NCBI RefSeq assembly: GCF_000756655.1
Contig: NZ_ARXU01000002.1
Location: forward strand, 372,001-436,000
Origin: Alcanivorax jadensis T9
Lineage (GTDB): Bacteria > Pseudomonadota > Gammaproteobacteria > Pseudomonadales > Alcanivoracaceae
Direction of reading: 5' to 3'
DNA: 64,000 nt
Part shown: in pieces, positions 1 through 64,000 of the stretch
Numbering within the stretch: the stretch's first letter is position 1
Layout: each line of letters begins with the position of its first letter
Program-made: the position numbers and the translations under genes
Notes under the pieces: generated by a model
The model's database searches: none
Seen by the model: only the letters and a program-made list of their open reading frames with translations
Told to the model about the DNA's origin: nothing

Positions 1-303
1 GGCTACCAAGTGGTCGTCCACGAACAGCAGAACCTGCAATCCATCAAGGAAAAGGCCGGCATCCTCCCGGGGCAGGGCTCCTGTCATACCGCCTTTATTG
101 GCGACTACGTCATCGAAGGTCATGTGCCCGCCAGCGACGTGGACCGTCTGCTCGCCGAGCGACCCGATGCCAAAGGGCTTACCGTCCCCGGCATGCCCGT
201 CGGCTCCCCCGGCATGGAAATGGGCGACCGCAAAGATGCCTATGATGTGCTGTTGTTCGATGAAGACGGCACCCAGGTCTTCAGCCACCATCCCGGCAAC
301 TGA
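1..303 (+). CDS. DUF411 family metal-binding protein (5' partial)
   Basis: The reading frame is open from the first base, so the true start lies upstream of the window and only the C-terminal two thirds is seen. The visible part has the conserved DUF411 core: SCHTAFIGDYVIEGHVP, then a LLAERPDAKGL stretch and the PGMPVGSPGME block. The usual N-terminal CGCC metal-binding motif would lie outside the window. DUF411 proteins are small periplasmic proteins often found beside copper or silver resistance genes, which fits copA/copB 1.3 kb downstream. A role in metal binding is family knowledge, not shown here. Confidence 0.88.
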   Translation, partial: GYQVVVHEQQNLQSIKEKAGILPGQGSCHTAFIGDYVIEGHVPASDVDRLLAERPDAKGLTVPGMPVGSPGMEMGDRKDAYDVLLFDEDGTQVFSHHPGN

Positions 304-309
304 TCCCCC

Positions 310-414
310 TGTAGGAGCAACTCTCGAGGTGCGAACCCGAGCTCAGGCGAGGTAAATTTATCTGGTAACGTCAAACCTGTTAACCGGTTAGCACCTCAAG
401 GGGTGCTCCTACAG
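310..414. repeat. GTAGGAGC-type long hairpin repeat, copy 1
   Basis: The left arm starts GTAGGAGC (311) and carries AGGTGCGAACC. The right arm (391-412) reads GCACCTCAAGGGGTGCTCCTAC and pairs with it. The copy lies directly after the stop codon of the DUF411 gene. It is a member of a dispersed family seen more than ten times in this window. Confidence 0.8.
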
Positions 415-499
415 GGGCTTCGTAGCCCACTTGTCGGCTCTTCAACCTGTCACACCAACCCGTTACAGTCTCTCCCTTTTGCGTGTAACGAGATACTGA

Positions 500-1123
500 A
501 TGCTCCCTCTTCACGACTGGCTACTGTTGGCCAGCGTCTGCGCCCTGGGTGCCATGGCGCCCGGCATCAGCCTGGCGGTGATCACCCGCCACACCCTCCA
601 TGGCGGCCCCCGAGCCGGGGCCATCGCCGGGGTTACCCATGCCCTGGGAATCGGTATCTGGGCCACCGCCACCGTCACCGGGCTGGCGGTATTGTTTCAC
701 CGCTACCCGTCACTGGAATTATTCTTCAGCCTGAGTGGCGCCCTCTTCCTGCTGTGGATGGCATGGAAAAGCTGGCAGGCGGGCAAGCAACCGCTGGCGC
801 CCATGGATGCCTCCAGCCAATTCAACGTCCTGCACGGCGCCGCCCGCGACGGCTTTCTGGTGGCGTTCCTGAATCCGAAAGTGGCCCTGTTTTTCCTGGC
901 CCTGTTCAGCCAGTTCCTGCAAACGGACATGGCCCAGGCCGCCCGCATCCAGATGGTGCTGACCTCCATGTTCATCGATGGCGGCTGGTATGTGCTGGTG
1001 GCCCTATTACTGGGTCGCAGCCGTTTTCTACCCTGGCTGCGCGCCCACCATCACTGGGTGGAAAAAGGCACCGCCGTGTTGCTGGTCGTTATCGCCGCCA
1101 GCGTGGTGTGGCAGGTGGCGTGA
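500..1123 (+). CDS. LysE/RhtB family amino-acid exporter
   Basis: The 207-aa product has the size and pattern of LysE/RhtB translocators: five to six hydrophobic segments and the N-terminal family block PGISLAVITRHTLHGG followed by a G-rich helix. The central FLVAFLNPKVALFFLALFSQF motif is typical of the family. It should sit in the inner membrane and export an amino acid or related small molecule by proton exchange; the substrate cannot be read from sequence. It stands alone between a repeat and the copper genes. A longer overlapping frame (403-1188) lacks any family signature and is a shadow. Confidence 0.9.
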   Translation: MLPLHDWLLLASVCALGAMAPGISLAVITRHTLHGGPRAGAIAGVTHALGIGIWATATVTGLAVLFHRYPSLELFFSLSGALFLLWMAWKSWQAGKQPLAPMDASSQFNVLHGAARDGFLVAFLNPKVALFFLALFSQFLQTDMAQAARIQMVLTSMFIDGGWYVLVALLLGRSRFLPWLRAHHHWVEKGTAVLLVVIAASVVWQVA

Positions 1124-1184
1124 CGTCAGGCATGCGTCAATTCCCCTTTGACCTTGGGGTAACCCGCAGGTTAATAATGGTTCC

Positions 1185-1544
1185 ATGAAACGATATCTGC
1201 GCCTCGATTACCGGTCCTTGCTGGCCGGCCTGCTCGCCACCCTGATGCTGGTGGTGACGAGCAATTTGTCGGCGCAGGTTTCCGTGGGCCATCTGGATAG
1301 CGCTCCACAGACCCACTGCCATCACCATGCCGAGATGGCACAGCCCGACCATGGCGACAGCCAGCACTGCCCCCAGGATGACGGTTGCCAGTGCCTGACC
1401 CTGTGCCAGATCAGTGCCACCACCGTCGCCCTGTTCAGCGGGCAGACGGATATCCCCGAGCACCCCTGGCACCCCAGCCTGGAGACCCGCCTTCACGATG
1501 GCATCCACCACCTGCCGTTACGGCCACCGTCCCTGACTGTTTGA
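1185..1544 (+). CDS. Small His/Cys-rich exported protein, CopL-like
   Basis: This 119-aa protein has an N-terminal hydrophobic signal segment (about residues 12-30), then a metal-binding stretch with HCHHH and CPQDDGCQCLTLC. It lies 36 bp upstream of copA on the same strand, where CopL-family metal-binding regulatory proteins are found in Xanthomonas-type copper operons. That makes a CopL-like or DUF2946-like copper-binding role likely, but overall identity is too weak to be sure. It is probably cotranscribed with copA and copB. Confidence 0.65.
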   Translation: MKRYLRLDYRSLLAGLLATLMLVVTSNLSAQVSVGHLDSAPQTHCHHHAEMAQPDHGDSQHCPQDDGCQCLTLCQISATTVALFSGQTDIPEHPWHPSLETRLHDGIHHLPLRPPSLTV

Positions 1545-1580
1545 GTTCGCTGTTCCACTCAAACAATCAGGAGATCCATC

Positions 1581-3461
1581 ATGAAAACCGCACCCCCGTT
1601 TTCCCTGCCACGACGCCGTTTCGTGCAGGGCCTGGCGCTCGGAGCCACTGGTCTGGGGCTGGGTCTGACATCCGCCCAGCTGCTGGCCCGTCAGGGCCAC
1701 ACCGGCGCCCCCACGCTTACCGGTGACACCTTCCACCTGACTCTGGGTGGCGCCGACGTCAACATCACCGGCAAGACCCGCCCGGCAACCACCATCAATG
1801 GCATCGTCCCCGGCCCCACCCTGCGCTGGCGCGAAGGCGACACCGTCACACTCAAGGTCACCAACCTGCTGCCGGAAACCAGCTCCATCCACTGGCATGG
1901 CCTGCTGCTGCCGTTTGAAATGGACGGCGTACCGGGGCTGTCATTTGATGGCATCAAACCGGGAGAAACCTTTACCTACCGCTTTCCGATCAAGCAGAAC
2001 GGCACCTACTGGTATCACAGCCATTCCGGCTTTCAGGAACAGACCGGACTCTACGGTTCCATCATCATTGATCCGAAAAACCCGGAGCCCCATGCCGCGG
2101 ACAGGGACCAGGTCATCGTGTTGTCAGACTGGAGTGACGAGGACCCGAACCACATCTTCGCCACCCTGAAAAAGCTCAGCCACTACTACAATTTCAACGA
2201 ACGCACCGTGTTCGACACCCTGCGCGATTTCCGCCACAAGGGCGTGATCCAGACCCTCAAGGATCGCCATATGTGGAACACCATGCGCATGAGCGACCGG
2301 GACCTGGCCGACGTGACCGGTTACACCTACACCTACCTGATGAATGGCCAGAGCCCCAACGGCAACTGGACCTGCCAGTTCAATCCGGGGGAACGCCTCC
2401 GCCTGCGCTTTATCAACGCCAGCGCCATGACCTTCTTCGATATCCGCATTCCCGGCCTGGACATGACCGTGATCGCCATGGATGGCCAGCCGGTCAAACC
2501 GGTGCCCTTCCACGAGGTGCGCCTGGGCGTGGCTGAAACTCTGGATGTGATCGTGGAACCCAAAGCGAATCAGGCCTACACCCTGTTTGCCCAGAGTATC
2601 GACCGCAGCGGCTTTGCCCGTGGCACCCTGACACCCGACCCGGCCATGGCCGCGCCGGTGCCGGAGATGGACCCGCCGCCGCTGTTGGGCCATACCGAGA
2701 TGGGCATGGGTGCCATGCAACACGGCGACGGCCATGCAGGCATGGACCATGACAGCATAACGATGAGCAGCATGGATCACGGCCAGATGGACCATGGGCA
2801 GATGAATCACAACATGGACGGCACGAATCACGCCGACGCCGTTCCCTTTGCGGAAGATCCAGACAACCCGGACCTGCCGCCCAGAAACAGTGCCACCGAG
2901 CATGCTGCCACTGAATACGGCCCCGGCGTGGACATGCGCGCCATGGCCCCCGGGGCGATGCTCGCCGACCCGGGTATCGGCCTGCGCGACCGGGGCTGGA
3001 AAGTACTCACCTATGCGGACATGGAAACTGAGGACGGCCCACCAGACAGCCTGCACCCGGACCGGGAAATTGTGCTGCACCTGACCGGCAACATGTCCCG
3101 CTACATGTGGAGCTTCAACGGTATTCCATTTGCCGATGCCGTACCGCTGGAGCTGTATCACAACGAACGGGTTCGCATCACCCTGGTCAACGACACCATG
3201 ATGACCCACCCCATCCACCTGCATGGGCTGTGGAGTGATCTGGAAGTGGGCAATGGCAAGCTGCTGCGCAAACACACCGTCACCGTGAAACCCGGTGAAA
3301 AACTCAGCTACCTGGTGCGCGCCGACACCCTGGGCCGCTGGGCCTATCACTGCCATCTGCTCTACCACATGGACGCGGGCATGTTCCGGGAAGTCCGCGT
3401 GGTCGACGCTCCAACGGACGGCGACCACTCACACCATGGCACTCACGGGGAGGACGCATGA
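1581..3461 (+). CDS. copA: Copper resistance multicopper oxidase CopA
   Basis: The 626-aa product starts with a twin-arginine signal (RRRFVQG followed by a hydrophobic stretch), so it is exported folded to the periplasm. Cupredoxin copper ligands are seen in HWHGL and WYHSHSGF near the N-terminus and HPIHLHGL and HCHLLYHMDAGM at the C-terminus, giving type 1, 2 and 3 copper sites. A Met/His-rich insert (about residues 373-415, repeated MDHGQM) is typical of CopA and binds Cu(I). Length matches the family. A Shine-Dalgarno AGGAG lies 7 bp before the ATG. It forms an operon with copB, overlapping it by 4 bp. No CopRS pair is in the window. Confidence 0.96.
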   Translation: MKTAPPFSLPRRRFVQGLALGATGLGLGLTSAQLLARQGHTGAPTLTGDTFHLTLGGADVNITGKTRPATTINGIVPGPTLRWREGDTVTLKVTNLLPETSSIHWHGLLLPFEMDGVPGLSFDGIKPGETFTYRFPIKQNGTYWYHSHSGFQEQTGLYGSIIIDPKNPEPHAADRDQVIVLSDWSDEDPNHIFATLKKLSHYYNFNERTVFDTLRDFRHKGVIQTLKDRHMWNTMRMSDRDLADVTGYTYTYLMNGQSPNGNWTCQFNPGERLRLRFINASAMTFFDIRIPGLDMTVIAMDGQPVKPVPFHEVRLGVAETLDVIVEPKANQAYTLFAQSIDRSGFARGTLTPDPAMAAPVPEMDPPPLLGHTEMGMGAMQHGDGHAGMDHDSITMSSMDHGQMDHGQMNHNMDGTNHADAVPFAEDPDNPDLPPRNSATEHAATEYGPGVDMRAMAPGAMLADPGIGLRDRGWKVLTYADMETEDGPPDSLHPDREIVLHLTGNMSRYMWSFNGIPFADAVPLELYHNERVRITLVNDTMMTHPIHLHGLWSDLEVGNGKLLRKHTVTVKPGEKLSYLVRADTLGRWAYHCHLLYHMDAGMFREVRVVDAPTDGDHSHHGTHGEDA

Positions 3462-4195
3462 TGAAAACATCGACCTTTCTGCTCAGCGCCCTGACAGCCA
3501 TGACCGTCGCCACGCCGGCCTGGTCCATGAGCGAACACCCGCCCCGCTTCAGCAAAGTGCTGGTGGACCAGCTTGAGCTGCGTGACAGTGACGAAGGCAC
3601 GGTGCTGGGCTGGGATGCCAACGCCTGGTATGGCGGCGACCTGAACAAGCTTTACCTGTCCACGGAAGGCGAACGGCTGATGGACCCGGAACACCACGAC
3701 GAAGACGCCAGCACGGAAAGCGCCGAAACACGACTCGCCTGGAGCCATGCCTTCGCCCCCTACTGGGACTGGCAACTGGGCTGGCGCCGGGACTGGCAAC
3801 CGGACAATCCCAACCGGGACTGGGCCAGCCTGGGCATTCAGGGCCTGGCGCCCTACTGGTTCGAGCTCGACGGCCAATTATTCCTGGGTGAAGACAACCT
3901 CAGCGAATTGCGTCTGGAAGCGGAATACGAGCTGATGCTGAGCCAGCGTCTGGCGCTGGTGCCGGAGGTGGAAGCCAGCTTTTACGGCAAGGACGATGAC
4001 GACCTGGGGATCGGCGACGGTCTGGTCGCCATTGAATCCGGCCTGCGGCTGCGCTACGAAATCCGTCGGGAGCTGGCCCCCTACATCGGCGTGCACTGGG
4101 AAAAACAGTACGGTGATACCGCCGACAGAACGCGGGCGGCGGGTGGTGATCCGGAGGAAGCATCGCTGGTGGCCGGGATCCATTTCTGGTTCTGA
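3458..4195 (+). CDS. copB: Copper resistance outer-membrane protein CopB
   Basis: The 245-aa product has a signal peptide (cut near AWS) and then a beta-barrel-like CopB domain with FSKVLVDQLELR, GWDANAWYGGDLNKLYLSTEGE and a terminal aromatic (HFWF) typical of outer-membrane barrels. The ATG overlaps the copA stop (ATGA), so the two are translationally coupled. Many CopB proteins carry a long Met/His-rich repeat before the barrel; here only about a dozen residues separate signal and barrel, so this is a short form. It is thought to sequester or pass copper at the outer membrane. Confidence 0.93.
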   Translation: MMKTSTFLLSALTAMTVATPAWSMSEHPPRFSKVLVDQLELRDSDEGTVLGWDANAWYGGDLNKLYLSTEGERLMDPEHHDEDASTESAETRLAWSHAFAPYWDWQLGWRRDWQPDNPNRDWASLGIQGLAPYWFELDGQLFLGEDNLSELRLEAEYELMLSQRLALVPEVEASFYGKDDDDLGIGDGLVAIESGLRLRYEIRRELAPYIGVHWEKQYGDTADRTRAAGGDPEEASLVAGIHFWF

Positions 4196-4219
4196 AAAAC
4201 GCGAAGGCAGCAATCTTGC

Positions 4220-4305
4220 GTAGGGTGCCACTGAGCCTGAGGCGAACTGCACCGTTGGTTGGTGGTGGTTGGTGCAGATCGCCTCAGGCTCAGTGGCACC
4301 CTACA
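4220..4305. repeat. Long perfect-arm hairpin (GTAGGGTGCC type), copy 2
   Basis: The arms GTAGGGTGCCACTGAGCC... (from 4220) and ...GGCTCAGTGGCACCCTAC (to 4304) pair over about 26 bp, with a GTTGGTTGGTGGTGGTTGG loop. It sits between the convergent copB and carbonic anhydrase genes and may act as a bidirectional terminator. The arm sequence differs from copy 1 but pairs within itself. Confidence 0.8.
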
Positions 4306-4312
4306 GGACCCC

Positions 4313-4960
<648 letters not shown>

Positions 4961-5069
4961 GGTCTCTCGCTTGGTTACGCATTCACGCTACACGCAGCAT
5001 ATTTGCACGCTACATACTAAAGGCTTTCTGGAGCATCTCCTCTGCCTTGAAGGGGGACGAAGGCGGCGA

Positions 5070-6083
5070 CTAACCACCGGTCATATTCATGAACCGTACC
5101 AGTTGCTCGCCCGGTGCCAGATTGAAGTCGTGCCGCTCCGGTTTGATGGCCATGGCATCAATGATTGCCTGACGCAGGGGGGCATCCTCCGTGGGGTGCG
5201 CCCGCAGTACTGCCCGCAGGTCCACACTGTGCTCGTGCCCCAGGCACAGAAGCATACGGCCCTCGGCGGTAATTCGCACCCGATTACACAAATGGCAAAA
5301 GTTTTGTGAGTGGGGAGAGATAAACCCGATGCGGCTGTCACTGCCCGGCACCTGCCAGTAGCGGGAGGGCCCGCCGGTTTTGTCCGCCATGGGCACCAGG
5401 GTCAGGCGCTCAGAGAGCTGATCCCGTAACGCTTCGGAGGAGACAAACTCCAGCGCCCGATCATGTTCACTGATGGCCCCCAGGGGCATTTCCTCGATAA
5501 AGGAGATATCCAGCCCCCGCGCCAGGGCGAAATCCACCAGTGCCGGCACCTCATCCTGATTGCGTCCGCGCAGGATCACGCTGTTCAGCTTGATACGGCG
5601 GAAACCGGCCCGGCGGGCCGCCTCGATCCCCGCCAGAACCTTGCTCAAATCGCCGGTGCGCGTGAGGGCCCGAAACCGCTGCGGATCCAGGGAATCCAGG
5701 CTGATATTGAGCCGATCCAGCCCACCGGCCTTCAATTCACCGGCAAAACGGCCCAGTCCGGCGCCGTTGGTGGTCATATTCAGTTCATCCAGACCCGGAA
5801 GTGCACCAAGACCACGCACCAGATGCGCCACGTTACGGCGCACCAACGGCTCGCCACCGGTAAGTCGGATTCGCCTTACCCCCAGCGACACCAGAACCCG
5901 CCCCAGCCGCCCCATCTCCTCCAGAGTCAGTACCTGGGCCCGGGGCACAAAGGTCATATCCTCCGCCATGCAGTACACACAGCGGAAATCACAGCGATCC
6001 GTCACCGACAGCCGCACATAGTCGATAGTGCGGCCGAAACGGTCCTGCAGTAGCGGATTGTCAGTGAAAGTGTCAGTGGCCAT
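5070..6083 (-). CDS. moaA: GTP 3',8-cyclase MoaA
   Basis: This radical SAM enzyme makes 3',8-cH2GTP from GTP, the first step of molybdenum cofactor synthesis. The N-terminal cluster motif is CDFRCVYC (about residues 32-39); the C-terminal second 4Fe-4S cluster is in [10 protein letters not shown] with a further Cys in LLCLG. The protein ends in the Gly-Gly tail that is needed for activity. Length (337 aa) is normal. Other Moco genes, moaB and moeA, lie 14 kb away; moaC, moaD and moaE are not in the window. Confidence 0.96.
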
Positions 6084-6357
6084 GGCGGTACTGTAGCAAA
6101 TGCGGGGCCAAGCCGGGGAACCAGCGCTTACTCGGGCAATAACCTCCCGGTTCCGCCCTCCTGTGGAGCCCTTCGTGGCTCCCCAGCCCCTGATGGCTAC
6201 CCCACGCCCGTCGGCCGGGACTGGCTCCGGTTGGTCAGGCCCTTGTCGGTCTTGTTAGAATGTTCGCCGACCTGAATGCGGGGCGCTGCCGGACCATGAA
6301 ACGCCATGTCCGCCATACCCCCTTCATTCCGAATTCATCTACCCCTAAAGGGTTTCC

Positions 6358-6846
6358 ATGCAAATTTCAGAAAACTCCGTAGTGTCTATCCACTACACGC
6401 TCACTAACAAAACCGGCGAGACCATTGATTCTTCTATCGAGCGTGGCGAGCCCCTGGCCTACCTGCACGGCGCTGGCAACATCATCCCCGGCCTGGAAAA
6501 CGCCCTGGTGGGCAAGGCTGCCGGTGACAAGCTGGACGTAACCGTCACCCCGGAAGAAGGCTATGGCGAGCGTCACGAGCAGCTGATCCAGCAAGTGCCG
6601 AAAACCGCCTTCGAAGGCAACGAAGAGAATCTGCAGCCGGGCATGCAGTTCCAGGCTCAGACTGAAGCAGGTCCTCGCATCTTCACCATCACTGCTGTGG
6701 AAGGTGAGGAAGTGACCGTTGATGGCAACCACCCGCTGGCAGGTGAAACCCTGAACTTCGCCGTGGAAGTCACCGAGGTGCGTGAAGCCTCCGACGAAGA
6801 GAAAGAACACGGCCACGTACACGGCCCGGAAGGTCACGACCACTAA
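6358..6846 (+). CDS. FKBP-type peptidyl-prolyl isomerase, SlyD-like
   Basis: The 162-aa protein has the SlyD/FkpB fold: GETIDSS, PLAYLHGAGNIIPGLENALVGKAAGD at about 30-60, then an inserted-in-flap chaperone domain (GYGERHEQLIQQVP), and a short His-rich tail (HGHVHGPEGHDH) that may bind nickel or other metal. It catalyses proline cis-trans isomerisation in the cytoplasm and aids folding. It is monocistronic, with a strong terminator just downstream. Confidence 0.92.
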   Translation: MQISENSVVSIHYTLTNKTGETIDSSIERGEPLAYLHGAGNIIPGLENALVGKAAGDKLDVTVTPEEGYGERHEQLIQQVPKTAFEGNEENLQPGMQFQAQTEAGPRIFTITAVEGEEVTVDGNHPLAGETLNFAVEVTEVREASDEEKEHGHVHGPEGHDH

Positions 6847-6862
6847 GGTCTGCACCTCCCGC

Positions 6863-6889
6863 AAAAAAGGCGCCTCTGGCGCCTTTTTT
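6863..6889. terminator. Rho-independent terminator after the SlyD-like gene
   Basis: AAAAAAGGCGCC-TCT-GGCGCCTTTTTT is a GC-rich stem with A and T tracts on either side, 16 bp after the stop codon; it can work in both directions. Confidence 0.92.
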
Positions 6890-7012
6890 ATTGTCCCTTG
6901 CTCCCCCAAGACTAACCTGACAGTGAAAGCAAGGTGAAAATCTTGCCGTTTTCTCCCTTCTTTTTTAACAAAATGACTCCCTGGCCCGGCTTACTTCAGC
7001 TTCTTGTTGTGG

Positions 7013-7051
7013 ATTGTGCACAATTTTGTAAAGCCATATTGAATGTATACT
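7013..7051 (+). promoter_or_regulatory. Candidate promoter with 12-bp palindromic operator
   Basis: A perfect palindrome ATTGTGCACAAT (7013-7024) overlaps a possible -35 region, and TATACT (7046-7051) is a good -10 box 57 bp before the next start codon. Both are read by eye; no regulator is known. Confidence 0.4.
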
Positions 7052-7108
7052 CAGCGCCCAAATAGGATCGATGCTCTTTGATATTTCTGTGTTTCACGGG
7101 AGAGCGTC

Positions 7109-8116
7109 ATGCGCTACATAACGATACTAATTCTTTCCGCTTTGCTTTCGAGTATTTCCCTTTCCGCTCATGCGCTGGAAAAACGAAAATTCTGTGTTTT
7201 CGACATCATCGGCGCCAACGGCGACATCTATAACATCATGAAGGACTACAAGACCGCCGCCGTTGCATGGGGCGTGGATGTGGAACTGAAACCCTTCACC
7301 GATGAAAAGATCGCTGCTGAAGACCTGAAAGCCGGGCAATGCGATGCAGCGGTTCTTACCGGTATTCGCGGCCGCCAGTTCAACAGCTTCACCGGCAGCA
7401 TGGATTCCATTGGCGCCATCCCCAGCTACGACGCGATGAAAACAGTCATTTCCGTCATTGCCAGCAACACGCCATCCATCAACAAACAGATGATTTCCGG
7501 CCCCTATGAAGTGGGCGGTGTTGTTCCCATGGGTGCTGCCTTTCTTTTTCTGAAAGATCAGGAATTGGATACCGTTGAAGAGCTTTCAGGCAAATCCATT
7601 GCGGTGCTTGAATATGACAGTGCCCAGGCAAGCATGGCATCCCGGGTGGGCATGTCACCGGTGATGTCAGACATCACCAACTTTTCTACCCGCTTCAATA
7701 ATGGTTCTGTAGATATCTGTTTTGCACCGATCATGGGCTTCTCTGCGCTCGAGCTATACAAGGGCATGGCGCCGGATGGCGGCATCCTGGATTACACCCT
7801 CGGCCAGCTCAGTGCCCAGATCATTCTCAAGAAGGACAAGTTCCCGGCAGATTATGCCCAGCAGTCCCGGGAATTCATGTATGGCCAATTTGACCGTGCC
7901 ATGCGCCTGATTGAGAACGCCAGCAACGAAGTTGATGATAAGTGGTGGATCCGGATCCCGGACGCGGACAAGTTGCGCTACGACGAGATGATGCGTGAAG
8001 CCCGCGTCGCTCTGACTGAGGACGGCGTCTACGACAAGTCGATGATGGGCCTGCTCAGAAAGGTTCGCTGCAAGCTGGAACCGACACGGGCGGAATGCGT
8101 TAACCCGATGGAATAA
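7109..8116 (+). CDS. Periplasmic solute-binding-like protein (DUF6091-type)
   Basis: The 335-aa protein has a clean signal peptide (cut after SAHA). The body looks like a TRAP/periplasmic-binding fold: FCVFDIIGANGDIYNIMKDYKTAA, an AAVLTGIRGRQFNSFTGS segment, and ELSGKSIAVLEYD, where such proteins bind a ligand between two lobes. I recall this as a family of putative solute-binding proteins in marine gammaproteobacteria, but the ligand is unknown. There is no transporter gene beside it, so it may serve a distant permease or act as a sensor. Start chosen by the signal peptide; GGGAGAG lies upstream. Confidence 0.7.
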   Translation: MRYITILILSALLSSISLSAHALEKRKFCVFDIIGANGDIYNIMKDYKTAAVAWGVDVELKPFTDEKIAAEDLKAGQCDAAVLTGIRGRQFNSFTGSMDSIGAIPSYDAMKTVISVIASNTPSINKQMISGPYEVGGVVPMGAAFLFLKDQELDTVEELSGKSIAVLEYDSAQASMASRVGMSPVMSDITNFSTRFNNGSVDICFAPIMGFSALELYKGMAPDGGILDYTLGQLSAQIILKKDKFPADYAQQSREFMYGQFDRAMRLIENASNEVDDKWWIRIPDADKLRYDEMMREARVALTEDGVYDKSMMGLLRKVRCKLEPTRAECVNPME

Positions 8117-8166
8117 TGTATCTCGAGCCGGGAGGAGCTCTCCCGGCCCTGTCTTTCAGGACTACC

Positions 8167-9621
8167 TCACAGCACGGATAGCAGTCTCTCTGTATCCAGA
8201 TGCTCCTCGATCAAATCTGCCAGCCTATCCAGATCCTTCTGTCGATGATCATCGTAATCCACCGCCCGCTCACCACGAAGTCCCGCCCATTGCAGTATCC
8301 CGTTGCAGGCCTCGGCACGATCGAACAGGCCATGTAGGTAACAGCCCATGACCTGACCATCGTCGCTGATGGCGCCCTCGTTACGTTCTCCCAATTGCAG
8401 CATGGGCCGCAACAACGCCGATCCTTCACTAACGCCGCTGTGAATCTCATAGCCATGAATGGCAGTATCAGCAGGGAGAAAAACGCCCTGTACATTACGC
8501 AGCTGCTTGCCGGCAATCAGCCGTGTGGTCATGGCCAACCAACCCAGGCCAGTACTACTGCCGGCATTGCTTTCCAGCCCGTCAGGATCGTCAACCCGGT
8601 CCCCCAACATCTGAAAGCCCCCACAGATACCCAGCAGCTTGCCGCCGTAACGCAGATGTTTTTCGATCTGCGAGTCCCAGCCCTGCTCACGCAGGAAGGC
8701 CAGATCGGCGCGGGTCGCCTTGCTGCCGGGCAGAATCACCAGGTCCGCCGCCGGCCAGGTATCACCCATTTTCACAAAGCGAAGGTCCACCTGGGGATGC
8801 AGGCGCAAGGGGTCGAAATCATTGTGATTGCTCATGCGCGGCAGCAACGGCACCACCACCTTGAGCGAACCACTGTCATGATCTCCCTGCTCGGCCACCG
8901 CGTCTTCCGCATCCAGGGTCAGGCCATGCAGATAGGGCAGCACGCCAAATACCGGTTTGCCGGTGCGCTCCTCCAACCAGTTCAGGCCACCCTGCAATAG
9001 AGACAGATCACCACGAAACCGGTTGATGACAAAGCCCAGGGTGCGTTGCTGCTCTGTGTCGGAGAGAAGCGCCAGTGTTCCGGTGAGATGGGCAAACACG
9101 CCGCCGCGATCAATATCCGCCACCAGAATCACCGGGCAATCCACCATTTCGGCAAAGCCCATATTGGCGATATCGTTTTCACGCAGATTGATTTCCGCCG
9201 GGCTGCCCGCCCCTTCGGCAATAATCACCTCATAGCGGTTCGACAGATCCGTCCAGGCCGCCAGCACCGCCTCACGAGCGGTGTCCTTGTAGGCGTGATA
9301 ATCCAGCGCCTGCATGTTGCCCAGTACCTGGCCACGGAGTATCACCTGGGCGCCCATATCGGTCTGCGGCTTTAGCAGCACCGGATTCATATCACTGTGC
9401 GGCTCAATCCCGCAGGCCAACGCCTGCAATGCCGTAGAACGACCAATCTCCCCGCCGTCCACAGTTACCGCACTGTTCAACGCCATATTCTGCGGCTTGA
9501 ACGGCGCCACCGAATACCCGCGCTGCGCAAACCACCGACACAACGCAGCAACAACCGTACTTTTCCCGGCGTCGGAGGTGCACCCCTGAACCATCAGCGT
9601 TATCGACGAACGACCAGCCAT
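8167..9621 (-). CDS. cobQ: Cobyric acid synthase
   Basis: This 484-aa glutamine amidotransferase (also called CbiP) amidates the b, d, e and g side chains of adenosylcobyrinic acid a,c-diamide, using glutamine and ATP. The N-terminal part is a dethiobiotin-synthetase-like ATPase ([20 protein letters not shown]-loop near residues 10-28). The C-terminal part is a class I amidotransferase with nucleophile region [12 protein letters not shown] and a late His (CYLHGLF). It is the last gene of the minus-strand B12 cluster, so it is probably under the riboswitch upstream of btuB. The early corrin-ring genes are not in this window. Confidence 0.95.
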
Positions 9622-9629
9622 CGTTTTAT

Positions 9630-9664
9630 TTTCGCTATTAACTATTCACTGTTAACTATTCACT
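9630..9664. repeat. TTAACTATT-type short repeat tract, copy 1
   Basis: TTCGCTATTAACTATTCACTGTTAACTATTCACT fills the short gap between cobQ and cobO. The first 32 bases recur exactly at 53168-53199. Confidence 0.75.
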
Positions 9665-10286
9665 AAAGTTCAACGCCCTTCTGCGCCTTTACCCCAAGAT
9701 CCGTGAACGCATGCTTCACCACCTTCATCTCGGTGACGGTGTCGGCGAGTTCAATCAGTTCCTTTGGTGCATAGCGACCAGTGACAACGGCGTGCTGCAT
9801 GGCGGGGCGGTTTTGCAGATCGTCGAGCACGGTATCCAGATCCAGATACTCGTAACGCAACGCAATGTTCAGTTCATCCAGCAACACCATGTGATAGCTG
9901 TCGTCCTGCAACATTTTTTTGGCGATATCCCAGGCAGCACTGGCGGCAGCCACATCCTTTTCCCGGTCCTGGGTATCCCAGGTATACCCCTCGCCCATGA
10001 CGTGATAATCCACGTTGGGCAGATCACGAAAAAAGGCTTCCTCGCCGGTACTGAACGCGCCTTTGATAAACTGCACCACCCCCACCTTCATGCCATGCCC
10101 CAGAGCACGGGCCAGCATACCGAACCCGGAACTGCTCTTGCCCTTGCCGGGCCCGGTGAGCACCAACAGGATGCCTTGATCCTTGTCCGCATTGGCAATC
10201 CGCTCACGCATGATTTGCTGTTTCTTTTCCATCCGCCAGGCATGACGCTCAGGACTTTTAGGATCCGGTTTCATACTGTTTCCCAT
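9663..10286 (-). CDS. cobO: Corrinoid adenosyltransferase (BtuR/CobO type)
   Basis: The enzyme transfers the 5'-deoxyadenosyl group of ATP to Co(I) corrinoids. The modified P-loop GPGKGKSSS (about residues 44-52) and the family blocks FIKGAFSTGEE, HVMGEGYTW and LLDELNIALRYEYLD are all present. The listed frame is 207 aa; a start 4 codons in (MKPDPKSPERH) is equally plausible. It lies in the minus-strand B12 cluster between btuD and cobQ. The hairpin repeat at 10369-10445 separates it from btuD. Confidence 0.94.
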   Translation of the reverse strand: MGNSMKPDPKSPERHAWRMEKKQQIMRERIANADKDQGILLVLTGPGKGKSSSGFGMLARALGHGMKVGVVQFIKGAFSTGEEAFFRDLPNVDYHVMGEGYTWDTQDREKDVAAASAAWDIAKKMLQDDSYHMVLLDELNIALRYEYLDLDTVLDDLQNRPAMQHAVVTGRYAPKELIELADTVTEMKVVKHAFTDLGVKAQKGVEL

Positions 10287-10368
10287 TTTTTGGTTCTTTT
10301 CTCAACGCTTTTGAATTTCGTTATTAATCTGGGCAATTAAGAAGACATGTCTTCTGAAGGCTCACTCC

Positions 10369-10445
10369 GTAGTGAGCTATGCTTGCATGGCGAACTGGCG
10401 AGCGATCTGCGCAAGCAGGTTCGCCATGCAAGCATAGCTCCTACA
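10369..10445. repeat. GCTATGCTTGCATGGCGAA-type hairpin repeat
   Basis: The left arm GAGCTATGCTTGCATGGCGAAC and right arm GTTCGCCATGCAAGCATAGCTC pair perfectly over 22 bp; the outer edge ends in CTCCTACA like the other family members. It lies between btuD and cobO. Confidence 0.85.
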
Positions 10446-10460
10446 GCCTATTAACAGTTT

Positions 10461-11228
10461 TCACCCCGGCACAAACACCGGCGCGCCGTTGATCTGCCCC
10501 ACACTGAGCTTCTGGTCGTAAAGTCGCTCCAGCGCCTCCGGCACCAGCATGGTGTCGGCAGGCCCGAAGCACAGCTCGCCATCGGGATAGAGCAATAGCA
10601 AATGGTCACACCAGCGGGCCGCCAGATTCAGATCATGCAGACACATGAATACTGCCGCGCCCTGCTCCGCCTGCCGGTGCAGCAGCTCCATCACCGCTAC
10701 CTGATGATGCAGATCCAAATGATTGGTGGGCTCATCTGCCAGCCAGATGGCCGGCTGCTGGGTCAGGGCCGTGGCAATGGCCACCCGCTGGCGCTCGCCC
10801 CCGGACAGGGTGCTGACCAGCCGATCACTGAGCAGACGCAGGGACAGGGCATCCATGGCCTGGTTGGCCAGACGCAGATCACTGCCACTTTCCCGCTGCC
10901 AGGGGGAAAGAAAAGGATGACGGCCAATCAACACGGTTTCCTGCACCGTGGCAGGAAAACTGTCCTGACGTTCCTGAAACACCACCGCCAGTTTTTGCGC
11001 CAGTTGCCGGCGGCGCAGTTGAGTCAGGCATTCACCATCCAGCAACACCTGACCACTGCGCGGCGGCCTTAACCCCGCCAGGGTATGCAGCAGTGTGGAC
11101 TTGCCTGCGCCATTGGGACCCAGCACGCCCCAGCGCTGGCCCGGCAGAATCCGCGCGGTAAAGGGCTGGCCTGCCGCACGGCCGGGAATATCGACCACCA
11201 TATTGCTGGCTTCGAGAATCGCCATCAC
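10461..11228 (-). CDS. btuD: Cobalamin ABC transporter ATP-binding protein
   Basis: The 255-aa ATPase has Walker A GPNGAGKST (about residue 37), the signature LSGGERQR, Walker B IWLADEPTNHLD and the H-loop region FMCLHDLN. Its ATG overlaps the btuC stop codon by 4 bp, so it is the energising subunit of the BtuCDF importer. The family also includes haem and ferric-siderophore importers, but the neighbours (btuB, btuF, cobO, riboswitch) settle the substrate as a corrinoid. Confidence 0.94.
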   Translation of the reverse strand: MMAILEASNMVVDIPGRAAGQPFTARILPGQRWGVLGPNGAGKSTLLHTLAGLRPPRSGQVLLDGECLTQLRRRQLAQKLAVVFQERQDSFPATVQETVLIGRHPFLSPWQRESGSDLRLANQAMDALSLRLLSDRLVSTLSGGERQRVAIATALTQQPAIWLADEPTNHLDLHHQVAVMELLHRQAEQGAAVFMCLHDLNLAARWCDHLLLLYPDGELCFGPADTMLVPEALERLYDQKLSVGQINGAPVFVPG

Positions 11229-12199
11229 CGACTCCGATACAGCAGGAAGAGGAAAGTGGGCACCCCGAGCAGGGCGGTGATCACACCCACCGGCAACTGC
11301 TCTGGCGCCATCAGGGTTCGCGCCAGGGTATCGGCGATGGTCAGCAAGGCGCCGCCGGCCATGACACTGGCTGGCAGAATGATGCGCTGATCATTGCCCA
11401 GCACCAGCCGCAGCATGTGCGGCACGATCAGCCCCACAAAGCCCACACTGCCGGCGGTGGTTACCGCCACCGCCGTCAGCAGGCTGGCCAGCCCATAGAC
11501 CAGCCAGGCAAGCGGCTTCACTGCCACACCCAGAGCCGCCGCCTGTAATGGCCCCCGGGCCAGCACATTGAGGCTGCGCCCCAGCGGCAGCGTGACAATC
11601 AGCACCGGGATCAACACCAGCCAGGCCAGCCACGGCGAGCGGGCGTAACTCAGGTCGCCCATCAACCAGTAGAGCATGCCGGGCAAGCGGTCCGCCGGGC
11701 TCAGCGACAGCATGAAGGTAATCACTGCCCCCCAGCCGGCAGCGATGACCACGCCGGTGAGCAGCAAGCGAGTCGGCGTCCAGCTACCCCGCCCCTGGGC
11801 GAGACCAAAGACCAGCAGGGTGGACAGCAGGGCACCGGCAAAGGCGGAGCCGGACACCATCGCCGTACCCAGACCCAGCAACATGGATGCCAGCGCCCCC
11901 ACCGCCGCACCGCCGGAGATGCCCAGCACATAGGGATCGGCCAGCGGGTTGCGCAACAGCACCTGCATCAGGGCACCGGCCAGTGCCAGCAGGCCACCGG
12001 TGGCAAACGCCGCCATGGCACGAGGTAATCGCAGGGAAAATACCAATTCGCCAAACAAGGGATCGCCCCGCCCGGCAACTGCCATCCACAACTCCGTGAG
12101 GCTCATGGAGACACTGCCCACAGTCACCGCCACCAGCAATGCCAGCGCACCCAGTGCCGCCAGCATCAGCAGGGAAGAGACAGCTCGGCGGCTAATCAC
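11225..12199 (-). CDS. btuC: Cobalamin ABC transporter permease
   Basis: A FecCD/BtuC family permease with about ten membrane helices. Family blocks visible are LRLPRAMAAFATGGLLALAGALMQ, NPLADPYVLGISGGAA and VGFVGLIVPHMLRLVLG. The open frame reaches back to 12316, but those 39 extra codons overlap btuF by 125 bp and are Cys/Pro-rich shadow sequence. The GTG at 12199, overlapping the btuF stop by 8 bp, gives a 324-aa protein that starts just before the first helix, as expected. It imports B12 from the periplasm with BtuD and BtuF. Confidence 0.9.
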   Translation of the reverse strand: MISRRAVSSLLMLAALGALALLVAVTVGSVSMSLTELWMAVAGRGDPLFGELVFSLRLPRAMAAFATGGLLALAGALMQVLLRNPLADPYVLGISGGAAVGALASMLLGLGTAMVSGSAFAGALLSTLLVFGLAQGRGSWTPTRLLLTGVVIAAGWGAVITFMLSLSPADRLPGMLYWLMGDLSYARSPWLAWLVLIPVLIVTLPLGRSLNVLARGPLQAAALGVAVKPLAWLVYGLASLLTAVAVTTAGSVGFVGLIVPHMLRLVLGNDQRIILPASVMAGGALLTIADTLARTLMAPEQLPVGVITALLGVPTFLFLLYRSR

Positions 12200-13091
12200 G
12201 GGCGCGCACGGTGTCGAGATGGCTGCACAGGGTGCGAGTGCCGGCCAGCATCTGTGGGGTGGGCCGCTGCAAGGTGGAGGGCGCCACAAAGAACAGGTTG
12301 TTCTGCTGCACCGCACGCAGGGAGGAAAACTGCTTCCAGGGCTCTAGCCACGAAGGGTCATCCTCACCCATGCCACCGGCGATGATCACCTCCGGGTCCT
12401 TGGCAAGCACCGCCTCGCGGCTGATCTTGGGCGCCAGGGATGCCAGCTCCCCGAACACATTGACGCCACCACAGATCTGGATCGCCTCGCTGATCAGATG
12501 CTCGTTGTTAACGGTCATCAGCGGCTCTTCCCAGACCTGGTAAAACACCGTCACCGGTTCCGCCTCCGCATAGCGCTGGCGCAGGGAGTCCATGCCACTG
12601 CGCAAAGCATCGGCCGCCCCCTGGCCCACCGCTTCGGTCCCGGCCAGCACCGCCAGGCGTTCCAGAGTAGTGCTGATGTTGTCAAAACGGCGGGGTTCGC
12701 TGTGATACACCGGCACGCCCATGGCCTGCAGGCGCTCGACCTGTTCCATGGGATTACCACTGCGCCAGGCAACGATCAGATCCGGCTTCAACGCCAGCAC
12801 CGCTTCCAGATCCAGCCGTTTGTAGCTGCCCACCCGCGGCAGTTTTTCCGCCGCCGGCGGATAATCACTGAAGCTCACCGCCCCCACCACCTGCTCGCCG
12901 GCACCGGCAGCGAACAGCAACTCTGTGGCACCAGGGGACAGAGCAATGATGCGACTGGCCGGCTGCCCCAGACAGACCTGTCGATCTGTATCGTCGGTGA
13001 CACAGACCTGTGCCCGGGCCAGCCCGCTCCCCAGACACAGCATGACTGCCAACAGGGGAAGACAAAGCGATAACAGACGGGCTGGGGGCAT
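12192..13091 (-). CDS. btuF: Periplasmic cobalamin-binding protein
   Basis: The 299-aa product has a signal peptide (cut after ARA) and the helical-backbone binding-protein fold: RIIALSPGATELLFAAGAGEQVVG, VGSYKRLDLEAVLALKPDLIVAW, and PEVIIAGGMGED. It catches cobalamin delivered by BtuB and hands it to BtuCD. It lies 19 bp after btuB in the same operon. The usual BtuF motif (S-x-x-P-x-x-T-E) is seen at SPGATELL. Confidence 0.93.
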   Translation of the reverse strand: MPPARLLSLCLPLLAVMLCLGSGLARAQVCVTDDTDRQVCLGQPASRIIALSPGATELLFAAGAGEQVVGAVSFSDYPPAAEKLPRVGSYKRLDLEAVLALKPDLIVAWRSGNPMEQVERLQAMGVPVYHSEPRRFDNISTTLERLAVLAGTEAVGQGAADALRSGMDSLRQRYAEAEPVTVFYQVWEEPLMTVNNEHLISEAIQICGGVNVFGELASLAPKISREAVLAKDPEVIIAGGMGEDDPSWLEPWKQFSSLRAVQQNNLFFVAPSTLQRPTPQMLAGTRTLCSHLDTVRARD

Positions 13092-13110
13092 GGCGGACTC
13101 CGTGTTTCAG

Positions 13111-14940
13111 TTACTGCACATCGTAACGCAGGCTTACCATTACGGAACGCCCGGCGTTGAGATAGTTCCAGCCACTGAAGTTCTGCGCGGTGGCATACTC
13201 CTTGTCGAGCACGTTTTTCATTGTCAGCCGGGTGGACCAGTTCGGCGCAAACTGCCAGCCGGCACGCAGATCAAACAGGCCGAACCCGGAAAGCCGCTGG
13301 GTGTTGGCAGCATCATTGTACCTGTGCCCCTGGAAACTGGCGGTGCCACCCAGGGTCACGGTGCCGATGCGACGATCCACATCCAGCCGGCCCAGACGCT
13401 GGGCACGACGAGCAATCAACGTATCAGTATCCCGGTCTTCCGGTTTCAGGGCGGAGAAAGCCACCCGCACCTGCCACTCCTGCCAGTCCATGCCCAGGGC
13501 TAGCTCCGCCCCTTCGATGCGGGCCTTATTCACATTGAACGAGGAGCCCTTGCTGCCATCGTAGGCGATCAGGTCATCAATATTGGTGCGGTACACCGCC
13601 GCATCCCAGAACCAGTGTTGGTACTGTGCGCGAACACCCAGCTCACCGGTTTCCGAGGACTCCGGTTTCAGGTTCGGGTTACTGAAGAAAAAGGGCGGTG
13701 AATCCGGGAAATAAAGATCGTTGAAGGTGGGCGCCTTGAAGGCCGTGCCATAGCTCACCCGTACCCGGTGAACCGTATCCAGCTTGTAGCCCAGGGCCGC
13801 AGCCCCGGTCACCTTGCTGCCGTAGGCATCGTTATCGTCATGGCGCAGGCTGCCTTGCAGATCCAGCGCGCCAAAGTGCAACAAAGCCTGACCAAAAGCG
13901 GCCTTGTTGTCCCGGTCCGTCACGTCGTACTCGTTGCTGCTAGTGATCTCGTCACGCAGGTATTCGCCACCCAGCACAAACTGATGGGCCCCGGCCGCGA
14001 ACACATTCTGCCAATTGACGGTACGGGTGCGGGTATCGAAAACGCCGTTACTGACGTCATTGGCAAAGTCTTCGCTTTCGTCCTTGGCCTGGCTGATCAG
14101 CACCTTGGTCTGCCAGCCATCGGTGAGCATTACCTCACCTTTCAACCCTGCCACCTCCAGCGCGTAGTCGATATTTCGATCGTCTGCCGGCGTGCTGCCT
14201 TCAAATTCCGTATTGCCCTGGGTATGAAAACCGAACACACCTATTTCACCACGGTCGCCAAAGCGGTGGCTGATTTTGGCGATGCCGGCGGTGTTGTCGT
14301 AGCCGCGCTCTTCACTGTTTTCACGCAGCTCGATGCCATTGGTGCGGAAGCGATTGATACCCAGGCTATAACGGGTGCCGCCCTGTTCACCGGAAACGCC
14401 GGCACCGGCATTCATGGTGCCGAAACTGCCGGCACCGAAATCCAGCCAGCTGCCATCATCGCGGGTAAATAGCTGCACCACACCACCCACCGCATCAGCA
14501 CCGTACAGGGAACCGCGAGGGCCACGAACCACTTCCACCCGCTCCAGCATGGCCGTTGGCAGATATTGCCAGGCCGGGCTCCCGGCGGTGGCGGACCGCA
14601 ACCTCACCCCGTCCACCAGCAGCAGGGTCGCATCACTGGATGCCCCCCGCACGAAGACGCTGGCAATCTTGCCGAAAGAACCATTACTGGTGGTATCCAC
14701 ACCGGGCTGACCACGCAGAATATCGGCTATGTCCACCGGCTGCTGATCACGAAGTTGTTGCTCGTCTACCACCGTGACAGAAGACAGCGACGCCTCCGTG
14801 GTTCGGCTCACCAGGGCTGGGGTTACCACCACCGGATCCAGCATTGCGGCCTGTTGTGGTGAGGAGGTATCGGCCTGAACCACCGACGGCAAGACAGACA
14901 AAGACAGGGCGGCAGGTGCCGCCAGAAAACGCAAAGACAT
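13111..14940 (-). CDS. btuB: TonB-dependent vitamin B12 receptor
   Basis: A 609-aa outer-membrane receptor. After the signal peptide there is a TonB-box-like stretch, then the plug (VTVVDEQQLRDQQPVDIADILRGQPGV, VRGPRGSLYGADAVGGVVQLFTR) and a 22-strand barrel with GTAFKAPTFNDLYFPDS and YATAQNFSGWNYLNAGRS near the end. The frame runs 29 codons further upstream (to 15027), but that part falls in the leader RNA; the ATG at 14940 starts the signal peptide. Expression should fall when B12 binds the riboswitch at 15070-15290. Confidence 0.93.
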   Translation of the reverse strand: MSLRFLAAPAALSLSVLPSVVQADTSSPQQAAMLDPVVVTPALVSRTTEASLSSVTVVDEQQLRDQQPVDIADILRGQPGVDTTSNGSFGKIASVFVRGASSDATLLLVDGVRLRSATAGSPAWQYLPTAMLERVEVVRGPRGSLYGADAVGGVVQLFTRDDGSWLDFGAGSFGTMNAGAGVSGEQGGTRYSLGINRFRTNGIELRENSEERGYDNTAGIAKISHRFGDRGEIGVFGFHTQGNTEFEGSTPADDRNIDYALEVAGLKGEVMLTDGWQTKVLISQAKDESEDFANDVSNGVFDTRTRTVNWQNVFAAGAHQFVLGGEYLRDEITSSNEYDVTDRDNKAAFGQALLHFGALDLQGSLRHDDNDAYGSKVTGAAALGYKLDTVHRVRVSYGTAFKAPTFNDLYFPDSPPFFFSNPNLKPESSETGELGVRAQYQHWFWDAAVYRTNIDDLIAYDGSKGSSFNVNKARIEGAELALGMDWQEWQVRVAFSALKPEDRDTDTLIARRAQRLGRLDVDRRIGTVTLGGTASFQGHRYNDAANTQRLSGFGLFDLRAGWQFAPNWSTRLTMKNVLDKEYATAQNFSGWNYLNAGRSVMVSLRYDVQ

Positions 14941-15069
14941 GAAGGAGATCCCCTGTTGCCGTGCCCACCCGCACGGCCTGGATTCAGCCGCGGAGACACA
15001 ACAGGGATAACCGGCACCGGACGGCACCGTTACACCCCGCCATCGCCCACCGCGACGCCAAGTTTCACC

Positions 15070-15290
15070 TTCTGGCCGGTCTCCGGGCTGATGAGCGAGG
15101 TGGAATACCTCAGCGCGTTCGCCTTCCCATGCACCCTTTCGGGCTTTGGCACAGTGGCACTACGAAACGCGATTCACTCAATCACCGTTGCGGGGGCAGC
15201 GTCGGACCGGCTTTGCGAACACCACAAAGCACACCGACTTCCCGTTTAACCCGTCTGTGTGTGAACAGGCGGGCACCGGAAGGTGGCGCG
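15070..15290 (-). promoter_or_regulatory. Cobalamin riboswitch upstream of btuB
   Basis: Read on the minus strand, the order of conserved elements matches the cobalamin class: GGTGCC (about 15272), AAACGGGAAGTCGGTGTG (15231-15247), the B12 box GCTGCCCCCGCAACGGTGA (15181-15200), then GCCACTG, and GAGACCGGCC at the 3' end (15074-15083). Between it and the btuB ATG, CCCTGTTG and CAACAGGG (14951-14958 and 14999-15006) can form a hairpin next to the start codon, with an inner CCGTGC/GCACGG stem. This fits translational control. It probably governs the whole btuB-to-cobQ run. Confidence 0.92.
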
Positions 15291-15372
15291 AAATTACCAA
15301 CGGCGGCGGCAATAAGCAAACGGATACGTGTTGCTTGAGGAAAATTCAGGAGAAGTTGAGCGCCACTAATAA

Positions 15373-15482
15373 ATGCCATGCAGGCATGACTCCAACGGAG
15401 GCGATCAGCTCCGGAGGCTGCCAAGAGGTTTACTTGACAGCTTCGGACCAGGGGCAGAGGATTTGCCGCTTTCCGGCCCCTG
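15373..15482 (+). other. Structured leader before cobT
   Basis: A run of small hairpins on the plus strand: ATGCC-ATGCA-GGCAT (15373-15387), CTCC-AAC-GGAG (15390-15400), CAGCTCCGGAGGCTG (15406-15420) and CAGGGGC...GCCCCTG (15449-15482) followed by TCCTTTT. A TTGACA lies at 15434. It may be an attenuator or just the promoter region. It lacks the B12 box, so it is not a second plain cobalamin riboswitch. Confidence 0.4.
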
Positions 15483-15501
15483 TCCTTTTCGGGAGTGTTC
15501 C

Positions 15502-16554
15502 GTGCCCCAGCCTTCCCCTTGGCAAACAGCGATTCCTTCGCCCAGTCAGACGCACCGTGAAACTGCCCTGTCCCGCCAGGGCCAGCTCACCAAACCCGCC
15601 GGTTCGCTGGGTCGCCTGGAAGCACTGGCGGTTGATCTGGCTGCACTCCAGAACACTGATACACCGGGTGCCGACCGCATCAGCATCGCCGTCTTTGCCG
15701 CCGACCACGGCGTCTGCGTAGAAGAAGTTTCGGCTTTCCCTCAGGCTGTCACCGGGCAGATGATTGCCAACTTCGTTGCCGGCGGGGCCGCCATCAGTGT
15801 CATGGCCCGGCATCTGCAAGCGCGGCTGGAGGTGATCAACCTGGGCACCGCCACCCCGCCGCCCACAAGCGACGGCGTGGTGGATGAAGCCATCGCCGCC
15901 GGCACCGCCAACCTGGCCCGTCAGGCCGCCATGTCGACAGCACAACTGGAACAGGCCCTGGCCGCCGGTGACCGGGCGGCACAGCGTGCGGCAGACCAGC
16001 AGGCCCAGCTTTTTATCGGTGGCGAAATGGGCATCGGCAACACCACCAGCGCCAGCGCCGTGGCCTGTGCCCTGCTGGCCGAGCCGGCGTTGGCGCTGGC
16101 CGGGCCCGGCACCGGCCTGGACGCGGAGGGCGTCAGCCACAAGGTCACGGTGATCGAACGGGCGCTGGCCCGCCACGGGGACAACCGGGAACCGCTGGTG
16201 GTACTGGCCTCCCTGGGCGGTTTTGAAATTGCTGCCCTGGCAGGCGCCCTGATCGGCAGTGCCGCCCGTGGCATTCCCGTGCTGGTGGATGGTTTCATTG
16301 TCACCGTGGCCGCTCTGGCCGCCGTACGGTTACGGCCGGATCTGCGCGACTGGCTGTTGTTCGCCCATCACTCCCGGGAACCCGGCCACACCCGGCTACT
16401 CGAGGCCCTGAACGCAGAGCCGGTTCTCAACCTGTCCATGCGCCTGGGGGAAGGCAGCGGTGCGGCGGTGGCCGTGCCGGTGATTCGCAGCGCCTGCGCC
16501 CTGCATAACGGCATGGCAACCTTTGCCGATGCCGGCGTCAACAACGCGGAGTAG
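15502..16554 (+). CDS. cobT: Nicotinate-nucleotide-dimethylbenzimidazole phosphoribosyltransferase
   Basis: CobT makes alpha-ribazole 5'-phosphate from dimethylbenzimidazole and nicotinate mononucleotide, the lower ligand of B12. Family blocks: [48 protein letters not shown] and LGEGSGAA near the C-terminus with the catalytic Glu. The frame extends upstream to 15373, but the GTG at 15502 (GGGAG 8 bp before) gives 350 aa, the normal family length, and the upstream part is hairpin leader. It is followed 3 bp later by cobC. Confidence 0.93.
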
Positions 16555-16557
16555 ACC

Positions 16558-17157
16558 ATGACCACCACCCTGTTTGATCTGATCCGTCACGGCGAACCTG
16601 CCGGTGGCCACATGTATCGCGGTCATAAGGACGATCCGCTCAGCGAACTGGGCTGGCAGCAAATGCGCGATGCCATTCAGGTGGACGATCAGTGGGACCA
16701 CATCCTCACCTCACCGCTGCTGCGCTGCCGGGAGTTTGCCGCGCACCTGTCGGAGACCATCAATGTTCCCTTCACCGTGGCCCACGACTTCAAGGAGATC
16801 AGCTTCGGCGACTGGGAAGGAAAAACCCGGGAACAGGTGGCAAACGAATACGGCGACCACCAGGCCAGCTTCTGGCGCGATGCAGAAAACCACCCACCGG
16901 TGAACGGCGAAACCATTCAGGATTTCCATCAACGCATCGGTGATGCCTGGGCACTATGGCAGCAGGCGTTACAAGGTCAGAGAGTGCTACTGGTCTGCCA
17001 CGGCGGCGTTATCCGCATGGTGCTGAGTCATGTACTGGGGCTAAACCCGGGCAAAGCCATGGCCGGATTCCAGGTCCCCTTCGCCTGCCGCTCGCAGGTG
17101 CGCATTGATAACACCGAGCAGGGCACCTTGAGTTGTCTGGTGAGGCACGGGGACTAA
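16558..17157 (+). CDS. cobC: Alpha-ribazole phosphatase-like histidine phosphatase
   Basis: A 199-aa histidine phosphatase with the catalytic LIRHGEP near the N-terminus and the second His in LVCHGGVIR. It follows cobT by 3 bp, so it very likely removes the 5'-phosphate in the nucleotide-loop pathway, though the family is broad. cobS, which often comes next, is missing; a repeat and the convergent cobU follow instead. Confidence 0.88.
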   Translation: MTTTLFDLIRHGEPAGGHMYRGHKDDPLSELGWQQMRDAIQVDDQWDHILTSPLLRCREFAAHLSETINVPFTVAHDFKEISFGDWEGKTREQVANEYGDHQASFWRDAENHPPVNGETIQDFHQRIGDAWALWQQALQGQRVLLVCHGGVIRMVLSHVLGLNPGKAMAGFQVPFACRSQVRIDNTEQGTLSCLVRHGD

Positions 17158-17172
17158 CCCGCCGTCATGCCG

Positions 17173-17335
17173 CTGTAGGAGCGCCGCTTGAGGCGCGAAC
17201 CGAGCGTAGCGAGGCGACAAAATTTCACAGCAAGCCAGAACTATCCGAAGAAACCCGTCCAGTTCGACAAGCCATCATCGCCCAAGGGCGATTCCTGACC
17301 GGGTGAGATTCGCGCCTCAAGCGGCGCTCCTACAA
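17173..17335. repeat. GTAGGAGC hairpin repeat with gcgCCGCTTGAGGCGCGAA arms
   Basis: GTAGGAGCGCCGCTTGAGGCGCGAA (from 17175) pairs with TTCGCGCCTCAAGCGGCGCTCCTAC (to 17333). The inner part contains GAGCGTAGCGAGGCGACAAA, shared with several other copies. The right arm supplies the TAG stop codon of cobU. Confidence 0.85.
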
Positions 17336-17863
17336 AAGAGCCTCCCCCTTCAACGTCTGCGCGAGCCCCGCCACCGACAACACCACCCGATCACACTTTT
17401 TCGCCAGGGCCTGATTCAACCAGCCCAGCTCATCGGCAAAGCGGCGGGTCAGCGGGTCCATGCCGATCGTCCCCAGCCCCACCTCATTACTGACGATCAC
17501 CACCGAACCCGGATAGCCCGCCAACGCCGTCAGGAAATTTTCCTTTTCACGCACAAAAACGACATCACCTGCATGCAGCAGATTACTCACCCACAGACTC
17601 ATGCAATCAATCAGCACGCATGGCGGCGGTGACAGGGTGGCCTGGCGATTCAAGAGACTGCCCAGCTCCACCGGTTCTTCCACCAGCCCCCAGCTGGCAG
17701 GACGGCGTCGCTGATGACGACGAATACGCTCACTCATTTCACCATCCCCGGCGGTGGCCGTAGCCACGTACACCACCGGATCGGGTTGCTCCGACACCAA
17801 CCGTTCCGCCAGCGAACTCTTGCCGGAACGGATACCGCCGAGAATCAGGGAATGTGGCATCAA
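17330..17863 (-). CDS. cobU: Adenosylcobinamide kinase / guanylyltransferase
   Basis: The 177-aa bifunctional enzyme (also CobP) phosphorylates adenosylcobinamide and adds GMP. The P-loop GGIRSGKSS is at residues 8-16; VYVATATAGDGEMSERIRRHQRRRP and LIDCMSLWVSNLL are family blocks, and IVSNEVGLG is the third. Its last codon is followed by a TAG that belongs to the GTAGGAGC repeat arm. Its start overlaps the yjdM stop by 4 bp. Confidence 0.94.
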   Translation of the reverse strand: MMPHSLILGGIRSGKSSLAERLVSEQPDPVVYVATATAGDGEMSERIRRHQRRRPASWGLVEEPVELGSLLNRQATLSPPPCVLIDCMSLWVSNLLHAGDVVFVREKENFLTALAGYPGSVVIVSNEVGLGTIGMDPLTRRFADELGWLNQALAKKCDRVVLSVAGLAQTLKGEALL

Positions 17864-18438
17864 TTCTTTTTCACAAACTGGGTGAGGATGACAATCCGCT
17901 GACCTTCCACCCGACCTTCTATCTGTTCCGGGTTATCCTGCACCAGCGAGATATTACGCACCGGTGTGCCACGCTTGGCGGTGAAGTTGGCGCCCTTCAC
18001 ATTGAGATCCTTGATCAGGGTGACGCTATCACCCGCTTCCAGCACAGCACCGTTACTGTCGCGATGCTCGACTTTTTCGTCGTCGCTTTGCCCTTCCCCG
18101 GTGGCCTTAGCCCAGGCCAGCGTCTCGTCATCCAGATAGAGCATATCCAGCAGATCCTGGGGCCAGCCTTCCGCCCGCAACCGTGTCAGCATACGCCAGG
18201 CCAATACCTGCACCGCCGGCTCCTGGCTCCACATGCTGTCGTTAAGACAACGCCAGTGGTTGATATCCTCGTTGCCGGGATTGTCGATCTGAAAACTGCA
18301 GGTTTCGCACAACAAGGCGCTCTGCGCCGCCGTGCCATCCCCTTCCGGCGGCACCGCATACACCGCCAGCGCCTCACCGGCGCCGCACAGTTCACAGGTC
18401 GAGTCAGCTCGCGCCAGCAGCGCGGATTCCAGGGTCAT
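17860..18438 (-). CDS. PhnA/YjdM family zinc-ribbon protein
   Basis: A 192-aa protein with N-terminal zinc-ribbon cysteines (CELCGAG and CETC) and the C-terminal PhnA domain (DGDSVTLIKDL-like block: EAGDSVTLIKDLNVKGANFTAK is only partly quoted here as AGDSVTLIKDLNVKG). Despite the old name, the family is not proved to act on phosphonates and its role is unknown. It is cotranscribed with cobU, which it overlaps by 4 bp. Confidence 0.88.
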   Translation of the reverse strand: MTLESALLARADSTCELCGAGEALAVYAVPPEGDGTAAQSALLCETCSFQIDNPGNEDINHWRCLNDSMWSQEPAVQVLAWRMLTRLRAEGWPQDLLDMLYLDDETLAWAKATGEGQSDDEKVEHRDSNGAVLEAGDSVTLIKDLNVKGANFTAKRGTPVRNISLVQDNPEQIEGRVEGQRIVILTQFVKKN

Positions 18439-18706
18439 TTGTTCGCTCCGTCAATTTGCCGGCCAGTATACAGGTGGGAGAAGGGCCGAAGTGTTCCGCC
18501 GGCGAATAAATTAAGCATCCACCTTAGCGTGAACCACAATGCTTGCCGTCCAGAAAACTCAGCTAAATACTCCCGACACTGCTCAGAACACCTATTTCAC
18601 CATTATAAAAAAAAGCGCATTGACCCACGAGAGATCTACTGCCAACCTTATTCCTGAAATTCATAGGAAGAATTTCATACAAACAACAATATCTTAAGGA
18701 CGCATC

Positions 18707-19504
18707 ATGAAAAAATTCTGGACAGCCCCAATTGCCATCTTGGCAATCTCTATTTCTTCCCCCGTAACCGCAGACCTGAACACGCTGAATGTTACCTTCT
18801 CGCCAGATTCCGAGACATTTTACACCGGAGAAACCATCGCCTTCTCAGTAGGCAGTGATGGTTCAGAAGCACAATACCGCTATGTCCTGGAAAGACTCTC
18901 AGAAAACGACATCATTCGTATCGAAAACTCTCGCTGGTCCTTTGACACCAGTTATCAGCTTGATACTTCAGCGTTGAATCTTGAAGAGGGCAACTACCGG
19001 TTACGCGTTATTTCCAGAGAAAAAGCGAACAAAGATGAGGTCCTGGTAAAATTTAATACTTTTACCCTTAACGGTTACCAGCCCACGCCATGCGAAGCAT
19101 TTGAAGAGGGCACTTACACCAACATCAATGCCTCGCCCCTAAACCAAAGCTACTCGCTCAACGCGGCGATGAATATTATTTTCTCCGGCCTGCTACTTAC
19201 AACGGACGAAAACGCCAATAATATTAATCAAATCACTTTCTCTGAGGGTCAGGTTCACGTTTTCCCTGCAGAACCTATGACAGCAGATGTGAACTTTTAT
19301 GGCACACATCAAATCAACTTCCCGCAGCCATTGTCCGGCAGCTATACCTGCCAGGGCGGCACTATTTCGATTAACGCAAGCGGGCAAGCCAGCAGCGCAG
19401 GTGGAGCGATCGATTTCGGAGGCCTCATAACAACCATTGAAGGAAACCTGTCAATCGATGGAGCTACCGGCTCTTTGTATAACGGGACCGTGTTTTTCGA
19501 TTAA
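18707..19504 (+). CDS. Secreted protein of unknown function
   Basis: A 265-aa protein with a signal peptide (cut after VTA). The body is rich in Asn, Ser and Thr and predicted to be mostly beta: an N-terminal Ig-like part (TFSPDSETFYTGETIAFSVGS, EEGNYRLRVIS) and a C-terminal part with two Cys (PCEAF, YTCQGG). I do not recognise a family. It is visibly more A+T-rich than its neighbours, which may point to transfer. AAGGA-type Shine-Dalgarno lies at 18697 and a strong terminator follows the gene. Confidence 0.75.
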   Translation: MKKFWTAPIAILAISISSPVTADLNTLNVTFSPDSETFYTGETIAFSVGSDGSEAQYRYVLERLSENDIIRIENSRWSFDTSYQLDTSALNLEEGNYRLRVISREKANKDEVLVKFNTFTLNGYQPTPCEAFEEGTYTNINASPLNQSYSLNAAMNIIFSGLLLTTDENANNINQITFSEGQVHVFPAEPMTADVNFYGTHQINFPQPLSGSYTCQGGTISINASGQASSAGGAIDFGGLITTIEGNLSIDGATGSLYNGTVFFD

Positions 19505-19512
19505 GAACAGGA

Positions 19513-19539
19513 GGGGCAGCACAATGCTGCCCCCTTTTT
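19513..19539. terminator. Rho-independent terminator
   Basis: GGGGCAGC-ACAAT-GCTGCCCC followed by CTTTTT, 8 bp after the stop of the secreted protein gene. Confidence 0.92.
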
Positions 19540-19542
19540 CGC

Positions 19543-20769
19543 CTAGCCATCGATAAGGGCTGAAAACGGAAAATAATCCAGAGAATATCCATCTTTGACT
19601 ACTTCACCCACCGGCACCACCGCCAGCCCATCCGCCCACACCGCAGAACTCAACATGCCGGAACTCTGATTGGGGTGTTTCTCCAGCACCAGATTGCCGT
19701 CCTTCTGTACGCAACGAACACGTAAATATTCCTGTCGCTTGCCGGCCTTTTTGACAGAAAAGTCCGCCGGCAGAAGGAAGGGTTCCGGCAAAACTTTTTC
19801 AGCACCACAGCAACGACGCAAGGTGGGCAACACCAGCATCAGGTAACAGACCAGCACCGCAGACGGATTGCCGGGCAGACCGAAAAACGGGATGCCATCC
19901 ACACTGCCGTAGGTGAACGGCTTGCCCGGCTTGATCGCCAGGCGCCAGAAATCCAGCTTGCCTTGCTGCTCCAGCACCGCCCGTAGATGATCCTCCTCGC
20001 CCACGGACACACCGCCGGTGGAGATAATCACATCCGGGCGCTGCTGAGGGTCGGTGAGAGCACGGGTCAGGGAGGCGTGGATAATGGCCGGGTCATCCGG
20101 CAGATGCTCCCGTCGCACTTCGGCAAAGCCACTCTGAATCAGCAGCTGCTCCAGTTGCGGGCCATTGCTGTCGTAAATCTTGCCGGGCAACGGCGTTTCA
20201 TCCGGCGCCTGCAGTTCATCCCCGCTGGTAAGCACCAGCACCCTGGGGGCATACACCCGCACCCGTGACACCCCCACCGAGGCGATCAGCCCCGCCGCCT
20301 GGGGAGTCAGGCGCTGACCGGCACGCATCACCACTTCATCCAGCCGGGCATCCTGCCCCGCCGGACGAATATTCTGCCCGTCGCTGACCGAAGCCTGTGC
20401 CGGCAGCCGCACCCGGCCGTCGGCGATTTCGCAGTCTTCCTGCATCAATACGGTATCTGCCCCGGCAGGCACTGGCGCGCCGGTGAAGATGCGCGCCACC
20501 TGCCCCGGCATCAGGGTGCCCGGCGGGTCACCGGCGGCAACACGCAGCGGCATGGGCAGAGTCAGACCGGGCTCGTCCAGGTCCGCATAGCGCAGGGCCA
20601 CGCCATCCACGGCGGCATTATCAAAGGCCGGCACATCCACGCGGGAGACCACGTCTTGGGCCAGGTACTGGCCACGGGCCTGATTGAGGGCAATCTCCTG
20701 GACCCGGGCAAACGGCGCTGCGCTGTCCAGCAATCGGGCCAGGGCATCCTCTACCGGCATCAAACTCAT
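19543..20769 (-). CDS. moeA: Molybdopterin molybdenumtransferase MoeA
   Basis: MoeA inserts molybdate into adenylated molybdopterin. Family blocks seen: VDVPAFDNAAVDGVALRY, RIFTGAPVPAGADTVLMQE, GKIYDSNGPQL, STGGVSVGEEDHL and FFGLPGNPSAV. The frame runs back to 20901, but the ATG at 20769 (MSLMPVEDAL) gives the normal 408-aa size and leaves room for the moaB terminal region. It is downstream of moaB on the same strand. Confidence 0.95.
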   Translation of the reverse strand: MSLMPVEDALARLLDSAAPFARVQEIALNQARGQYLAQDVVSRVDVPAFDNAAVDGVALRYADLDEPGLTLPMPLRVAAGDPPGTLMPGQVARIFTGAPVPAGADTVLMQEDCEIADGRVRLPAQASVSDGQNIRPAGQDARLDEVVMRAGQRLTPQAAGLIASVGVSRVRVYAPRVLVLTSGDELQAPDETPLPGKIYDSNGPQLEQLLIQSGFAEVRREHLPDDPAIIHASLTRALTDPQQRPDVIISTGGVSVGEEDHLRAVLEQQGKLDFWRLAIKPGKPFTYGSVDGIPFFGLPGNPSAVLVCYLMLVLPTLRRCCGAEKVLPEPFLLPADFSVKKAGKRQEYLRVRCVQKDGNLVLEKHPNQSSGMLSSAVWADGLAVVPVGEVVKDGYSLDYFPFSALIDG

Positions 20770-20809
20770 CCGCACATCCCTCCATGCTGCATCGTTGTTG
20801 TCATCGTCC

Positions 20810-21322
20810 TCAACGCCGAATCTGGGCGACAAAGTTACAGGGCCGATGACGGGCATCCAGCTGGTCGCGGATGATGCGATCCCAGCCGGTGGCGCAGGCA
20901 TTGTTGGAACCGGGCAGGCAGAAGATCACCGTGCGATTGGCCAGACCGGCCAGGCAACGGGACTGGATGGTGGACGAGCCGATGTCTTCCACGCTGACCT
21001 GGCGGAACAGTTCGCCAAAGCCTTCAATGTGCTTGTCGAACAACACACCCAGGGCTTCCGGGGTGGAGTCACGCCCGGAAAAACCGGTGCCGCCGGTGGT
21101 GAGAATGCCCTGGATGCGCTCGTCGGCGATCCACTCGGACACCACCTTACGCAGCTGGTAGATGTCATCCTTGACGATCTGGCGGGCCTGCAGCTGATGG
21201 CCGGCCTCCTGCAGACGCTGGACCAGAAGATCCCCGGAGGTGTCATTATCGGGGGTACGGGTATCGCTGACGGTCAACACCGCCAGGGCCAGGGGCTCAA
21301 AGGCTGCCGCGGGCTTGGACAT
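20810..21322 (-). CDS. moaB: Molybdenum cofactor biosynthesis protein MoaB
   Basis: A 170-aa member of the MoaB/Mog family that adenylates molybdopterin. It has LAVLTVSDTRTPDNDTSGDLL at about 17-37, ILTTGGTGFSGRDSTPEAL, and LPGSNNACATGWDRI. The frame extends to 21388, but AAGGAG sits 8 bp before the ATG at 21322, where similarity starts. Its stop codon lies 40 bp upstream of the moeA start. Confidence 0.93.
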   Translation of the reverse strand: MSKPAAAFEPLALAVLTVSDTRTPDNDTSGDLLVQRLQEAGHQLQARQIVKDDIYQLRKVVSEWIADERIQGILTTGGTGFSGRDSTPEALGVLFDKHIEGFGELFRQVSVEDIGSSTIQSRCLAGLANRTVIFCLPGSNNACATGWDRIIRDQLDARHRPCNFVAQIRR

Positions 21323-21480
21323 AGGGATTCTCCTTGCTGATGGCGCCAATGCTAGCACGAGCCATGCCACAGTGGCTGGACAGCACATCCCGGATTGACC
21401 GCTGCCAACAGCCCCCTGTTCGCCACAGTATGCTCACAGTACATTGACGCTATACAACGTGTTTATCGGGAGAGCTGACA

Positions 21481-22848
21481 ATGAGCAGCAGCATGGAAAC
21501 CGCCCAGCAGGATGCCGCCCGCCTGCCGCGCCTGCCACAACGCAAGCTGGACAATATACCGGGGGATTATGGTACGCCGTTACTGGGCGACACCATCCCG
21601 TTCCTCAAGGACTACCACAAGCTGGTCACCCGGCGGGCCGAAAAATACGGTCTGGTCTCCAAGGGATCGGTGCTGTTTCAACGCGGCGTAACCCTGCTGG
21701 GGCCGGAGGCCAACGAGTTTGTCCTCAAGGACCCGGAACACGTGTTTTCCAGCCGTGCCGCCTGGAACCCGTTCCTGGAGAAGCTGTTCACCGACGGGCT
21801 CATGTTGCGCGATTTCGCCGACCATAAGTTCCATCGCCGCATCATGCAGCAGGCATTCAAGAAGCCGGCACTGGCCAGCTACCTGGACCGCATGAACGCC
21901 CATATCAGCAGCCAGATCCACCCCTGGCAGACCGGTGAAACGCTAAGCTTCTTCGACCATATCAAGGCGCTGTTGCTGGATGTGGGCGCGCAGATTTTCT
22001 TCGGCCTGGACATGGGCCCGGAATCCGACAAGGTAAATAAATCCTTTATCGACTCCGCGGATGCCTCCCTGGCGGTATTGCGCCTGCCGATTCCCGGCAC
22101 CCTCTGGCACCGGGGCATGACAGGACGCCGCTACCTGGAAAAATTCGTCACCGATCTGATCCCGCAGAAACGGGCCAGCGAGACCCCGGATTTCTTCAGC
22201 GAGCTGTGCAAGGCCGCCGAAGAGGAAGGCGGCCTGAGCGATCAGGATGTGATGAACCACATGATCTTCCTGCTGTTCGCCGCCCACGACACCACCACCA
22301 GCACACTGTGCTCCATCATCTATCTGCTGGCACAGCATCCCCACTGGCAGGACCAGCTGGCCGAAGAAATGGCCAGCCTGGACAAGGACAGCCTCGACTA
22401 CGACGACCTGGCCAAGCTGGAAAAAACCAGCTGGGTATTCCGTGAAACCCTGCGCATGCGCCCGCCGCTGACCGCCTTCCCGCGCCGCACCGTCAAGGAA
22501 GTGACCTTCCAGGGCTACACCCTGCCGCGCAACACCCTGGTCAACCTCTCTCCCCTGTTCACCCATTACATGGAAGAGTATTGGAGCAACCCGCACACCT
22601 TCGACCCGGAACGTTTCAGCGACGAACGCGCCGAACACAAGAAGCATTTCTACCAGTGGATTCCCTTCGGCGGTGGTCATCACAAGTGCCTGGGCCTGAA
22701 CTTTGCCGAGCTGCAGACCAAGACCTTCCTGTTCCACTTCCTGCAACGTTACAAGGTTAGCCTGAAACCGGGTTATGAAATGCCGGTACAGCAAGTGCCG
22801 CTGATCATGCCCAAGGATGGTTTGCCGGTGGTGCTGGAAAAGCGGTAA
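21481..22848 (+). CDS. Cytochrome P450
   Basis: A 455-aa soluble bacterial P450. The haem Cys is in FGGGHHKCLG (about residue 400), the ExxR in RETLRMRP, and the oxygen-binding I-helix in FAAHDTTTST. The N-terminus lacks a membrane anchor. The architecture recalls CYP51/CYP26-like sterol or retinoid-type enzymes more than the alkane-hydroxylating CYP153 group, so the substrate is open. No ferredoxin or reductase gene lies beside it. A palindromic GTGTTTATCGGGAGAG region precedes the ATG with a good Shine-Dalgarno. Confidence 0.92.
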   Translation: MSSSMETAQQDAARLPRLPQRKLDNIPGDYGTPLLGDTIPFLKDYHKLVTRRAEKYGLVSKGSVLFQRGVTLLGPEANEFVLKDPEHVFSSRAAWNPFLEKLFTDGLMLRDFADHKFHRRIMQQAFKKPALASYLDRMNAHISSQIHPWQTGETLSFFDHIKALLLDVGAQIFFGLDMGPESDKVNKSFIDSADASLAVLRLPIPGTLWHRGMTGRRYLEKFVTDLIPQKRASETPDFFSELCKAAEEEGGLSDQDVMNHMIFLLFAAHDTTTSTLCSIIYLLAQHPHWQDQLAEEMASLDKDSLDYDDLAKLEKTSWVFRETLRMRPPLTAFPRRTVKEVTFQGYTLPRNTLVNLSPLFTHYMEEYWSNPHTFDPERFSDERAEHKKHFYQWIPFGGGHHKCLGLNFAELQTKTFLFHFLQRYKVSLKPGYEMPVQQVPLIMPKDGLPVVLEKR

Positions 22849-22897
22849 AGCAGCACGGCTTCGCCTCCAGCGACGAGCTGCTAGCTACAACGCCGCT

Positions 22898-23085
22898 GCA
22901 GGAGCGTCGCTGGCGGCGCGATTGAATGTAGGAGCACCTCTTGAGGTGCGAACCGAGCGTAGCGAGGCAACAAGGGGAGCGTCAGCCGTTCTTACTGAAA
23001 CCTGTCGAGCTCTGGAATGCCTGATCGCCCTGCGGTCGATATCCACGCAAGCCCGGTTCGCGGCTCAAGCTCCGCTCCTACAGCG
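22898..23085. repeat. GTAGGAGC hairpin repeat, compound copy
   Basis: A partial arm CTGCAGGAGCGTCGCTGGCGGCGCG (22897 on) precedes a full left arm GTAGGAGCACCTCTTGAGGTGCGAACC (22928 on). The right arm is GGTTCGCGGCTCAAGCTCCGCTCCTAC (to 23081). The arms here match less well than in other copies, as if it is a fusion of two. No gene is seen in 22849-23228. Confidence 0.75.
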
Positions 23086-23228
23086 GCTTTGTAGAAATGC
23101 CGAGGTCCTGGGAACTTTCCACCCGTTCCCTATCCAACGAGCGTAGCTCGTAGCTTTACTCTTCAGGCATGAATCCGGTCCCGGTTTGCGGCTATACTGC
23201 GGGCACATTTTTTACCCGATAGACAGCC

Positions 23229-23870
23229 ATGAAGTACGCCATCCTGCCGGTCACGCCCTTCCAGCAAAACTGCTCCTTCCTGAAATGCGACACCACCGAC
23301 AAGGTGGCCATCGTCGATCCCGGCGGCGATCTGGACAAGATTCTGGAAGCCCTGCAGCAGGTCGGCGGCACGCCGGAAAAGATTCTCGTCACCCACGCCC
23401 ACCTGGACCACATCGGCGCCGTGGCCGAGCTCGCAGAAAAACTGGATCTGCCCATCGAAGGGCCACACACCGATGACCAGTTCTGGATCGACATGCTGCC
23501 CCAGCAGGCGCAGATGATGGGCTTTCCCGCCTCGCGCCCGTTCACCCCGAACCGCTGGCTCGAGGAAGGCGACACCGTCACCGTGGGCGAAACCCGTCTC
23601 CAGGTGCGTCACTGCCCGGGCCACACCCCCGGGCACGTGGTGTTCTACCAGCCGGAAAGCAAACTGGTGGTGGTCGGCGATGTGCTGTTCAACGGTTCCA
23701 TCGGCCGCACGGATTTCCCCAAGGGAGATTTCGACACCCTGGTCCAGGCCATCAAGGACAAGTTGCTGACCCTGGATGACGATGTATCCTTCATCCCCGG
23801 CCACGGCCCCATGTCCACTATCGGTCACGAGCGGGCCAACAATCCCTTCGTTTCCGGCAAACACGGTTGA
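23229..23870 (+). CDS. MBL-fold metallo-hydrolase, glyoxalase II-like
   Basis: A 213-aa metallo-beta-lactamase-fold enzyme. The binuclear metal site is THAHLDHIG (HxHxDH), with further ligands in CPGHTPGH and VVGDVLF and the last His in FIPGHGP. It is of the YcbL/GloB-related type, so likely a thioester or glyoxalase-type hydrolase in the cytoplasm. The MscS gene starts 7 bp after its stop. Confidence 0.9.
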   Translation: MKYAILPVTPFQQNCSFLKCDTTDKVAIVDPGGDLDKILEALQQVGGTPEKILVTHAHLDHIGAVAELAEKLDLPIEGPHTDDQFWIDMLPQQAQMMGFPASRPFTPNRWLEEGDTVTVGETRLQVRHCPGHTPGHVVFYQPESKLVVVGDVLFNGSIGRTDFPKGDFDTLVQAIKDKLLTLDDDVSFIPGHGPMSTIGHERANNPFVSGKHG

Positions 23871-23877
23871 GGCAGAG

Positions 23878-24411
23878 ATGGAATCCAGCGCAATGAAATG
23901 GGGCCTGACAATTGCCGTTATCCTGGTGGCCTGGCTGTTGTCCGTATTACTGCGGGGCGCCACCCGGCGCCTGGGCCGACGTCGTGATTTCAGCCGGGCA
24001 CGTATCTTCCAGACGGCAGTCGTGATCAACAGCGCCTGTGTGGTACTGGCTCTGCTGTCCATCGGCATCCTCTGGGGCCTGAACGGCAGCGGCCTGATGG
24101 TGTTCGCCACATCGATGATGGCCCTGCTGGGTGTGGCCCTGTTTGCCAGCTGGTCCATGCTCAGCAACACCACCGCCGCCATTATCCTGTTCTTCAGCGC
24201 CCCCTACCGGGTGGGCGATCGCATCCGCCTGCTCGATGGCGACAACACGGTCACCGGGCAGATCCGTTACATGGGGCTGATCTTCATCACCGTTCAGGAC
24301 GAGTTGGGCCACCGCTACACCCTGCCCAACAACCTGCTGCTGCAGAAGACCGTGATTCGCCTGCGCGGCGACACCCTGCCCAAAGACCAGAAACACTGCC
24401 GGGCTGACTAA
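23878..24411 (+). CDS. Small MscS-family mechanosensitive channel
   Basis: A 177-aa protein with three hydrophobic segments and the MscS pore and beta domain: GVALFASWSMLSNTTAAIILFFSAPYRVGDRI, then GQIRYMGLIFITVQDELGHRYTLPNNLL. It lacks the C-terminal cage domain of larger MscS channels, so it is a minimal form. The frame opens at 23776 inside the hydrolase gene, but the ATG at 23878, with AGAG just before, is the sensible start. Probably cotranscribed with the hydrolase. Confidence 0.88.
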   Translation: MESSAMKWGLTIAVILVAWLLSVLLRGATRRLGRRRDFSRARIFQTAVVINSACVVLALLSIGILWGLNGSGLMVFATSMMALLGVALFASWSMLSNTTAAIILFFSAPYRVGDRIRLLDGDNTVTGQIRYMGLIFITVQDELGHRYTLPNNLLLQKTVIRLRGDTLPKDQKHCRAD

Positions 24412-24494
24412 CACACCCGCGACAGAGTAAAGTGACACTTTATTGAAAGGCCTTGCCGGTTTGGGCCGTTGCTGATCAACACAAGGACGACACC

Positions 24495-24797
24495 ATGCGG
24501 CTGCTCTTTCCCCTGATCTTCATCACCCTGCTGGCCGGCTGTCAGAACGGTACTGAGGCCGGCAACACCCTGCCGGACGCCTGTTACCAGGCGCCGGAAA
24601 CCGGCATGTGCAAGGCGGCTTTCCAGCGTTACTACTACGATCAGGAAAGTGACAGCTGCAAGAGCTTTACCTGGGGTGGCTGCAAGGGCAGCGTGCCCTT
24701 CGACACACAGGACGCCTGCGTGCAGACCTGTAATGCCAGCAACAGCGAGCCTGCCAACCCGGCGAAAACCTATCGCAGCAAGGGAGATCCGCAATGA
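24495..24797 (+). CDS. Kunitz/BPTI-domain lipoprotein
   Basis: A 100-aa protein with a lipoprotein signal (LLAGC, Cys16) followed by one Kunitz-type inhibitor domain. All six Cys of the BPTI fold are present in order (DACY, GMCKAAF, DSC, WGGCKG, DAC, QTC), with the family blocks RYYYDQESDSC and FTWGGC. The residue after the second Cys is Lys, as at the P1 site of BPTI, so a trypsin-like target is likely. The frame opens at 24453 but AAGGA lies before the ATG at 24495. The stop overlaps the next gene by 4 bp. Confidence 0.88.
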   Translation: MRLLFPLIFITLLAGCQNGTEAGNTLPDACYQAPETGMCKAAFQRYYYDQESDSCKSFTWGGCKGSVPFDTQDACVQTCNASNSEPANPAKTYRSKGDPQ

Positions 24798-25132
24798 GTC
24801 AAACATCGTCCCTGGGCATGGCCCGGGCGGTTTATGTACTTCACCTGGTGGGGCTGATCACCGGTGGGCTGACCGCCGTTGCCGGAGTTATCATTGCCCA
24901 CCTGTACGCCGGGGATGCAACACCGCCCCTGCGTGAGCACTTCCGCTTCCAGTACCGCACCTTCTGGATAGGCCTGCTCTACAGCGTCATTGCCGGCATC
25001 ACCACCCTGGCCTTTATCGGCTGGCTGCTGATGGCGGTGCTCACCATCTGGTGGATCGTGCGCTGTGCCCGCGGCCTGAGCACCCTGAATCGCAACGTGG
25101 CACCTGCCCGGGTCGACACCTGGGGCTTTTGA
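24794..25132 (+). CDS. DUF4870-like small membrane protein
   Basis: A 112-aa protein with three to four hydrophobic segments (VYVLHLVGLITGGLTAVAGVII, FWIGLLYSVIAGITTLAF, FIGWLLMAVLTIWWIVR) and the REHFRFQYRTFW stretch between, which is typical of the DUF4870/Tic20-like group. Function unknown. Its ATG overlaps the Kunitz gene stop, so the two are in one operon. Confidence 0.8.
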   Translation: MSQTSSLGMARAVYVLHLVGLITGGLTAVAGVIIAHLYAGDATPPLREHFRFQYRTFWIGLLYSVIAGITTLAFIGWLLMAVLTIWWIVRCARGLSTLNRNVAPARVDTWGF

Positions 25133-25190
25133 GCTGTCACAATATTGTCACCCTGGCCCGCCAGACTGGTGGGCCAATCAAGGAGATACC

Positions 25191-25886
25191 ATGCTGTCCC
25201 TGCGCCTTATACCGCTCGTCCTCTGCGCCCTGTTCCTGTCCGCCTGTGCCCGTAGCCCGGTGGTCCAGCTCTATGATGGCCCCGCCAAGTCCGACAGCCA
25301 GGTGCTGACCGTGCGGGTGCCCAGTGAAATAGAAGTGTTCACCATCAACGGCAAGGAAGTGGATGGCGTGAATACCTTCTTCGCCACCGACTTCAAGGAA
25401 CTCAAGCTGGCCCCCGGCCGCTACGAAATCCTCGCCTACTACAAGGAGCTGTGGCAGCTGGATGCGGACAACCACGACATCGTGAAAACCAACCCGGCCA
25501 ACTTCATCGTCGATGGCAAGGCCGGCGAGAAATGGCAGCTGGATTACGACAAGCCGGCCAACGTGGAAGAGGCGCGCGCCCTGGAAGATTCCTTTACCGG
25601 CCAGGCCATCAACACCGCCACCGGTGAAAAAGTCGCGGCCAAGGAATCCAACCTGATCCTCAAGCGCGGCTTCCTCGCTCCCATCACCGGCGAAGAGGTG
25701 AGCACCGCCTCCAGCAAGAACATCGCCCCCCAGCAAAGCGCCTCTCCGGCACCGACCGAGCCTGCTGCGGCAGCGGCAGCAGCACAACCGGCACCCGCCG
25801 CCAGCTACCTGGACACCCTCAAAGCCCAATGGAAGCAGGCCACCCCGGAAGAACGCCGGGAGTTTCTGCAGTGGATTTCGCAGTAA
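25191..25886 (+). CDS. DUF2057 family lipoprotein
   Basis: A 231-aa protein with lipobox LSAC (Cys19). The DUF2057 (YccT-type) core includes VPSEIEVFTINGKEVDG, LAPGRYEILAYYKELW and ILKRGFLAPITGEE. An Ala/Pro-rich linker follows and the end reads EERREFLQWIS. The role is unknown. GGAG lies 9 bp before the ATG. Confidence 0.85.
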   Translation: MLSLRLIPLVLCALFLSACARSPVVQLYDGPAKSDSQVLTVRVPSEIEVFTINGKEVDGVNTFFATDFKELKLAPGRYEILAYYKELWQLDADNHDIVKTNPANFIVDGKAGEKWQLDYDKPANVEEARALEDSFTGQAINTATGEKVAAKESNLILKRGFLAPITGEEVSTASSKNIAPQQSASPAPTEPAAAAAAAQPAPAASYLDTLKAQWKQATPEERREFLQWISQ

Positions 25887-25900
25887 CCGGCTACCTGATA

Positions 25901-25927
25901 ACGGAAATGGCTTAACGCCATTTCCGT
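25901..25927. terminator. Hairpin terminator after the DUF2057 gene
   Basis: ACGGAAATGGC-TTAAC-GCCATTTCCGT is an 11-bp perfect stem, 15 bp after the stop; the T tract is weak (TCTTCC). Confidence 0.75.
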
Positions 25928-25944
25928 TCTTCCCTACGAAGCCG

Positions 25945-26168
25945 CTGTAGGAACGTAGCGTAGCGGAGTAACGACCGTAGGTCGGCCCGAAGGGTGAGCG
26001 TAGCGAATAACACCGCTTGAGGTGCGAACCTTGCGAAGCAAGGAATCGCCCAGAGGGCGATCAGGACTCGCCGAACCTAACAGGTTTCTCCAGGTAGGCC
26101 TGACATTCTCTGAGAATTTTGTCGCCTCGCTGCGCTCGGTTCGCGCCTCAAGATGCGCTCCTACAGCG
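25945..26168. repeat. GTAGGA(A/G)C hairpin repeat, long copy
   Basis: Starts CCGCTGTAGGAACGTAGCG and ends GCGCTCCTACAGCGG, with the inner elements CGCTTGAGGTGCGAACC, GGAATCGCCCAGAGGGCGATC and GTCGCCTCGCTGCGCTCGGTTCGCGCCTCAAG. It closes the region just outside the left boundary of the island. Confidence 0.8.
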
Positions 26169-26202
26169 GCCTTGTAGATGAATTAGTCGCAACGTCCGCC
26201 GA

Positions 26203-26262
26203 TCACTCCCCCTGAATCGTCGCCACCACCCGCCTCGCCCCACCATGATCCCGGTGCTCGCA
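26203..26262 (-). pseudogene. yjbQ: 3' end of yjbQ, cut off by the island
   Basis: On the minus strand 26262-26203 encodes CEHRDHGGARRVVATIQGE and a TGA stop. This is the standard C-terminus of the YjbQ family (GIYLCE-HRDHGG...QGE). The rest of the gene, ending GTWQGIYL, lies at the other island end (39750-40136). The two pieces join in frame if the sequence between 26263 and about 39771 is removed. Confidence 0.93.
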
Positions 26263-26263
26263 C

Positions 26264-26296
26264 TGACATCAACCCCGAATGACACACTTTTTGACA
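26264..26296. other. Left end of the island (candidate recombination site)
   Basis: Going inwards: TGACATCAACCCCGAA, TGACACAC, then TTTTTGACACCCC. The TGACA words repeat three times in 33 bp and TTTTTGACA also occurs near the right end. These may be recombinase binding sites. Confidence 0.5.
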
Positions 26297-26556
26297 CCCC
26301 TATTATCCACTCCTGGCGCCCTATTAGCAGCATAGACGCATGTCAAAAGATATCCGCTGAATCAGGAGAGAAATTTGACAAAATAAGGGAGCCGTCATCA
26401 ATTCAGCTGTCATTCTCAACATTTGCCTACACAACCATTCGCCCTATGAACCAGTTGGGGATATCTTGGCATGACAAAGTAACCTTGATCCGCCCTCGCA
26501 AGATTCACGTGCGTATTAAAGCGTGGGAAAGAAAAAAGCCAACGGCGTTATGATCA

Positions 26557-26820
26557 TCATCGAATCTCCATCATTAGGCGAGGAGCAGGTCGCAAACACA
26601 GTTCTTTGACTGTGAAGTCACCGTCCACTGCCGCGATCACCGTATTCCTATGCTTTGCTTCGAGAGAGCTGGCTCCAACCAGGATGTCGCCTGGGCAAAT
26701 CCCAGCATCCACAATGGATGTTCTGGCGGCACGAACGAAGAACGTGGCGGTCGGACGGGTAACACAGCTCATTGAGATCCAGCCGAACCTCCTCAAAGCC
26801 CTGGGCGGGGGACGGATGAT
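26557..26820 (-). pseudogene. umuD: Frameshifted umuD remnant
   Basis: The C-terminal S24 peptidase part of UmuD is readable on the minus strand in two frames. First HPSPAQGFEEVRLDLNELC (about 26818-26762), then after a shift near 26763 VTRPTATFFVRAARTSIVDAG, ICPGDILV, and NTVIAAVDGDFTVKELCLRP (to about 26580). The Ser and Lys of the catalytic pair can still be found (TSIVDAG, FTVKEL). The N-terminal cleavage region and the last 30 or so residues are missing, and no umuC follows. It is therefore a dead fragment carried in the island. Confidence 0.85.
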
Positions 26821-26974
26821 CTGCAACGGCACAACAAACGGCAATACAAATACTGTACAAAAAAACAGCACGCTCAATAAACCACAACCATTCCCAATTA
26901 GATGGCCTTAGGCTATCAATGACACTAAACTTAGCTCCATATCCAGCCCATTTTTTTGCGTATGGAGGCAGCCC

Positions 26975-27199
26975 ATGCTGCAGAGAGTGTTGTGCGGCTA
27001 CACCACCGCCATCAGCAAGTTCAAGTCGAATCCCAGTGCCGCTTTGGCTGAGGCTAACGGCCAGGCCATTGCGGTTTCCTCGAACAATCAGATCCAGTTC
27101 TATGCCGTCCCAACCGCTCTTTTCGAGAAAATGGCGGAGTTATGCGAGACTGCGCAGCGGAACGAAGCTCCAGGCAAGGCGACCCCCAATAATCTATAA
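26975..27199 (+). CDS. Phd/YefM-like antitoxin
   Basis: A 74-aa protein with the Phd/YefM pattern: ISKFKSNPSAALAEANGQAIAVS (N-terminal DNA-binding part), then IQFYAVPTALFEKMAEL. Such proteins bind their own promoter and neutralise a partner toxin, but no toxin gene follows: the next gene is the restriction enzyme 68 bp on. It could be an orphan, or a small regulator of the restriction gene. There is a second in-phase start at 26964 region; the ATG at 26975 is preceded by GGAGGC. Confidence 0.75.
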   Translation: MLQRVLCGYTTAISKFKSNPSAALAEANGQAIAVSSNNQIQFYAVPTALFEKMAELCETAQRNEAPGKATPNNL

Positions 27200-27267
27200 C
27201 CAACTCCTTGTCACACCGAACATAGCCAGTAATTTCCCTTGCTAAGAAAAGAATGATTGGAGAATCA

Positions 27268-30200
27268 ATGTCATCGCCACTTTACGAGCTGCTGGAACGC
27301 TATCGCACCCACGCCAAGACTGATCGTGAGATGGGAGAGTATTTCGAGCTCTTCGTTAAAGCCTATTTTGAGCATGACGATATTCAGAGGCAGCATTATG
27401 ACCAGGTGTGGACCTATGGTGACTGGGCCGAAGAGCATGGACTGAGCCGTAAGGACACAGGCATTGATCTGGTGGCGCGTCTTCGGGGAGCCCCGGAGAC
27501 CTTCTGTGCAATCCAGTGCAAGTTCTATAACCGCGATTATAAACTCCACCGCAAGGATCTGGATGGCTTCTTCACCGCCTCCAACCGCAAGAGCTTTACC
27601 CGGCGGATCATCGTCGATACGACTGAAACGGAGCTGGGCACGAACGTCCAGGCGCTCCTGGATGATGCAGAACAGTACGTTGAAACCTACCGGATCAGCC
27701 TACGAGACCTGGAAAGCAGTCGGATTGACTGGACACTGTTCTCCGAGAAGCAAGAGATTGCTTACCAAGCCAAGAAACAGCTCCGGCCCCACCAGGAAGA
27801 AGCCCTCGCGGACGTTCGAGCGGGGCTGGGAAAGGCCGACCGCGGGAAACTCATCATGGCGTGTGGAACCGGGAAGACCTTCACAAGCCTCAAGATCGCT
27901 GAGGACCTGGCAGGCCCCGGGAAGCGGGTGCTTTTCATGGTACCGTCGTTAGCCCTCATGTCACAGACCGTCACCGAATGGTCAAATGATGCGACCGTAC
28001 CGCTCCGCTCCTTCGCGGTATGCTCTGATGCACAGGTTGGCAAGCGCAAGAAAGGCGATGACGTAGCCGACCTTCAGCAGCATGATCTGGCGTTCCCTGC
28101 TACCACCGACCCTGCCAAACTCGCGGCGGAGGCCGGACAAGCCGACCCTGACGCCATGACAGTGGTTTTCTCCACTTACCAATCCATCCAGGCCATCTCC
28201 CAGGCACAACAGGAGCATAGTCTGCCGGAATTCGATCTGGTCATCTGCGATGAAGCCCACCGCACCACCGGTGTCACCTTGTCCGGCGAGGACGAATCCA
28301 ACTTTGTCCGCATCCACGACAACGGCCACGTCATGGCCAAGAAACGCCTCTATATGACCGCCACACCCCGAGTATTTGGCGACAATGCAAAAGGGAAGGC
28401 TGATGAGAGCGGGCACGAGCTGTGCTCAATGGACGACAAGTTAAAATTTGGAGAGGTGTTGTTTTACCGGGGCTTCTCCTGGGCAGTAGAGAACGACCTC
28501 CTTACCGACTACAAGGTAATCATTCTCGCCATGGACGAAGGCCTGGTGGGCCGCGGTGTCCAGCGGGCGCTGTCATCGGGAGACAACGAGCTGCAGCTCG
28601 ATGACGCAAGCAGAATCGTAGGCTGTTACAAGGCCCTGACCAAGGCCACCCTGAAGGACGACATCCAGTATGACGCCAAGCCCATGCGGCGTGCCCTGGC
28701 GTTCTGCCGTGACATTCGTTCCTCGAAGCTCATCCAGAGCCAATTCGCTGAAGTGGTTGAAGAGTATGTGAACTACCATAGTGAAGAGGATGGAGCACCT
28801 GAGCTGCAATGCTCCCTGGAGCATGTGGACGGCACCTTTAATGCCAAGACCCGCAACCGCCTGCTGGACTGGCTCAAAGCCGAACCAGAGCCCAATGAAT
28901 GCCGCATTTTGACCAACGCACGATGCCTTTCCGAAGGGGTCGATGTGCCGGCACTCGACAGCATCATGTTTCTCCATCCAAGGAAGTCACAAATTGATGT
29001 GATCCAGTCGGTTGGCCGGGTTATGCGTAAAGCTGGGCCGAGTAAGCGAATGGGATATGTCATTCTGCCGATTGGTGTGCCTCACGGCGTCACCCCGGAA
29101 GAAGCGCTCAACGACAATGAGCGTTACCGGGTTGTCTGGCAGATCCTTAATGCTCTCCGAGCACATGATGAAAGTCTTGATGCGACCATCAATCGTGCCT
29201 CTCTAGGCGAGGATGTCTCCGATAAAATTCAGGTGGTAGGCATCAACAATGAAGAACTGTCCGCTGTCACAGCAGAAGTGAACAACCTTCCCTCCCGGAG
29301 CAGTGGAAATCCCGATAAAGCAAGCACTGGGATTGGAACTCAGGGGGAGCCTGAGAACCAGCCTGAGGATAATGGCTCCCCTCCTACCCAGCTCGGAATC
29401 GACTTCAATGCTGAAATCAGCGAGGCCATCCTTGCGAAGCTAGTAAAGCGCTGTGGAACCCGCGATTACTGGGAAGACTGGGCGACCGATATTGCTGACA
29501 TTGCCCGCAAGCACATCACTAGAATCAAGGCGACCCTGGAGGAAGGCGGCAAGGCCCGTACTGAGTTCAATGCCTTCCTGACTGAGCTACGCGACGATCT
29601 CAACGACAGCATCAGAGAGGATGATGCTGTAGAAATGCTCGCCCAGCACATCATCACACGGCCGGTGTTCGAGACCCTGTTTGAAGGCCACCAGTTCACC
29701 AAAGAGAACCCGGTCTCCAAAGCCATCCAGCGGATACTGGATGTACTCGATGAGCACCGGATCGACAAAGAGTCTCAATCCCTTGAGAAGTTCTATGAGA
29801 GCGTGAAACGGCGCTCCCAGGGAATCCAAACCAGCCATGGCAAGCAGCGCCTGGTGGTCGAACTCTACGATAAGTTCTTCCGCAACGCCTTTCCACGGCT
29901 GACCCAGCGCCTCGGTATTGTTTACACGCCGGTTGAGGTGGTGGATTTCATTATCCACTCCGTCAACGATATCCTGCAGAGTGAATTTGGACAGACCCTG
30001 AGTAGTGAGGGGGTACACATTATTGACCCCTTTACCGGCACCGGCACTTTCATCACACGCCTCCTGCAGTCAGGCCTAATCAAGCCAGAAGAGATGACCC
30101 GGAAGTACCAGAAAGAGATCCACGCGAACGAGATCGTGTTGCTTGCCTATTACATCGCCGCGATCAACATCGAGGCCGTCTACCACGATAATACAAAGGC

Positions 30201-32154
30201 AGAATACACCCCATTCGAGGGCATTTGCCTGACCGACACCTTCCAGATGTACGAGAAGGAAGATATGGTTTCCAGCTTGCTTGCGGACAATTCTGAGCGT
30301 CGGAAGCGACAGAAAGAACTGGATCTGAAGGTAATCATTGGGAATCCGCCATATTCTGGCCAACAAAGTAGCGAGAATGAAAACAATAAGAACACCTCAT
30401 ATCCAGGTTTGGATGCCCGTATTCGCGACACTTATGCTGAAGCATCCAGCTCTAAACTAGCCAAAAGCAACTACGATTCCTATGTCCGCGCTATCCGTTG
30501 GGCATCTGACCGGATCGAAAGAAAAGGGGTAGTTGCCTATGTTACAAACGGTTCTTTCATAGACTCGAAGAATCTGGATGGGCTTAGAAAGTCACTCTGT
30601 AAAGAGTTCAGCAAAGTTCTCGTATTTAATCTGCGAGGGGACGCAAAGAAAACCGGTGAAGATCGACGCAAAGAAAAAGGGAATATTTTTGGTGAAGGGT
30701 GCCGAACCCCCGTGGCCATTACGATATTGATAAAGAATTCCGAAATGCCAAACCAGGGGAGCCTCCATTATCACGCTGTTGGCGATTATCTAACTAAAGA
30801 AGACAAGTTGAGGCTAATCGCAGATCACGCAAGCATCTCATCTGTACCATGGGAGGAGATGACCCCAAACACAGAAGGTGATTGGATTAACCAGAGAGAT
30901 CCTGCTTTCCAACGCTTCCTGCCACTTGCTGAACGTGACTCTTCTAATGGCACGTCTGTATTCACATCTAATTCCTACGGTGTCGTTACCAACCGAGACC
31001 CTTGGGTCTATAACAATTCCGCTGCAAAACTTGAGAAATCGGTGAAAAATCTGATTCGAGCCTACAATGAAGAGTGTGAGAAATACCGCAAGGCCAGTGA
31101 CGGATTAGGTAAAGGTGCCAAGCCCTCTCTGGAGGATGTTGTATCCAACGACCCGAAGCGCATCAGTTGGACTCGGGCTCTTAAGAATGATGCAAAACGG
31201 GGTAAGGATATTCAATTTGACCCTGATAACATTGTAATTGGTACGCACCGGCCATTTGTCCGACAATACATGTACTTTGATCGCCGTCTGAATGAAATGG
31301 TTAACCTCACAAAGCGGATGTTCCCCACGAAAAAGCATGAAAATATTGTAATTTCATGTACCGGAGTGACCGACCGCAAGGGATTCTCCTGCCTCGTGGC
31401 CAACCAAGTTCCCAACATGCATCTGACAGACACGGGCATGTGCTATCCGCTCTACTTTTATGAGGACAGGGATAGTGCTGCAGATTTGTTCGATGCCGCA
31501 GAAGATGACCCATATATTCGTCGGGATGGCATCACAGACTGGTCACTATCCGTCTTCCGCCATCACTACAAAGATAAATCCATCTCCAAGGAAGATATCT
31601 TCTGGTATTCCTACGGGGTATTGCATGCTCCAGAATACCGCAACCGCTTCACCGCCGATCTACAAAAGGTTCACCCGCGCATTCCTCTCGCACCTGATTT
31701 TCGCGCTTTCAGTGAAGCTGGCCGAGCCCTAGGACAGCTTCATCTCAATTTTGATAGCGTTGAGATGCACCCGGTCGAAATTAAGATATCGGGAGGTCGC
31801 AGTTATGAGGAACTAACCACTCAAGACTTTAGGGTGAATAATAAATGGAAGTTCGGAGGGAAGGCCAAAGACAAAGACAAATCCATTGTTAAATATAACA
31901 GCACAATCACCATAGCTGGCGTACCCGTAGATGCCTACGACTACGTTGTAAATGGAAAGCCCGCTTTGGAATGGGTGATGGAGAGTCAGCTGGTCAAAAC
32001 GGACACAACCAGCGGTATTGTCAATGATGCGAACGACTACGCCATAGAGACCATGGATTACCCAGCCTACCCGCTCGAACTGTTCCGGCGTGTAATTACA
32101 GTGAGCCTTGAAACGATGAAAATCATCAGGAATCTCCCCGAGCTTGACATCTAA
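27268..32154 (+). CDS. Type ISP (single-polypeptide) restriction-modification enzyme
   Basis: One protein of about 1628 aa holds nuclease, translocase and methylase, as in the LlaGI/LlaBIII class. An Mrr-like nuclease is at the N-terminus (Asp67 in GIDLV, QCK at 83-85). A superfamily 2 helicase follows: GTGKT at 200-204, DEAH at 328-331, MTATPRVFG, and QSVGRVMRK. An N6-adenine methylase has DPFTGTGTF near residue 919 and GNPPYSG near 1024. The last 400 residues should hold target recognition. GGAG lies 6 bp before the ATG at 27268; an ATG 5 codons earlier lacks one. It should methylate host sites and cut foreign DNA. Confidence 0.94.
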   Translation: MSSPLYELLERYRTHAKTDREMGEYFELFVKAYFEHDDIQRQHYDQVWTYGDWAEEHGLSRKDTGIDLVARLRGAPETFCAIQCKFYNRDYKLHRKDLDGFFTASNRKSFTRRIIVDTTETELGTNVQALLDDAEQYVETYRISLRDLESSRIDWTLFSEKQEIAYQAKKQLRPHQEEALADVRAGLGKADRGKLIMACGTGKTFTSLKIAEDLAGPGKRVLFMVPSLALMSQTVTEWSNDATVPLRSFAVCSDAQVGKRKKGDDVADLQQHDLAFPATTDPAKLAAEAGQADPDAMTVVFSTYQSIQAISQAQQEHSLPEFDLVICDEAHRTTGVTLSGEDESNFVRIHDNGHVMAKKRLYMTATPRVFGDNAKGKADESGHELCSMDDKLKFGEVLFYRGFSWAVENDLLTDYKVIILAMDEGLVGRGVQRALSSGDNELQLDDASRIVGCYKALTKATLKDDIQYDAKPMRRALAFCRDIRSSKLIQSQFAEVVEEYVNYHSEEDGAPELQCSLEHVDGTFNAKTRNRLLDWLKAEPEPNECRILTNARCLSEGVDVPALDSIMFLHPRKSQIDVIQSVGRVMRKAGPSKRMGYVILPIGVPHGVTPEEALNDNERYRVVWQILNALRAHDESLDATINRASLGEDVSDKIQVVGINNEELSAVTAEVNNLPSRSSGNPDKASTGIGTQGEPENQPEDNGSPPTQLGIDFNAEISEAILAKLVKRCGTRDYWEDWATDIADIARKHITRIKATLEEGGKARTEFNAFLTELRDDLNDSIREDDAVEMLAQHIITRPVFETLFEGHQFTKENPVSKAIQRILDVLDEHRIDKESQSLEKFYESVKRRSQGIQTSHGKQRLVVELYDKFFRNAFPRLTQRLGIVYTPVEVVDFIIHSVNDILQSEFGQTLSSEGVHIIDPFTGTGTFITRLLQSGLIKPEEMTRKYQKEIHANEIVLLAYYIAAINIEAVYHDNTKAEYTPFEGICLTDTFQMYEKEDMVSSLLADNSERRKRQKELDLKVIIGNPPYSGQQSSENENNKNTSYPGLDARIRDTYAEASSSKLAKSNYDSYVRAIRWASDRIERKGVVAYVTNGSFIDSKNLDGLRKSLCKEFSKVLVFNLRGDAKKTGEDRRKEKGNIFGEGCRTPVAITILIKNSEMPNQGSLHYHAVGDYLTKEDKLRLIADHASISSVPWEEMTPNTEGDWINQRDPAFQRFLPLAERDSSNGTSVFTSNSYGVVTNRDPWVYNNSAAKLEKSVKNLIRAYNEECEKYRKASDGLGKGAKPSLEDVVSNDPKRISWTRALKNDAKRGKDIQFDPDNIVIGTHRPFVRQYMYFDRRLNEMVNLTKRMFPTKKHENIVISCTGVTDRKGFSCLVANQVPNMHLTDTGMCYPLYFYEDRDSAADLFDAAEDDPYIRRDGITDWSLSVFRHHYKDKSISKEDIFWYSYGVLHAPEYRNRFTADLQKVHPRIPLAPDFRAFSEAGRALGQLHLNFDSVEMHPVEIKISGGRSYEELTTQDFRVNNKWKFGGKAKDKDKSIVKYNSTITIAGVPVDAYDYVVNGKPALEWVMESQLVKTDTTSGIVNDANDYAIETMDYPAYPLELFRRVITVSLETMKIIRNLPELDI

Positions 32155-32274
32155 ACCCGGCTAACAGCGTGACATTTTGACCTACCGGGCGGATGGAGCG
32201 AAGCAGACCAATTGAGTTCTGCCTAGATAGACAGCATAACCTGATTGAATTTTGCTTATGTTTGAGGGAAGGAA

Positions 32275-33399
32275 TTGGAGAGGCAAACAGTGGGATATGA
32301 AGATTTTGATGCACTGCTAATGCTCCCTGCAGACTTTCCTTATGCCGACCTCCAAGCGGTATCCCTAATCTTAGATAATGAGAACGTATTCGTCCCTGGC
32401 TATATACCACCTGATGTTGGCCTCTATCACGTCGATGGTTTTATCTATCATGCTTGGGTAGAAAATTCCAAGACTGTGCTTCTCCCGGATAGAAACATTG
32501 TTTCCCGGTTGGCTAAAATTGCCAAAGGAGAATCAGTGGCCAACAACGGGGATGTCCACAGCCGTAAAGTTGCGGCAATTCTGGCATTCGCCCAATGCCT
32601 TGATATTCAGATAGAACCATCTATTGCTTTTCATGAGTTGGCCCCTCATCAGGGAAACTCTGAAGCAATAGATGAGCTTTCTTGGTTCCGTGTCGCTGAC
32701 AATGGCTCTCCCAAAGAGTGGCTTGCTTTTGCACTCAGGGAAGCAGATCGCATTAAAACCATTGCCCCCCCACAACCAATTGATTCAATAGATCTGGCCA
32801 AGCCACTTAAGCGCTGGAGGCGCAATTATACGGCTGCCTTAAAAATTGCATCACTAGAACTTGCACAAAACATTAACGCCCTTGACAAGGTCTTGGCGCT
32901 ATTCAGATGGATGTATTCGGATTTTATTTTGGCAGGCCCGGCAGCCATCCTAGCCTGCGTTTACTTTGCCCCCAACTCCCCACCAAAGAAAGGACTATTT
33001 AAGAGCTTGCGCTCACCAACCAGAGAGAGAGCCATCGAAGGAATAAAAAATGCTGCCTGGGACATTACACATTTAAGCAATTTCGTTCAGCATATTAGTG
33101 CTGAAAAAGAAAATAGCGGACGTCGGTTCATTTTCGCCACCCTTGATGAGAGCCTTCGTGAAATTGCCCGTATTCTGATAGGGCAGACCCATGACATCCC
33201 TCCTCAAGAGGAGTTGTTTTTGTTCTTAAAGCAATGGTGGCCTGCAGATGATGCACAACGAATTTCAGCCACCTGGTTTGAATACACCAATAAAACTCGG
33301 AATGCTGACTGGTGGGATCAGTATAAAGACCGGCCTGACTACGTTGGAGAAATAGCTTCTCAGATCGAGAAGGATATTCTGGCATGGAGATCTAAATAA
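32275..33399 (+). CDS. Unknown protein next to the restriction enzyme
   Basis: A 374-aa protein I cannot assign. Visible blocks are VLLPDRNIVSRLAKIAKGE (about residues 65-83), which recalls the start of a PIN-like or metal-dependent fold, then CLDIQIEPSIAFHELAPHQGN (near 108-128), a central helical part, and a Trp-rich end (FLKQWWPADD, NADWWDQYKD). It lies 120 bp after the restriction gene on the same strand and before the DUF2384 gene. A defence-accessory role is only a guess from location. GGAGAGG precedes the second possible start; AAGGAATTGGAG covers the first ATG-like position at 32275. Confidence 0.7.
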   Translation: MERQTVGYEDFDALLMLPADFPYADLQAVSLILDNENVFVPGYIPPDVGLYHVDGFIYHAWVENSKTVLLPDRNIVSRLAKIAKGESVANNGDVHSRKVAAILAFAQCLDIQIEPSIAFHELAPHQGNSEAIDELSWFRVADNGSPKEWLAFALREADRIKTIAPPQPIDSIDLAKPLKRWRRNYTAALKIASLELAQNINALDKVLALFRWMYSDFILAGPAAILACVYFAPNSPPKKGLFKSLRSPTRERAIEGIKNAAWDITHLSNFVQHISAEKENSGRRFIFATLDESLREIARILIGQTHDIPPQEELFLFLKQWWPADDAQRISATWFEYTNKTRNADWWDQYKDRPDYVGEIASQIEKDILAWRSK

Positions 33400-33826
33400 A
33401 CCACAAACCCCATATTGAGACAAAGAGTTATCTAAATTTAGGGATCCCCTGACCCCCCCCTGAATTTTCCAAGTTGGATTTCCAAACCTATTTTGCAAAT
33501 AGCCCGGTCAGCTCTCGGCCTGCTTCACATGCGAAACCAAAACCGACGCAATAGACCTATAGGAAAACCAGTTTAATAGTAGCTGCCGCGCTAGTGAAAA
33601 AATCGAGCTTTAGGGCACGGCGAACACTTTCCGGCATGGTTTTTTTGGTATCGGCGACAAGGATTACCATGGCTGCTCTTTTAGCAAAACTTCCTTGCCA
33701 CGGCATGGTCATAGATCTACCTTACGCTGGTAACCTGTCTGGCGCTCTTTTCAGAATTAACCCCCCTTGCCATTCGATGCAAGATTAGTGAACAAATTGA
33801 GCCTTATTCTAAATATTTGAGTTTTT
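33400..33826. other. Gene-poor gap inside the island
   Basis: No convincing gene. It contains a run of C (TGACCCCCCCC near 33450) and a 64-codon open frame at 33594-33788 without a known signature or good start signal. The A+T-rich part just before 33827 probably holds the promoter of the next gene. Confidence 0.5.
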
Positions 33827-34213
33827 ATGGATATTCAGAAAAACACCCAAACCTATGATCGCGAAAAGGTCAGTAAGATGCTGATGGTACTGTTTTCGCA
33901 TTGGGGCCTTGGCACAGAGGAACAGTTGATCCTGCTTGGGATGACTAAGGGTGATCGGGACACTTTGGCTCGATATTGCGAAGAATGGACTCTACCCAAT
34001 GACAGGGACAAATTGGAGCGAGCTGGAATTCTACTTGAAATCCATAAATCTCTGCGCTTACTGTTTCCCAACAATCGTGAATTGGCTTATGACTGGATGT
34101 CGCAGCCCAACCAGGCCTTCGAAGGGATCACTCCTGTTCAACAGATAGATAAGCTAGGGATGCAGGGAATGTATATGGTTAGGGCCTATCTGCGCCACCA
34201 GATAGAGGGTTAG
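33827..34213 (+). CDS. MbcA/ParS/Xre-type (DUF2384) antitoxin-like protein
   Basis: A 128-aa protein with an N-terminal helix-turn-helix-like part and the C-terminal DUF2384 block: LLEIHKSLRLLFPNNRELAYDWMSQPN, AFEGITPVQQIDKLGMQGMYMVRAYL. Such antitoxins pair with RES-domain NAD-degrading toxins encoded next to them. No RES gene is here; the recombinase operon comes next on the opposite strand. It may be an orphan or a regulator of the island. Confidence 0.82.
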   Translation: MDIQKNTQTYDREKVSKMLMVLFSHWGLGTEEQLILLGMTKGDRDTLARYCEEWTLPNDRDKLERAGILLEIHKSLRLLFPNNRELAYDWMSQPNQAFEGITPVQQIDKLGMQGMYMVRAYLRHQIEG

Positions 34214-34264
34214 TTATCGATTGTATAGCAAGCCTCTTTTGGACAAAACGAATAAGTAAGAACC

Positions 34265-34663
34265 TCAAAACTTGGCCACATCACCATCCGAAAGAAGGTT
34301 TATCTGGTCTCTCAACTCGTCGATTAGTTCCTGCTGGGAGTGGCAAATGGATAGGAGACGATCTCTCTGTTTCTTACAATCAGCCAGCCTTTGCCGAGCA
34401 GTACGGTTTCGACTTTTCACGGATGCACTCTGACCTAACTTACTTTTTTCCCTTTCCGAAGCCATGTACGCCTTGATCCGCTGAAGTAACTCAGGGTACC
34501 GATCGGATCTGAGAGCGGATGGCGTCTTACCAGCCTCTTTCGCCACGTTGGAGAGACTAACAGGAGTGTCAGACGGAAGGTTCAACGGCCTACCTTTCTT
34601 CAAGCGTTCGAACGCCTCCTCGAAAATGTCAATTGCCCGCTTCTTCTTCTCTTTCGATAGCAT
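34265..34663 (-). CDS. Small accessory protein of the recombinase operon (GmtX/TnpC-like)
   Basis: A 132-aa basic protein, last gene of the four-gene operon. It has a helix-turn-helix-like stretch (SLSNVAKEAGKTPSALRSDRYPEL, near residues 36-59) and a C-terminal coiled coil (LADCKKQRDRLLSICHSQQELIDELRDQINLL). This matches in position and general form the small third member of gamma-mobile-trio (GmtX) and Tn554-type (TnpC) operons. Its start overlaps the preceding recombinase by 35 bp. The exact family is inferred from context. Confidence 0.72.
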   Translation of the reverse strand: MLSKEKKKRAIDIFEEAFERLKKGRPLNLPSDTPVSLSNVAKEAGKTPSALRSDRYPELLQRIKAYMASEREKSKLGQSASVKSRNRTARQRLADCKKQRDRLLSICHSQQELIDELRDQINLLSDGDVAKF

Positions 34664-36668
34664 CTATATAGACCCCGATGGCATATATTTCTTTCTTCAG
34701 TGCCCCAACCCTCATGCTGCCGGGAGGGAGTCGTTCAATCTCGTTATGATGAAATTCCCGCAGTCTGAGCAACTTATCTTTATTCTTACGCTTGAAGATA
34801 GCATCCGCACAAACTCCTCCACCATCACCTACCATGCACTTCGAAATGGACTCGATCCCTCCGTACTCGCAGGAACCAGCCTTCATACAGAACCCAAGTA
34901 GTGTTCTTCGAACTCCTACCTGGCCATCTCGAATTAGCTTCATCAGCTTTTTTTCCTCTCCAGCATCAACGAGGTCGATTACCGTATCAAAACCCAGGAT
35001 CTTTCCATGCGGCCTTACGTTATTCACTTCATCATCGATAACCTCAATTAGCCGTTGATATACGTTGTTGTAAGACTCCAAAACTAGCGCTGCCTCCGCA
35101 ACAGAATTCAGACGCAAATTGGTATAGTGCCTTCCGTAGTAGAGAGTCATATTCCTCGATAAATGCTTCATTTGATGCTGAATGGAGCTAACCGAGACTT
35201 CCCTAGATGAAAACATATTAACCGCAAGCGTGCGCCTCAACTGATGGCAGGAAAATCGCCAGGGCTTCCCCACCTCGAACCACTCCCGCTCATAAAGATT
35301 CGGCGTTAGCGAGAGAGCCATTTGGGCGTCTTCTTCCGTAATCCGAATTACGTCATCATCAAACAACTTGAGGCCTCGACGGAGAACATTGTCATAATCC
35401 AGCGCCCTGTGGCTAACCAAAGCTCCGTGACGCATAAAAGATGATCGAACTTTACTTGAATTGGATGACCAAATCTCTGTTGAGGGAAACATCAAGTAGG
35501 GGTTTTCTCTGTCTTCTCTCGATAGATCTATATCTTCCCGCAAGACGGACAATCGGAGGCGAGCGATACACGTGCATATATCAATAGCTTTCTTAATCGT
35601 ATTCGGGACAACCCACCTTGCATCAGAGTCTTCGTCGGTTTTCGTGGTCTCTCCGATAAGAATGCAAACCTCCCCTAGATACTTATCAATCTCCACATGA
35701 AAACAATCACGTCTAAGTGATGTCGCCTCCTTCTTACGCTGCAAGCTAAAGTTTAAAATAAATATTATTGAAGCGTCCCTGACAAACGTGAGGTACTTTG
35801 AAAAGGATTGTGTACTGTAGCTATATCCATAGACAGACTTCTTCTCAGGCTCAAGCCATTTATCGAACAAACTAAACAACCTTCTTTCATGCAAGAAAGT
35901 GTCAAAATTCCCTTTGTACAAAACACGGTTATCTCGGTACAAATTTCTCTCTGAAAATGGAGATTGATAGCAGGGAGAAACCACCTTCAAATTGTGAACA
36001 TATGCTTTATGCATCCACTTGAATGCTTTCTCTATAGCAGCTTGGTGCTGAAGGAAATCATTTAGCACCTCACTCAACCTCTCAACTTGATAGCTCCAAA
36101 TACGAGGGGGGATATATGGGTGCTGAACAGCCTCATGCTCCTTAACCTCTCGCGCCAATAATTTCAAAAATCCATCACTGGCTATAGAAAAACCAAGCTC
36201 TCTTTCATAGAGCTTCAGCTTATGAAGCTGTGATATACTATGCTTAATTCTAACTGATTTAATAACGTCAAAAACGGCAGAAAACACCCTTGGGAATTTG
36301 TGAAGATCAGAGATCTTTATATCATAACGATCACAGACCCCACCGATTTTCACCAACAAATCAAAATAACTTCGGCAACTCTTTACCCTCCCAGGAAAAA
36401 GCCTGGGATGGTATATTATGAAAACCATGGCCTGCTTAATAAGGGCTATGTTTTCACAGGAAAGTCCATGCCGACCGAAGTTGAATCCGTAGTAACCAAT
36501 CGCAGAGAAATCCCAGTAATCATCGCCATAGACCGACAAAGGATTACCTTTCCGGTCAACTGTAACTGGCCAGCAATTTGGCGGAGGAAATGAAGGCGGA
36601 CGATACGAGGGCGACTGGGGCGTAACCAAGGTTGTTGGCTCCATGAACTGCAGGACTAACTCCATCAT
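34629..36668 (-). CDS. Large tyrosine recombinase-family protein (third in operon)
   Basis: A 679-aa protein with a C-terminal tyrosine-recombinase domain. Visible catalytic set: Arg311 (QRKKEATSLR), His475/Arg478 (CHQLRRTL), a further basic/His near 500-502 (HQMKHLSRN), and Tyr510 or 511 (MTLYYGRHY). Past it lies a Cys-rich block (FCMKAGSC, SKCMVGDGGGVC), which may bind zinc. Its ATG directly follows the stop codon of the gene before (TAGATG). I think it is the GmtZ-like member, but that is inference. Confidence 0.85.
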   Translation of the reverse strand: MMELVLQFMEPTTLVTPQSPSYRPPSFPPPNCWPVTVDRKGNPLSVYGDDYWDFSAIGYYGFNFGRHGLSCENIALIKQAMVFIIYHPRLFPGRVKSCRSYFDLLVKIGGVCDRYDIKISDLHKFPRVFSAVFDVIKSVRIKHSISQLHKLKLYERELGFSIASDGFLKLLAREVKEHEAVQHPYIPPRIWSYQVERLSEVLNDFLQHQAAIEKAFKWMHKAYVHNLKVVSPCYQSPFSERNLYRDNRVLYKGNFDTFLHERRLFSLFDKWLEPEKKSVYGYSYSTQSFSKYLTFVRDASIIFILNFSLQRKKEATSLRRDCFHVEIDKYLGEVCILIGETTKTDEDSDARWVVPNTIKKAIDICTCIARLRLSVLREDIDLSREDRENPYLMFPSTEIWSSNSSKVRSSFMRHGALVSHRALDYDNVLRRGLKLFDDDVIRITEEDAQMALSLTPNLYEREWFEVGKPWRFSCHQLRRTLAVNMFSSREVSVSSIQHQMKHLSRNMTLYYGRHYTNLRLNSVAEAALVLESYNNVYQRLIEVIDDEVNNVRPHGKILGFDTVIDLVDAGEEKKLMKLIRDGQVGVRRTLLGFCMKAGSCEYGGIESISKCMVGDGGGVCADAIFKRKNKDKLLRLREFHHNEIERLPPGSMRVGALKKEIYAIGVYIDAIEREEEAGN

Positions 36669-38417
36669 CTATCCCTCAAGAAATTCTAATATCCCTGACC
36701 AGTGAGGATGATAATGACCTTCGGAAACACGCATCTCGGCCTCGTTCACCCATTCTTTCCGTTTATCATTTCCCTTACCAAACCATGCGATCTTTTCTGA
36801 GATTCGTTCTATCACCATATCGGCGGAGACAGTCTCCCTATTGGTAATACCAGCCACTTCAATCATTTTTAGATGGCGAAACGAAACCAGTGACCAGACG
36901 TAATCCATCGAATCAATATCCCTCATATTTTTGCACCATAGACAACCTGACTGATTGCTGCAATTAGGCAAAACAACCGAAGGCGGCTTGTCTTCCATGG
37001 GCAGAGGATCGCCAGAGCATTGCCCCGAGATTAGGGAAGCCCTCATATCACCCTTCTTGATTGGGTCTCGGCCATGCCAGAAGCGCGTAATTTCTCCTGC
37101 GGCACGCTGCTGGCTTGGGCGCTCGTACTTATCCCGAAGCGTCTCCTTGACGTGCTGGAGCATTTCGGCCGTTAATGCTTCGTCCCCTCCTGACCGTCGC
37201 AGAAACCAATTAGCTCGTGTATTTCTGAGCGTTCTCGGTTGAACCCAAGGAATATCGTGTTTTACTAATAGCTTACGGAGCGAGCTATATAGCACTCTTC
37301 CTCCTGAAGACAGCCTTCCGCCCATATCACACCACGGAAATAGAAGATCCGATTCCGGGAAAAAGTGGCCTATGAACTCTAGATACTTTTGAAGGTGTGG
37401 CTTGTACGACTGATAGATGCTAAACATCACTTCACCACCACGACGGTTTTTGAACGCTCTAACATGCCATTTATCTTCAATAGGCTTGTACTTGAAGCCG
37501 GATCGTTTAAGCCCGTTGGCAGTCGTCACATTCATTCCACTTTGCGCGATGAAGATTAAGAACTCTGCTGTCACCCTGAGCGTTACAAAATAGCCACGCT
37601 TTGTCCCTATGATGCTTTTGACTGGTGATCGTGACTTTTTTATCTGAATAACCGACCGCTTTTCCGCTTTCGTCAATTCATCCCACGGTTCATAAATAGC
37701 ATCCTCGCTAACAACCCTCGTCTTATTTATGCTTATGAAAATCTCATTATCTTTTATTAATTTATTCCTAACAGGTATTTTTAAGGGAAGCTGGCCAAGA
37801 ACCGCATCAACGGTAATACCATCAGCAATATCAATCAGAAAGCTTCCCATTTTATAGGTGTCTTCGAGGCTTTGTTTATCCACCCCTATGCCAACAGCTT
37901 TCTTCGGTACTGGAGGACACTTCAATCTTGTTCTATTAATCAAAGACACACTCTTAGGTATATCAAGAATTTCTCCGAACATAGTAGAAAGTCTAGAAGC
38001 ATACCCAAAAGCAGTTGCTTTATTTAATTCAGGCGGCTTTTTATTACACTTTTGGAAAAGATGCTCACAGAACTCAAGGTATGAATCAACGAGATTATCC
38101 AGACTAACTTCCCTTTTTAATTGATCTACAAAGTCAAAAAACAATTGCAAATTAGCAACATCCCCCTCTACAGTTGCAAGCGACAATCCGGAAATCAATC
38201 TCATCTCCAAGAAATCTCTTATCTCAATAATCAAGTCTAGCCGCTGTATCTTTTCCGGCTGAATATCTCCTTGCTCTATTTGGCGAAAAAACCATCTCGG
38301 ATCTAGGCCCTTTCCATTACTGGCATACGTGCGAACGTAAAGAAATCTACGAAGGTCGAAACGCACCTTGCCATCAACTTTCACATGTCGGACTCTAAGA
38401 TCAGGAATACTATTCAT
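36669..38417 (-). CDS. Degenerate tyrosine recombinase-family protein (second in operon)
   Basis: A 582-aa protein of the integrase fold. Where the first catalytic Arg is expected it has SGMN (Asn296), and the HxxR box reads RNTR (Arg398, Arg401); a Tyr lies at 431 (LRDKYERPS). The active site is therefore atypical and it may be a partner rather than a full recombinase. A C-terminal Cys motif (Cys486, 492, 495 in NCSNQSGCLWC) with RDIDSMDYVWSL follows, as in the middle gene of other multi-recombinase cassettes. The start overlaps the first gene by 8 bp. Confidence 0.83.
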   Translation of the reverse strand: MNSIPDLRVRHVKVDGKVRFDLRRFLYVRTYASNGKGLDPRWFFRQIEQGDIQPEKIQRLDLIIEIRDFLEMRLISGLSLATVEGDVANLQLFFDFVDQLKREVSLDNLVDSYLEFCEHLFQKCNKKPPELNKATAFGYASRLSTMFGEILDIPKSVSLINRTRLKCPPVPKKAVGIGVDKQSLEDTYKMGSFLIDIADGITVDAVLGQLPLKIPVRNKLIKDNEIFISINKTRVVSEDAIYEPWDELTKAEKRSVIQIKKSRSPVKSIIGTKRGYFVTLRVTAEFLIFIAQSGMNVTTANGLKRSGFKYKPIEDKWHVRAFKNRRGGEVMFSIYQSYKPHLQKYLEFIGHFFPESDLLFPWCDMGGRLSSGGRVLYSSLRKLLVKHDIPWVQPRTLRNTRANWFLRRSGGDEALTAEMLQHVKETLRDKYERPSQQRAAGEITRFWHGRDPIKKGDMRASLISGQCSGDPLPMEDKPPSVVLPNCSNQSGCLWCKNMRDIDSMDYVWSLVSFRHLKMIEVAGITNRETVSADMVIERISEKIAWFGKGNDKRKEWVNEAEMRVSEGHYHPHWSGILEFLEG

Positions 38418-39711
38418 TGGTTACATAATCAATCAATGCATCTGGGTTTGTTTCTTTCCCCGAAAAAAAATCAAAAAACTCATCAGCTAACTTCTCTTTT
38501 ATCGGCTCGTTTTGCACGAATTTGACGTACTTCCATGTGGTGGCCTCATTCTTGTGGAGCATTGCATCCCTGACAAAAACGATGGCGTCATCAGTATGCG
38601 CCATGGTCTCTATGCACAACCTCATCAACTGGGAGCCAAACGTAGCTCGGGTCTGATGGAACTTAAGTCGCTCAAATTCCCCAAGGCCGCTCTTTACTAG
38701 ATTTTTTCTAAGTTCCGACATTAGACGCGTGAACGACCCATCTTCATACTTCCTTCCTCGCGTGGTTAGAAATAGCAGAGTCCTGTCCTCATCGTCGGCC
38801 TTAGCCTGGCGAGCCAACCGTCTAGCACTCGTGGCATATTTCTGTAGAAGATGAATGACGGGCAAAGGGAATAAGAGGTCACCGCTGACGCGGAATTTCG
38901 TCTTAACTGGTGTAGGTGGACCTACAGGTACACGTTGCAAATTCGGTATGGATGGATCACTACGAGCCGAATCAAGCGTCAATAGTCGAAGGGTGCGGAT
39001 CGTCTCAATACGGGCACCAGTGAAGAAGCCAATCACGAACATCAAGTAAAGCTCAGTCATCCCTTGGCGATTAAGGAAAGCGAGCAATGTCTTACGAGCG
39101 GAGTCACTTAGCGGAAGAAGCCCATCTTCCACCGAATCTCCCGGCCGTTTTCTGTTGGGTATGGCTAGATCGCTGGATGTGACAGCTAGTGTCCTTGGTA
39201 GGCCGATCAAGGTATGTCTTCGGATGATCTTCTGCTGATCTTCCCAGAGGTTTTTTCTGTCAATCAGACCTTCTCTCCGGGCCCATCGGTAGAAAGCCAC
39301 CACAGAACTCATACGGGCAGTGGCGGTACTTGGTGACAAACATCCATCGTCACGTCTTTCAATGAGATTGCCCCGGTAGCGAACGAGGCATCGTTGCCGC
39401 TTCTTCTGGGGGAAGTGCCGCCAATCCAAATTCTCGACTTCTAGGAACTCAGCATAGTCGCGCAGGTGATTCATCAGCGCATTAACGGTCTCGATATTTT
39501 TCCCAGCCTCTAGACGTTGGACTGCATAGACATTGGCCTCTATCCACGGCTCTCCATCCATGCGAAAAATCTGCGGACAATCGGGAATTTCGGTCTGCGT
39601 GCTATCAACAACCCATGGCAACCCAAACTCATTCGAACTACCAGGGTCGAACCTCATGGGCTGATAGTGAAACTTTTCTCGTATCGCCACCCTTGAACAC
39701 CATAAAGACAC
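38410..39711 (-). CDS. Tyrosine recombinase (first in operon, GmtY/TnpA-like)
   Basis: A 433-aa protein with an N-terminal SAM-like core-binding part (about 60-150) and a complete catalytic domain: Arg234 (TGARIETIRTL), His352/Arg355 (FHQTRATFG), His386 and Tyr395 (LHKNEATTWKYVKF). It is the best candidate for the active integrase. The ATG lies about 60 bp inside the right end of the island, so the recombination site and the operon promoter overlap. It starts the tightly packed operon that runs leftwards to 34265. Confidence 0.9.
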   Translation of the reverse strand: MSLWCSRVAIREKFHYQPMRFDPGSSNEFGLPWVVDSTQTEIPDCPQIFRMDGEPWIEANVYAVQRLEAGKNIETVNALMNHLRDYAEFLEVENLDWRHFPQKKRQRCLVRYRGNLIERRDDGCLSPSTATARMSSVVAFYRWARREGLIDRKNLWEDQQKIIRRHTLIGLPRTLAVTSSDLAIPNRKRPGDSVEDGLLPLSDSARKTLLAFLNRQGMTELYLMFVIGFFTGARIETIRTLRLLTLDSARSDPSIPNLQRVPVGPPTPVKTKFRVSGDLLFPLPVIHLLQKYATSARRLARQAKADDEDRTLLFLTTRGRKYEDGSFTRLMSELRKNLVKSGLGEFERLKFHQTRATFGSQLMRLCIETMAHTDDAIVFVRDAMLHKNEATTWKYVKFVQNEPIKEKLADEFFDFFSGKETNPDALIDYVTNE

Positions 39712-39717
39712 CTATCA

Positions 39718-39772
39718 TGTCAAAAACATCTCATATCGGGTGTAATGCATCAAATTGATTTTTCGGGTGTAA
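39718..39772. other. Right end of the island (candidate recombination site)
   Basis: Read inwards on the minus strand: TTACACCCGA (39772-39763) and again TTACACCCGA (39745-39736), 27 bp apart, then TTTTTGACA (39726-39718). The direct repeats look like recombinase arms; TTTTTGACA is shared with the left end. Confidence 0.55.
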
Positions 39773-40136
39773 GATAAATCCCCTGCCAGGTGCCCAGCGC
39801 CAGTCGGCCATTGCTGATTGGCAGGCTCAGTGACGGGCCGATCAGCACGCTCTTGATATGGGCGGGCATGTCGTCCGGGCCTTCCAGGGTGTGTTCATAG
39901 TAAGGCGCGTTTTCCGGCACCATCACATTCAGATGCCGCTCCAGATCGCCACGCACATCCGGGTCGGCGTTTTCGTTGATGGTCAGCGACGCGGAGGTAT
40001 GCTGGATAAACAGATGCAGCAAGCCCACCTTCACATCGGCCAGTCCTGGCAGACCATCGATTATATCTCGTGTTACCAGATGGCAGCCCCGCTTTCGAGC
40101 CGCCAGGCTGATAGTTGTCTGAAACCACATAATCAA
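39750..40136 (-). pseudogene. yjbQ: 5' part of yjbQ, truncated by the island
   Basis: YjbQ-family proteins (secondary thiamine-phosphate synthase activity) are about 139 aa. Here the frame keeps [38 protein letters not shown] and [13 protein letters not shown], then runs into island DNA as TPEKSI and a stop. The lost end contains the conserved RDHGG segment, so loss of function is likely. The start may be 2 codons in (MWFQTT). It overlaps the ApbA-like gene stop by 4 bp, so the two were one operon before the insertion. Confidence 0.92.
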
Positions 40137-41113
40137 CTCACTGTCTGTATGTCGACAAACGCCCGCTGATGCAACTGTGCCAGATGGACACTATCGCAGT
40201 GGCGCCTGAAGTCTTGTACATAGAGATCCGTCTGGGAGCGAACCTTGGTAAAATGTTCGCGCAAATAAGCCTCCAGAGAAAAGGGCAACGCTAATGGCGC
40301 CAGCCCCAAAATCATGCGATAAGGCCAGTAACCGAGAAGGCCCGCCGCACGCTTCATGGCTTTCTGTTCCTGTGGCGCTTCATTGGCCGCCAGCGCCTCG
40401 AGCAAGTCCTTTTGTGCGGCCACCAGTAACGCCAGCAACGTCCGGTCACTCCGGAGCTGTGCAAAACGCCAGTCGCTGGCATCAAGAGCACACAAAAACG
40501 TCATCAACACAGCATTGGGCAAGCGGGAACTGGCCAGTGCATTCGCAACGCTCTTGCTGTAAATACCGCTTCCGTTGAACAGCGACAAGACATCGTCGAG
40601 CCGTGCCTTGTCACCCGATAGTGGCATGGCAGTCGGAGGCAAAAACCAGGCTATCGACAGGGGCGTGGCGGATGCCACTGGCGTCTCCCCCGGCAAGGGA
40701 TGGTAATAGCTGATCAGATTGATCATCCCCCTGACGACTTGTGATGCTGGCCAGAACCGCAACAGTAACCGGGAATCCTCCTCACTGGGTTGCAGCATGA
40801 CCAGCGTTGCATCACAGATAGCCCGGTAAATGGAATCGAAAGGTAGCTGCCGCAGCGCATCCGAAGGAATCGCCAGCAACACCTGATCCCACTGCTGCTT
40901 TCCTACCGCCTGCCAGTCTGAAATCAGGGAAAAATCACTGAATTGGCTCACATTGTCACGCCATAAACGTCTCTTGCGGACAAGCGTCACCCCCTGATTC
41001 AATGTTGCCCGGTGCTTTTCCTTGATAAAAAACGTCACACTATGACCGGCCTGCTGAAAACAATGGCCGTACACTAATCCTACTGCCCCTGCCCCAACGA
41101 TCAGGATATTCAT
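40133..41113 (-). CDS. ApbA/PanE-like 2-dehydropantoate 2-reductase family protein
   Basis: A 326-aa protein with a Rossmann start ([24 protein letters not shown]). The rest is only loosely like ketopantoate reductase; the C-terminal catalytic Lys and Ser-rich block of true PanE are not clear. It may therefore act on another keto acid. It is upstream of yjbQ and once formed an operon with it. Confidence 0.75.
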
Positions 41114-41291
41114 ACCGACACATCTCCAGCTTTATCGGTTAATAACGAGATAACATAGACCTGCATCCGCGATTCCACGGCAGCCCTGAAGCCTGAATAT
41201 GGCGTATCAAGGCCTAGAGTAGAGCCTGTGAGATTGCATGCCACAGGCCGAACAGGACAATCCTCGCCCAGACGAGTAGAAAGGTTGAATC

Positions 41292-42098
41292 ATGAAACTG
41301 AAAGGACAGACCATCGTACTGACCGGCGCCTCCAGTGGCATCGGTGCCGAGGCAGCGAAAATCATGGCGCGCCGGGGCGCCACCGTGTGTCTGGTAGCGA
41401 GGCGGGAAGAGCAGCTGCGGGAAGTCCAGGAACTCATCGAAGCCGACGGCGGCTGCGCCTTTATCTACCCCTGCGACTTGAGCGACAACGTGGCCATCGA
41501 GGCCTGCGCCGCACGGATTCTCGCCGAGCAGCCGCGTATCGATGCGCTGGTGAACAATGCAGCCCATTCCATCCGTCGCCCCATAGAACAATCCCTGGAT
41601 CGCCTGCACGACTATCAGCGCACCGTGCAGTTGAACTACATCGGCGCCGTGGCCATGACCCTGAAACTGTTGCCGCGTTTTCTCGAGCAGGGCCACGGCC
41701 ATGTGGTGAATATTTCCAGCCTCTCCACCCAGGTGCCCATCCCCCTGTTTTCTGCCTACCTGGCCAGCAAGAGCGCGCTGGAATCTTTCACCCGTTCCCT
41801 GCAGGCGGAAATGGGTCATCAGGGTATCAGCACCACGGTGGTGTACTTCCCCATGGTGCGCACGCCCATGTCATCGCGCACCGCCATTTACAAATACATG
41901 CCGATGATGCACGTGAAAAAGGCCGCCGGCTGGATCGTCGAAGCCTGCGAAAAACGCCCGGCCCGCATCGCCCGCCCCATGGGCAAACTGGGCAGCGTAC
42001 TGCTCGCCGCCCTCCCCGGCCCGGCCACAAAATTGCCGCAGCCATTGTTCAGAGGCATGGACAAACTGCTGGCCAGCCAGCTTAAAAAGAAAGGTTGA
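41292..42098 (+). CDS. SDR family oxidoreductase
   Basis: A 268-aa short-chain dehydrogenase. Cofactor motif TGASSGIG (residues 12-19), NNAA, active Ser in ISSLSTQ and Tyr-x-x-x-Lys in YLASK are all present. A C-terminal extension (LLAALPGPATKL) is amphipathic, as in membrane-linked SDRs of this type. The substrate is unknown. GAAAGG is 6 bp before the ATG. Confidence 0.9.
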   Translation: MKLKGQTIVLTGASSGIGAEAAKIMARRGATVCLVARREEQLREVQELIEADGGCAFIYPCDLSDNVAIEACAARILAEQPRIDALVNNAAHSIRRPIEQSLDRLHDYQRTVQLNYIGAVAMTLKLLPRFLEQGHGHVVNISSLSTQVPIPLFSAYLASKSALESFTRSLQAEMGHQGISTTVVYFPMVRTPMSSRTAIYKYMPMMHVKKAAGWIVEACEKRPARIARPMGKLGSVLLAALPGPATKLPQPLFRGMDKLLASQLKKKG

Positions 42099-42106
42099 AT
42101 CATTAC

Positions 42107-42197
42107 CGTAGGAGCTATGCTTGCCCCTCAGGGGATCTGCGACATGCGAACCTGCTCGCGATTGCGGTTATTCGCCATGCAAGCATAGCTCCTACAA
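42107..42197. repeat. GTAGGAGCTATGCTTGC hairpin repeat, mixed arms
   Basis: The left arm is GTAGGAGCTATGCTTGCCCC..., the right arm GCCATGCAAGCATAGCTCCTAC. The outer 16 bp pair; the inner parts do not. The left arm (to 42151) matches, reversed, the single arm at 53076-53121. Confidence 0.8.
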
Positions 42198-42203
42198 CAA
42201 ACT

Positions 42204-43157
42204 TCAATTCACCACGTTAATCGCACTGCCCGCCTGCCACTGACGAATGTTCTCCACCACCCCGTCCAGCAGTCGTTGCCGGCATTCCCTCGTACCCCAG
42301 GCGTTGTGCGGGGTAATGATCAGGTTGGGGATATCCTCCGCCAGCAACGGGTGATCCGCCGGCGGCGGTTCGCTGCTGAGTACGTCCAGGCCGGCACCGC
42401 CAAGATGGCCGGAGCGCAGGGCATCGGCCAGGGCCGGTTCATCGATCAGGCCGCCCCGGGCAGTGTTGATCAGCAGGGCGCCGGGTTTCATCTGGGCAAG
42501 AAACGACGCATTCACCAGCTTGTCGGTCTGCGCCGTCAGCGGGCAATGCAGGCTGAGCACATCCGCCTGCGGTAACAGTTCCGCCAACGCCACCCGCCCG
42601 GACTGGCCGCCATGGCGCTGGAAGGATTCCGCCACCAGCACCTGCATCCCCAACGCCTCGGCCAGTCGTGCCACTTCCCGGCCCAGATCGCCGTGACCGA
42701 TCAGCCCCAGGGTCTTGCCGGCCAGCTCCATGATCGGATGATTCAGCAGACAGAACTGCTCCGCCCGGCTCCAGGCCCCGGCCTTCACATCCCGATCGTA
42801 GAGATGCCAGCGCGTGGCCAGTGACAGCATCATGGTCAGGGTGTGCTGAGCCACCGAGGCCCGCGCATAGCCGCTCACATTACACACCGTAATCCCCAGC
42901 TCGCGGGCCGCGTCCAGATCCACATTATTGGTACCAGTGGCACAAATGCAGATAAGCTTGAGAGACGGGCAGGCTCTCAGGGTGGCGGCATCCAGCACCA
43001 CCTTGTTGGTGATGACCACCTGGGCACCGTCCAGACGCGCCAGACGATCTTGCGGGCGAGTCAGTGGGTGAAAGGTCCAGGGCATCAACGCCTCCAGGGC
43101 GGAGAAGTCCATCTCGTCGGGATTGAGGGTATCGGTGTCGAGAAAAACGCCCTGCAT
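42204..43157 (-). CDS. D-2-hydroxyacid dehydrogenase
   Basis: A 317-aa NAD-dependent enzyme of the HprA (glycerate dehydrogenase) group. The Rossmann motif is GLIGHGDLGREVA (near 150), the catalytic Arg in NTARGGLIDE, Glu in the following helix and His in ITPHNAWGT. It likely reduces hydroxypyruvate or a related 2-keto acid. It is divergent from the DUF523 gene, with 38 bp between them. Confidence 0.92.
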   Translation of the reverse strand: MQGVFLDTDTLNPDEMDFSALEALMPWTFHPLTRPQDRLARLDGAQVVITNKVVLDAATLRACPSLKLICICATGTNNVDLDAARELGITVCNVSGYARASVAQHTLTMMLSLATRWHLYDRDVKAGAWSRAEQFCLLNHPIMELAGKTLGLIGHGDLGREVARLAEALGMQVLVAESFQRHGGQSGRVALAELLPQADVLSLHCPLTAQTDKLVNASFLAQMKPGALLINTARGGLIDEPALADALRSGHLGGAGLDVLSSEPPPADHPLLAEDIPNLIITPHNAWGTRECRQRLLDGVVENIRQWQAGSAINVVN

Positions 43158-43195
43158 GTTCGGTCACCTTTATCGGGGAAGAAGGGAGGTGTTCC

Positions 43196-43864
43196 ATGCT
43201 AACGGATTTGCTGGAAAAGATGGGCTTCGCCCTGCCACAGCATGACTGGCAGAAACCGGTGGTGGGCGTCAGCGCCTGCCTGCTCGGCCAGAAGGTCCGC
43301 TACGACGGCGACCACAAACACAACGCCATCCTGGTGCATCAGCTCGGCCCCCTGCTACGTTTTCGCGACACCTGCCCGGAAGTGGCCATCGGCCTGCCGG
43401 TCCCGCGCCCACCGATTCAGGTGGTACAGGTGGACGATGCCCTGCTCGTCAAAGGTGTGGAAAACCCGCAGCAGGATGTCACCGAGGCACTGGAAGACGT
43501 GGCCGCCGGCATGAGCGAACCCCTCAGCGGCTTTGTGCTCAAAGCCCGTTCCCCCAGCTGTGGCCACCTGAGCACCCCGGTGCATAACGCCGGCGGTCAA
43601 CAGATCGGCATGGCCTCCGGCGCCTTCGCCCGCAAGCTCCACGAACTGTTCCCGCGCATTCCCCTGGCCAACGACAGCGACCTGGAAAAGCCCGCCTTCC
43701 TGCAAAGTTTTCTGCTACAGGTGTACTGCTACCACCAGTGGCACAACAACGACCGCCAGGGCCAATGGCTCAATGACATGCAGAGGCAAAGTGAACAGCT
43801 GGACGAGCCTCTGCACAGTGGGCTGCGCCACTATCTGGATAAACTGGGGCGGGCGATGCATTGA
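43196..43864 (+). CDS. DUF523 protein
   Basis: A 222-aa protein. DUF523 fills about residues 20-165 with Cys motifs VSACLLGQKVRYDG, DTCPEVAIGL and KARSPSCG, which may hold an iron-sulfur cluster as in the thiouracil desulfidase group. The C-terminal part (FLQSFLLQVYCYHQW) is too short for the full DUF1722 domain that often follows. The reaction is unknown here. Confidence 0.85.
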   Translation: MLTDLLEKMGFALPQHDWQKPVVGVSACLLGQKVRYDGDHKHNAILVHQLGPLLRFRDTCPEVAIGLPVPRPPIQVVQVDDALLVKGVENPQQDVTEALEDVAAGMSEPLSGFVLKARSPSCGHLSTPVHNAGGQQIGMASGAFARKLHELFPRIPLANDSDLEKPAFLQSFLLQVYCYHQWHNNDRQGQWLNDMQRQSEQLDEPLHSGLRHYLDKLGRAMH

Positions 43865-43877
43865 TTGTTTTTTTAAC

Positions 43878-43950
43878 CGTTGGAGCCTTGCTCGCAAGGC
43901 GAAGGCCCGGGGTACCAGTAAGGCTTCGCCTTGCGAGCAAGGCTCCAACG
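43878..43950. repeat. Perfect hairpin repeat, CGTTGGAGCCTTGCTCGCAAGG arms
   Basis: CGTTGGAGCCTTGCTCGCAAGGCGAA pairs with its reverse complement ending at 43950 over 26 bp. The arms are unlike other family members, yet keep the ...GGAGC outer edge. Confidence 0.85.
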
Positions 43951-43981
43951 ATTAGGGGAAGGGTCGGCGGAACCAACGCCG

Positions 43982-44437
43982 TTAGAAAATCAGCGTCAGC
44001 CCACCGGTGACAACGGCAAACAGGATGGACAACCCGATCAGGGTCTTCCAGGGGAACGGTGGCGGGGGCGGCTCCACTTCGAGCTGCTCTTCCAGATAAT
44101 TTTTCAGCAGCCTGGTATTGCGGGTATTGGCCTTGAAGATAGCATCAAAGGCATCGCCCACCACCGGCAACAGACCACCGAGAAAATCGATGCCCATGTT
44201 GCGCAGCATACGCAACTTCACACCCTTGCTGGCTCCGGCCCGCTGCGCTTCGATCAGCACATAGCTGGACAGCACCAAACCGGCGGCATCACCCACCAGC
44301 GGCACCAGGCCAATGATGGCCTCGGCACCGATCTGGAATTTGGTAAAGGGGATACCGATACTGCTGTCGGTAAAACGGCTGAATTTTTCCAGCCGCTCCA
44401 GCGTTGCCCGTTGCTGGGCTTCAGTCCTTGCTGCCAT
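43982..44437 (-). CDS. DUF4112 membrane protein
   Basis: A 151-aa protein. The DUF4112 part has GAEAIIGLVPLVGDAAGLVLSSYVLIEAQ and GGLLPVVGDAFDAIFKANTRNTRLL; one hydrophobic segment ends the protein (IGLSILFAVVTGGLTLIF). The frame opens at 44548 but the ATG at 44437, in a TAATG overlap with the Rieske gene, is the family start. Function unknown. Confidence 0.85.
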   Translation of the reverse strand: MAARTEAQQRATLERLEKFSRFTDSSIGIPFTKFQIGAEAIIGLVPLVGDAAGLVLSSYVLIEAQRAGASKGVKLRMLRNMGIDFLGGLLPVVGDAFDAIFKANTRNTRLLKNYLEEQLEVEPPPPPFPWKTLIGLSILFAVVTGGLTLIF

Positions 44438-44781
44438 TACATCTCCACAAACAGGTGGCCGTCCTCTTCCGTGACCGGCCAGGTCTCCAGGGCTTTCTCG
44501 CCACGCACCACATTCAACAACTGCACGCCCGGCGGAAAGTTGGCCCACTCGCTCACTTCCCCGGTACGAATATCAAACCGCGCACGGTGCAACGGACACT
44601 GCACACACTTGTCTTCAACAATCTTGCCCTTACCCAGCGACGCAAACATATGCGTACAACGGGCCTGAGTGGCATAAAAACCATCGCTCAGGTGATACAC
44701 CACCAGTTTCTTGCCACCGGCTTCCATGGCACGGCTTTTCCCTTGCGGGAGGTCCTGGCTGGCACAGAGTTCATAACGCAT
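44437..44781 (-). CDS. Rieske 2Fe-2S protein
   Basis: A 114-aa single-domain Rieske protein. The cluster ligands are CTHMFASLGKG (Cys, His) and CPLHRARFDIRTG (Cys, His). It resembles the ferredoxin of aromatic-ring dioxygenases or NirD-type proteins; no oxygenase is adjacent, so its partner is unknown. Cotranscribed with the DUF4112 gene. Confidence 0.9.
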   Translation of the reverse strand: MRYELCASQDLPQGKSRAMEAGGKKLVVYHLSDGFYATQARCTHMFASLGKGKIVEDKCVQCPLHRARFDIRTGEVSEWANFPPGVQLLNVVRGEKALETWPVTEEDGHLFVEM

Positions 44782-44849
44782 CTTGTTCTCCTTGCTGGCT
44801 TGGAAAAATCAGTTGTGAGCGACGAGCTGCTAACCGCTAGCTACAACGC

Positions 44850-45018
44850 CGCTGTAGGAGCCCATGCTTGCATGGCGAACCGAGCGTAGCGAGGCGACAG
44901 AGATTCAAGGGCCTGACAATGCCATGAATAAAATCTGTCGAGCGCTGAAAGATCTGATCGCCCTGCGGGCAATTCCGCGTAAACGCGGTTCGCCATGCAA
45001 GCATAGCTCCTACAGCGG
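44850..45018. repeat. GTAGGAGCCCATGCTTGCATGGCGAACC hairpin repeat
   Basis: Starts CCGCTGTAGGAGCCCATGCTTGCATGGCGAACC and ends GGTTCGCCATGCAAGCATAGCTCCTACAGCGG; the inner part repeats GAGCGTAGCGAGGCGACAGA and GATCGCCCTGCGGGC. It fills most of the 271-bp gap between the Rieske and speA genes. Confidence 0.85.
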
Positions 45019-45052
45019 CTTCGTAGAGACGCCTTGAGTGCCTCACACCCCA

Positions 45053-46933
45053 TCACTCCAGATAGGTATACCCGGCTAACCCCTCGCGTACCAGCCCGAT
45101 GAAGGTTTCCTGCTCGCCGTCGCTCAAATGCGCCTGACGACAATGCTGCTCCAGGGACGCCAGCAGCTTGTCGGTATCGTAGTTCACATAGCGCAACACG
45201 GTACTCACCGTATCTCCCTGAATGGCGTGGCTCAGGGTGATGGCGCCATCGGCTTCCACATCCACATCCACGGAATCCGTGTCGCCGAACAGGTTGTGCA
45301 TATCACCGAGGATTTCCTGGTAGGCGCCCACCATGAAGATCCCCAGGTGGCCGTTGAGCTGTTCCGGCAGCGGCAGGGTGGCTTCCACGCCTTCGCCATC
45401 CACAAACTGGTCGATGCGGCCATCGGAATCACAGGTAATGTCCTGAATCACCGCCCGGCGAGTCGCGGGCTTGTCCAGGCCGGACAGCGGCAGCACCGGG
45501 AACACCTGATTGATACCCCACACATCCGGCACCGACTGGAACACGGAAAAATTCACGAACAACTTGTCCGCCAGGGTTTCGTTGAGACTGTCGAGCAGCT
45601 CGCGCTGCTGCTTGCGCAGCGGATTCAGGCGACCGCGCAGGGCCAGCAGGCAGTTGATATACAGCTGCTCGCCGCGGGCGCGGGTGCTCAGGCCCAGGTC
45701 ACCGGCGATATAACGCTGGTGAATGTCCTGCCAGGCACCGGTCACTTCCGAGAAGCGCTCCAGCAGATTGCCCGGCTCACCAGCCAGCGCCTGCTGCAGC
45801 TCCCACAGCTGATGCAGCTCGGCCACATCATCCGCCGCCGGCGCGTCCACCGCCACCGATGCCATCTGCTCCTGGTCGGTGATATTCACCAGCAGCACCG
45901 CATGGTGGGCGGTCAGCGCCCGGCCGGACTCGGAAATGATGTTGGGCTCCGGCAAACCGTGCTGGGCACACTGCTGCTGCAGGGTCTGCACGATATGACG
46001 GGCATAGTCGCCCACCCCGTAGTTCATGGAGCAGTAGGAACGGGAATGGGTACCTTCATAGTCCACCCCCAGGCCACCGCCCACATCCACGGTTTCCACC
46101 GCCGCGCCCAGGGCGCGCATCTCGGTGTAGTAACGGGCCGCTTCACGCATACCCGCCTTGATGTCCTGGATATTGGCCACCTGGGAGCCCAAGTGGAAAT
46201 GCAGCAGCTTCACGCAGTCCAGCCGCCCGGCGGCACGGCAATGCTCGATGGCCGCCATCAGCTGCGGCGCACTCAGGCCGAACTTGGACTTCTCGCCCCC
46301 GGTGTTCTGCCAGTTGCCCTTGCTGATGCTCATCAGCCGCACCCGCAGGCCGATACGCGGCGACACGCCCAGCTCGTCGGCCAGCGACAGCAGCGCCGGC
46401 AGCTCGGACATCTTCTCCACCACGATGTGCACGTGAAAGCCCAGCTTCTCGCCCATCAGCGCCAGGCGCAGGTATTCCGCGTCCTTGTAGCCGTTGCAGA
46501 CGATGGTATCGCCCGGGTTGGACAGCGCCAGCACGGCCAGCAGCTCCGGCTTGGAGCCCGCCTCCAGGCCAATACGCTCGCCATCTTCACGGGCCCGCAG
46601 GATCTCGTGCACCACCCGGCGCTGCTGGTTCACCTTGATCGGGTACACCGGCGTATAACCGCCCTGGTACTGGTTCGCCTCGATGGCCTCACGGAAGGCC
46701 CCGGCCAGCAGCTTCACCCGCTGGCGCAGAATCCCGGAAAAGCGCGCCAGCACCGGCGCCCGCAACCCGGCCGCCCGGCAGTTTTCCAGCACCGCTTCCA
46801 GCGTGGCCTGGCCGCCCTGCTCGCCATTGGGCCGCACACACAGCTGGCCCTGGTCGTCGATACGGAAGTAGCTGTCGCCCCAGCGATCCACGTTATAGAT
46901 GTCGCTGGCGGGTACGGGAGATCTGTCGGTCAT
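45053..46933 (-). CDS. speA: Biosynthetic arginine decarboxylase
   Basis: The 626-aa PLP enzyme turns arginine into agmatine, the first step of one putrescine route. The PLP Lys lies in YPIKVNQQR, with GLEAGSKPELLAV, HFHLGSQ and VDVGGGLGVDY in the barrel, and FSVFQSVPDVWGI and ISESGRALTAHHA further on. The frame starts 30 codons earlier, but the ATG at 46933 (ACAGGTA before it) fits family size. It is divergent from speE, and both feed polyamine synthesis. Confidence 0.95.
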   Translation of the reverse strand: MTDRSPVPASDIYNVDRWGDSYFRIDDQGQLCVRPNGEQGGQATLEAVLENCRAAGLRAPVLARFSGILRQRVKLLAGAFREAIEANQYQGGYTPVYPIKVNQQRRVVHEILRAREDGERIGLEAGSKPELLAVLALSNPGDTIVCNGYKDAEYLRLALMGEKLGFHVHIVVEKMSELPALLSLADELGVSPRIGLRVRLMSISKGNWQNTGGEKSKFGLSAPQLMAAIEHCRAAGRLDCVKLLHFHLGSQVANIQDIKAGMREAARYYTEMRALGAAVETVDVGGGLGVDYEGTHSRSYCSMNYGVGDYARHIVQTLQQQCAQHGLPEPNIISESGRALTAHHAVLLVNITDQEQMASVAVDAPAADDVAELHQLWELQQALAGEPGNLLERFSEVTGAWQDIHQRYIAGDLGLSTRARGEQLYINCLLALRGRLNPLRKQQRELLDSLNETLADKLFVNFSVFQSVPDVWGINQVFPVLPLSGLDKPATRRAVIQDITCDSDGRIDQFVDGEGVEATLPLPEQLNGHLGIFMVGAYQEILGDMHNLFGDTDSVDVDVEADGAITLSHAIQGDTVSTVLRYVNYDTDKLLASLEQHCRQAHLSDGEQETFIGLVREGLAGYTYLE

Positions 46934-47092
46934 TACCTGTCCTGAATAAGGGTGTCGTCTGGGGGCATTATGCCTGCCGGGGCGCCGCACTCGCACCCCT
47001 TTTTCCTGCTTTGACAGGGGCACGATAGGACTTACAATCGCGACTATCGTTCACCCGTCGAACATCCCCATTTGCCTCCACCGGAACCGCCC

Positions 47093-47953
47093 ATGAGCAG
47101 CACCAAAGACAACTGGTTTTACGAGCACTTCGACACCGCCGGCACCGCCTTCGGCCTGCGCCTCAAGCAGAAGCTGGAAGAAGTGCAGACCGAGTATCAG
47201 CACATCGAGATGTGGGAAACCGACACCTTCGGTTACCTGATGACCATCGATGGCGCCACCATGCTCTCCACCCGCGACAACTTCCTCTACCACGAAATGA
47301 TGTCGCACCCGGTGCTGTTCAGCCACGCCAACCCCAAGCGCGTCATCATTATCGGTGGCGGCGACTGCGGCACCCTGCGTGAAGTGCTGCGCCACCCCAG
47401 CGTGGAAAAAGCCACCCAGATCGACATCGACGAAATGGTCACCCGCTACTCCGAGAAATATTTCCCGGAACTGTGCGAGTCCAACAACGACAGCCGTGCC
47501 GAACTGCTGTTCGAAGACGGCGTGCAATACATGCGCAACTGTGAAGACGGCAGCGTGGACGTGATCATCGTGGATTCCACCGACCCGGTGGGCCCGGCGG
47601 AAGGCCTGTTCAAGGCCGACTTCTTCCGCGATTGCCACCGCGTACTGGCCGATGGCGGCATCATCGTGCAGCAGTCCGAATCCCCGCTGCTGCACAGCGA
47701 TACCATCATCAAGGACCTGCACGCCAACATGCGTGAAGCCGGCTTCACCACCACCCAGACCCTGCCCTTCCCGCAGCCGGTATACCCCAGCGGCTGGTGG
47801 AGCTGCACCCTGGCAGGCAAGAACACCGACGTAAGCGAATTCCGCGAAACGGATGCCACCGGGAAAGGGTTTGAGACGAAGTATTATTCAGCGGCGATGC
47901 ATAAAGGGGCGCTGGTGATGCCGCCGTTTATGGAGAAGGCGATTAAGGGCTGA
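47093..47953 (+). CDS. speE: Spermidine synthase
   Basis: The 286-aa aminopropyltransferase makes spermidine from putrescine and decarboxylated SAM. Family blocks are WETDTFGYLMTIDGATMLSTRDNFLYHEM, GGGDCGTLREVL and DSTDPVGPAEGLF with the catalytic Asp. The frame opens at 47072; the ATG at 47093 (MSSTKDNWFYEHF) is the family start. It is divergent from speA, 159 bp apart, and probably shares its promoter region. Confidence 0.95.
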   Translation: MSSTKDNWFYEHFDTAGTAFGLRLKQKLEEVQTEYQHIEMWETDTFGYLMTIDGATMLSTRDNFLYHEMMSHPVLFSHANPKRVIIIGGGDCGTLREVLRHPSVEKATQIDIDEMVTRYSEKYFPELCESNNDSRAELLFEDGVQYMRNCEDGSVDVIIVDSTDPVGPAEGLFKADFFRDCHRVLADGGIIVQQSESPLLHSDTIIKDLHANMREAGFTTTQTLPFPQPVYPSGWWSCTLAGKNTDVSEFRETDATGKGFETKYYSAAMHKGALVMPPFMEKAIKG

Positions 47954-47989
47954 GTTAATAGTTAATAGTTAATAGTTAATAGTTAATAA
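47953..47989. repeat. Tandem AGTTAAT heptamer tract
   Basis: The speE TGA is followed by five tandem copies of AGTTAAT/TTAATAG. Related but non-tandem forms occur at 9630, 50637, 53168, 55266 and 55398. Confidence 0.9.
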
Positions 47990-47992
47990 AGA

Positions 47993-48023
47993 ATGCCCTT
48001 GTCTTCGCTGAAAGAAAGGGCAT
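47993..48023. terminator. Hairpin between convergent speE and nuclease-ATPase genes
   Basis: ATGCCCTT...AAGGGCAT with T-rich CTTTATT on the plus side; reads as a terminator for speE and possibly both. Confidence 0.7.
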
Positions 48024-48058
48024 CTTTATTAAAGGCAGAAATATGAAATGCAAAAAAT

Positions 48059-50512
48059 TTAACTTTTCTCTGCCTCATTTCGTTCTACCGCAAGCTCTAC
48101 CCGCTTAAACGTAGCATTAGACTCTTCAAGAACAGCCTCAAAATCCAAATAACTTGGTGCTTGAGTAAATCTTTTCCACCTATCCAACAGGTATTTTTTA
48201 AACACAGAAGCCCGCTTAAATCTAGAGTCTATAGTAAGAGACTCAAGCTCTTCGCTAATATTTTCTCTAACATCAGCACTTAGTATTGGAGTATCAAATA
48301 CCATCGCATCCAAATAGGCAAACTGTCCCATCCAGCGACGAAAATGATAAGCGCCCGAAGAAGTTATTCTGAATGAATCAGGCATCTCTCCGATCAAAGC
48401 GCCATTTATATCCTCCTCAAAAGTCACTCTTTGCGAGGTCTCTATAAGCTTTTTATTGGTTGATCTTCTTAGTGACCTCTCTATTTGATCTCCGGTAAAA
48501 CCGGAGTTCTGCAATTCAGAAAAAAGTTCGCTGGTAAGGCAAAACCCATCATTATCTCTATGCCTTCCATCCAAATCCAGGAAAGCCAATATAATAGGCG
48601 CCAAAAAATGTTCGTTTGGATCAGAATTGGAGATATCGAACAAATTCATTGCCATTGATGTATCTGAACTATAATGCGAATACTCACCCAATAGGGCCTG
48701 CTTCGTAAATTCGTGAAGGGGAATTCGATATCTTCCTTTTGTAGCCATTTTTTCTATAATTTTTTCTGCATCAACACCTGGACTACCAATAAAGTTTGTA
48801 ACAAACTCAATCGCTGCCCGGATGTTCCCCCCAGTTATATTTGAAAGAAACTCAAGAAGCTCAGAATTCCCCCTCAACGAAGAAAGAAGAGCCTTAAGGA
48901 ACAAAGCCAAGCTCTCAGCATTAACCGCAAAACCACGATAGATTTCACTTGAAACATTCCCTTCAGCCATTTTCAAAGCAAACCCAAGTCGCTTTTCAAT
49001 TACCTTATCAATGCGAGGAGGGGAAATCGTGAATACTTTATGCGGGTATGCTGTAAGCGCCCCAGACCTTTTTGACCTAAAGAAAGTTTGTGGCCGCACA
49101 GAAATAAAAACCATAGACTCCCAATCTTGGGCAAGCTCCTGACCAATAACAAAAGCTTCTTGCTGGACTTCAAAATCTCTTTGGTCTGCATTATCCAAGC
49201 ATATTATTATTTGCTTCTGCGATGTTTTTGAATAATAACCTACAACTCGCTTTAAATGCTGATCCCTTTCACCATACAAACCCTCTATCTTTTCGAGAAG
49301 CTTTGTTTCATACAAATCAGGGTCGGTTTCTTTTTTTCCTCCCCACATCCCTCTCGAGAACCGACTAATATCCGCAGCATAAACACCTTTAATTATCCCG
49401 CTCTCATAAGGATCAACCTCATATTTATCCACCAACTGTCGCTCCACCTCATTAAGAATGAAAACACGAAGATTTTCTGTGAGCGAAGCCTTAGAGCCTA
49501 AATCAATATAGATATAAAGCGCCTTTTTAAATTCTTCATGAGCGCTGTTATACATAAGATTTTTAATAAAAGATGTTTTACCAACTCCAACATCGCCCAA
49601 TAACACAATGGGCCTTTTTGCCACAGCCTCAGAAAGAACTTCTGGCGTAAGATTGTCACTTTTTTTGCTTTTTACACTTTTTAGGCTGGGCTGCGGCTCT
49701 GAACAACTAAATAAAGAAGCATAACGAGCCTCAAGAATCCCTTTACTAAGAAGAGCATATTTTGATAGAGCGCCACTTTCGCAATAGCATTCGCTGAAAA
49801 AACTATGCTCGACATCCGGGTCATAGACGATATCTTGAAGAAACAAATCCGACAAAGATCGCAATGTAGTTTGTATATCGCTTTTATATCTTGCCTTTGG
49901 GTAACCAACAAGGCGAGAGGAAAGCTTATTAGGAAGCTGAGTCTCACCTGAAACCAAAAATCTATTTATTCTTTTTTCTTTTATCCCATCCGCAGAAAGC
50001 AGCTGCCATGCCAAATTAAAATTTCCCTTAAGAACCTCAAGGCTTTCAAAAACAAGCGCCTTCCCATCAAGAAAAGAAACTCCATCTTGCCTAGATGCCA
50101 AAAAAGCAACAAACTGCTTTCCATTAGACAAAATCGCGACAGGAGTTCCTCGCTGAGAACAATAGAAATGGACCTGATTTATCGCTTTTCCTGTATCAGC
50201 ACTCAGCCGCGCGAGCGACCTAACATCGGTAACTAACTTCTTAGAGACCCCGGCCGGAATTTCAAAGTGGAAGCCCTCCCTTTTGGCTTCCAGAATAGCG
50301 AACCTTCTAGGCTTTCCCAGCTCATAGTCAGTAAATTTATTATCCTCGGAATTCTCGACCTCTATCTCGCTTTCTCGGCACCAGCCAAAGCATTCAAAAA
50401 GAACTCTATCAATAATATGAAATCTTGTCTGAGCCTCATTAAAATCTGAATCATCATTCAAACTTTCAATCAAATCATCTAATGCTTTTTCACCTTGAGC
50501 GAGAGATAGCAT
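48059..50512 (-). CDS. Nuclease-P-loop ATPase (STAND-like), probable defence protein
   Basis: An 817-aa protein in A+T-rich DNA unlike its neighbours. The N-terminus (about 20-150) looks like an HsdR-type PD-(D/E)xK nuclease: DRVLFECFGW, then Asp62 (TDYEL) and Glu75-x-Lys77 (AILEAKR). A P-loop ATPase follows: Walker A GDVGVGKTS at 306-314 and Walker B ICLDNAD at 439-443. The remaining 370 residues are helical and unassigned. This order (nuclease, STAND-type switch, sensor-like tail) is that of several anti-phage proteins, but no close named family is clear to me. The ATG at 50512 has AAAGGAG before it; the frame's 30 earlier codons lack one. Confidence 0.82.
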   Translation of the reverse strand: MLSLAQGEKALDDLIESLNDDSDFNEAQTRFHIIDRVLFECFGWCRESEIEVENSEDNKFTDYELGKPRRFAILEAKREGFHFEIPAGVSKKLVTDVRSLARLSADTGKAINQVHFYCSQRGTPVAILSNGKQFVAFLASRQDGVSFLDGKALVFESLEVLKGNFNLAWQLLSADGIKEKRINRFLVSGETQLPNKLSSRLVGYPKARYKSDIQTTLRSLSDLFLQDIVYDPDVEHSFFSECYCESGALSKYALLSKGILEARYASLFSCSEPQPSLKSVKSKKSDNLTPEVLSEAVAKRPIVLLGDVGVGKTSFIKNLMYNSAHEEFKKALYIYIDLGSKASLTENLRVFILNEVERQLVDKYEVDPYESGIIKGVYAADISRFSRGMWGGKKETDPDLYETKLLEKIEGLYGERDQHLKRVVGYYSKTSQKQIIICLDNADQRDFEVQQEAFVIGQELAQDWESMVFISVRPQTFFRSKRSGALTAYPHKVFTISPPRIDKVIEKRLGFALKMAEGNVSSEIYRGFAVNAESLALFLKALLSSLRGNSELLEFLSNITGGNIRAAIEFVTNFIGSPGVDAEKIIEKMATKGRYRIPLHEFTKQALLGEYSHYSSDTSMAMNLFDISNSDPNEHFLAPIILAFLDLDGRHRDNDGFCLTSELFSELQNSGFTGDQIERSLRRSTNKKLIETSQRVTFEEDINGALIGEMPDSFRITSSGAYHFRRWMGQFAYLDAMVFDTPILSADVRENISEELESLTIDSRFKRASVFKKYLLDRWKRFTQAPSYLDFEAVLEESNATFKRVELAVERNEAEKS

Positions 50513-50636
50513 TTTCTCTCCTTTCCCCTCGATTCTAAATTTAAGGCCATGCCACCTTGGCTGACCGGTTGTTATTTGCGATCCAATCCCGAATCTACAC
50601 AATCTTGATGGACTTGGAAACGCGCGAGCTGAAAAC

Positions 50637-50665
50637 CAATTAACAGTGAATAGTTAATAATGAAT
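50637..50665. repeat. TTAACAGTGAATAGTTAATAATGAATAG repeat tract
   Basis: Same word family as the heptamer tract at 47953, on the far side of the nuclease-ATPase gene, so the gene lies between two such tracts. Confidence 0.75.
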
Positions 50666-50709
50666 AGCGACAACCGACACCCCCAAGTTAGCAATCGCTA
50701 TCATTCCAA

Positions 50710-51735
50710 TCAGGCTTCCGGAATCACTGCCGGTTTATCCAGGAACAGGGCGGTGCGGATCAGGTCCACGTAGATCTGTTCCTTGCCGCCATGGCTGAGC
50801 AGGGACAGGGTTTCGCCGTTGCGCAGGTTTAACTGAATCTGGCTGTTTACGAAGCTGCGTTCGCCGGTGGTGAGTACCTGGTTGAGCTGGACGGATTCCA
50901 CTTCATTGAACGCCAGGGCGCGGTTGTCGCCGGGCAGGGTGATGGTTTGGTCGCGTCGGTCCAGGCGGGCGTTGCTGGTGGTGGAGAACAGCACGAACAG
51001 GCCGGCCAGGGTGAAGGAGATGGACAGCATCAACGCCTGCATGGTGCCGCCCCACGTCATCTGCGCGAAAGGAATATGTGACACGAACAGGGCGTCGGCA
51101 ATGTAGTAGAGCTCCACCGCCAGGCCACCCTGGGGGGCGATCAGAAAGGCCAGGCCCATGCCACTGAGTGCCCGGCTGCGGGTGATGCGTAACAGGTCAG
51201 CCTTGACCGGTTTGATACGGGCGGTGACGAAGTTGCTGCCGCCGCGAACGGGCGCCGCATTGTTGCGGTAGGCGCCGGGGTCGAGCAACAGGCCGGGGAT
51301 GTCGCGAGGGTGGCTCGTCAGCCACTGCCTCTCTTCGCGGGTAAGCGCCTTGCTGGGGCGCACCAGCAGGCAGAACGCCAGCACCACCATGGCGAGCCCC
51401 AGAAAGGCAAAGCCCACCCAGGTGCGCAGCAGCCCGCGATAGAGCTGAATGGAGTGGGTTTGCTGGCCGTCGACGACCTTTTCCAGGCCACCGAGGGTTT
51501 TCTGCAGGTGGGCGATCAGCCAGCGGTCGTGGTCGTTGAGGGAGGGTTTGGCCTGGGTGCGGGCAATCCGGTCGCGGATTTCATCGTACTTCTGCCGTTG
51601 TTTCTGCTGGCTTTCCTGCATCATGGTGATGGCACGCTGCTGGGCCTGCCAGGAATTTTTGGCCTTGCTGACCGCGCCGCCCACCACCATCGCGATAAAC
51701 GCGGCAATCAATACACCGTAAACCCATTTCAGCAT
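50710..51735 (-). CDS. Unknown membrane protein with coiled coil
   Basis: A 341-aa protein with an N-terminal membrane helix (LKWVYGVLIAAFIAMVVGGAV), a Gln/Lys-rich coiled coil (WQAQQRAITMMQESQQKQRQ), a second helix (VGFAFLGLAMVVLAFCLLV) and two more later on. The end has a PH-like beta domain (DQTITLPGDNRALAFNEVESVQL). I do not know the family. The ATG at 51735 begins the first helix; the frame continues 38 codons upstream without support. Confidence 0.75.
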   Translation of the reverse strand: MLKWVYGVLIAAFIAMVVGGAVSKAKNSWQAQQRAITMMQESQQKQRQKYDEIRDRIARTQAKPSLNDHDRWLIAHLQKTLGGLEKVVDGQQTHSIQLYRGLLRTWVGFAFLGLAMVVLAFCLLVRPSKALTREERQWLTSHPRDIPGLLLDPGAYRNNAAPVRGGSNFVTARIKPVKADLLRITRSRALSGMGLAFLIAPQGGLAVELYYIADALFVSHIPFAQMTWGGTMQALMLSISFTLAGLFVLFSTTSNARLDRRDQTITLPGDNRALAFNEVESVQLNQVLTTGERSFVNSQIQLNLRNGETLSLLSHGGKEQIYVDLIRTALFLDKPAVIPEA

Positions 51736-51900
51736 CAGCACGCATCCGTCAGCAACAAAAGATCGGCGACGATAGCAAATAATTGCGTATTTTGCAGGCA
51801 AGGCATCGCAATGGGTGCGTGGCCTTAAGTGGCACGGGCGGAGAGGCAAGAACGGGCCGCAAACGGTAATGAGCGCGTTGTTGCTTGCGGCCTTATTGAA

Positions 51901-52983
51901 TCAGGGCAACACGCTGGCCTGGCCGGTTGGCTCCTGCGGCTCTTCCAGCTGGCCACGATAGCGGGGCAGGTACTGGGGAAACTGTTTCTGGATAAAGGCG
52001 ATCATGTCTTCGCGGATGGAGCACCGGAGGTTCCACAATGTGGTGGAATTTTTGGCGCTCATCAGGAAGCGGATCTGTATGGCTTTTTCCCCGGCTTCCA
52101 CCACCTGAACGGTGCCGGTGGAACCATCCCACTCCGAGGCTGCTTCCAGCAGGCGATAGAATTCCTCACGCAACGGCTCGATGGGAATGCCGTAATCCGC
52201 CCAGATCAGGGTGCTGCCGATCTGGTCGGCGGTATTGCGTGACCAGTTCTGGAAGGGGTTTTCGATAAACCATTGCAGCGGCACCACCAGACGGCGCAGG
52301 TCCCACACTCGCAGGACCACATAGGTGGCCGTGACTTCTTCTACCCAACACCATTCACCCTGCACAAACATGGCGTCATCGATGCGGAAAGGCTGGGTGA
52401 GCGCGATCTGCATGCCTGCCAGCAGGTTGCTGAGTACCGGGCGGGCGGCAAAGCCGAGGATGATGCCGCCGATACCGGCGGAGGCCAGCAGGCTGGTGCC
52501 GATCTGGCGGACGGAATCGAATGTCATCAGGGCGGCGCCGGTGCCGACCAGGACAATGACGATATTCAGGCAACGGACCAGAAAGCGGGTCTGGGTTTCC
52601 ACCTTGCGCGCCCGCTTCCATTCGTTTTCGTAGGCCGGGTTCAGTTTGACGATCACGTCGCCAATGGCGGAGGTGAAGCCGACGGCGGTCCAGGTGAGGG
52701 CGATGATCAGCAGCAGTGTGGTGCCGTGGCGGATCTCTGCCAGCCAGGGAAGCTCTTCGGGCACGGTATGCAGCACACTGCTCAGGGCGATAAGGGCTAA
52801 CGACACGCCAATGGCCCGCGCCGCCGCGTCAAAGAAGATGCGACCGACGGAGGCAGACTCGGCAAAACGGCCAATCAGGTAGACCAGCGCCTTATAGACA
52901 AGCAAACCGGCAATGATGGCAAGCAAGGCCAACCCTGCAGCATCTACCCACGCGACCAGAGCATCCTGAATCATCTGCTGCAT
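51901..52983 (-). CDS. MscS-family mechanosensitive channel
   Basis: A 360-aa inner-membrane protein with four to five helices and the MscS pore and beta domain: GIGGIILGFAARPVLSNLLAGMQIALTQPFRIDD (only in part quoted: LGFAARPVLSNLLAG) and VVLRVWDLRRLVVPLQWFIENPFQNW. The PN-x-x-x motif is PLQWFIENP. It should act as an osmotic safety valve or small-solute channel. It is larger than the 177-aa MscS at 23878. Confidence 0.9.
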   Translation of the reverse strand: MQQMIQDALVAWVDAAGLALLAIIAGLLVYKALVYLIGRFAESASVGRIFFDAAARAIGVSLALIALSSVLHTVPEELPWLAEIRHGTTLLLIIALTWTAVGFTSAIGDVIVKLNPAYENEWKRARKVETQTRFLVRCLNIVIVLVGTGAALMTFDSVRQIGTSLLASAGIGGIILGFAARPVLSNLLAGMQIALTQPFRIDDAMFVQGEWCWVEEVTATYVVLRVWDLRRLVVPLQWFIENPFQNWSRNTADQIGSTLIWADYGIPIEPLREEFYRLLEAASEWDGSTGTVQVVEAGEKAIQIRFLMSAKNSTTLWNLRCSIREDMIAFIQKQFPQYLPRYRGQLEEPQEPTGQASVLP

Positions 52984-53075
52984 ATGTCCCCCGCCAAGGC
53001 GTCACCGACTCCTTGGTAACTTAACAGGGGTAACGGGGGCAGGTCTGCCCCCGATTTGCTTTCGCAGCCGACGCC

Positions 53076-53121
53076 GGTTCGCATGTCGCAGATCCCCTTG
53101 GGGGCAAGCATAGCTCCTACA
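53076..53121. repeat. Single arm of a GTAGGAGC repeat
   Basis: GGTTCGCATGTCGCAGATCC... to GCAAGCATAGCTCCTACA is one arm without its partner; it is the reverse complement (with a few changes) of the left arm at 42108-42151. Confidence 0.7.
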
Positions 53122-53167
53122 GAGGCACGCTACGTCCGCCCCGGACATTCGACTCCTGTTTTTTTGA

Positions 53168-53203
53168 TTTTCGCTATTAACTATTCACTGTTAACTATTA
53201 ACT
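53168..53203. repeat. TTAACTATT-type repeat tract
   Basis: TTTTCGCTATTAACTATTCACTGTTAACTATT equals the tract at 9629-9660 base for base, then ATTAACTGCC. It gives the stop codon of the isomerase gene. Confidence 0.8.
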
Positions 53204-53788
53204 GCCTTTTACCGCTTCTTCCACAAAATCCAGCCGATCCTGGCCGAAGAACATCTCCTTCCCCACGAACATCGTCGGCGCACCGAACACACCGCGCTTT
53301 ACGGCGGCTTCGGTATTGGCCTTGAGCTGCTCTTTCACTTCGTCGCTGGCGGCTTTTTCCAGCCAGGCTTGCGCATCCAGGCCGGCGTCGGTGAGGACGC
53401 GGGTGATTTCTTCTACCTCGGACAGTTTGCAGGGCTCGCGCCACATGGCGTTGTAGAGGGCAGTGATCACTGCGTCCTGTTCCGGGGTGCCGATGGCGGC
53501 GGTGGCGATGCGCATGGGGGTGATGGTGTTCACCGGGAAGTGCGGGTTCATGGTGAGCGGCACCTGGTAGCGCGCGGAGTAGCGGGCCAGGTCACGCATC
53601 ATGTACATGCCTTTGGCGGGCACGGCGCCGGGCGGGTTGTTGCCGGTGGCCTTGAAGATGCCGCCCAGCAGCACGGGCACATAAACGAGCTCGGCTCCGG
53701 TGCGCTCACACAGGGCGGGGAGTTGGCTCCAGGCCAGGTAGGCGGTGGGGCTGCCCACGTCGAAGAGGAATTCGATTTTTTGGGTCAT
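53198..53788 (-). CDS. 2-hydroxychromene-2-carboxylate isomerase family (DsbA-like)
   Basis: A 196-aa kappa-GST/DsbA-fold protein. The active-site Ser lies in FLFDVGSPTAYLAW in place of the DsbA CxxC; GGIFKATGNNPP and GVFGAPTMFVGKEMFFGQDRLDFV are family blocks. It likely isomerises or conjugates an aromatic-pathway intermediate using glutathione. The frame's 44 extra N-terminal codons run through the GTAGGAGC repeat; the ATG at 53788 is right. AAAGGAAAAACC precedes it. Confidence 0.9.
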   Translation of the reverse strand: MTQKIEFLFDVGSPTAYLAWSQLPALCERTGAELVYVPVLLGGIFKATGNNPPGAVPAKGMYMMRDLARYSARYQVPLTMNPHFPVNTITPMRIATAAIGTPEQDAVITALYNAMWREPCKLSEVEEITRVLTDAGLDAQAWLEKAASDEVKEQLKANTEAAVKRGVFGAPTMFVGKEMFFGQDRLDFVEEAVKGS

Positions 53789-53810
53789 GGTTTTTCCTTT
53801 CAGGTTGTCA

Positions 53811-53937
53811 TGTAGGAGCGTAGCGCAGCGAAGCAACGCCCGCAGGGCGGCTCCGAAGGAGTGAGCGCAGCGAATAACGACGCTTGAGTCGCGAATTCCA
53901 CCGCTGGCTTCGCGACTCAAGCGTCGCTCCTACGGCG
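53811..53937. repeat. GTAGGAGC hairpin repeat with CGACGCTTGAGTCGCGAA arms
   Basis: Outer GTAGGAGCGTAGCGCAGCG and inner GACGCTTGAGTCGCGAATTCC match the right arm CTTCGCGACTCAAGCGTCGCTCCTAC (to 53934). It includes an extra inner hairpin GACGCTTGAGTCGCGAA / TTCGCGACTCAAGCGTC (53879-53928). Confidence 0.85.
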
Positions 53938-53963
53938 GGTTCTATGTTGGCATGCAGCGTTCT

Positions 53964-54689
53964 TCAAAACGTTTCCATCCACGGACGCAGATCGATTTCG
54001 TGGGTCCAGGCGTCGCGGGGTTGTTGGTGGAGCATCCAGTAGGTGTCGGCGATGTGTTCCGGGTTGAGGATGCCACCCTGCTCTTTCTGGGCATACTTGG
54101 CCGGAAAGTTGTCGCGGATAAAGGCGGTGTCGATGGCGCCGTCGATGATCGGGTGGACCACATGAATCCCTTCCGGCCCCAACTCCCGAGCCATACTTTG
54201 CGCCAAAGCACGCAGGGCAAACTTGGCACCGGAGAACGCGGAGAAACCCTTGCCGCCACGCAATGAGGCGGTGGCACCGGTAAAGATGATGGTGCCTTTA
54301 TTTCGCGGCACCATCACGCGGGCGGCTTCCCGCCCGGCCAGGAAGCCGGCGAAGGCGGCCATTTCCCAGACCTTGCGGTAGACCCGGGCGGTGGTCTCGC
54401 GGATGGAGAAGAACACGTTGGCGCCGATGTTGAACACCACCACTTCCACCGGGCCCACTTCTTTCTCGATGGTGTCGAACAGCGCCACCATCTGCTCTTC
54501 ATCGCGGGCATCGCAGCCGAACGGGCGGGCCTTGCCGCCGGCGGCTTCGATTTCCTGCACCAGCGGCGCCAGGGCGTCTTCGCTGCGGCGGGTGACGCAG
54601 ACGGTATAGCCTTCGCGGGCAAAGCGTTTGGCGATGGCACCGCCGGTGGCATCACCGGCGCCGATGATGACGGCAACAGAGTCTGGCAT
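53964..54689 (-). CDS. SDR-like protein lacking the catalytic Tyr
   Basis: A 241-aa SDR-fold protein. The cofactor motif is atypical, GAGDATGGAIA (residues 11-21). Where the YxxxK motif belongs it reads FSGAK, so the catalytic Tyr is Phe; Lys is kept. FSGAKFALRALAQSMARELGP and HPIIDGAID are typical of a conserved subfamily with this change. It may act as a reductase by another mechanism, or bind cofactor only. It is divergent from the HxlR gene and has two palindromes in the shared promoter. Confidence 0.85.
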   Translation of the reverse strand: MPDSVAVIIGAGDATGGAIAKRFAREGYTVCVTRRSEDALAPLVQEIEAAGGKARPFGCDARDEEQMVALFDTIEKEVGPVEVVVFNIGANVFFSIRETTARVYRKVWEMAAFAGFLAGREAARVMVPRNKGTIIFTGATASLRGGKGFSAFSGAKFALRALAQSMARELGPEGIHVVHPIIDGAIDTAFIRDNFPAKYAQKEQGGILNPEHIADTYWMLHQQPRDAWTHEIDLRPWMETF

Positions 54690-54720
54690 GGGGCCTCCCG
54701 ATTTCAGTGAGCCAACTGTT

Positions 54721-54761
54721 GGTTCCTATTTGGAACTTATAGTCGGTTCTTTTTGAGAACC
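54721..54761. promoter_or_regulatory. Two palindromes in the SDR/hxlR divergent promoter
   Basis: GTTCC-TATTT-GGAAC (54722-54736) and GGTTCT-TTTTG-AGAACC (54745-54761) have similar half-sites and centres 24 bp apart. They lie between the divergent start codons at 54689 and 54804, as expected for HxlR operators. Confidence 0.75.
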
Positions 54762-54803
54762 CGTCAACCCGGTATGATCAAAGCACGTTCACGGAGGTTT
54801 AGC

Positions 54804-55277
54804 ATGCGCTGGCAAGACATCGATCAACAGCCCTGTTCCCTGGCCCGCACCCTGGCCATTATCGGCGACAACTGGACGCTGCTGGTGCTGCGCGACTGCT
54901 TTATGGGCGTGCGCCGCTTCGATGATTTCCAGCAGCGCCTGGGCGTCACCCGCCATGTACTCAGCGATCGCCTGCGGAAGCTCACCGAGGGCGGCGTGCT
55001 CGACAAGGTGGCCTACCAGGAACGCCCCCTGCGCCACGAATACCGGCTGACAGCCATGGGCAAGGAACTCTACCCGGTGATCGTGCACCTGGCCCAATGG
55101 GGCGACAAACACCTGGCCGGCGAACACGGCGCCCCCCTCACCCGCTACCACCGCCAGTGCGGCGAACCCCTGGAAGCGCAGCTGCAGTGCAGCCACTGCG
55201 GCGACGTGGTGAAGCCCACGGATATTCGGGTGGAGGAGAACCCGTACTGGAAAGGGCAGATTTTAGTGAACTGTTAA
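54804..55277 (+). CDS. HxlR-family transcriptional regulator
   Basis: A 157-aa winged helix-turn-helix protein with the HxlR/MarR-like block PCSLARTLAIIGDNWTLLVLRDCFMGVRRF, RFDDFQQRLGVTRHVLSDRLRKLTEGG. The C-terminal half has a Cys pair (CSHCG) plus CGE, perhaps a zinc site or redox sensor. GGAGGT lies 7 bp before the ATG at 54804; earlier in-frame codons lack this. It is probably the repressor of the divergent SDR gene and its own. Confidence 0.92.
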   Translation: MRWQDIDQQPCSLARTLAIIGDNWTLLVLRDCFMGVRRFDDFQQRLGVTRHVLSDRLRKLTEGGVLDKVAYQERPLRHEYRLTAMGKELYPVIVHLAQWGDKHLAGEHGAPLTRYHRQCGEPLEAQLQCSHCGDVVKPTDIRVEENPYWKGQILVNC

Positions 55278-55293
55278 TAGTTAACAGTGAACA
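55266..55293. repeat. TTAATAGTTAACAGTGAACAG tract at the end of hxlR
   Basis: GTGAACTGTTAATAGTTAACAGTGAACAG codes the last residues (VNC) and stop codon of the regulator. Confidence 0.75.
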
Positions 55294-55325
55294 GCTCGCG
55301 GGGAAGGTTTTCTTTGCCTGCAACC

Positions 55326-55362
55326 ATAGAGGCCGCGCCCATCGCTGGGACGCGGCCTCTAT
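55326..55362. terminator. Strong hairpin between convergent hxlR and LysR genes
   Basis: ATAGAGGCCGCG-(CCCATCGCTGGGA)-CGCGGCCTCTAT gives a 12-bp perfect stem, plus an inner CCC/GGG pairing; no long T tract. Confidence 0.75.
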
Positions 55363-55397
55363 GCTTTGGGCAACACTGGCGCGATACCGCGCGCTGT

Positions 55398-55424
55398 TAA
55401 CTATTCACTGTTAACTGTTAACTG
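55398..55424. repeat. TGTTAACTATTCACTGTTAACTGTTAAC tract at the end of the LysR gene
   Basis: The tract encodes the last seven residues of the LysR protein (LTVNSE and stop), in reverse. Confidence 0.75.
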
Positions 55425-56327
55425 CTCCTGCTGTTCCTTCAACAACCCCAACACCTTCTGCCGCAACCAGCTATGGGCCGGGTCGGCGCTTTGGTCGCGG
55501 TGCCAGTAGAGGTGCATTTCCAGGCCGGGCAGGTCTGCCGGGAAGGATTTGATCACCATGCCCTTGCGGGACAGGCGACCGGCCAGGGTGGCCGGCAGGG
55601 TGAGCAGCAGGTTGGTGTTCTGCACGGTGCTGATGGCCGCCTGGTAGTGCTGGCAGCGCAGGCGGATATGGCGTCGGTAGCCCTGCCGGGCCAGGCCGAA
55701 ATCTTCCAGGCCCGGGCCTTCGCGGCGGGACGACACCAGCACATGCTGGGCGGCCAGGTAGCCGGGAAGGTCCATGTCATCGGCCAGCTCGTGGCCCTCG
55801 CGCATCATCACCACCAGCGGCCCGCTGAGTACCGGCAGATGCTCGATGGATTCCGGCAGGGCCAGCATCACGTCGCAGGCCAGGTCCAGCCGGCCGCTGG
55901 CCAGCTCAGTGGCCATCTGCTTCCGGCTGATAGTGAGTGATTGCAAACGTACCCCCGGGGCGTCTTCCATCAGCTGCGCCATCAGCGACGGCAGCAGGCA
56001 GCCTTCCAGACCATCGCGCAGGCCCAGCACAAAGGTGCGCTCCGCCTCGCTGGCATCGAAACCGCCTTCATCACTCAAGCATCGCTGAAAGCCCCCCAGG
56101 GCATGACGCACCGGGCTGACCATGGCCCGGGCCCGGGCGGTGGGCACCATGCGGCTGCCCTGGCGCACGAACAAGGGGTCATCCAGGCGGTCGCGCAGGC
56201 GCCCCAGGGCGTGGCTCACCGCCGGCTGGGTGAGGTTGAGCACCTTGGCGGCGCGGGTCAGGGAGCCCTCGGTGTAGATGGCATCGAAGACCACGAAAAG
56301 ATTGAGATCGAACCGCGAAACATGCAT
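55401..56327 (-). CDS. LysR-family transcriptional regulator
   Basis: A 308-aa regulator with an N-terminal helix-turn-helix (LFVVFDAIYTEGSLTRAAKVLNLTQPAVSHALGRLRDRLDD in outline: TRAAKVLNLTQPAVSHALG near 25-43). The C-terminal effector domain has the usual two lobes. The final residues (EQLTVNSE) come from the repeat tract and are probably not needed. It is divergent from the SDR gene at 56476 with about 150 bp between, so it likely controls that pair. Confidence 0.92.
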   Translation of the reverse strand: MHVSRFDLNLFVVFDAIYTEGSLTRAAKVLNLTQPAVSHALGRLRDRLDDPLFVRQGSRMVPTARARAMVSPVRHALGGFQRCLSDEGGFDASEAERTFVLGLRDGLEGCLLPSLMAQLMEDAPGVRLQSLTISRKQMATELASGRLDLACDVMLALPESIEHLPVLSGPLVVMMREGHELADDMDLPGYLAAQHVLVSSRREGPGLEDFGLARQGYRRHIRLRCQHYQAAISTVQNTNLLLTLPATLAGRLSRKGMVIKSFPADLPGLEMHLYWHRDQSADPAHSWLRQKVLGLLKEQQEQLTVNSE

Positions 56328-56475
56328 GGCGTTTATCAGTGATCATTGCGAGGATTCATTGGATTTATTGAAACGCCGTCACTAGCATCGGTCAATGGAT
56401 AAGACCCCGGATCTCGGCGGGTCGACGCCTGACGCACAATCCGCGACCGAAACCACCATGACCACAGGACACACC

Positions 56476-57306
56476 ATGAGCCAGACCCCACAACGCATCC
56501 TGATCACCGGCGGCGCCTCCGGGCTGGGGCGCGCCATGGCCGAGGCCTGGCTGCGCGATGGCGCCCGGGTACTGATCGGCGATGTGAACCAGGAGCGCGC
56601 TGCAGAAACCTTGGCCGCCCTGAAGGATCTGCCCGGCGAGCTGCAGTTCCAGTATCTGGATGTGCGCGACGCGGCCAGCTTCAACAATGCCCGTGAATGG
56701 CTGGAGCAGAACTGGGGTGGCGTGGATGTGCTGGTGAACAATGCCGGGGTGGCCGGTGCCGCCCGTATTGATCGCGGCGACATGGCCGACTGGGACTGGA
56801 TTTTCGATATCAACGTGAAAGGCGTGGTGCGCGGCTGCAAGGTGTTCGTGCCGATGATGAAGCGCCAGGGCCACGGCCACATCGTCAACATCGCTTCCCT
56901 GGCCGGGCTGCTGCATGCGCCGGTGATGGGCAGCTATAACGTGACCAAGGCCGGGGTGATTTCCCTGTCGGAAACCCTGCGCTTCGAGCTGGCGCCTTAC
57001 GGCATTCATACCACGGTGGTGTGCCCGGGTTTCTTCCGCACCAACCTGCACGAGTCCATGCGTACCCCGGAGCCGGGCATGATTGAGACGGTGGACAAGC
57101 TGCTCTCCAGTGACGAGCTCACCGCCGACCAGATTGCCGAGATGATCAAGAAGGCAGTGGCCAAACAGCAGTTCTTTCTACTGCCCCACAAGAGTGGTCG
57201 CCGAGCTTACTGGATGAAGCGTTTTCTGCCGTTTGTGTTCAACCGGGTGATGCTCAAAGGCGCCGAGCGACTGCAGGGCAAACTGGAAAAAGCGGAGAAA
57301 GCCTGA
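56476..57306 (+). CDS. SDR family oxidoreductase
   Basis: A 276-aa short-chain dehydrogenase with TGGASGLGRAMA, NNAG, active Ser in NIASLAG and YNVTK (Tyr, Lys). C-terminal RRAYWMKRFLPFVF is a hydrophobic extension that may touch the membrane. The frame begins at 56395; ATG at 56476 with AGGACA before it is the best start. It overlaps the next gene by one base (TGATG). Confidence 0.9.
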   Translation: MSQTPQRILITGGASGLGRAMAEAWLRDGARVLIGDVNQERAAETLAALKDLPGELQFQYLDVRDAASFNNAREWLEQNWGGVDVLVNNAGVAGAARIDRGDMADWDWIFDINVKGVVRGCKVFVPMMKRQGHGHIVNIASLAGLLHAPVMGSYNVTKAGVISLSETLRFELAPYGIHTTVVCPGFFRTNLHESMRTPEPGMIETVDKLLSSDELTADQIAEMIKKAVAKQQFFLLPHKSGRRAYWMKRFLPFVFNRVMLKGAERLQGKLEKAEKA

Positions 57307-57983
57307 TGCCGGTGATCTACCTGATCCGCCACGGCCAGGCCAGCTTCGGCAAGGAAGATTACGATCAGCTTTCAGAGGGCGGCTGGGAGCAAAGCCGGAT
57401 TCTTGGCCGCGCCCTGCAGAATCAGGATCTGGGGGTGCCCCGCGCCATCTGCGGCACCATGCGCCGCCATGTGGAAACCGCGCAAGCGACCCTGGGCGAA
57501 CTGGGCCTGGCAAAGGAATGGCACACGGATACCGGCTTCAACGAATACAACCACAGCGAGTTGCTGGCCGTGGACTGGCCCCTGGCCACCGACCGGGCGG
57601 CCCTGACACAGTGGCTGGCCGAGCAGGATCACCCGCGCAAGGTATTCCAGGCCCGCTTCGAGCAAGCCCTGCGCCGCTGGCAGAGCGGCGACGGTGATTA
57701 CAGCGAAAGCTGGTCCGCCTTTCGCGAACGGGTGCTGGCCAGCACCTACAGCCTGGGCAACTGCCTGAGCAGCGGCGACAGCGCCCTGGTGTTCACCTCC
57801 GGCGGCGCCATCAGCGTGATTATCCAGCGGCTGATGGGGCTCACCGACGAGGCCCTGATCACCTGGAACCGCACCCTGATCAACACCAGTGTGACCCGAG
57901 TGCTTGTGAATGCCGGCAAGCTGCGACTAGTCTCGGTGAACGAACATCTGCATCTGCCGAGCGAGCAGGTGACGTATCGATAG
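57306..57983 (+). CDS. Histidine phosphatase family protein
   Basis: A 225-aa protein with the catalytic LIRHGQASFG at the start and a second conserved region VFTSGGAISV, where the second His of the family is replaced by Ser (SGG instead of HGG). The role may thus differ from a plain phosphoglycerate-mutase-like enzyme. It is translationally coupled to the SDR gene. Confidence 0.85.
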   Translation: MPVIYLIRHGQASFGKEDYDQLSEGGWEQSRILGRALQNQDLGVPRAICGTMRRHVETAQATLGELGLAKEWHTDTGFNEYNHSELLAVDWPLATDRAALTQWLAEQDHPRKVFQARFEQALRRWQSGDGDYSESWSAFRERVLASTYSLGNCLSSGDSALVFTSGGAISVIIQRLMGLTDEALITWNRTLINTSVTRVLVNAGKLRLVSVNEHLHLPSEQVTYR

Positions 57984-58019
57984 ACGCGACCTGATAACCT
58001 CAACATTTCTACAACGCCT

Positions 58020-58240
58020 ATGTAGGAGCACCGCTTAAGGTGCGAACCGCGCGCCAGCGCGGAATCGTCCGCAGGACGATCAGGATCCCAGCGCTCGACA
58101 GGTTTCAGAAAACATCGGCGAGCGACACAAACGTTGTCGCCTCGCTTCGCGAGGTTCGCGCCTCAAGCGGCTGTATTCGCTACGCTCACCCTGCGGGCCG
58201 ACTTACAGTCGTTACTACGCTACGCTTCGTTCCTACAGCA
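58020..58240. repeat. GTAGGAGC hairpin repeat, long copy
   Basis: Starts TGTAGGAGCACCGCTTAAGGTGCGAACCGCGCGCCAGCGCGG; ends with a chain of smaller arms GCGCCTCAAGCGGC, GACTTACAGTCG and CTACGCTTCGTTCCTACA. The pieces resemble the copy at 25945. Confidence 0.8.
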
Positions 58241-58261
58241 GCCATTAGCAAGGGGATAACA

Positions 58262-59014
58262 ATGCCGACACGCAAGAATATTCTAATCACCGGTGCCAGC
58301 TCCGGGCTGGGCGAAGGGATGGCGCGATTGTTTGCGGCCATGGGGCGCAACCTGGCGTTGTGTGCCCGGCGCATGGACCGGCTGGAAACCTTGAAGGCCG
58401 AGCTGGAAGAAAAGCATCCGGGTATCCAGGTTCTGATCAAGCCGCTGGATGTGAACGATTACGACCAGGTGTTTGCGGTGTTCGATGCGTTCCGCACGGA
58501 AATGGCGGGCATTGATCGCGTCATCATCAACGCGGGCATGGGCAAGGGCCAACCACTGGGCACCGGCTACTTCTACGCCAACCGGCAGACCGCGGAAACC
58601 AACTTTGTGGCGGCACTGGCACAGACCGAAGCGGCCATGGAAATTTTCCGCGCCCAGAACAGCGGCCACCTGGTAATGATTTCCTCCATCAGCGCCATGC
58701 GCGGCATGAAGAAAAACCTCACCACCTACGCCGCCACCAAGGCCGGCGTGGCCATGCTGGCCGAAGGCCTGCAAGTGGAATTGCAGAATTCCCCGATCAA
58801 GGTGACCACTATCTTCCCCGGCTTCATCCGTTCCGAGATCAACGAAAAGGTGAAGAACACGCCTTTCCTGGTAGACACGGAAACCGGCTGCAAGGCACTG
58901 GTGAAAGCCATCGAGAAAGAGCCGAAGAATGCGTCAGTGCCGGGCTGGCCGTGGGGGCCGCTGGGCTTTGCTATGCGGAATTTGCCGCTGGGGATGGTCG
59001 GAAAGATGATGTAG
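58262..59014 (+). CDS. SDR family oxidoreductase
   Basis: A 250-aa short-chain dehydrogenase with TGASSGLGEGMA, active Ser in ISSISAM and YAATK. C-terminal GFAMRNLPLGMVGKM resembles other lipid-linked SDRs here. The frame opens at 58040 inside the repeat; ATG at 58262, after AAGGGGATAAC, is the start. Confidence 0.9.
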   Translation: MPTRKNILITGASSGLGEGMARLFAAMGRNLALCARRMDRLETLKAELEEKHPGIQVLIKPLDVNDYDQVFAVFDAFRTEMAGIDRVIINAGMGKGQPLGTGYFYANRQTAETNFVAALAQTEAAMEIFRAQNSGHLVMISSISAMRGMKKNLTTYAATKAGVAMLAEGLQVELQNSPIKVTTIFPGFIRSEINEKVKNTPFLVDTETGCKALVKAIEKEPKNASVPGWPWGPLGFAMRNLPLGMVGKMM

Positions 59015-59084
59015 GCAGCTACAAGCTGCAATGATGTTTGGGAAGAATGATATCGCCAATCACTAAACCCTGGCCTCTCTATTA

Positions 59085-59126
59085 GGTCCCCTCTCCCTTG
59101 AGGGGAGAGGGACAGGGAGAGGGTGA
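59085..59126. repeat. 42-bp inverted repeat, left copy
   Basis: GGTCCCCTCTCCCTTGAGGG at the outer side through GAGAGGGTGA; exact reverse complement of 59486-59527. Confidence 0.95.
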
Positions 59127-59161
59127 AGCTACAACGTGCAGGAAGCACAAAAGGCAAAGTA

Positions 59162-59557
59162 ATGGACTACCGTCACCGCTTCGCAAAGGATTTGCGAACC
59201 CGCATGACAGACGCCGAACGCTTGCTATGGAAACACTTGCGAGCCCATCGGCTAAATGGACAGAAATTCCGTCGCCAGCAGCCGATAGGCCCTTATATCG
59301 TTGACTTCGTCCACCTCGGGGCGAGGCTAGTGATTGAGGCTGACGGAGGTCAGCACAATGATAATGCGGCGGATCAGGAACGTGATGACTGGCTAAACGC
59401 GGAAGGCTATCGCGTGATGCGATTCTGGAACAATGACATCCTGCAGAATACTGATGCGGTTCTGGAAGAAATCTTCAAGGCCGTCTCACCCTCTCCCTGT
59501 CCCTCTCCCCTCAAGGGAGAGGGGACCCTCCAGGAAGGCCCTAAAGGAAACGATTAA
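59162..59557 (+). CDS. DUF559 (Vsr-like) endonuclease-fold protein
   Basis: A 131-aa protein of the DUF559 family, related to the very-short-patch repair nuclease fold. RTRMTDAERLLWKHLRAHR, FRRQQPIGPYIVDFV, LVIEADGGQH and the WNNDIL block are typical; Asp and Glu of the active site are in IVDFV and IEADG. The last residues (SPSPCPSPLKGEGT...) are coded by the right copy of the inverted repeat. AAAGT-type Shine-Dalgarno is weak; the ATG at 59162 is the family start. Confidence 0.88.
   Translation: MDYRHRFAKDLRTRMTDAERLLWKHLRAHRLNGQKFRRQQPIGPYIVDFVHLGARLVIEADGGQHNDNAADQERDDWLNAEGYRVMRFWNNDILQNTDAVLEEIFKAVSPSPCPSPLKGEGTLQEGPKGND
59486..59527. repeat. 42-bp inverted repeat, right copy
   Basis: TCACCCTCTCCCTGTCCCTC through AGGGAGAGGGGACC, inside the 3' end of the DUF559 gene; exact inverted copy of 59085-59126. 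Confidence 0.95.
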
Positions 59558-59673
59558 CTCACCCACTTCGTTGCTATTCAGAATGAATCTTTACCGATAA
59601 TCGCGGGCAAAACGTTTTCGTTTACCTACCCTATTGCCCGCGTTGCAACTTTAAACTTTAAACTTGTAACCCT

Positions 59674-61026
59674 TCAATCAATCGACCCAGGGTTCTTCCG
59701 CTTCTTCACGGTCGCAAAGCCGCTATTGGTATCCGGCACCGCCGGCTTGTTGGTACGCGAATTCTTCTTCGCCACCGGTTTTTTCCTGGCCGGCTTTTTG
59801 CCCTTCTTGGCGTCTTCCTTTTTCTTCATTTTTTTCTTTTTGCTGCCCGCAGCCTTGCCGTTGGACTTGAGGTTTTTCGGGCCAAGGAAGTTGCCTTTCA
59901 GGGCTTCGATCAGGCGGTATTCGAAGTTCTGGCGCAGGTAGCGCTGGATGCCGGCCATCAGGTTCCATTCGTGGGCGGCGATCAGGGAGATGGCGGTGCC
60001 GGCGCCGCCCACCCGGCCGGTGCGGCCGATGCGGTGGACATATTCGTCGCCACTGCGGGGCATGTCGAAGTTGATTACCAGGTCCAGGCCGTCCACGTGG
60101 ATGCCCCGGGCGGCCACGTCGGTGGCGACCAGCACTTTCACGGCGCCAGCCTTGAGGCGATCCATGGCCAGTTTGCGGTCTTTCTGGTCTTTCTCGCCGT
60201 GCAGGACGAACACTTTCAGGTTGGAGGCCACCAGCACGCCGCCCATGCGGTCGGCCTGCTCGCGGGTGTTGGTGAACACCACGGCCTTGTCGTAGGTCTC
60301 GTTGGCCAGCAGCCACTGCACCAGACGTTCCTTGTGTTTCACGTCGTCGGCGGTGATCACCTGCTGGACCACGGATTCGTTCAGGTCACGCACGGAGTCC
60401 AGCATCAGGGACTTGGGCTCGCGCAGGGTGGAGGCGACCATTTTCTCCATGGCGTTGCCACCGCTGGTGGCGGAGAACAGCAGGGTCTGACGCTCGGCGC
60501 GGCATTCTGCGGCCAGGCGCAGTACGTCGTCGCTGAAGCCCATGTCCAGCATGCGGTCGGATTCGTCCAGCACCAGCATTTCCAGATCCTGCAGGCGCAG
60601 GTTGCCGGCTTCCAGATGCTCGATCAGACGCCCCGGGGTGCCGATGAGGATTTCCGGGTTCTTGCGCATCTTGGCGGCCTGCACCTTGAAGTCTTCACCA
60701 CCGGTGACCAGCTCCGCCTTGATAAAGGTATAGCGCCCCAGCGCCTCGACCTGCTTGAGGGTCTGCTGGGCCAGCTCGCGGGTGGGCAGCAGAATCAGGG
60801 CGCGGGTGTCGGTGCGCGGCCGGGAGTGCTGCAGCAGCTGGTGCAGCATGGGCAGCATGAAGGCGGCGGTCTTGCCGCTACCGGTGCGGGCGACCACACG
60901 CAGGTCGTGGCCGGCCAGGGCCTCGGGGATGGCTGAGGCCTGGACAGGCGTGGGGGTGGTGATTTCCAGTTCGCCGAGTGCCCTGGTCAGGCGCTCGTGC
61001 AAATTGAGGTCGGCAAAAGTGGTCAT
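59674..61026 (-). CDS. DEAD-box ATP-dependent RNA helicase
   Basis: A 450-aa helicase of the SrmB/RhlE group. Q motif TPTPVQASAIP, motif I ARTGSGKT, motif II DESD (not DEAD), SATSG (III), motif VI HRIGRTGR. The C-terminal tail is Lys-rich (KKKKMKKKEDAKKGKK), an RNA-binding extension. Role in RNA unwinding or ribosome assembly is likely. Confidence 0.94.
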   Translation of the reverse strand: MTTFADLNLHERLTRALGELEITTPTPVQASAIPEALAGHDLRVVARTGSGKTAAFMLPMLHQLLQHSRPRTDTRALILLPTRELAQQTLKQVEALGRYTFIKAELVTGGEDFKVQAAKMRKNPEILIGTPGRLIEHLEAGNLRLQDLEMLVLDESDRMLDMGFSDDVLRLAAECRAERQTLLFSATSGGNAMEKMVASTLREPKSLMLDSVRDLNESVVQQVITADDVKHKERLVQWLLANETYDKAVVFTNTREQADRMGGVLVASNLKVFVLHGEKDQKDRKLAMDRLKAGAVKVLVATDVAARGIHVDGLDLVINFDMPRSGDEYVHRIGRTGRVGGAGTAISLIAAHEWNLMAGIQRYLRQNFEYRLIEALKGNFLGPKNLKSNGKAAGSKKKKMKKKEDAKKGKKPARKKPVAKKNSRTNKPAVPDTNSGFATVKKRKNPGSID

Positions 61027-61091
61027 GCAATGGGCTCCGCTATCGAGGGGCCATTGTAACGACTATCTTGGCGAATGACTGCCTTATTGCG

Positions 61092-61183
61092 ATAGGAGCT
61101 ATGCTCACATGGCGAGAAAGGTTCTGTTTCCTGCAAACGCATTGTGAACCTGACAGCCATTCGCCATGCAAGCATAGCTCCAA
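61092..61183. repeat. GATAGGAGCTATGCTC hairpin repeat
   Basis: TAGGAGCTATGCTCACATGGCGA pairs with TCGCCATGCAAGCATAGCTCCAA with a few mismatches; located between the helicase and DUF1653 genes. Confidence 0.75.
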
Positions 61184-61198
61184 CGGGGACGGGGAGGG

Positions 61199-61414
61199 CT
61201 AATCGCCCACCCGGGCGAAGCGCGGCTGGACCTTGCCGTCGCGTTCCACGGTTTCGGTGAACATGGCCAGGGGGCGCACCCACAGGGCCTGGTCGCCGTA
61301 GAGCGGGCGATAGACCACCAGGGTGTCGCCGGTTTCCGAGTGGGTGGCGGTGCCGATGACCTGGTACTCGTTGCCCTTGAAGTGCCGGTAGCGGCCCGGT
61401 TGCAGATCACTCAT
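61199..61414 (-). CDS. DUF1653 protein
   Basis: A 71-aa protein of the DUF1653 family: GRYRHFKGNEYQVIGTATHSET, LVVYRPLYGD and LWVRPLAMFTETV. Too short for other tests. Role unknown. It starts within the end of the hydrolase gene (8-bp overlap) and is translated after it. Confidence 0.88.
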   Translation of the reverse strand: MSDLQPGRYRHFKGNEYQVIGTATHSETGDTLVVYRPLYGDQALWVRPLAMFTETVERDGKVQPRFARVGD

Positions 61415-62117
61415 TGCCGGTCTCCGGGCAGCGGGCCAGGCGCTCGGCAATGGCCGCCAGCACCTGGGGATTCCAGGGCAGGCCCACATGGGTGCCCTGC
61501 ACTTCCACATTATCGGTAAGCGGCCCCTCTTCTTCCTGACTGCATTGCCAGGACACGATGCCGTCCTGTTTGGTGAAAATGGCGGTACAGGGCACCGGCG
61601 GCGCCGGGATACGGGCCTCGAAGGCTTCCCGGTCCGGTGGTGGCCGCTTGGGGTTAAAGAGGTTGAACAGGGAGGTGACGTTGTTGGCTTCCGGGTCGCC
61701 ATTGATGGGGCTGCCCAGGGTGAAGACCTGGCTGACCCGCTCCGGGTAGGCCCGCGCCAGTTCGCGGGCAAACACCCCGCCCAGGCTCCAGCCGATCAGC
61801 GCCACGGGCTGACCATGACGGGTGTGAATGGCCTGTAGCTGGCTCACCAGCATGGCCTTGCGCTTGCTGTTCATGCCCAGGTTGGTGCCCTGGGCCCAGC
61901 CGTAGACGCTGTAGCCCAGCCGGGTCAGCGCCCGTCGCAGGGGCCGGGTGCTCACATCGCTGGCACCGAAACCGGGCAGCACCAGCACCGGCTGACCACG
62001 ACCGGCGGGGAGCTGACGGTGGCCCAGGCCCCGCAGCAGGTAACGTCCGTAGGCCAGCATGGCCCGGCTCTCTCCCAGCAACAGCCCCAGGGAGGGCGCG
62101 GATGGCTTGTCTGTCAT
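61407..62117 (-). CDS. Alpha/beta hydrolase, lipase-like
   Basis: A 236-aa hydrolase. PVLVLPGFGASDVSTRPL, nucleophile elbow GWSLGG, Asp region TKQDGIVSW and His in GTHVGLPWNP. No signal peptide, so cytoplasmic. The frame opens 33 codons earlier but the ATG at 62117 begins with a better family start. Confidence 0.86.
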   Translation of the reverse strand: MTDKPSAPSLGLLLGESRAMLAYGRYLLRGLGHRQLPAGRGQPVLVLPGFGASDVSTRPLRRALTRLGYSVYGWAQGTNLGMNSKRKAMLVSQLQAIHTRHGQPVALIGWSLGGVFARELARAYPERVSQVFTLGSPINGDPEANNVTSLFNLFNPKRPPPDREAFEARIPAPPVPCTAIFTKQDGIVSWQCSQEEEGPLTDNVEVQGTHVGLPWNPQVLAAIAERLARCPETGNE

Positions 62118-62317
62118 CGCAAATTCCTCATGTTTCTCTGCCCCCATCGTAACCGGCGTGGCGGTGACCACCTTGGTCATGACGCGGTCAGAGGGCGCGC
62201 CCGGGTCATGGCGCATCCGCTTTGTTTATCGTCGGTAACGGTGTGCTGGCAATGCGCAACAGCGGTGGCCGGGTCGGAGTCCTTACGCCATGATGGTGAT
62301 AACCAGGGAGGTGCACA

Positions 62318-63811
62318 ATGAGCAAAAACAACAATGCGGCTCGTGCCGATCATCAGGTAATTGTGGTGGGCGCCGGGTTCTCCGGACTGTGTATGGCGAT
62401 CCAGCTGAAGGAAGCCGGCTACGATGATTTCGTGGTGCTGGAAAAAGCCGGCGATATCGGCGGCACCTGGCGGGACAATATCTACCCGGGCTGCGCCTGC
62501 GATGTGCCCTCCCATCTGTATTCCTATTCCTTTGCCCCCAACCCGCGCTGGTCGCGCATGTTCGCGCCGCAGCAGGAAATCTGGGATTACCTGAAACGCT
62601 GCGCCGACAAGTTCGGCGTCACCCCACACATGCGTTTCAATTGCGAGGTGGAGCGGGCGGTCTACGACGAGCAGAAACAGATCTGGCATGTGACCACCCA
62701 TGACGGCACCGAGCTGACCACCCGGATTTTCGTTTCCGGCATCGGCGCGCTGAGCATCCCCGCCTACCCGAAACTGCCAGGGGTAGAGAACTTTCAGGGC
62801 GAGGCCTTTCACTCCGCCCGCTGGAACCATGATTACGATCTCACCGGCAAACGTGTGGCTGCCGTGGGCACTGGCGCCAGTGCCATCCAGTTTGTGCCGC
62901 GCATTGCCCCAGAGGTCGAGCAGCTGGATCTTTACCAGCGCACCCCGCCCTGGGTGCTGAGCAAGCCGGACCGGCGCATGACCAAAATTGAAAAGCTGCT
63001 GTTCAAGACCCTACCGGTGACGCAGAAATTGTTCCGGGGCGGCATCTACTGGTGGATGGAAAGCCGGGTGCTGGGTCTGGCGGTGGATCCACGGGCCATG
63101 AAGCTGGCCGAGCTGTATGGCCGCCACTTTATCCGCCGCAACATCAAGGACCCGGAGCTGCGCAAGAAAGTCACCCCGGACTACACCATCGGCTGCAAGC
63201 GCATTCTCATGTCCGATGAATACTACCCATCACTGAATCGCGACAATGTGGCGGTGCTCACCGATGGCATCAAGGAAGTGAAAGCCCACAGCATTGTCGA
63301 TGGCCAGGGCGTGGAACGCGAGGTGGACTGCATTATCTACGGCACCGGCTTCAAGGTCTCCGACCCTATCGGCCCGATGCAGATCATCGGCAAGGGCGGC
63401 GAGGAAATCCGCGACACCTGGGACGAGACCGGCATGGAAGCCTACCTGGGCGTCTCGGTAAGCGGCTTCCCCAATTTCTTCATGCTGCTGGGGCCCAATA
63501 CCGGGCTGGGGCATACCTCCATCGTGTTCATGATCGAGGCACAGGTGAACTACGTGATGCAGGCGGTGAAAAAACTGCTTGGTGAGGGCGGCGGCTCTTT
63601 GGACGTGAAGCCGGAGGTGCAGGCAGGATTCAACCGGCGCCTGCAGGCGCAACTGGATGATGCGGTATGGTCTTCCGGTGGCTGTGAGAGCTGGTACCTG
63701 GACGAATTCGGCAAGAACCGTACCCTGTGGCCAAGCTTCACGTTCCAGTACTGGATGCGCACCCGCAAGTTCGAGCCGGACAAGTATCTGTTTGAGCCCG
63801 AATCGGTCTGA
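62318..63811 (+). CDS. Flavin-containing (Baeyer-Villiger type) monooxygenase
   Basis: A 497-aa FAD/NADPH enzyme. First dinucleotide motif GAGFSG (about 22), BVMO fingerprint FQGEAFHSARW (F-x-G-x3-H-x3-W), second motif GTGASA. GGTWRDNIYPGCACDVP is the FAD-contact region. It likely oxidises ketones or aldehydes from hydrocarbon or steroid breakdown. It is not the closest match to AlmA. No regulator is next to it. Confidence 0.92.
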   Translation: MSKNNNAARADHQVIVVGAGFSGLCMAIQLKEAGYDDFVVLEKAGDIGGTWRDNIYPGCACDVPSHLYSYSFAPNPRWSRMFAPQQEIWDYLKRCADKFGVTPHMRFNCEVERAVYDEQKQIWHVTTHDGTELTTRIFVSGIGALSIPAYPKLPGVENFQGEAFHSARWNHDYDLTGKRVAAVGTGASAIQFVPRIAPEVEQLDLYQRTPPWVLSKPDRRMTKIEKLLFKTLPVTQKLFRGGIYWWMESRVLGLAVDPRAMKLAELYGRHFIRRNIKDPELRKKVTPDYTIGCKRILMSDEYYPSLNRDNVAVLTDGIKEVKAHSIVDGQGVEREVDCIIYGTGFKVSDPIGPMQIIGKGGEEIRDTWDETGMEAYLGVSVSGFPNFFMLLGPNTGLGHTSIVFMIEAQVNYVMQAVKKLLGEGGGSLDVKPEVQAGFNRRLQAQLDDAVWSSGGCESWYLDEFGKNRTLWPSFTFQYWMRTRKFEPDKYLFEPESV

Positions 63812-63881
63812 TCGGGACACCCGGGGAACCCGGCGGCAGGCATCCTGTCCTAACGAAGACCCGAATCATCAAGGAGATGCC

Positions 63882-64000
63882 ATGCCTCGCCTGACACTTG
63901 CCCTGCTCCCCGCCCTGCTACTGCTAGCCGGCCAGACTTTCGCCGCCGATCGCCCGGTATTCGGCTGGGTGGAAAAGACCACGCTGGAACCCTGGGGGGT
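63882..64000 (+). CDS. Secreted RimB/retropepsin-like protein (3' partial)
   Basis: The first 39 codons: a signal peptide (cut after TFA), then FGWVEKTTLEPWGV, the start of the COG4067-type protease family (GWVE...LDTGA). AAGGAG is 6 bp before the ATG. The gene runs off the window. Confidence 0.7.
   Translation, partial: MPRLTLALLPALLLLAGQTFAADRPVFGWVEKTTLEPWG

Follow-up and report, generated by a model that had tools for sequence, protein, structure and literature searches.

The window, that is, the whole 64,000-nucleotide stretch of Alcanivorax jadensis T9 DNA analysed here, contains a yjbQ gene divided into two parts, both of them read on the minus strand. The N-terminal part (39772..40130) runs up to GTWQGIYL, in such a way that its last base falls within the Leu codon, and it matches UPF0047 (Pfam, 5.3e-37) and TIGR00149 YjbQ (3.6e-37). 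After this motif the frame adds six element-encoded residues, TPEKSI, before a stop that ends at 39750. The original prediction had placed the N-terminal half at 40136-39750; the reading of YjbQ up to GTWQGIYL was confirmed, and the stretch 39771-39750 was found to be already element DNA. The C-terminal part (26203..26263), delimited by the uninterrupted allele described below and by the join, encodes 19 residues, CEHRDHGGARRVVATIQGE, followed by a stop. When the 13,508 bp between both parts (26264-39771) were removed in silico, a single open frame of 139 aa was obtained that is recognisable as YjbQ, supporting the proposal that an island sits inside a protein gene, with both halves still recognisable and joining in frame.

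An uninterrupted allele was found in another genome of the genus (G001), whose 3.35-kb yjbQ locus shows GGGGATTTATCTGTGCGAGCACC at the insertion point, with the same downstream DNA after it. The three main alignments between this locus and the joined flanks cover 1418 bp (95.4% identity), 1063 bp (91.7%) and 627 bp (91.2%), the last one being that which crosses the join. By this comparison the edges of the island, which had been proposed to within a few bases, were set to the base. In the genus survey yjbQ was present in 17/17 genomes, the window's included, and it was intact in the 14 that provide the uninterrupted alleles expected in relatives, and split in three (G000, G002 and G010). The joined 139-aa frame, the empty G001 allele and the intact genes of 14/17 genomes together indicate that the island was truly inserted, and into a gene which remains whole in most relatives. 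A second yjbQ copy elsewhere in the window genome was ruled out, as its sole match is the broken gene.

No tRNA gene was detected in the window by ARAGORN, in agreement with the earlier claim that the insertion is not at a tRNA, and no Rfam family reached the gathering score in 25000-41500. The island has a GC content of 0.483, lower than that of the 10-kb flanks on either side (0.594 and 0.563). A promoter scan of 39300-40300 gave no hit, against 0.9 expected from shuffles. Directly downstream of the C-terminal part of yjbQ (25900-26177) there are inverted repeats with arms at 25934-25955 and 26156-26177 (86%), together with a perfect 12-nt hairpin at 25900-25928.

Just inside the N-terminal part of yjbQ start four abutting or overlapping minus-strand genes, which encode proteins of 433, 582, 679 and 132 aa. 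The first, intA (38410..39711), encodes a tyrosine recombinase, also recognised by Pfam, and the third, intB (34629..36668), a recombinase with a long N-terminal region in which Pfam matched a short stretch below the cut-off; the alignment shows R-H-R-H-Y kept in both. The product of the second gene, tfp (36669..38417), is recombinase-like and retains a later histidine and a tyrosine, but lacks the arginine of box I and the first histidine of box II. The fourth gene, srap (34265..34663), encodes an auxiliary factor and overlaps the end of intB. Neither the second nor the fourth protein gave any Pfam match.

This plan, in which three recombinase-like genes are accompanied by a small fourth one, is shared with the GInts, elements with three integrases (ginABCD) that excise as a circle, in some strains leaving an empty site, that have short imperfect end repeats, and that also insert in or near the end of a gene (PMC5385486). 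The island was first assigned to them on the basis of the three-recombinase plan, and it also agrees with such an origin that relatives are found on a Burkholderia plasmid, since the published survey has GInts, not strand-biased circularizing integrative elements (SEs), in Betaproteobacteria. However, ginA and ginB are described as encoding the catalytic proteins and GinC, the third, as deficient (PMC5385486), whereas in the window the second protein is deficient and the third complete, a layout that sets the island apart from GInts by their published description. The assignment was dropped after this comparison of catalytic residues, and with all four window proteins matching an element that carries a published SE Tfp, a GInt is a very improbable identity for the island.

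The layout is the one given for SEs, in which IntA and the long IntB are catalytic (R-H-R-Y) and Tfp is not (PMC9345347, PMC10214605). The second gene of the element on P. aeruginosa pMKPA34-1 encodes WP_034039553.1, given as Tfp of SE-PaeBT2436 (PMC10214605), and the four window proteins are 43, 32, 33 and 41% identical to those of this element, in the same order and with similar sizes, a protein comparison that covers one published SE. The likeness to the SEs described in the literature (SE-PaeBT2436, SE-6283 and SE-6945; PMC10214605, PMC9345347) includes the four-gene order, homologous proteins, the catalytic motif in genes 1 and 3 only, and a split attB with 6-mers placed as in SEs. The window element measures 13.5 kb, compared to a published median of 15.7 kb (PMC10214605, PMC9345347), and it differs from those SEs in its target, yjbQ, which is absent from the main texts, and in its cargo, a type ISP restriction-modification enzyme.

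On plasmids, 118 records matching intB were detected by tblastn, 86 of them at ≥80% coverage; the pMKPA34-1 element is one of the 118. Among genomes, and counting the window's own, intB matches were found in 2/46 of the family, 5/369 of the class and 20/390 of the order, most of them distant. In a tree of 23 intB-type proteins, the window protein groups with those of Halomonas L042 and Aeromonas L044 (100/99); this trio falls within a clade of six rows (98/95), whose sister is the clade containing the published SE, the joint group of 11 rows having values of 100/99.

The ends of the element were read against the G001 allele. With the 6-mers in brackets, the empty site is GGGGAT[TTATCT]GTGCGAGC, attL is GGGGAT[TTATCT]TACACCCGAAAAATC, and attR is GTCATTCGGGGTTG[ATGTCA]GTGCGAGC. 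In attL the host 6-mer TTATCT (39772..39777, minus strand) stands beside end C (TACACCCGAAAAATC, 39757..39771, minus), in which TACACCCGAA is common to the window, Halomonas L042 and the Aeromonas plasmid L044. In attR the 6-bp footprint ATGTCA (26264..26269, minus), different from the target 6-mer, stands beside end C' (TGTCATTCGGGGTTG, 26270..26284, minus). The inserted 13,508 bp (minus strand) hence consist of the element from C to C' (26270-39771, 13,502 bp) and this footprint, and both halves of attB are kept, one in attL and the other in attR, with the flanks aligning over the join.

The near relative L044 lies on the Aeromonas veronii conjugative plasmid pHX3, and its empty site is seen in A. 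hydrophila pAhD4-1 as GATCGTC[TTGCAT]GACTTGC, the corresponding attL being GATCGTC[TTGCAT]TACACCCGAATAA and attR GGTCATTCGGGGGTA[CTGGCT]GACTTGC. According to the rule published for SEs, the 6 bp of the target end beside C and those of the donor beside C' (PMC10214605, PMC9345347), and the placement of the 6-mers in the window (TTATCT and ATGTCA) and in pHX3 (TTGCAT and CTGGCT) fits this rule.

The C' of the window element matches its own inverted C at 8/15 positions, a level reached by 1.5% of the 15-mers of the window, against 11/15 in pHX3 and 10/15 in G563, a genome of the same order; so the boundaries rest more on the empty site and on pHX3. The window C' also lacks the terminal GTA of the pHX3 end. 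Such a degenerate C', together with the presence of a single yjbQ match and a single intB match in the genome, would be expected from a real SE that is dead, fixed in the lineage and producing no circles. By contrast, C' agrees with that of pHX3 at 12/15 positions, as only 8e-06 of the window 15-mers do, and all four core genes have open, full-length frames, with the catalytic residues of genes 1 and 3 in place, which makes a dead element somewhat unlikely. From these features, the window element may be currently mobile.

Insertion at the same yjbQ codon was detected in other hosts. In Halomonas salipaludis (L042, NZ_NSKB01000013.1), whose core genes are 75-77% identical to those of the window, the N-terminal part of yjbQ is present and C comes directly after GGGCAT[CTGGCT], this being the one end within the stretch. 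In G563 the C side reads GGGCAT[ATTCCT]TACACATTAG, and the far end is found around 30.4 kb further on, followed by WEHRHHQGTRQVIVHI; its footprint, CGACGT, is an interpretation, because no empty G563 allele was seen. With the window, these ends show that 3/3 chromosomal members of the clade with the intA-proximal end read hit the same codon of yjbQ. The ends of the plasmid members L045 and L047 were not found. Among 17 stretches from the order search, yjbQ was present within two (L072 and L077), and in G577 the yjbQ halves were found further along; a search of 140 genomes of the family of G563 gave two matches, G563 itself and a weak one (4.6e-4).

In Halomonas the yjbQ 6-mer adjoining C is CTGGCT, and the footprint of the pHX3 element is the same. 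Under the SE rule, CTGGCT lay to the left of C in the donor of the pHX3 copy, as would be the case for a yjbQ insertion with Trp at this codon, which is suggestive of such an origin, and the identity suggests a shuttling of the element between chromosome and plasmid. By a hand estimate, 30/4096 6-mers fit some I-(Y/W/F)-L run, so that one match among the three footprints of the clade has a chance of around 2%, for a coincidence that was noticed post hoc. CTGGCT is absent from the nine 6-mers of the 25 intact yjbQ alleles compared, and therefore Halomonas is the single source of this match. The footprints ATGTCA of the window and that of G563 fit none of these 25 alleles.

Regarding the effect on the host gene, an insertion so close to the 3' end could be a harmless, nearly neutral one, in which YjbQ still works with its last 19 residues replaced by six. 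The repeated use of a site near the 3' end in the three chromosomal clade members would be consistent with this, as would the finding of no further yjbQ copy in the window genome. Against it, four residues of the lost tail (E, H, R and R) do not vary among the 26/26 YjbQ proteins compared (25 relatives and the copy from G010; of the 31 loci, five that were broken or truncated were excluded), so a working truncated protein is unlikely and YjbQ function has likely been lost in the window genome. The family carries the NCBIfam name "secondary thiamine-phosphate synthase enzyme", and a functional cost to the host through such a side activity, as originally proposed, is plausible. Nine distinct sequences of the YjbQ family have solved structures in the PDB.

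Beyond the core genes, the element carries a plus-strand gene (27253..32154) for a 1633-aa restriction-modification protein of type ISP/IIG, recognised by Pfam and PADLOC (PDLC03597, 2086 bits), which holds nuclease, helicase, coupler, methylase and specificity domains in one chain (Mrr_cat_2, ResIII, ISP_coupler, N6_Mtase and Type_ISP_C in Pfam). The protein matches in 815 plasmid records, with ≥80% coverage in 144 of them, and, judging from its family, it probably guards the host from phage and foreign DNA, in such a way that the window element would be a restriction system travelling on an SE. Also on the plus strand, a 374-aa protein (32275..33399) gave no family match; its homologues occur in 11 plasmid records, all typed as conjugative, and the neighbourhoods of three of these 11 showed no annotated partner common to all three. 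A 128-aa protein (33827..34213, plus) has an Xre/MbcA/ParS C-terminal toxin-binding domain and is antitoxin-like, and a possible 74-aa antitoxin-like protein (26975..27199, plus) was matched weakly by the DnaT and YafN models, with scores under their cut-offs; none of the scanned proteins was recognised as a toxin partner. Outside the element, at 48059-50602 of the minus strand, a lone 847-aa frame stands among speE-like and other housekeeping-like genes (names given by eye); it looks by eye like a P-loop ATPase and is possibly another defence gene.

By analogy with published SEs, in which the core genes are required for circle formation, the intA-tfp-intB-srap operon would generate a circular copy of the element that includes the 6 bp adjoining end C on its left, the chromosomal donor copy staying in place. 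The circle would then insert site-specifically, the target here being the GI(Y/W/F)L-coding run close to the 3' end of yjbQ, in such a way that integration would keep the target 6-mer at attL and put the donor 6-mer at attR. The swap in the tail of YjbQ would probably abolish its function, and the host would receive in exchange the putatively protective one-protein system. That the island is an SE inserted site-specifically close to the 3' end of yjbQ is very probable from the gene set, homology, catalytic residues, boundaries, the empty site and the same-codon insertions elsewhere, and its copy-out as a circle would follow the route published for other SEs. Transposons of the Tn554 type, including Tn552-II, are described as also carrying unequal short end sequences via a circle, and Tn552-II as bearing a gene like its target gene; unlike the window element, Tn554 has no tfp counterpart, and it is known from staphylococci and enterococci (PMC12486829).

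A second lineage, of SE-like elements, cuts yjbQ near codon 85 in five genomes (G002, G010, G505, G577 and G096). Its ends are TACGGGTTATAT-like (TACGGGTGATG in G096) and CCGTA-like (CGTA in G096), and its intB proteins form a separate clade (99/99, four proteins, that of G010 being outside the stretches read). In G002 the catalytic residues are conserved in genes 1 and 3 but not in gene 2. The footprints are GTTGAA (G002), TAGTGG (G010), TCCGTG (G505), GTGACG (G577) and CCGTCG (G096), of which only GTGACG equals its own target 6-mer. The two yjbQ halves lie on different contigs except in G002, so their pairing is inferred.

In G002, G505 and G577, intA is located roughly 14-18 kb from attL, unlike in published SEs, whose left end holds the core genes. 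For G002, in which this distance is around 14 kb, two elements in tandem were considered; however, TACGGGTTATATAG, the end motif, has a single occurrence in the genome, at attL, and no second end was found in the 301 bases read near the start of intA, so G002 is taken as a single element with cargo between C and intA. In this genome intB runs into a presumed IS, and srap was not detected.

A complete yjbQ homologue (58-64% identical to that of G001) is carried in 3/5 of these genomes, G010, G505 and G577 (L035 14823-15242; L077 900-1313; G577:C8:409-816), near or next to srap. It directly follows srap in G010 and G505, and it lies around 1 kb from the C-terminal part in G010 and G577. No yjbQ copy was seen in G096, whose assembly is only 81% complete. 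The lineage is thereby reminiscent of SE-6283, an element that has bcp both as its target and among its own genes (PMC9345347), and it adds cases of an element carrying a copy of the gene that it breaks, in contrast to the window element, which brings no yjbQ copy.

The SE class was already known, and what is new is the yjbQ target, the recurrence at one codon, the second lineage with its replacement copy and the trail of footprints. Literature searches for yjbQ with genomic island and integrase, or with tyrosine recombinase, found no paper, and neither PMC10214605 nor PMC5385486 mentions yjbQ in its main text; it may be named in the supplementary list of SE termini. Two lineages at two sites of yjbQ appear to give opposite answers, clipping the tail in one case, and cutting the middle while bringing a full copy (3/5) in the other. 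We tentatively propose, as a possible reading, that SEs have converged on yjbQ as a docking gene, and that the 6-bp footprints record an itinerary from chromosome to plasmid to chromosome. If so, plasmid copies should carry yjbQ-like footprints, as seen in 1/1 (pHX3), and chromosomal footprints should be mostly plasmid-derived, 6/7 of those read being not yjbQ-like. The travels of SEs would then be readable from the ends of the elements. The exact ends, the two empty references, that of the window and that of its pHX3 relative, and the use of one codon in three hosts allow the 6-bp memory that SEs keep of their donors to be used as a historical record.

Other relatives were observed in the plasmid and phage records. 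The Pseudomonas aeruginosa plasmid L045 (NZ_CP104591.1, 8953-20408) contains two different three-recombinase core sets in tandem, one of them near the clade of the window and the other very distant. A Burkholderia dolosa plasmid, L046 (NZ_CP132925.1, 4962-10317), carries an SE-type core whose genes 2-4 are 43-46% identical to a published SE, on a betaproteobacterial replicon, whereas the published survey reports SEs in Gammaproteobacteria only (PMC10214605). Viral contigs searched with an alignment of three intB proteins gave 22 pattern matches and no relatives, and the phage records searched gave one weak tfp relative. This relative (32.7% identity over 97%) is encoded at 8368-10014, minus strand, of L117 (MT835978.1), an unverified 14.3-kb record from human faeces labelled "Bacteriophage sp.", which may represent an element of the SE type and not a phage.
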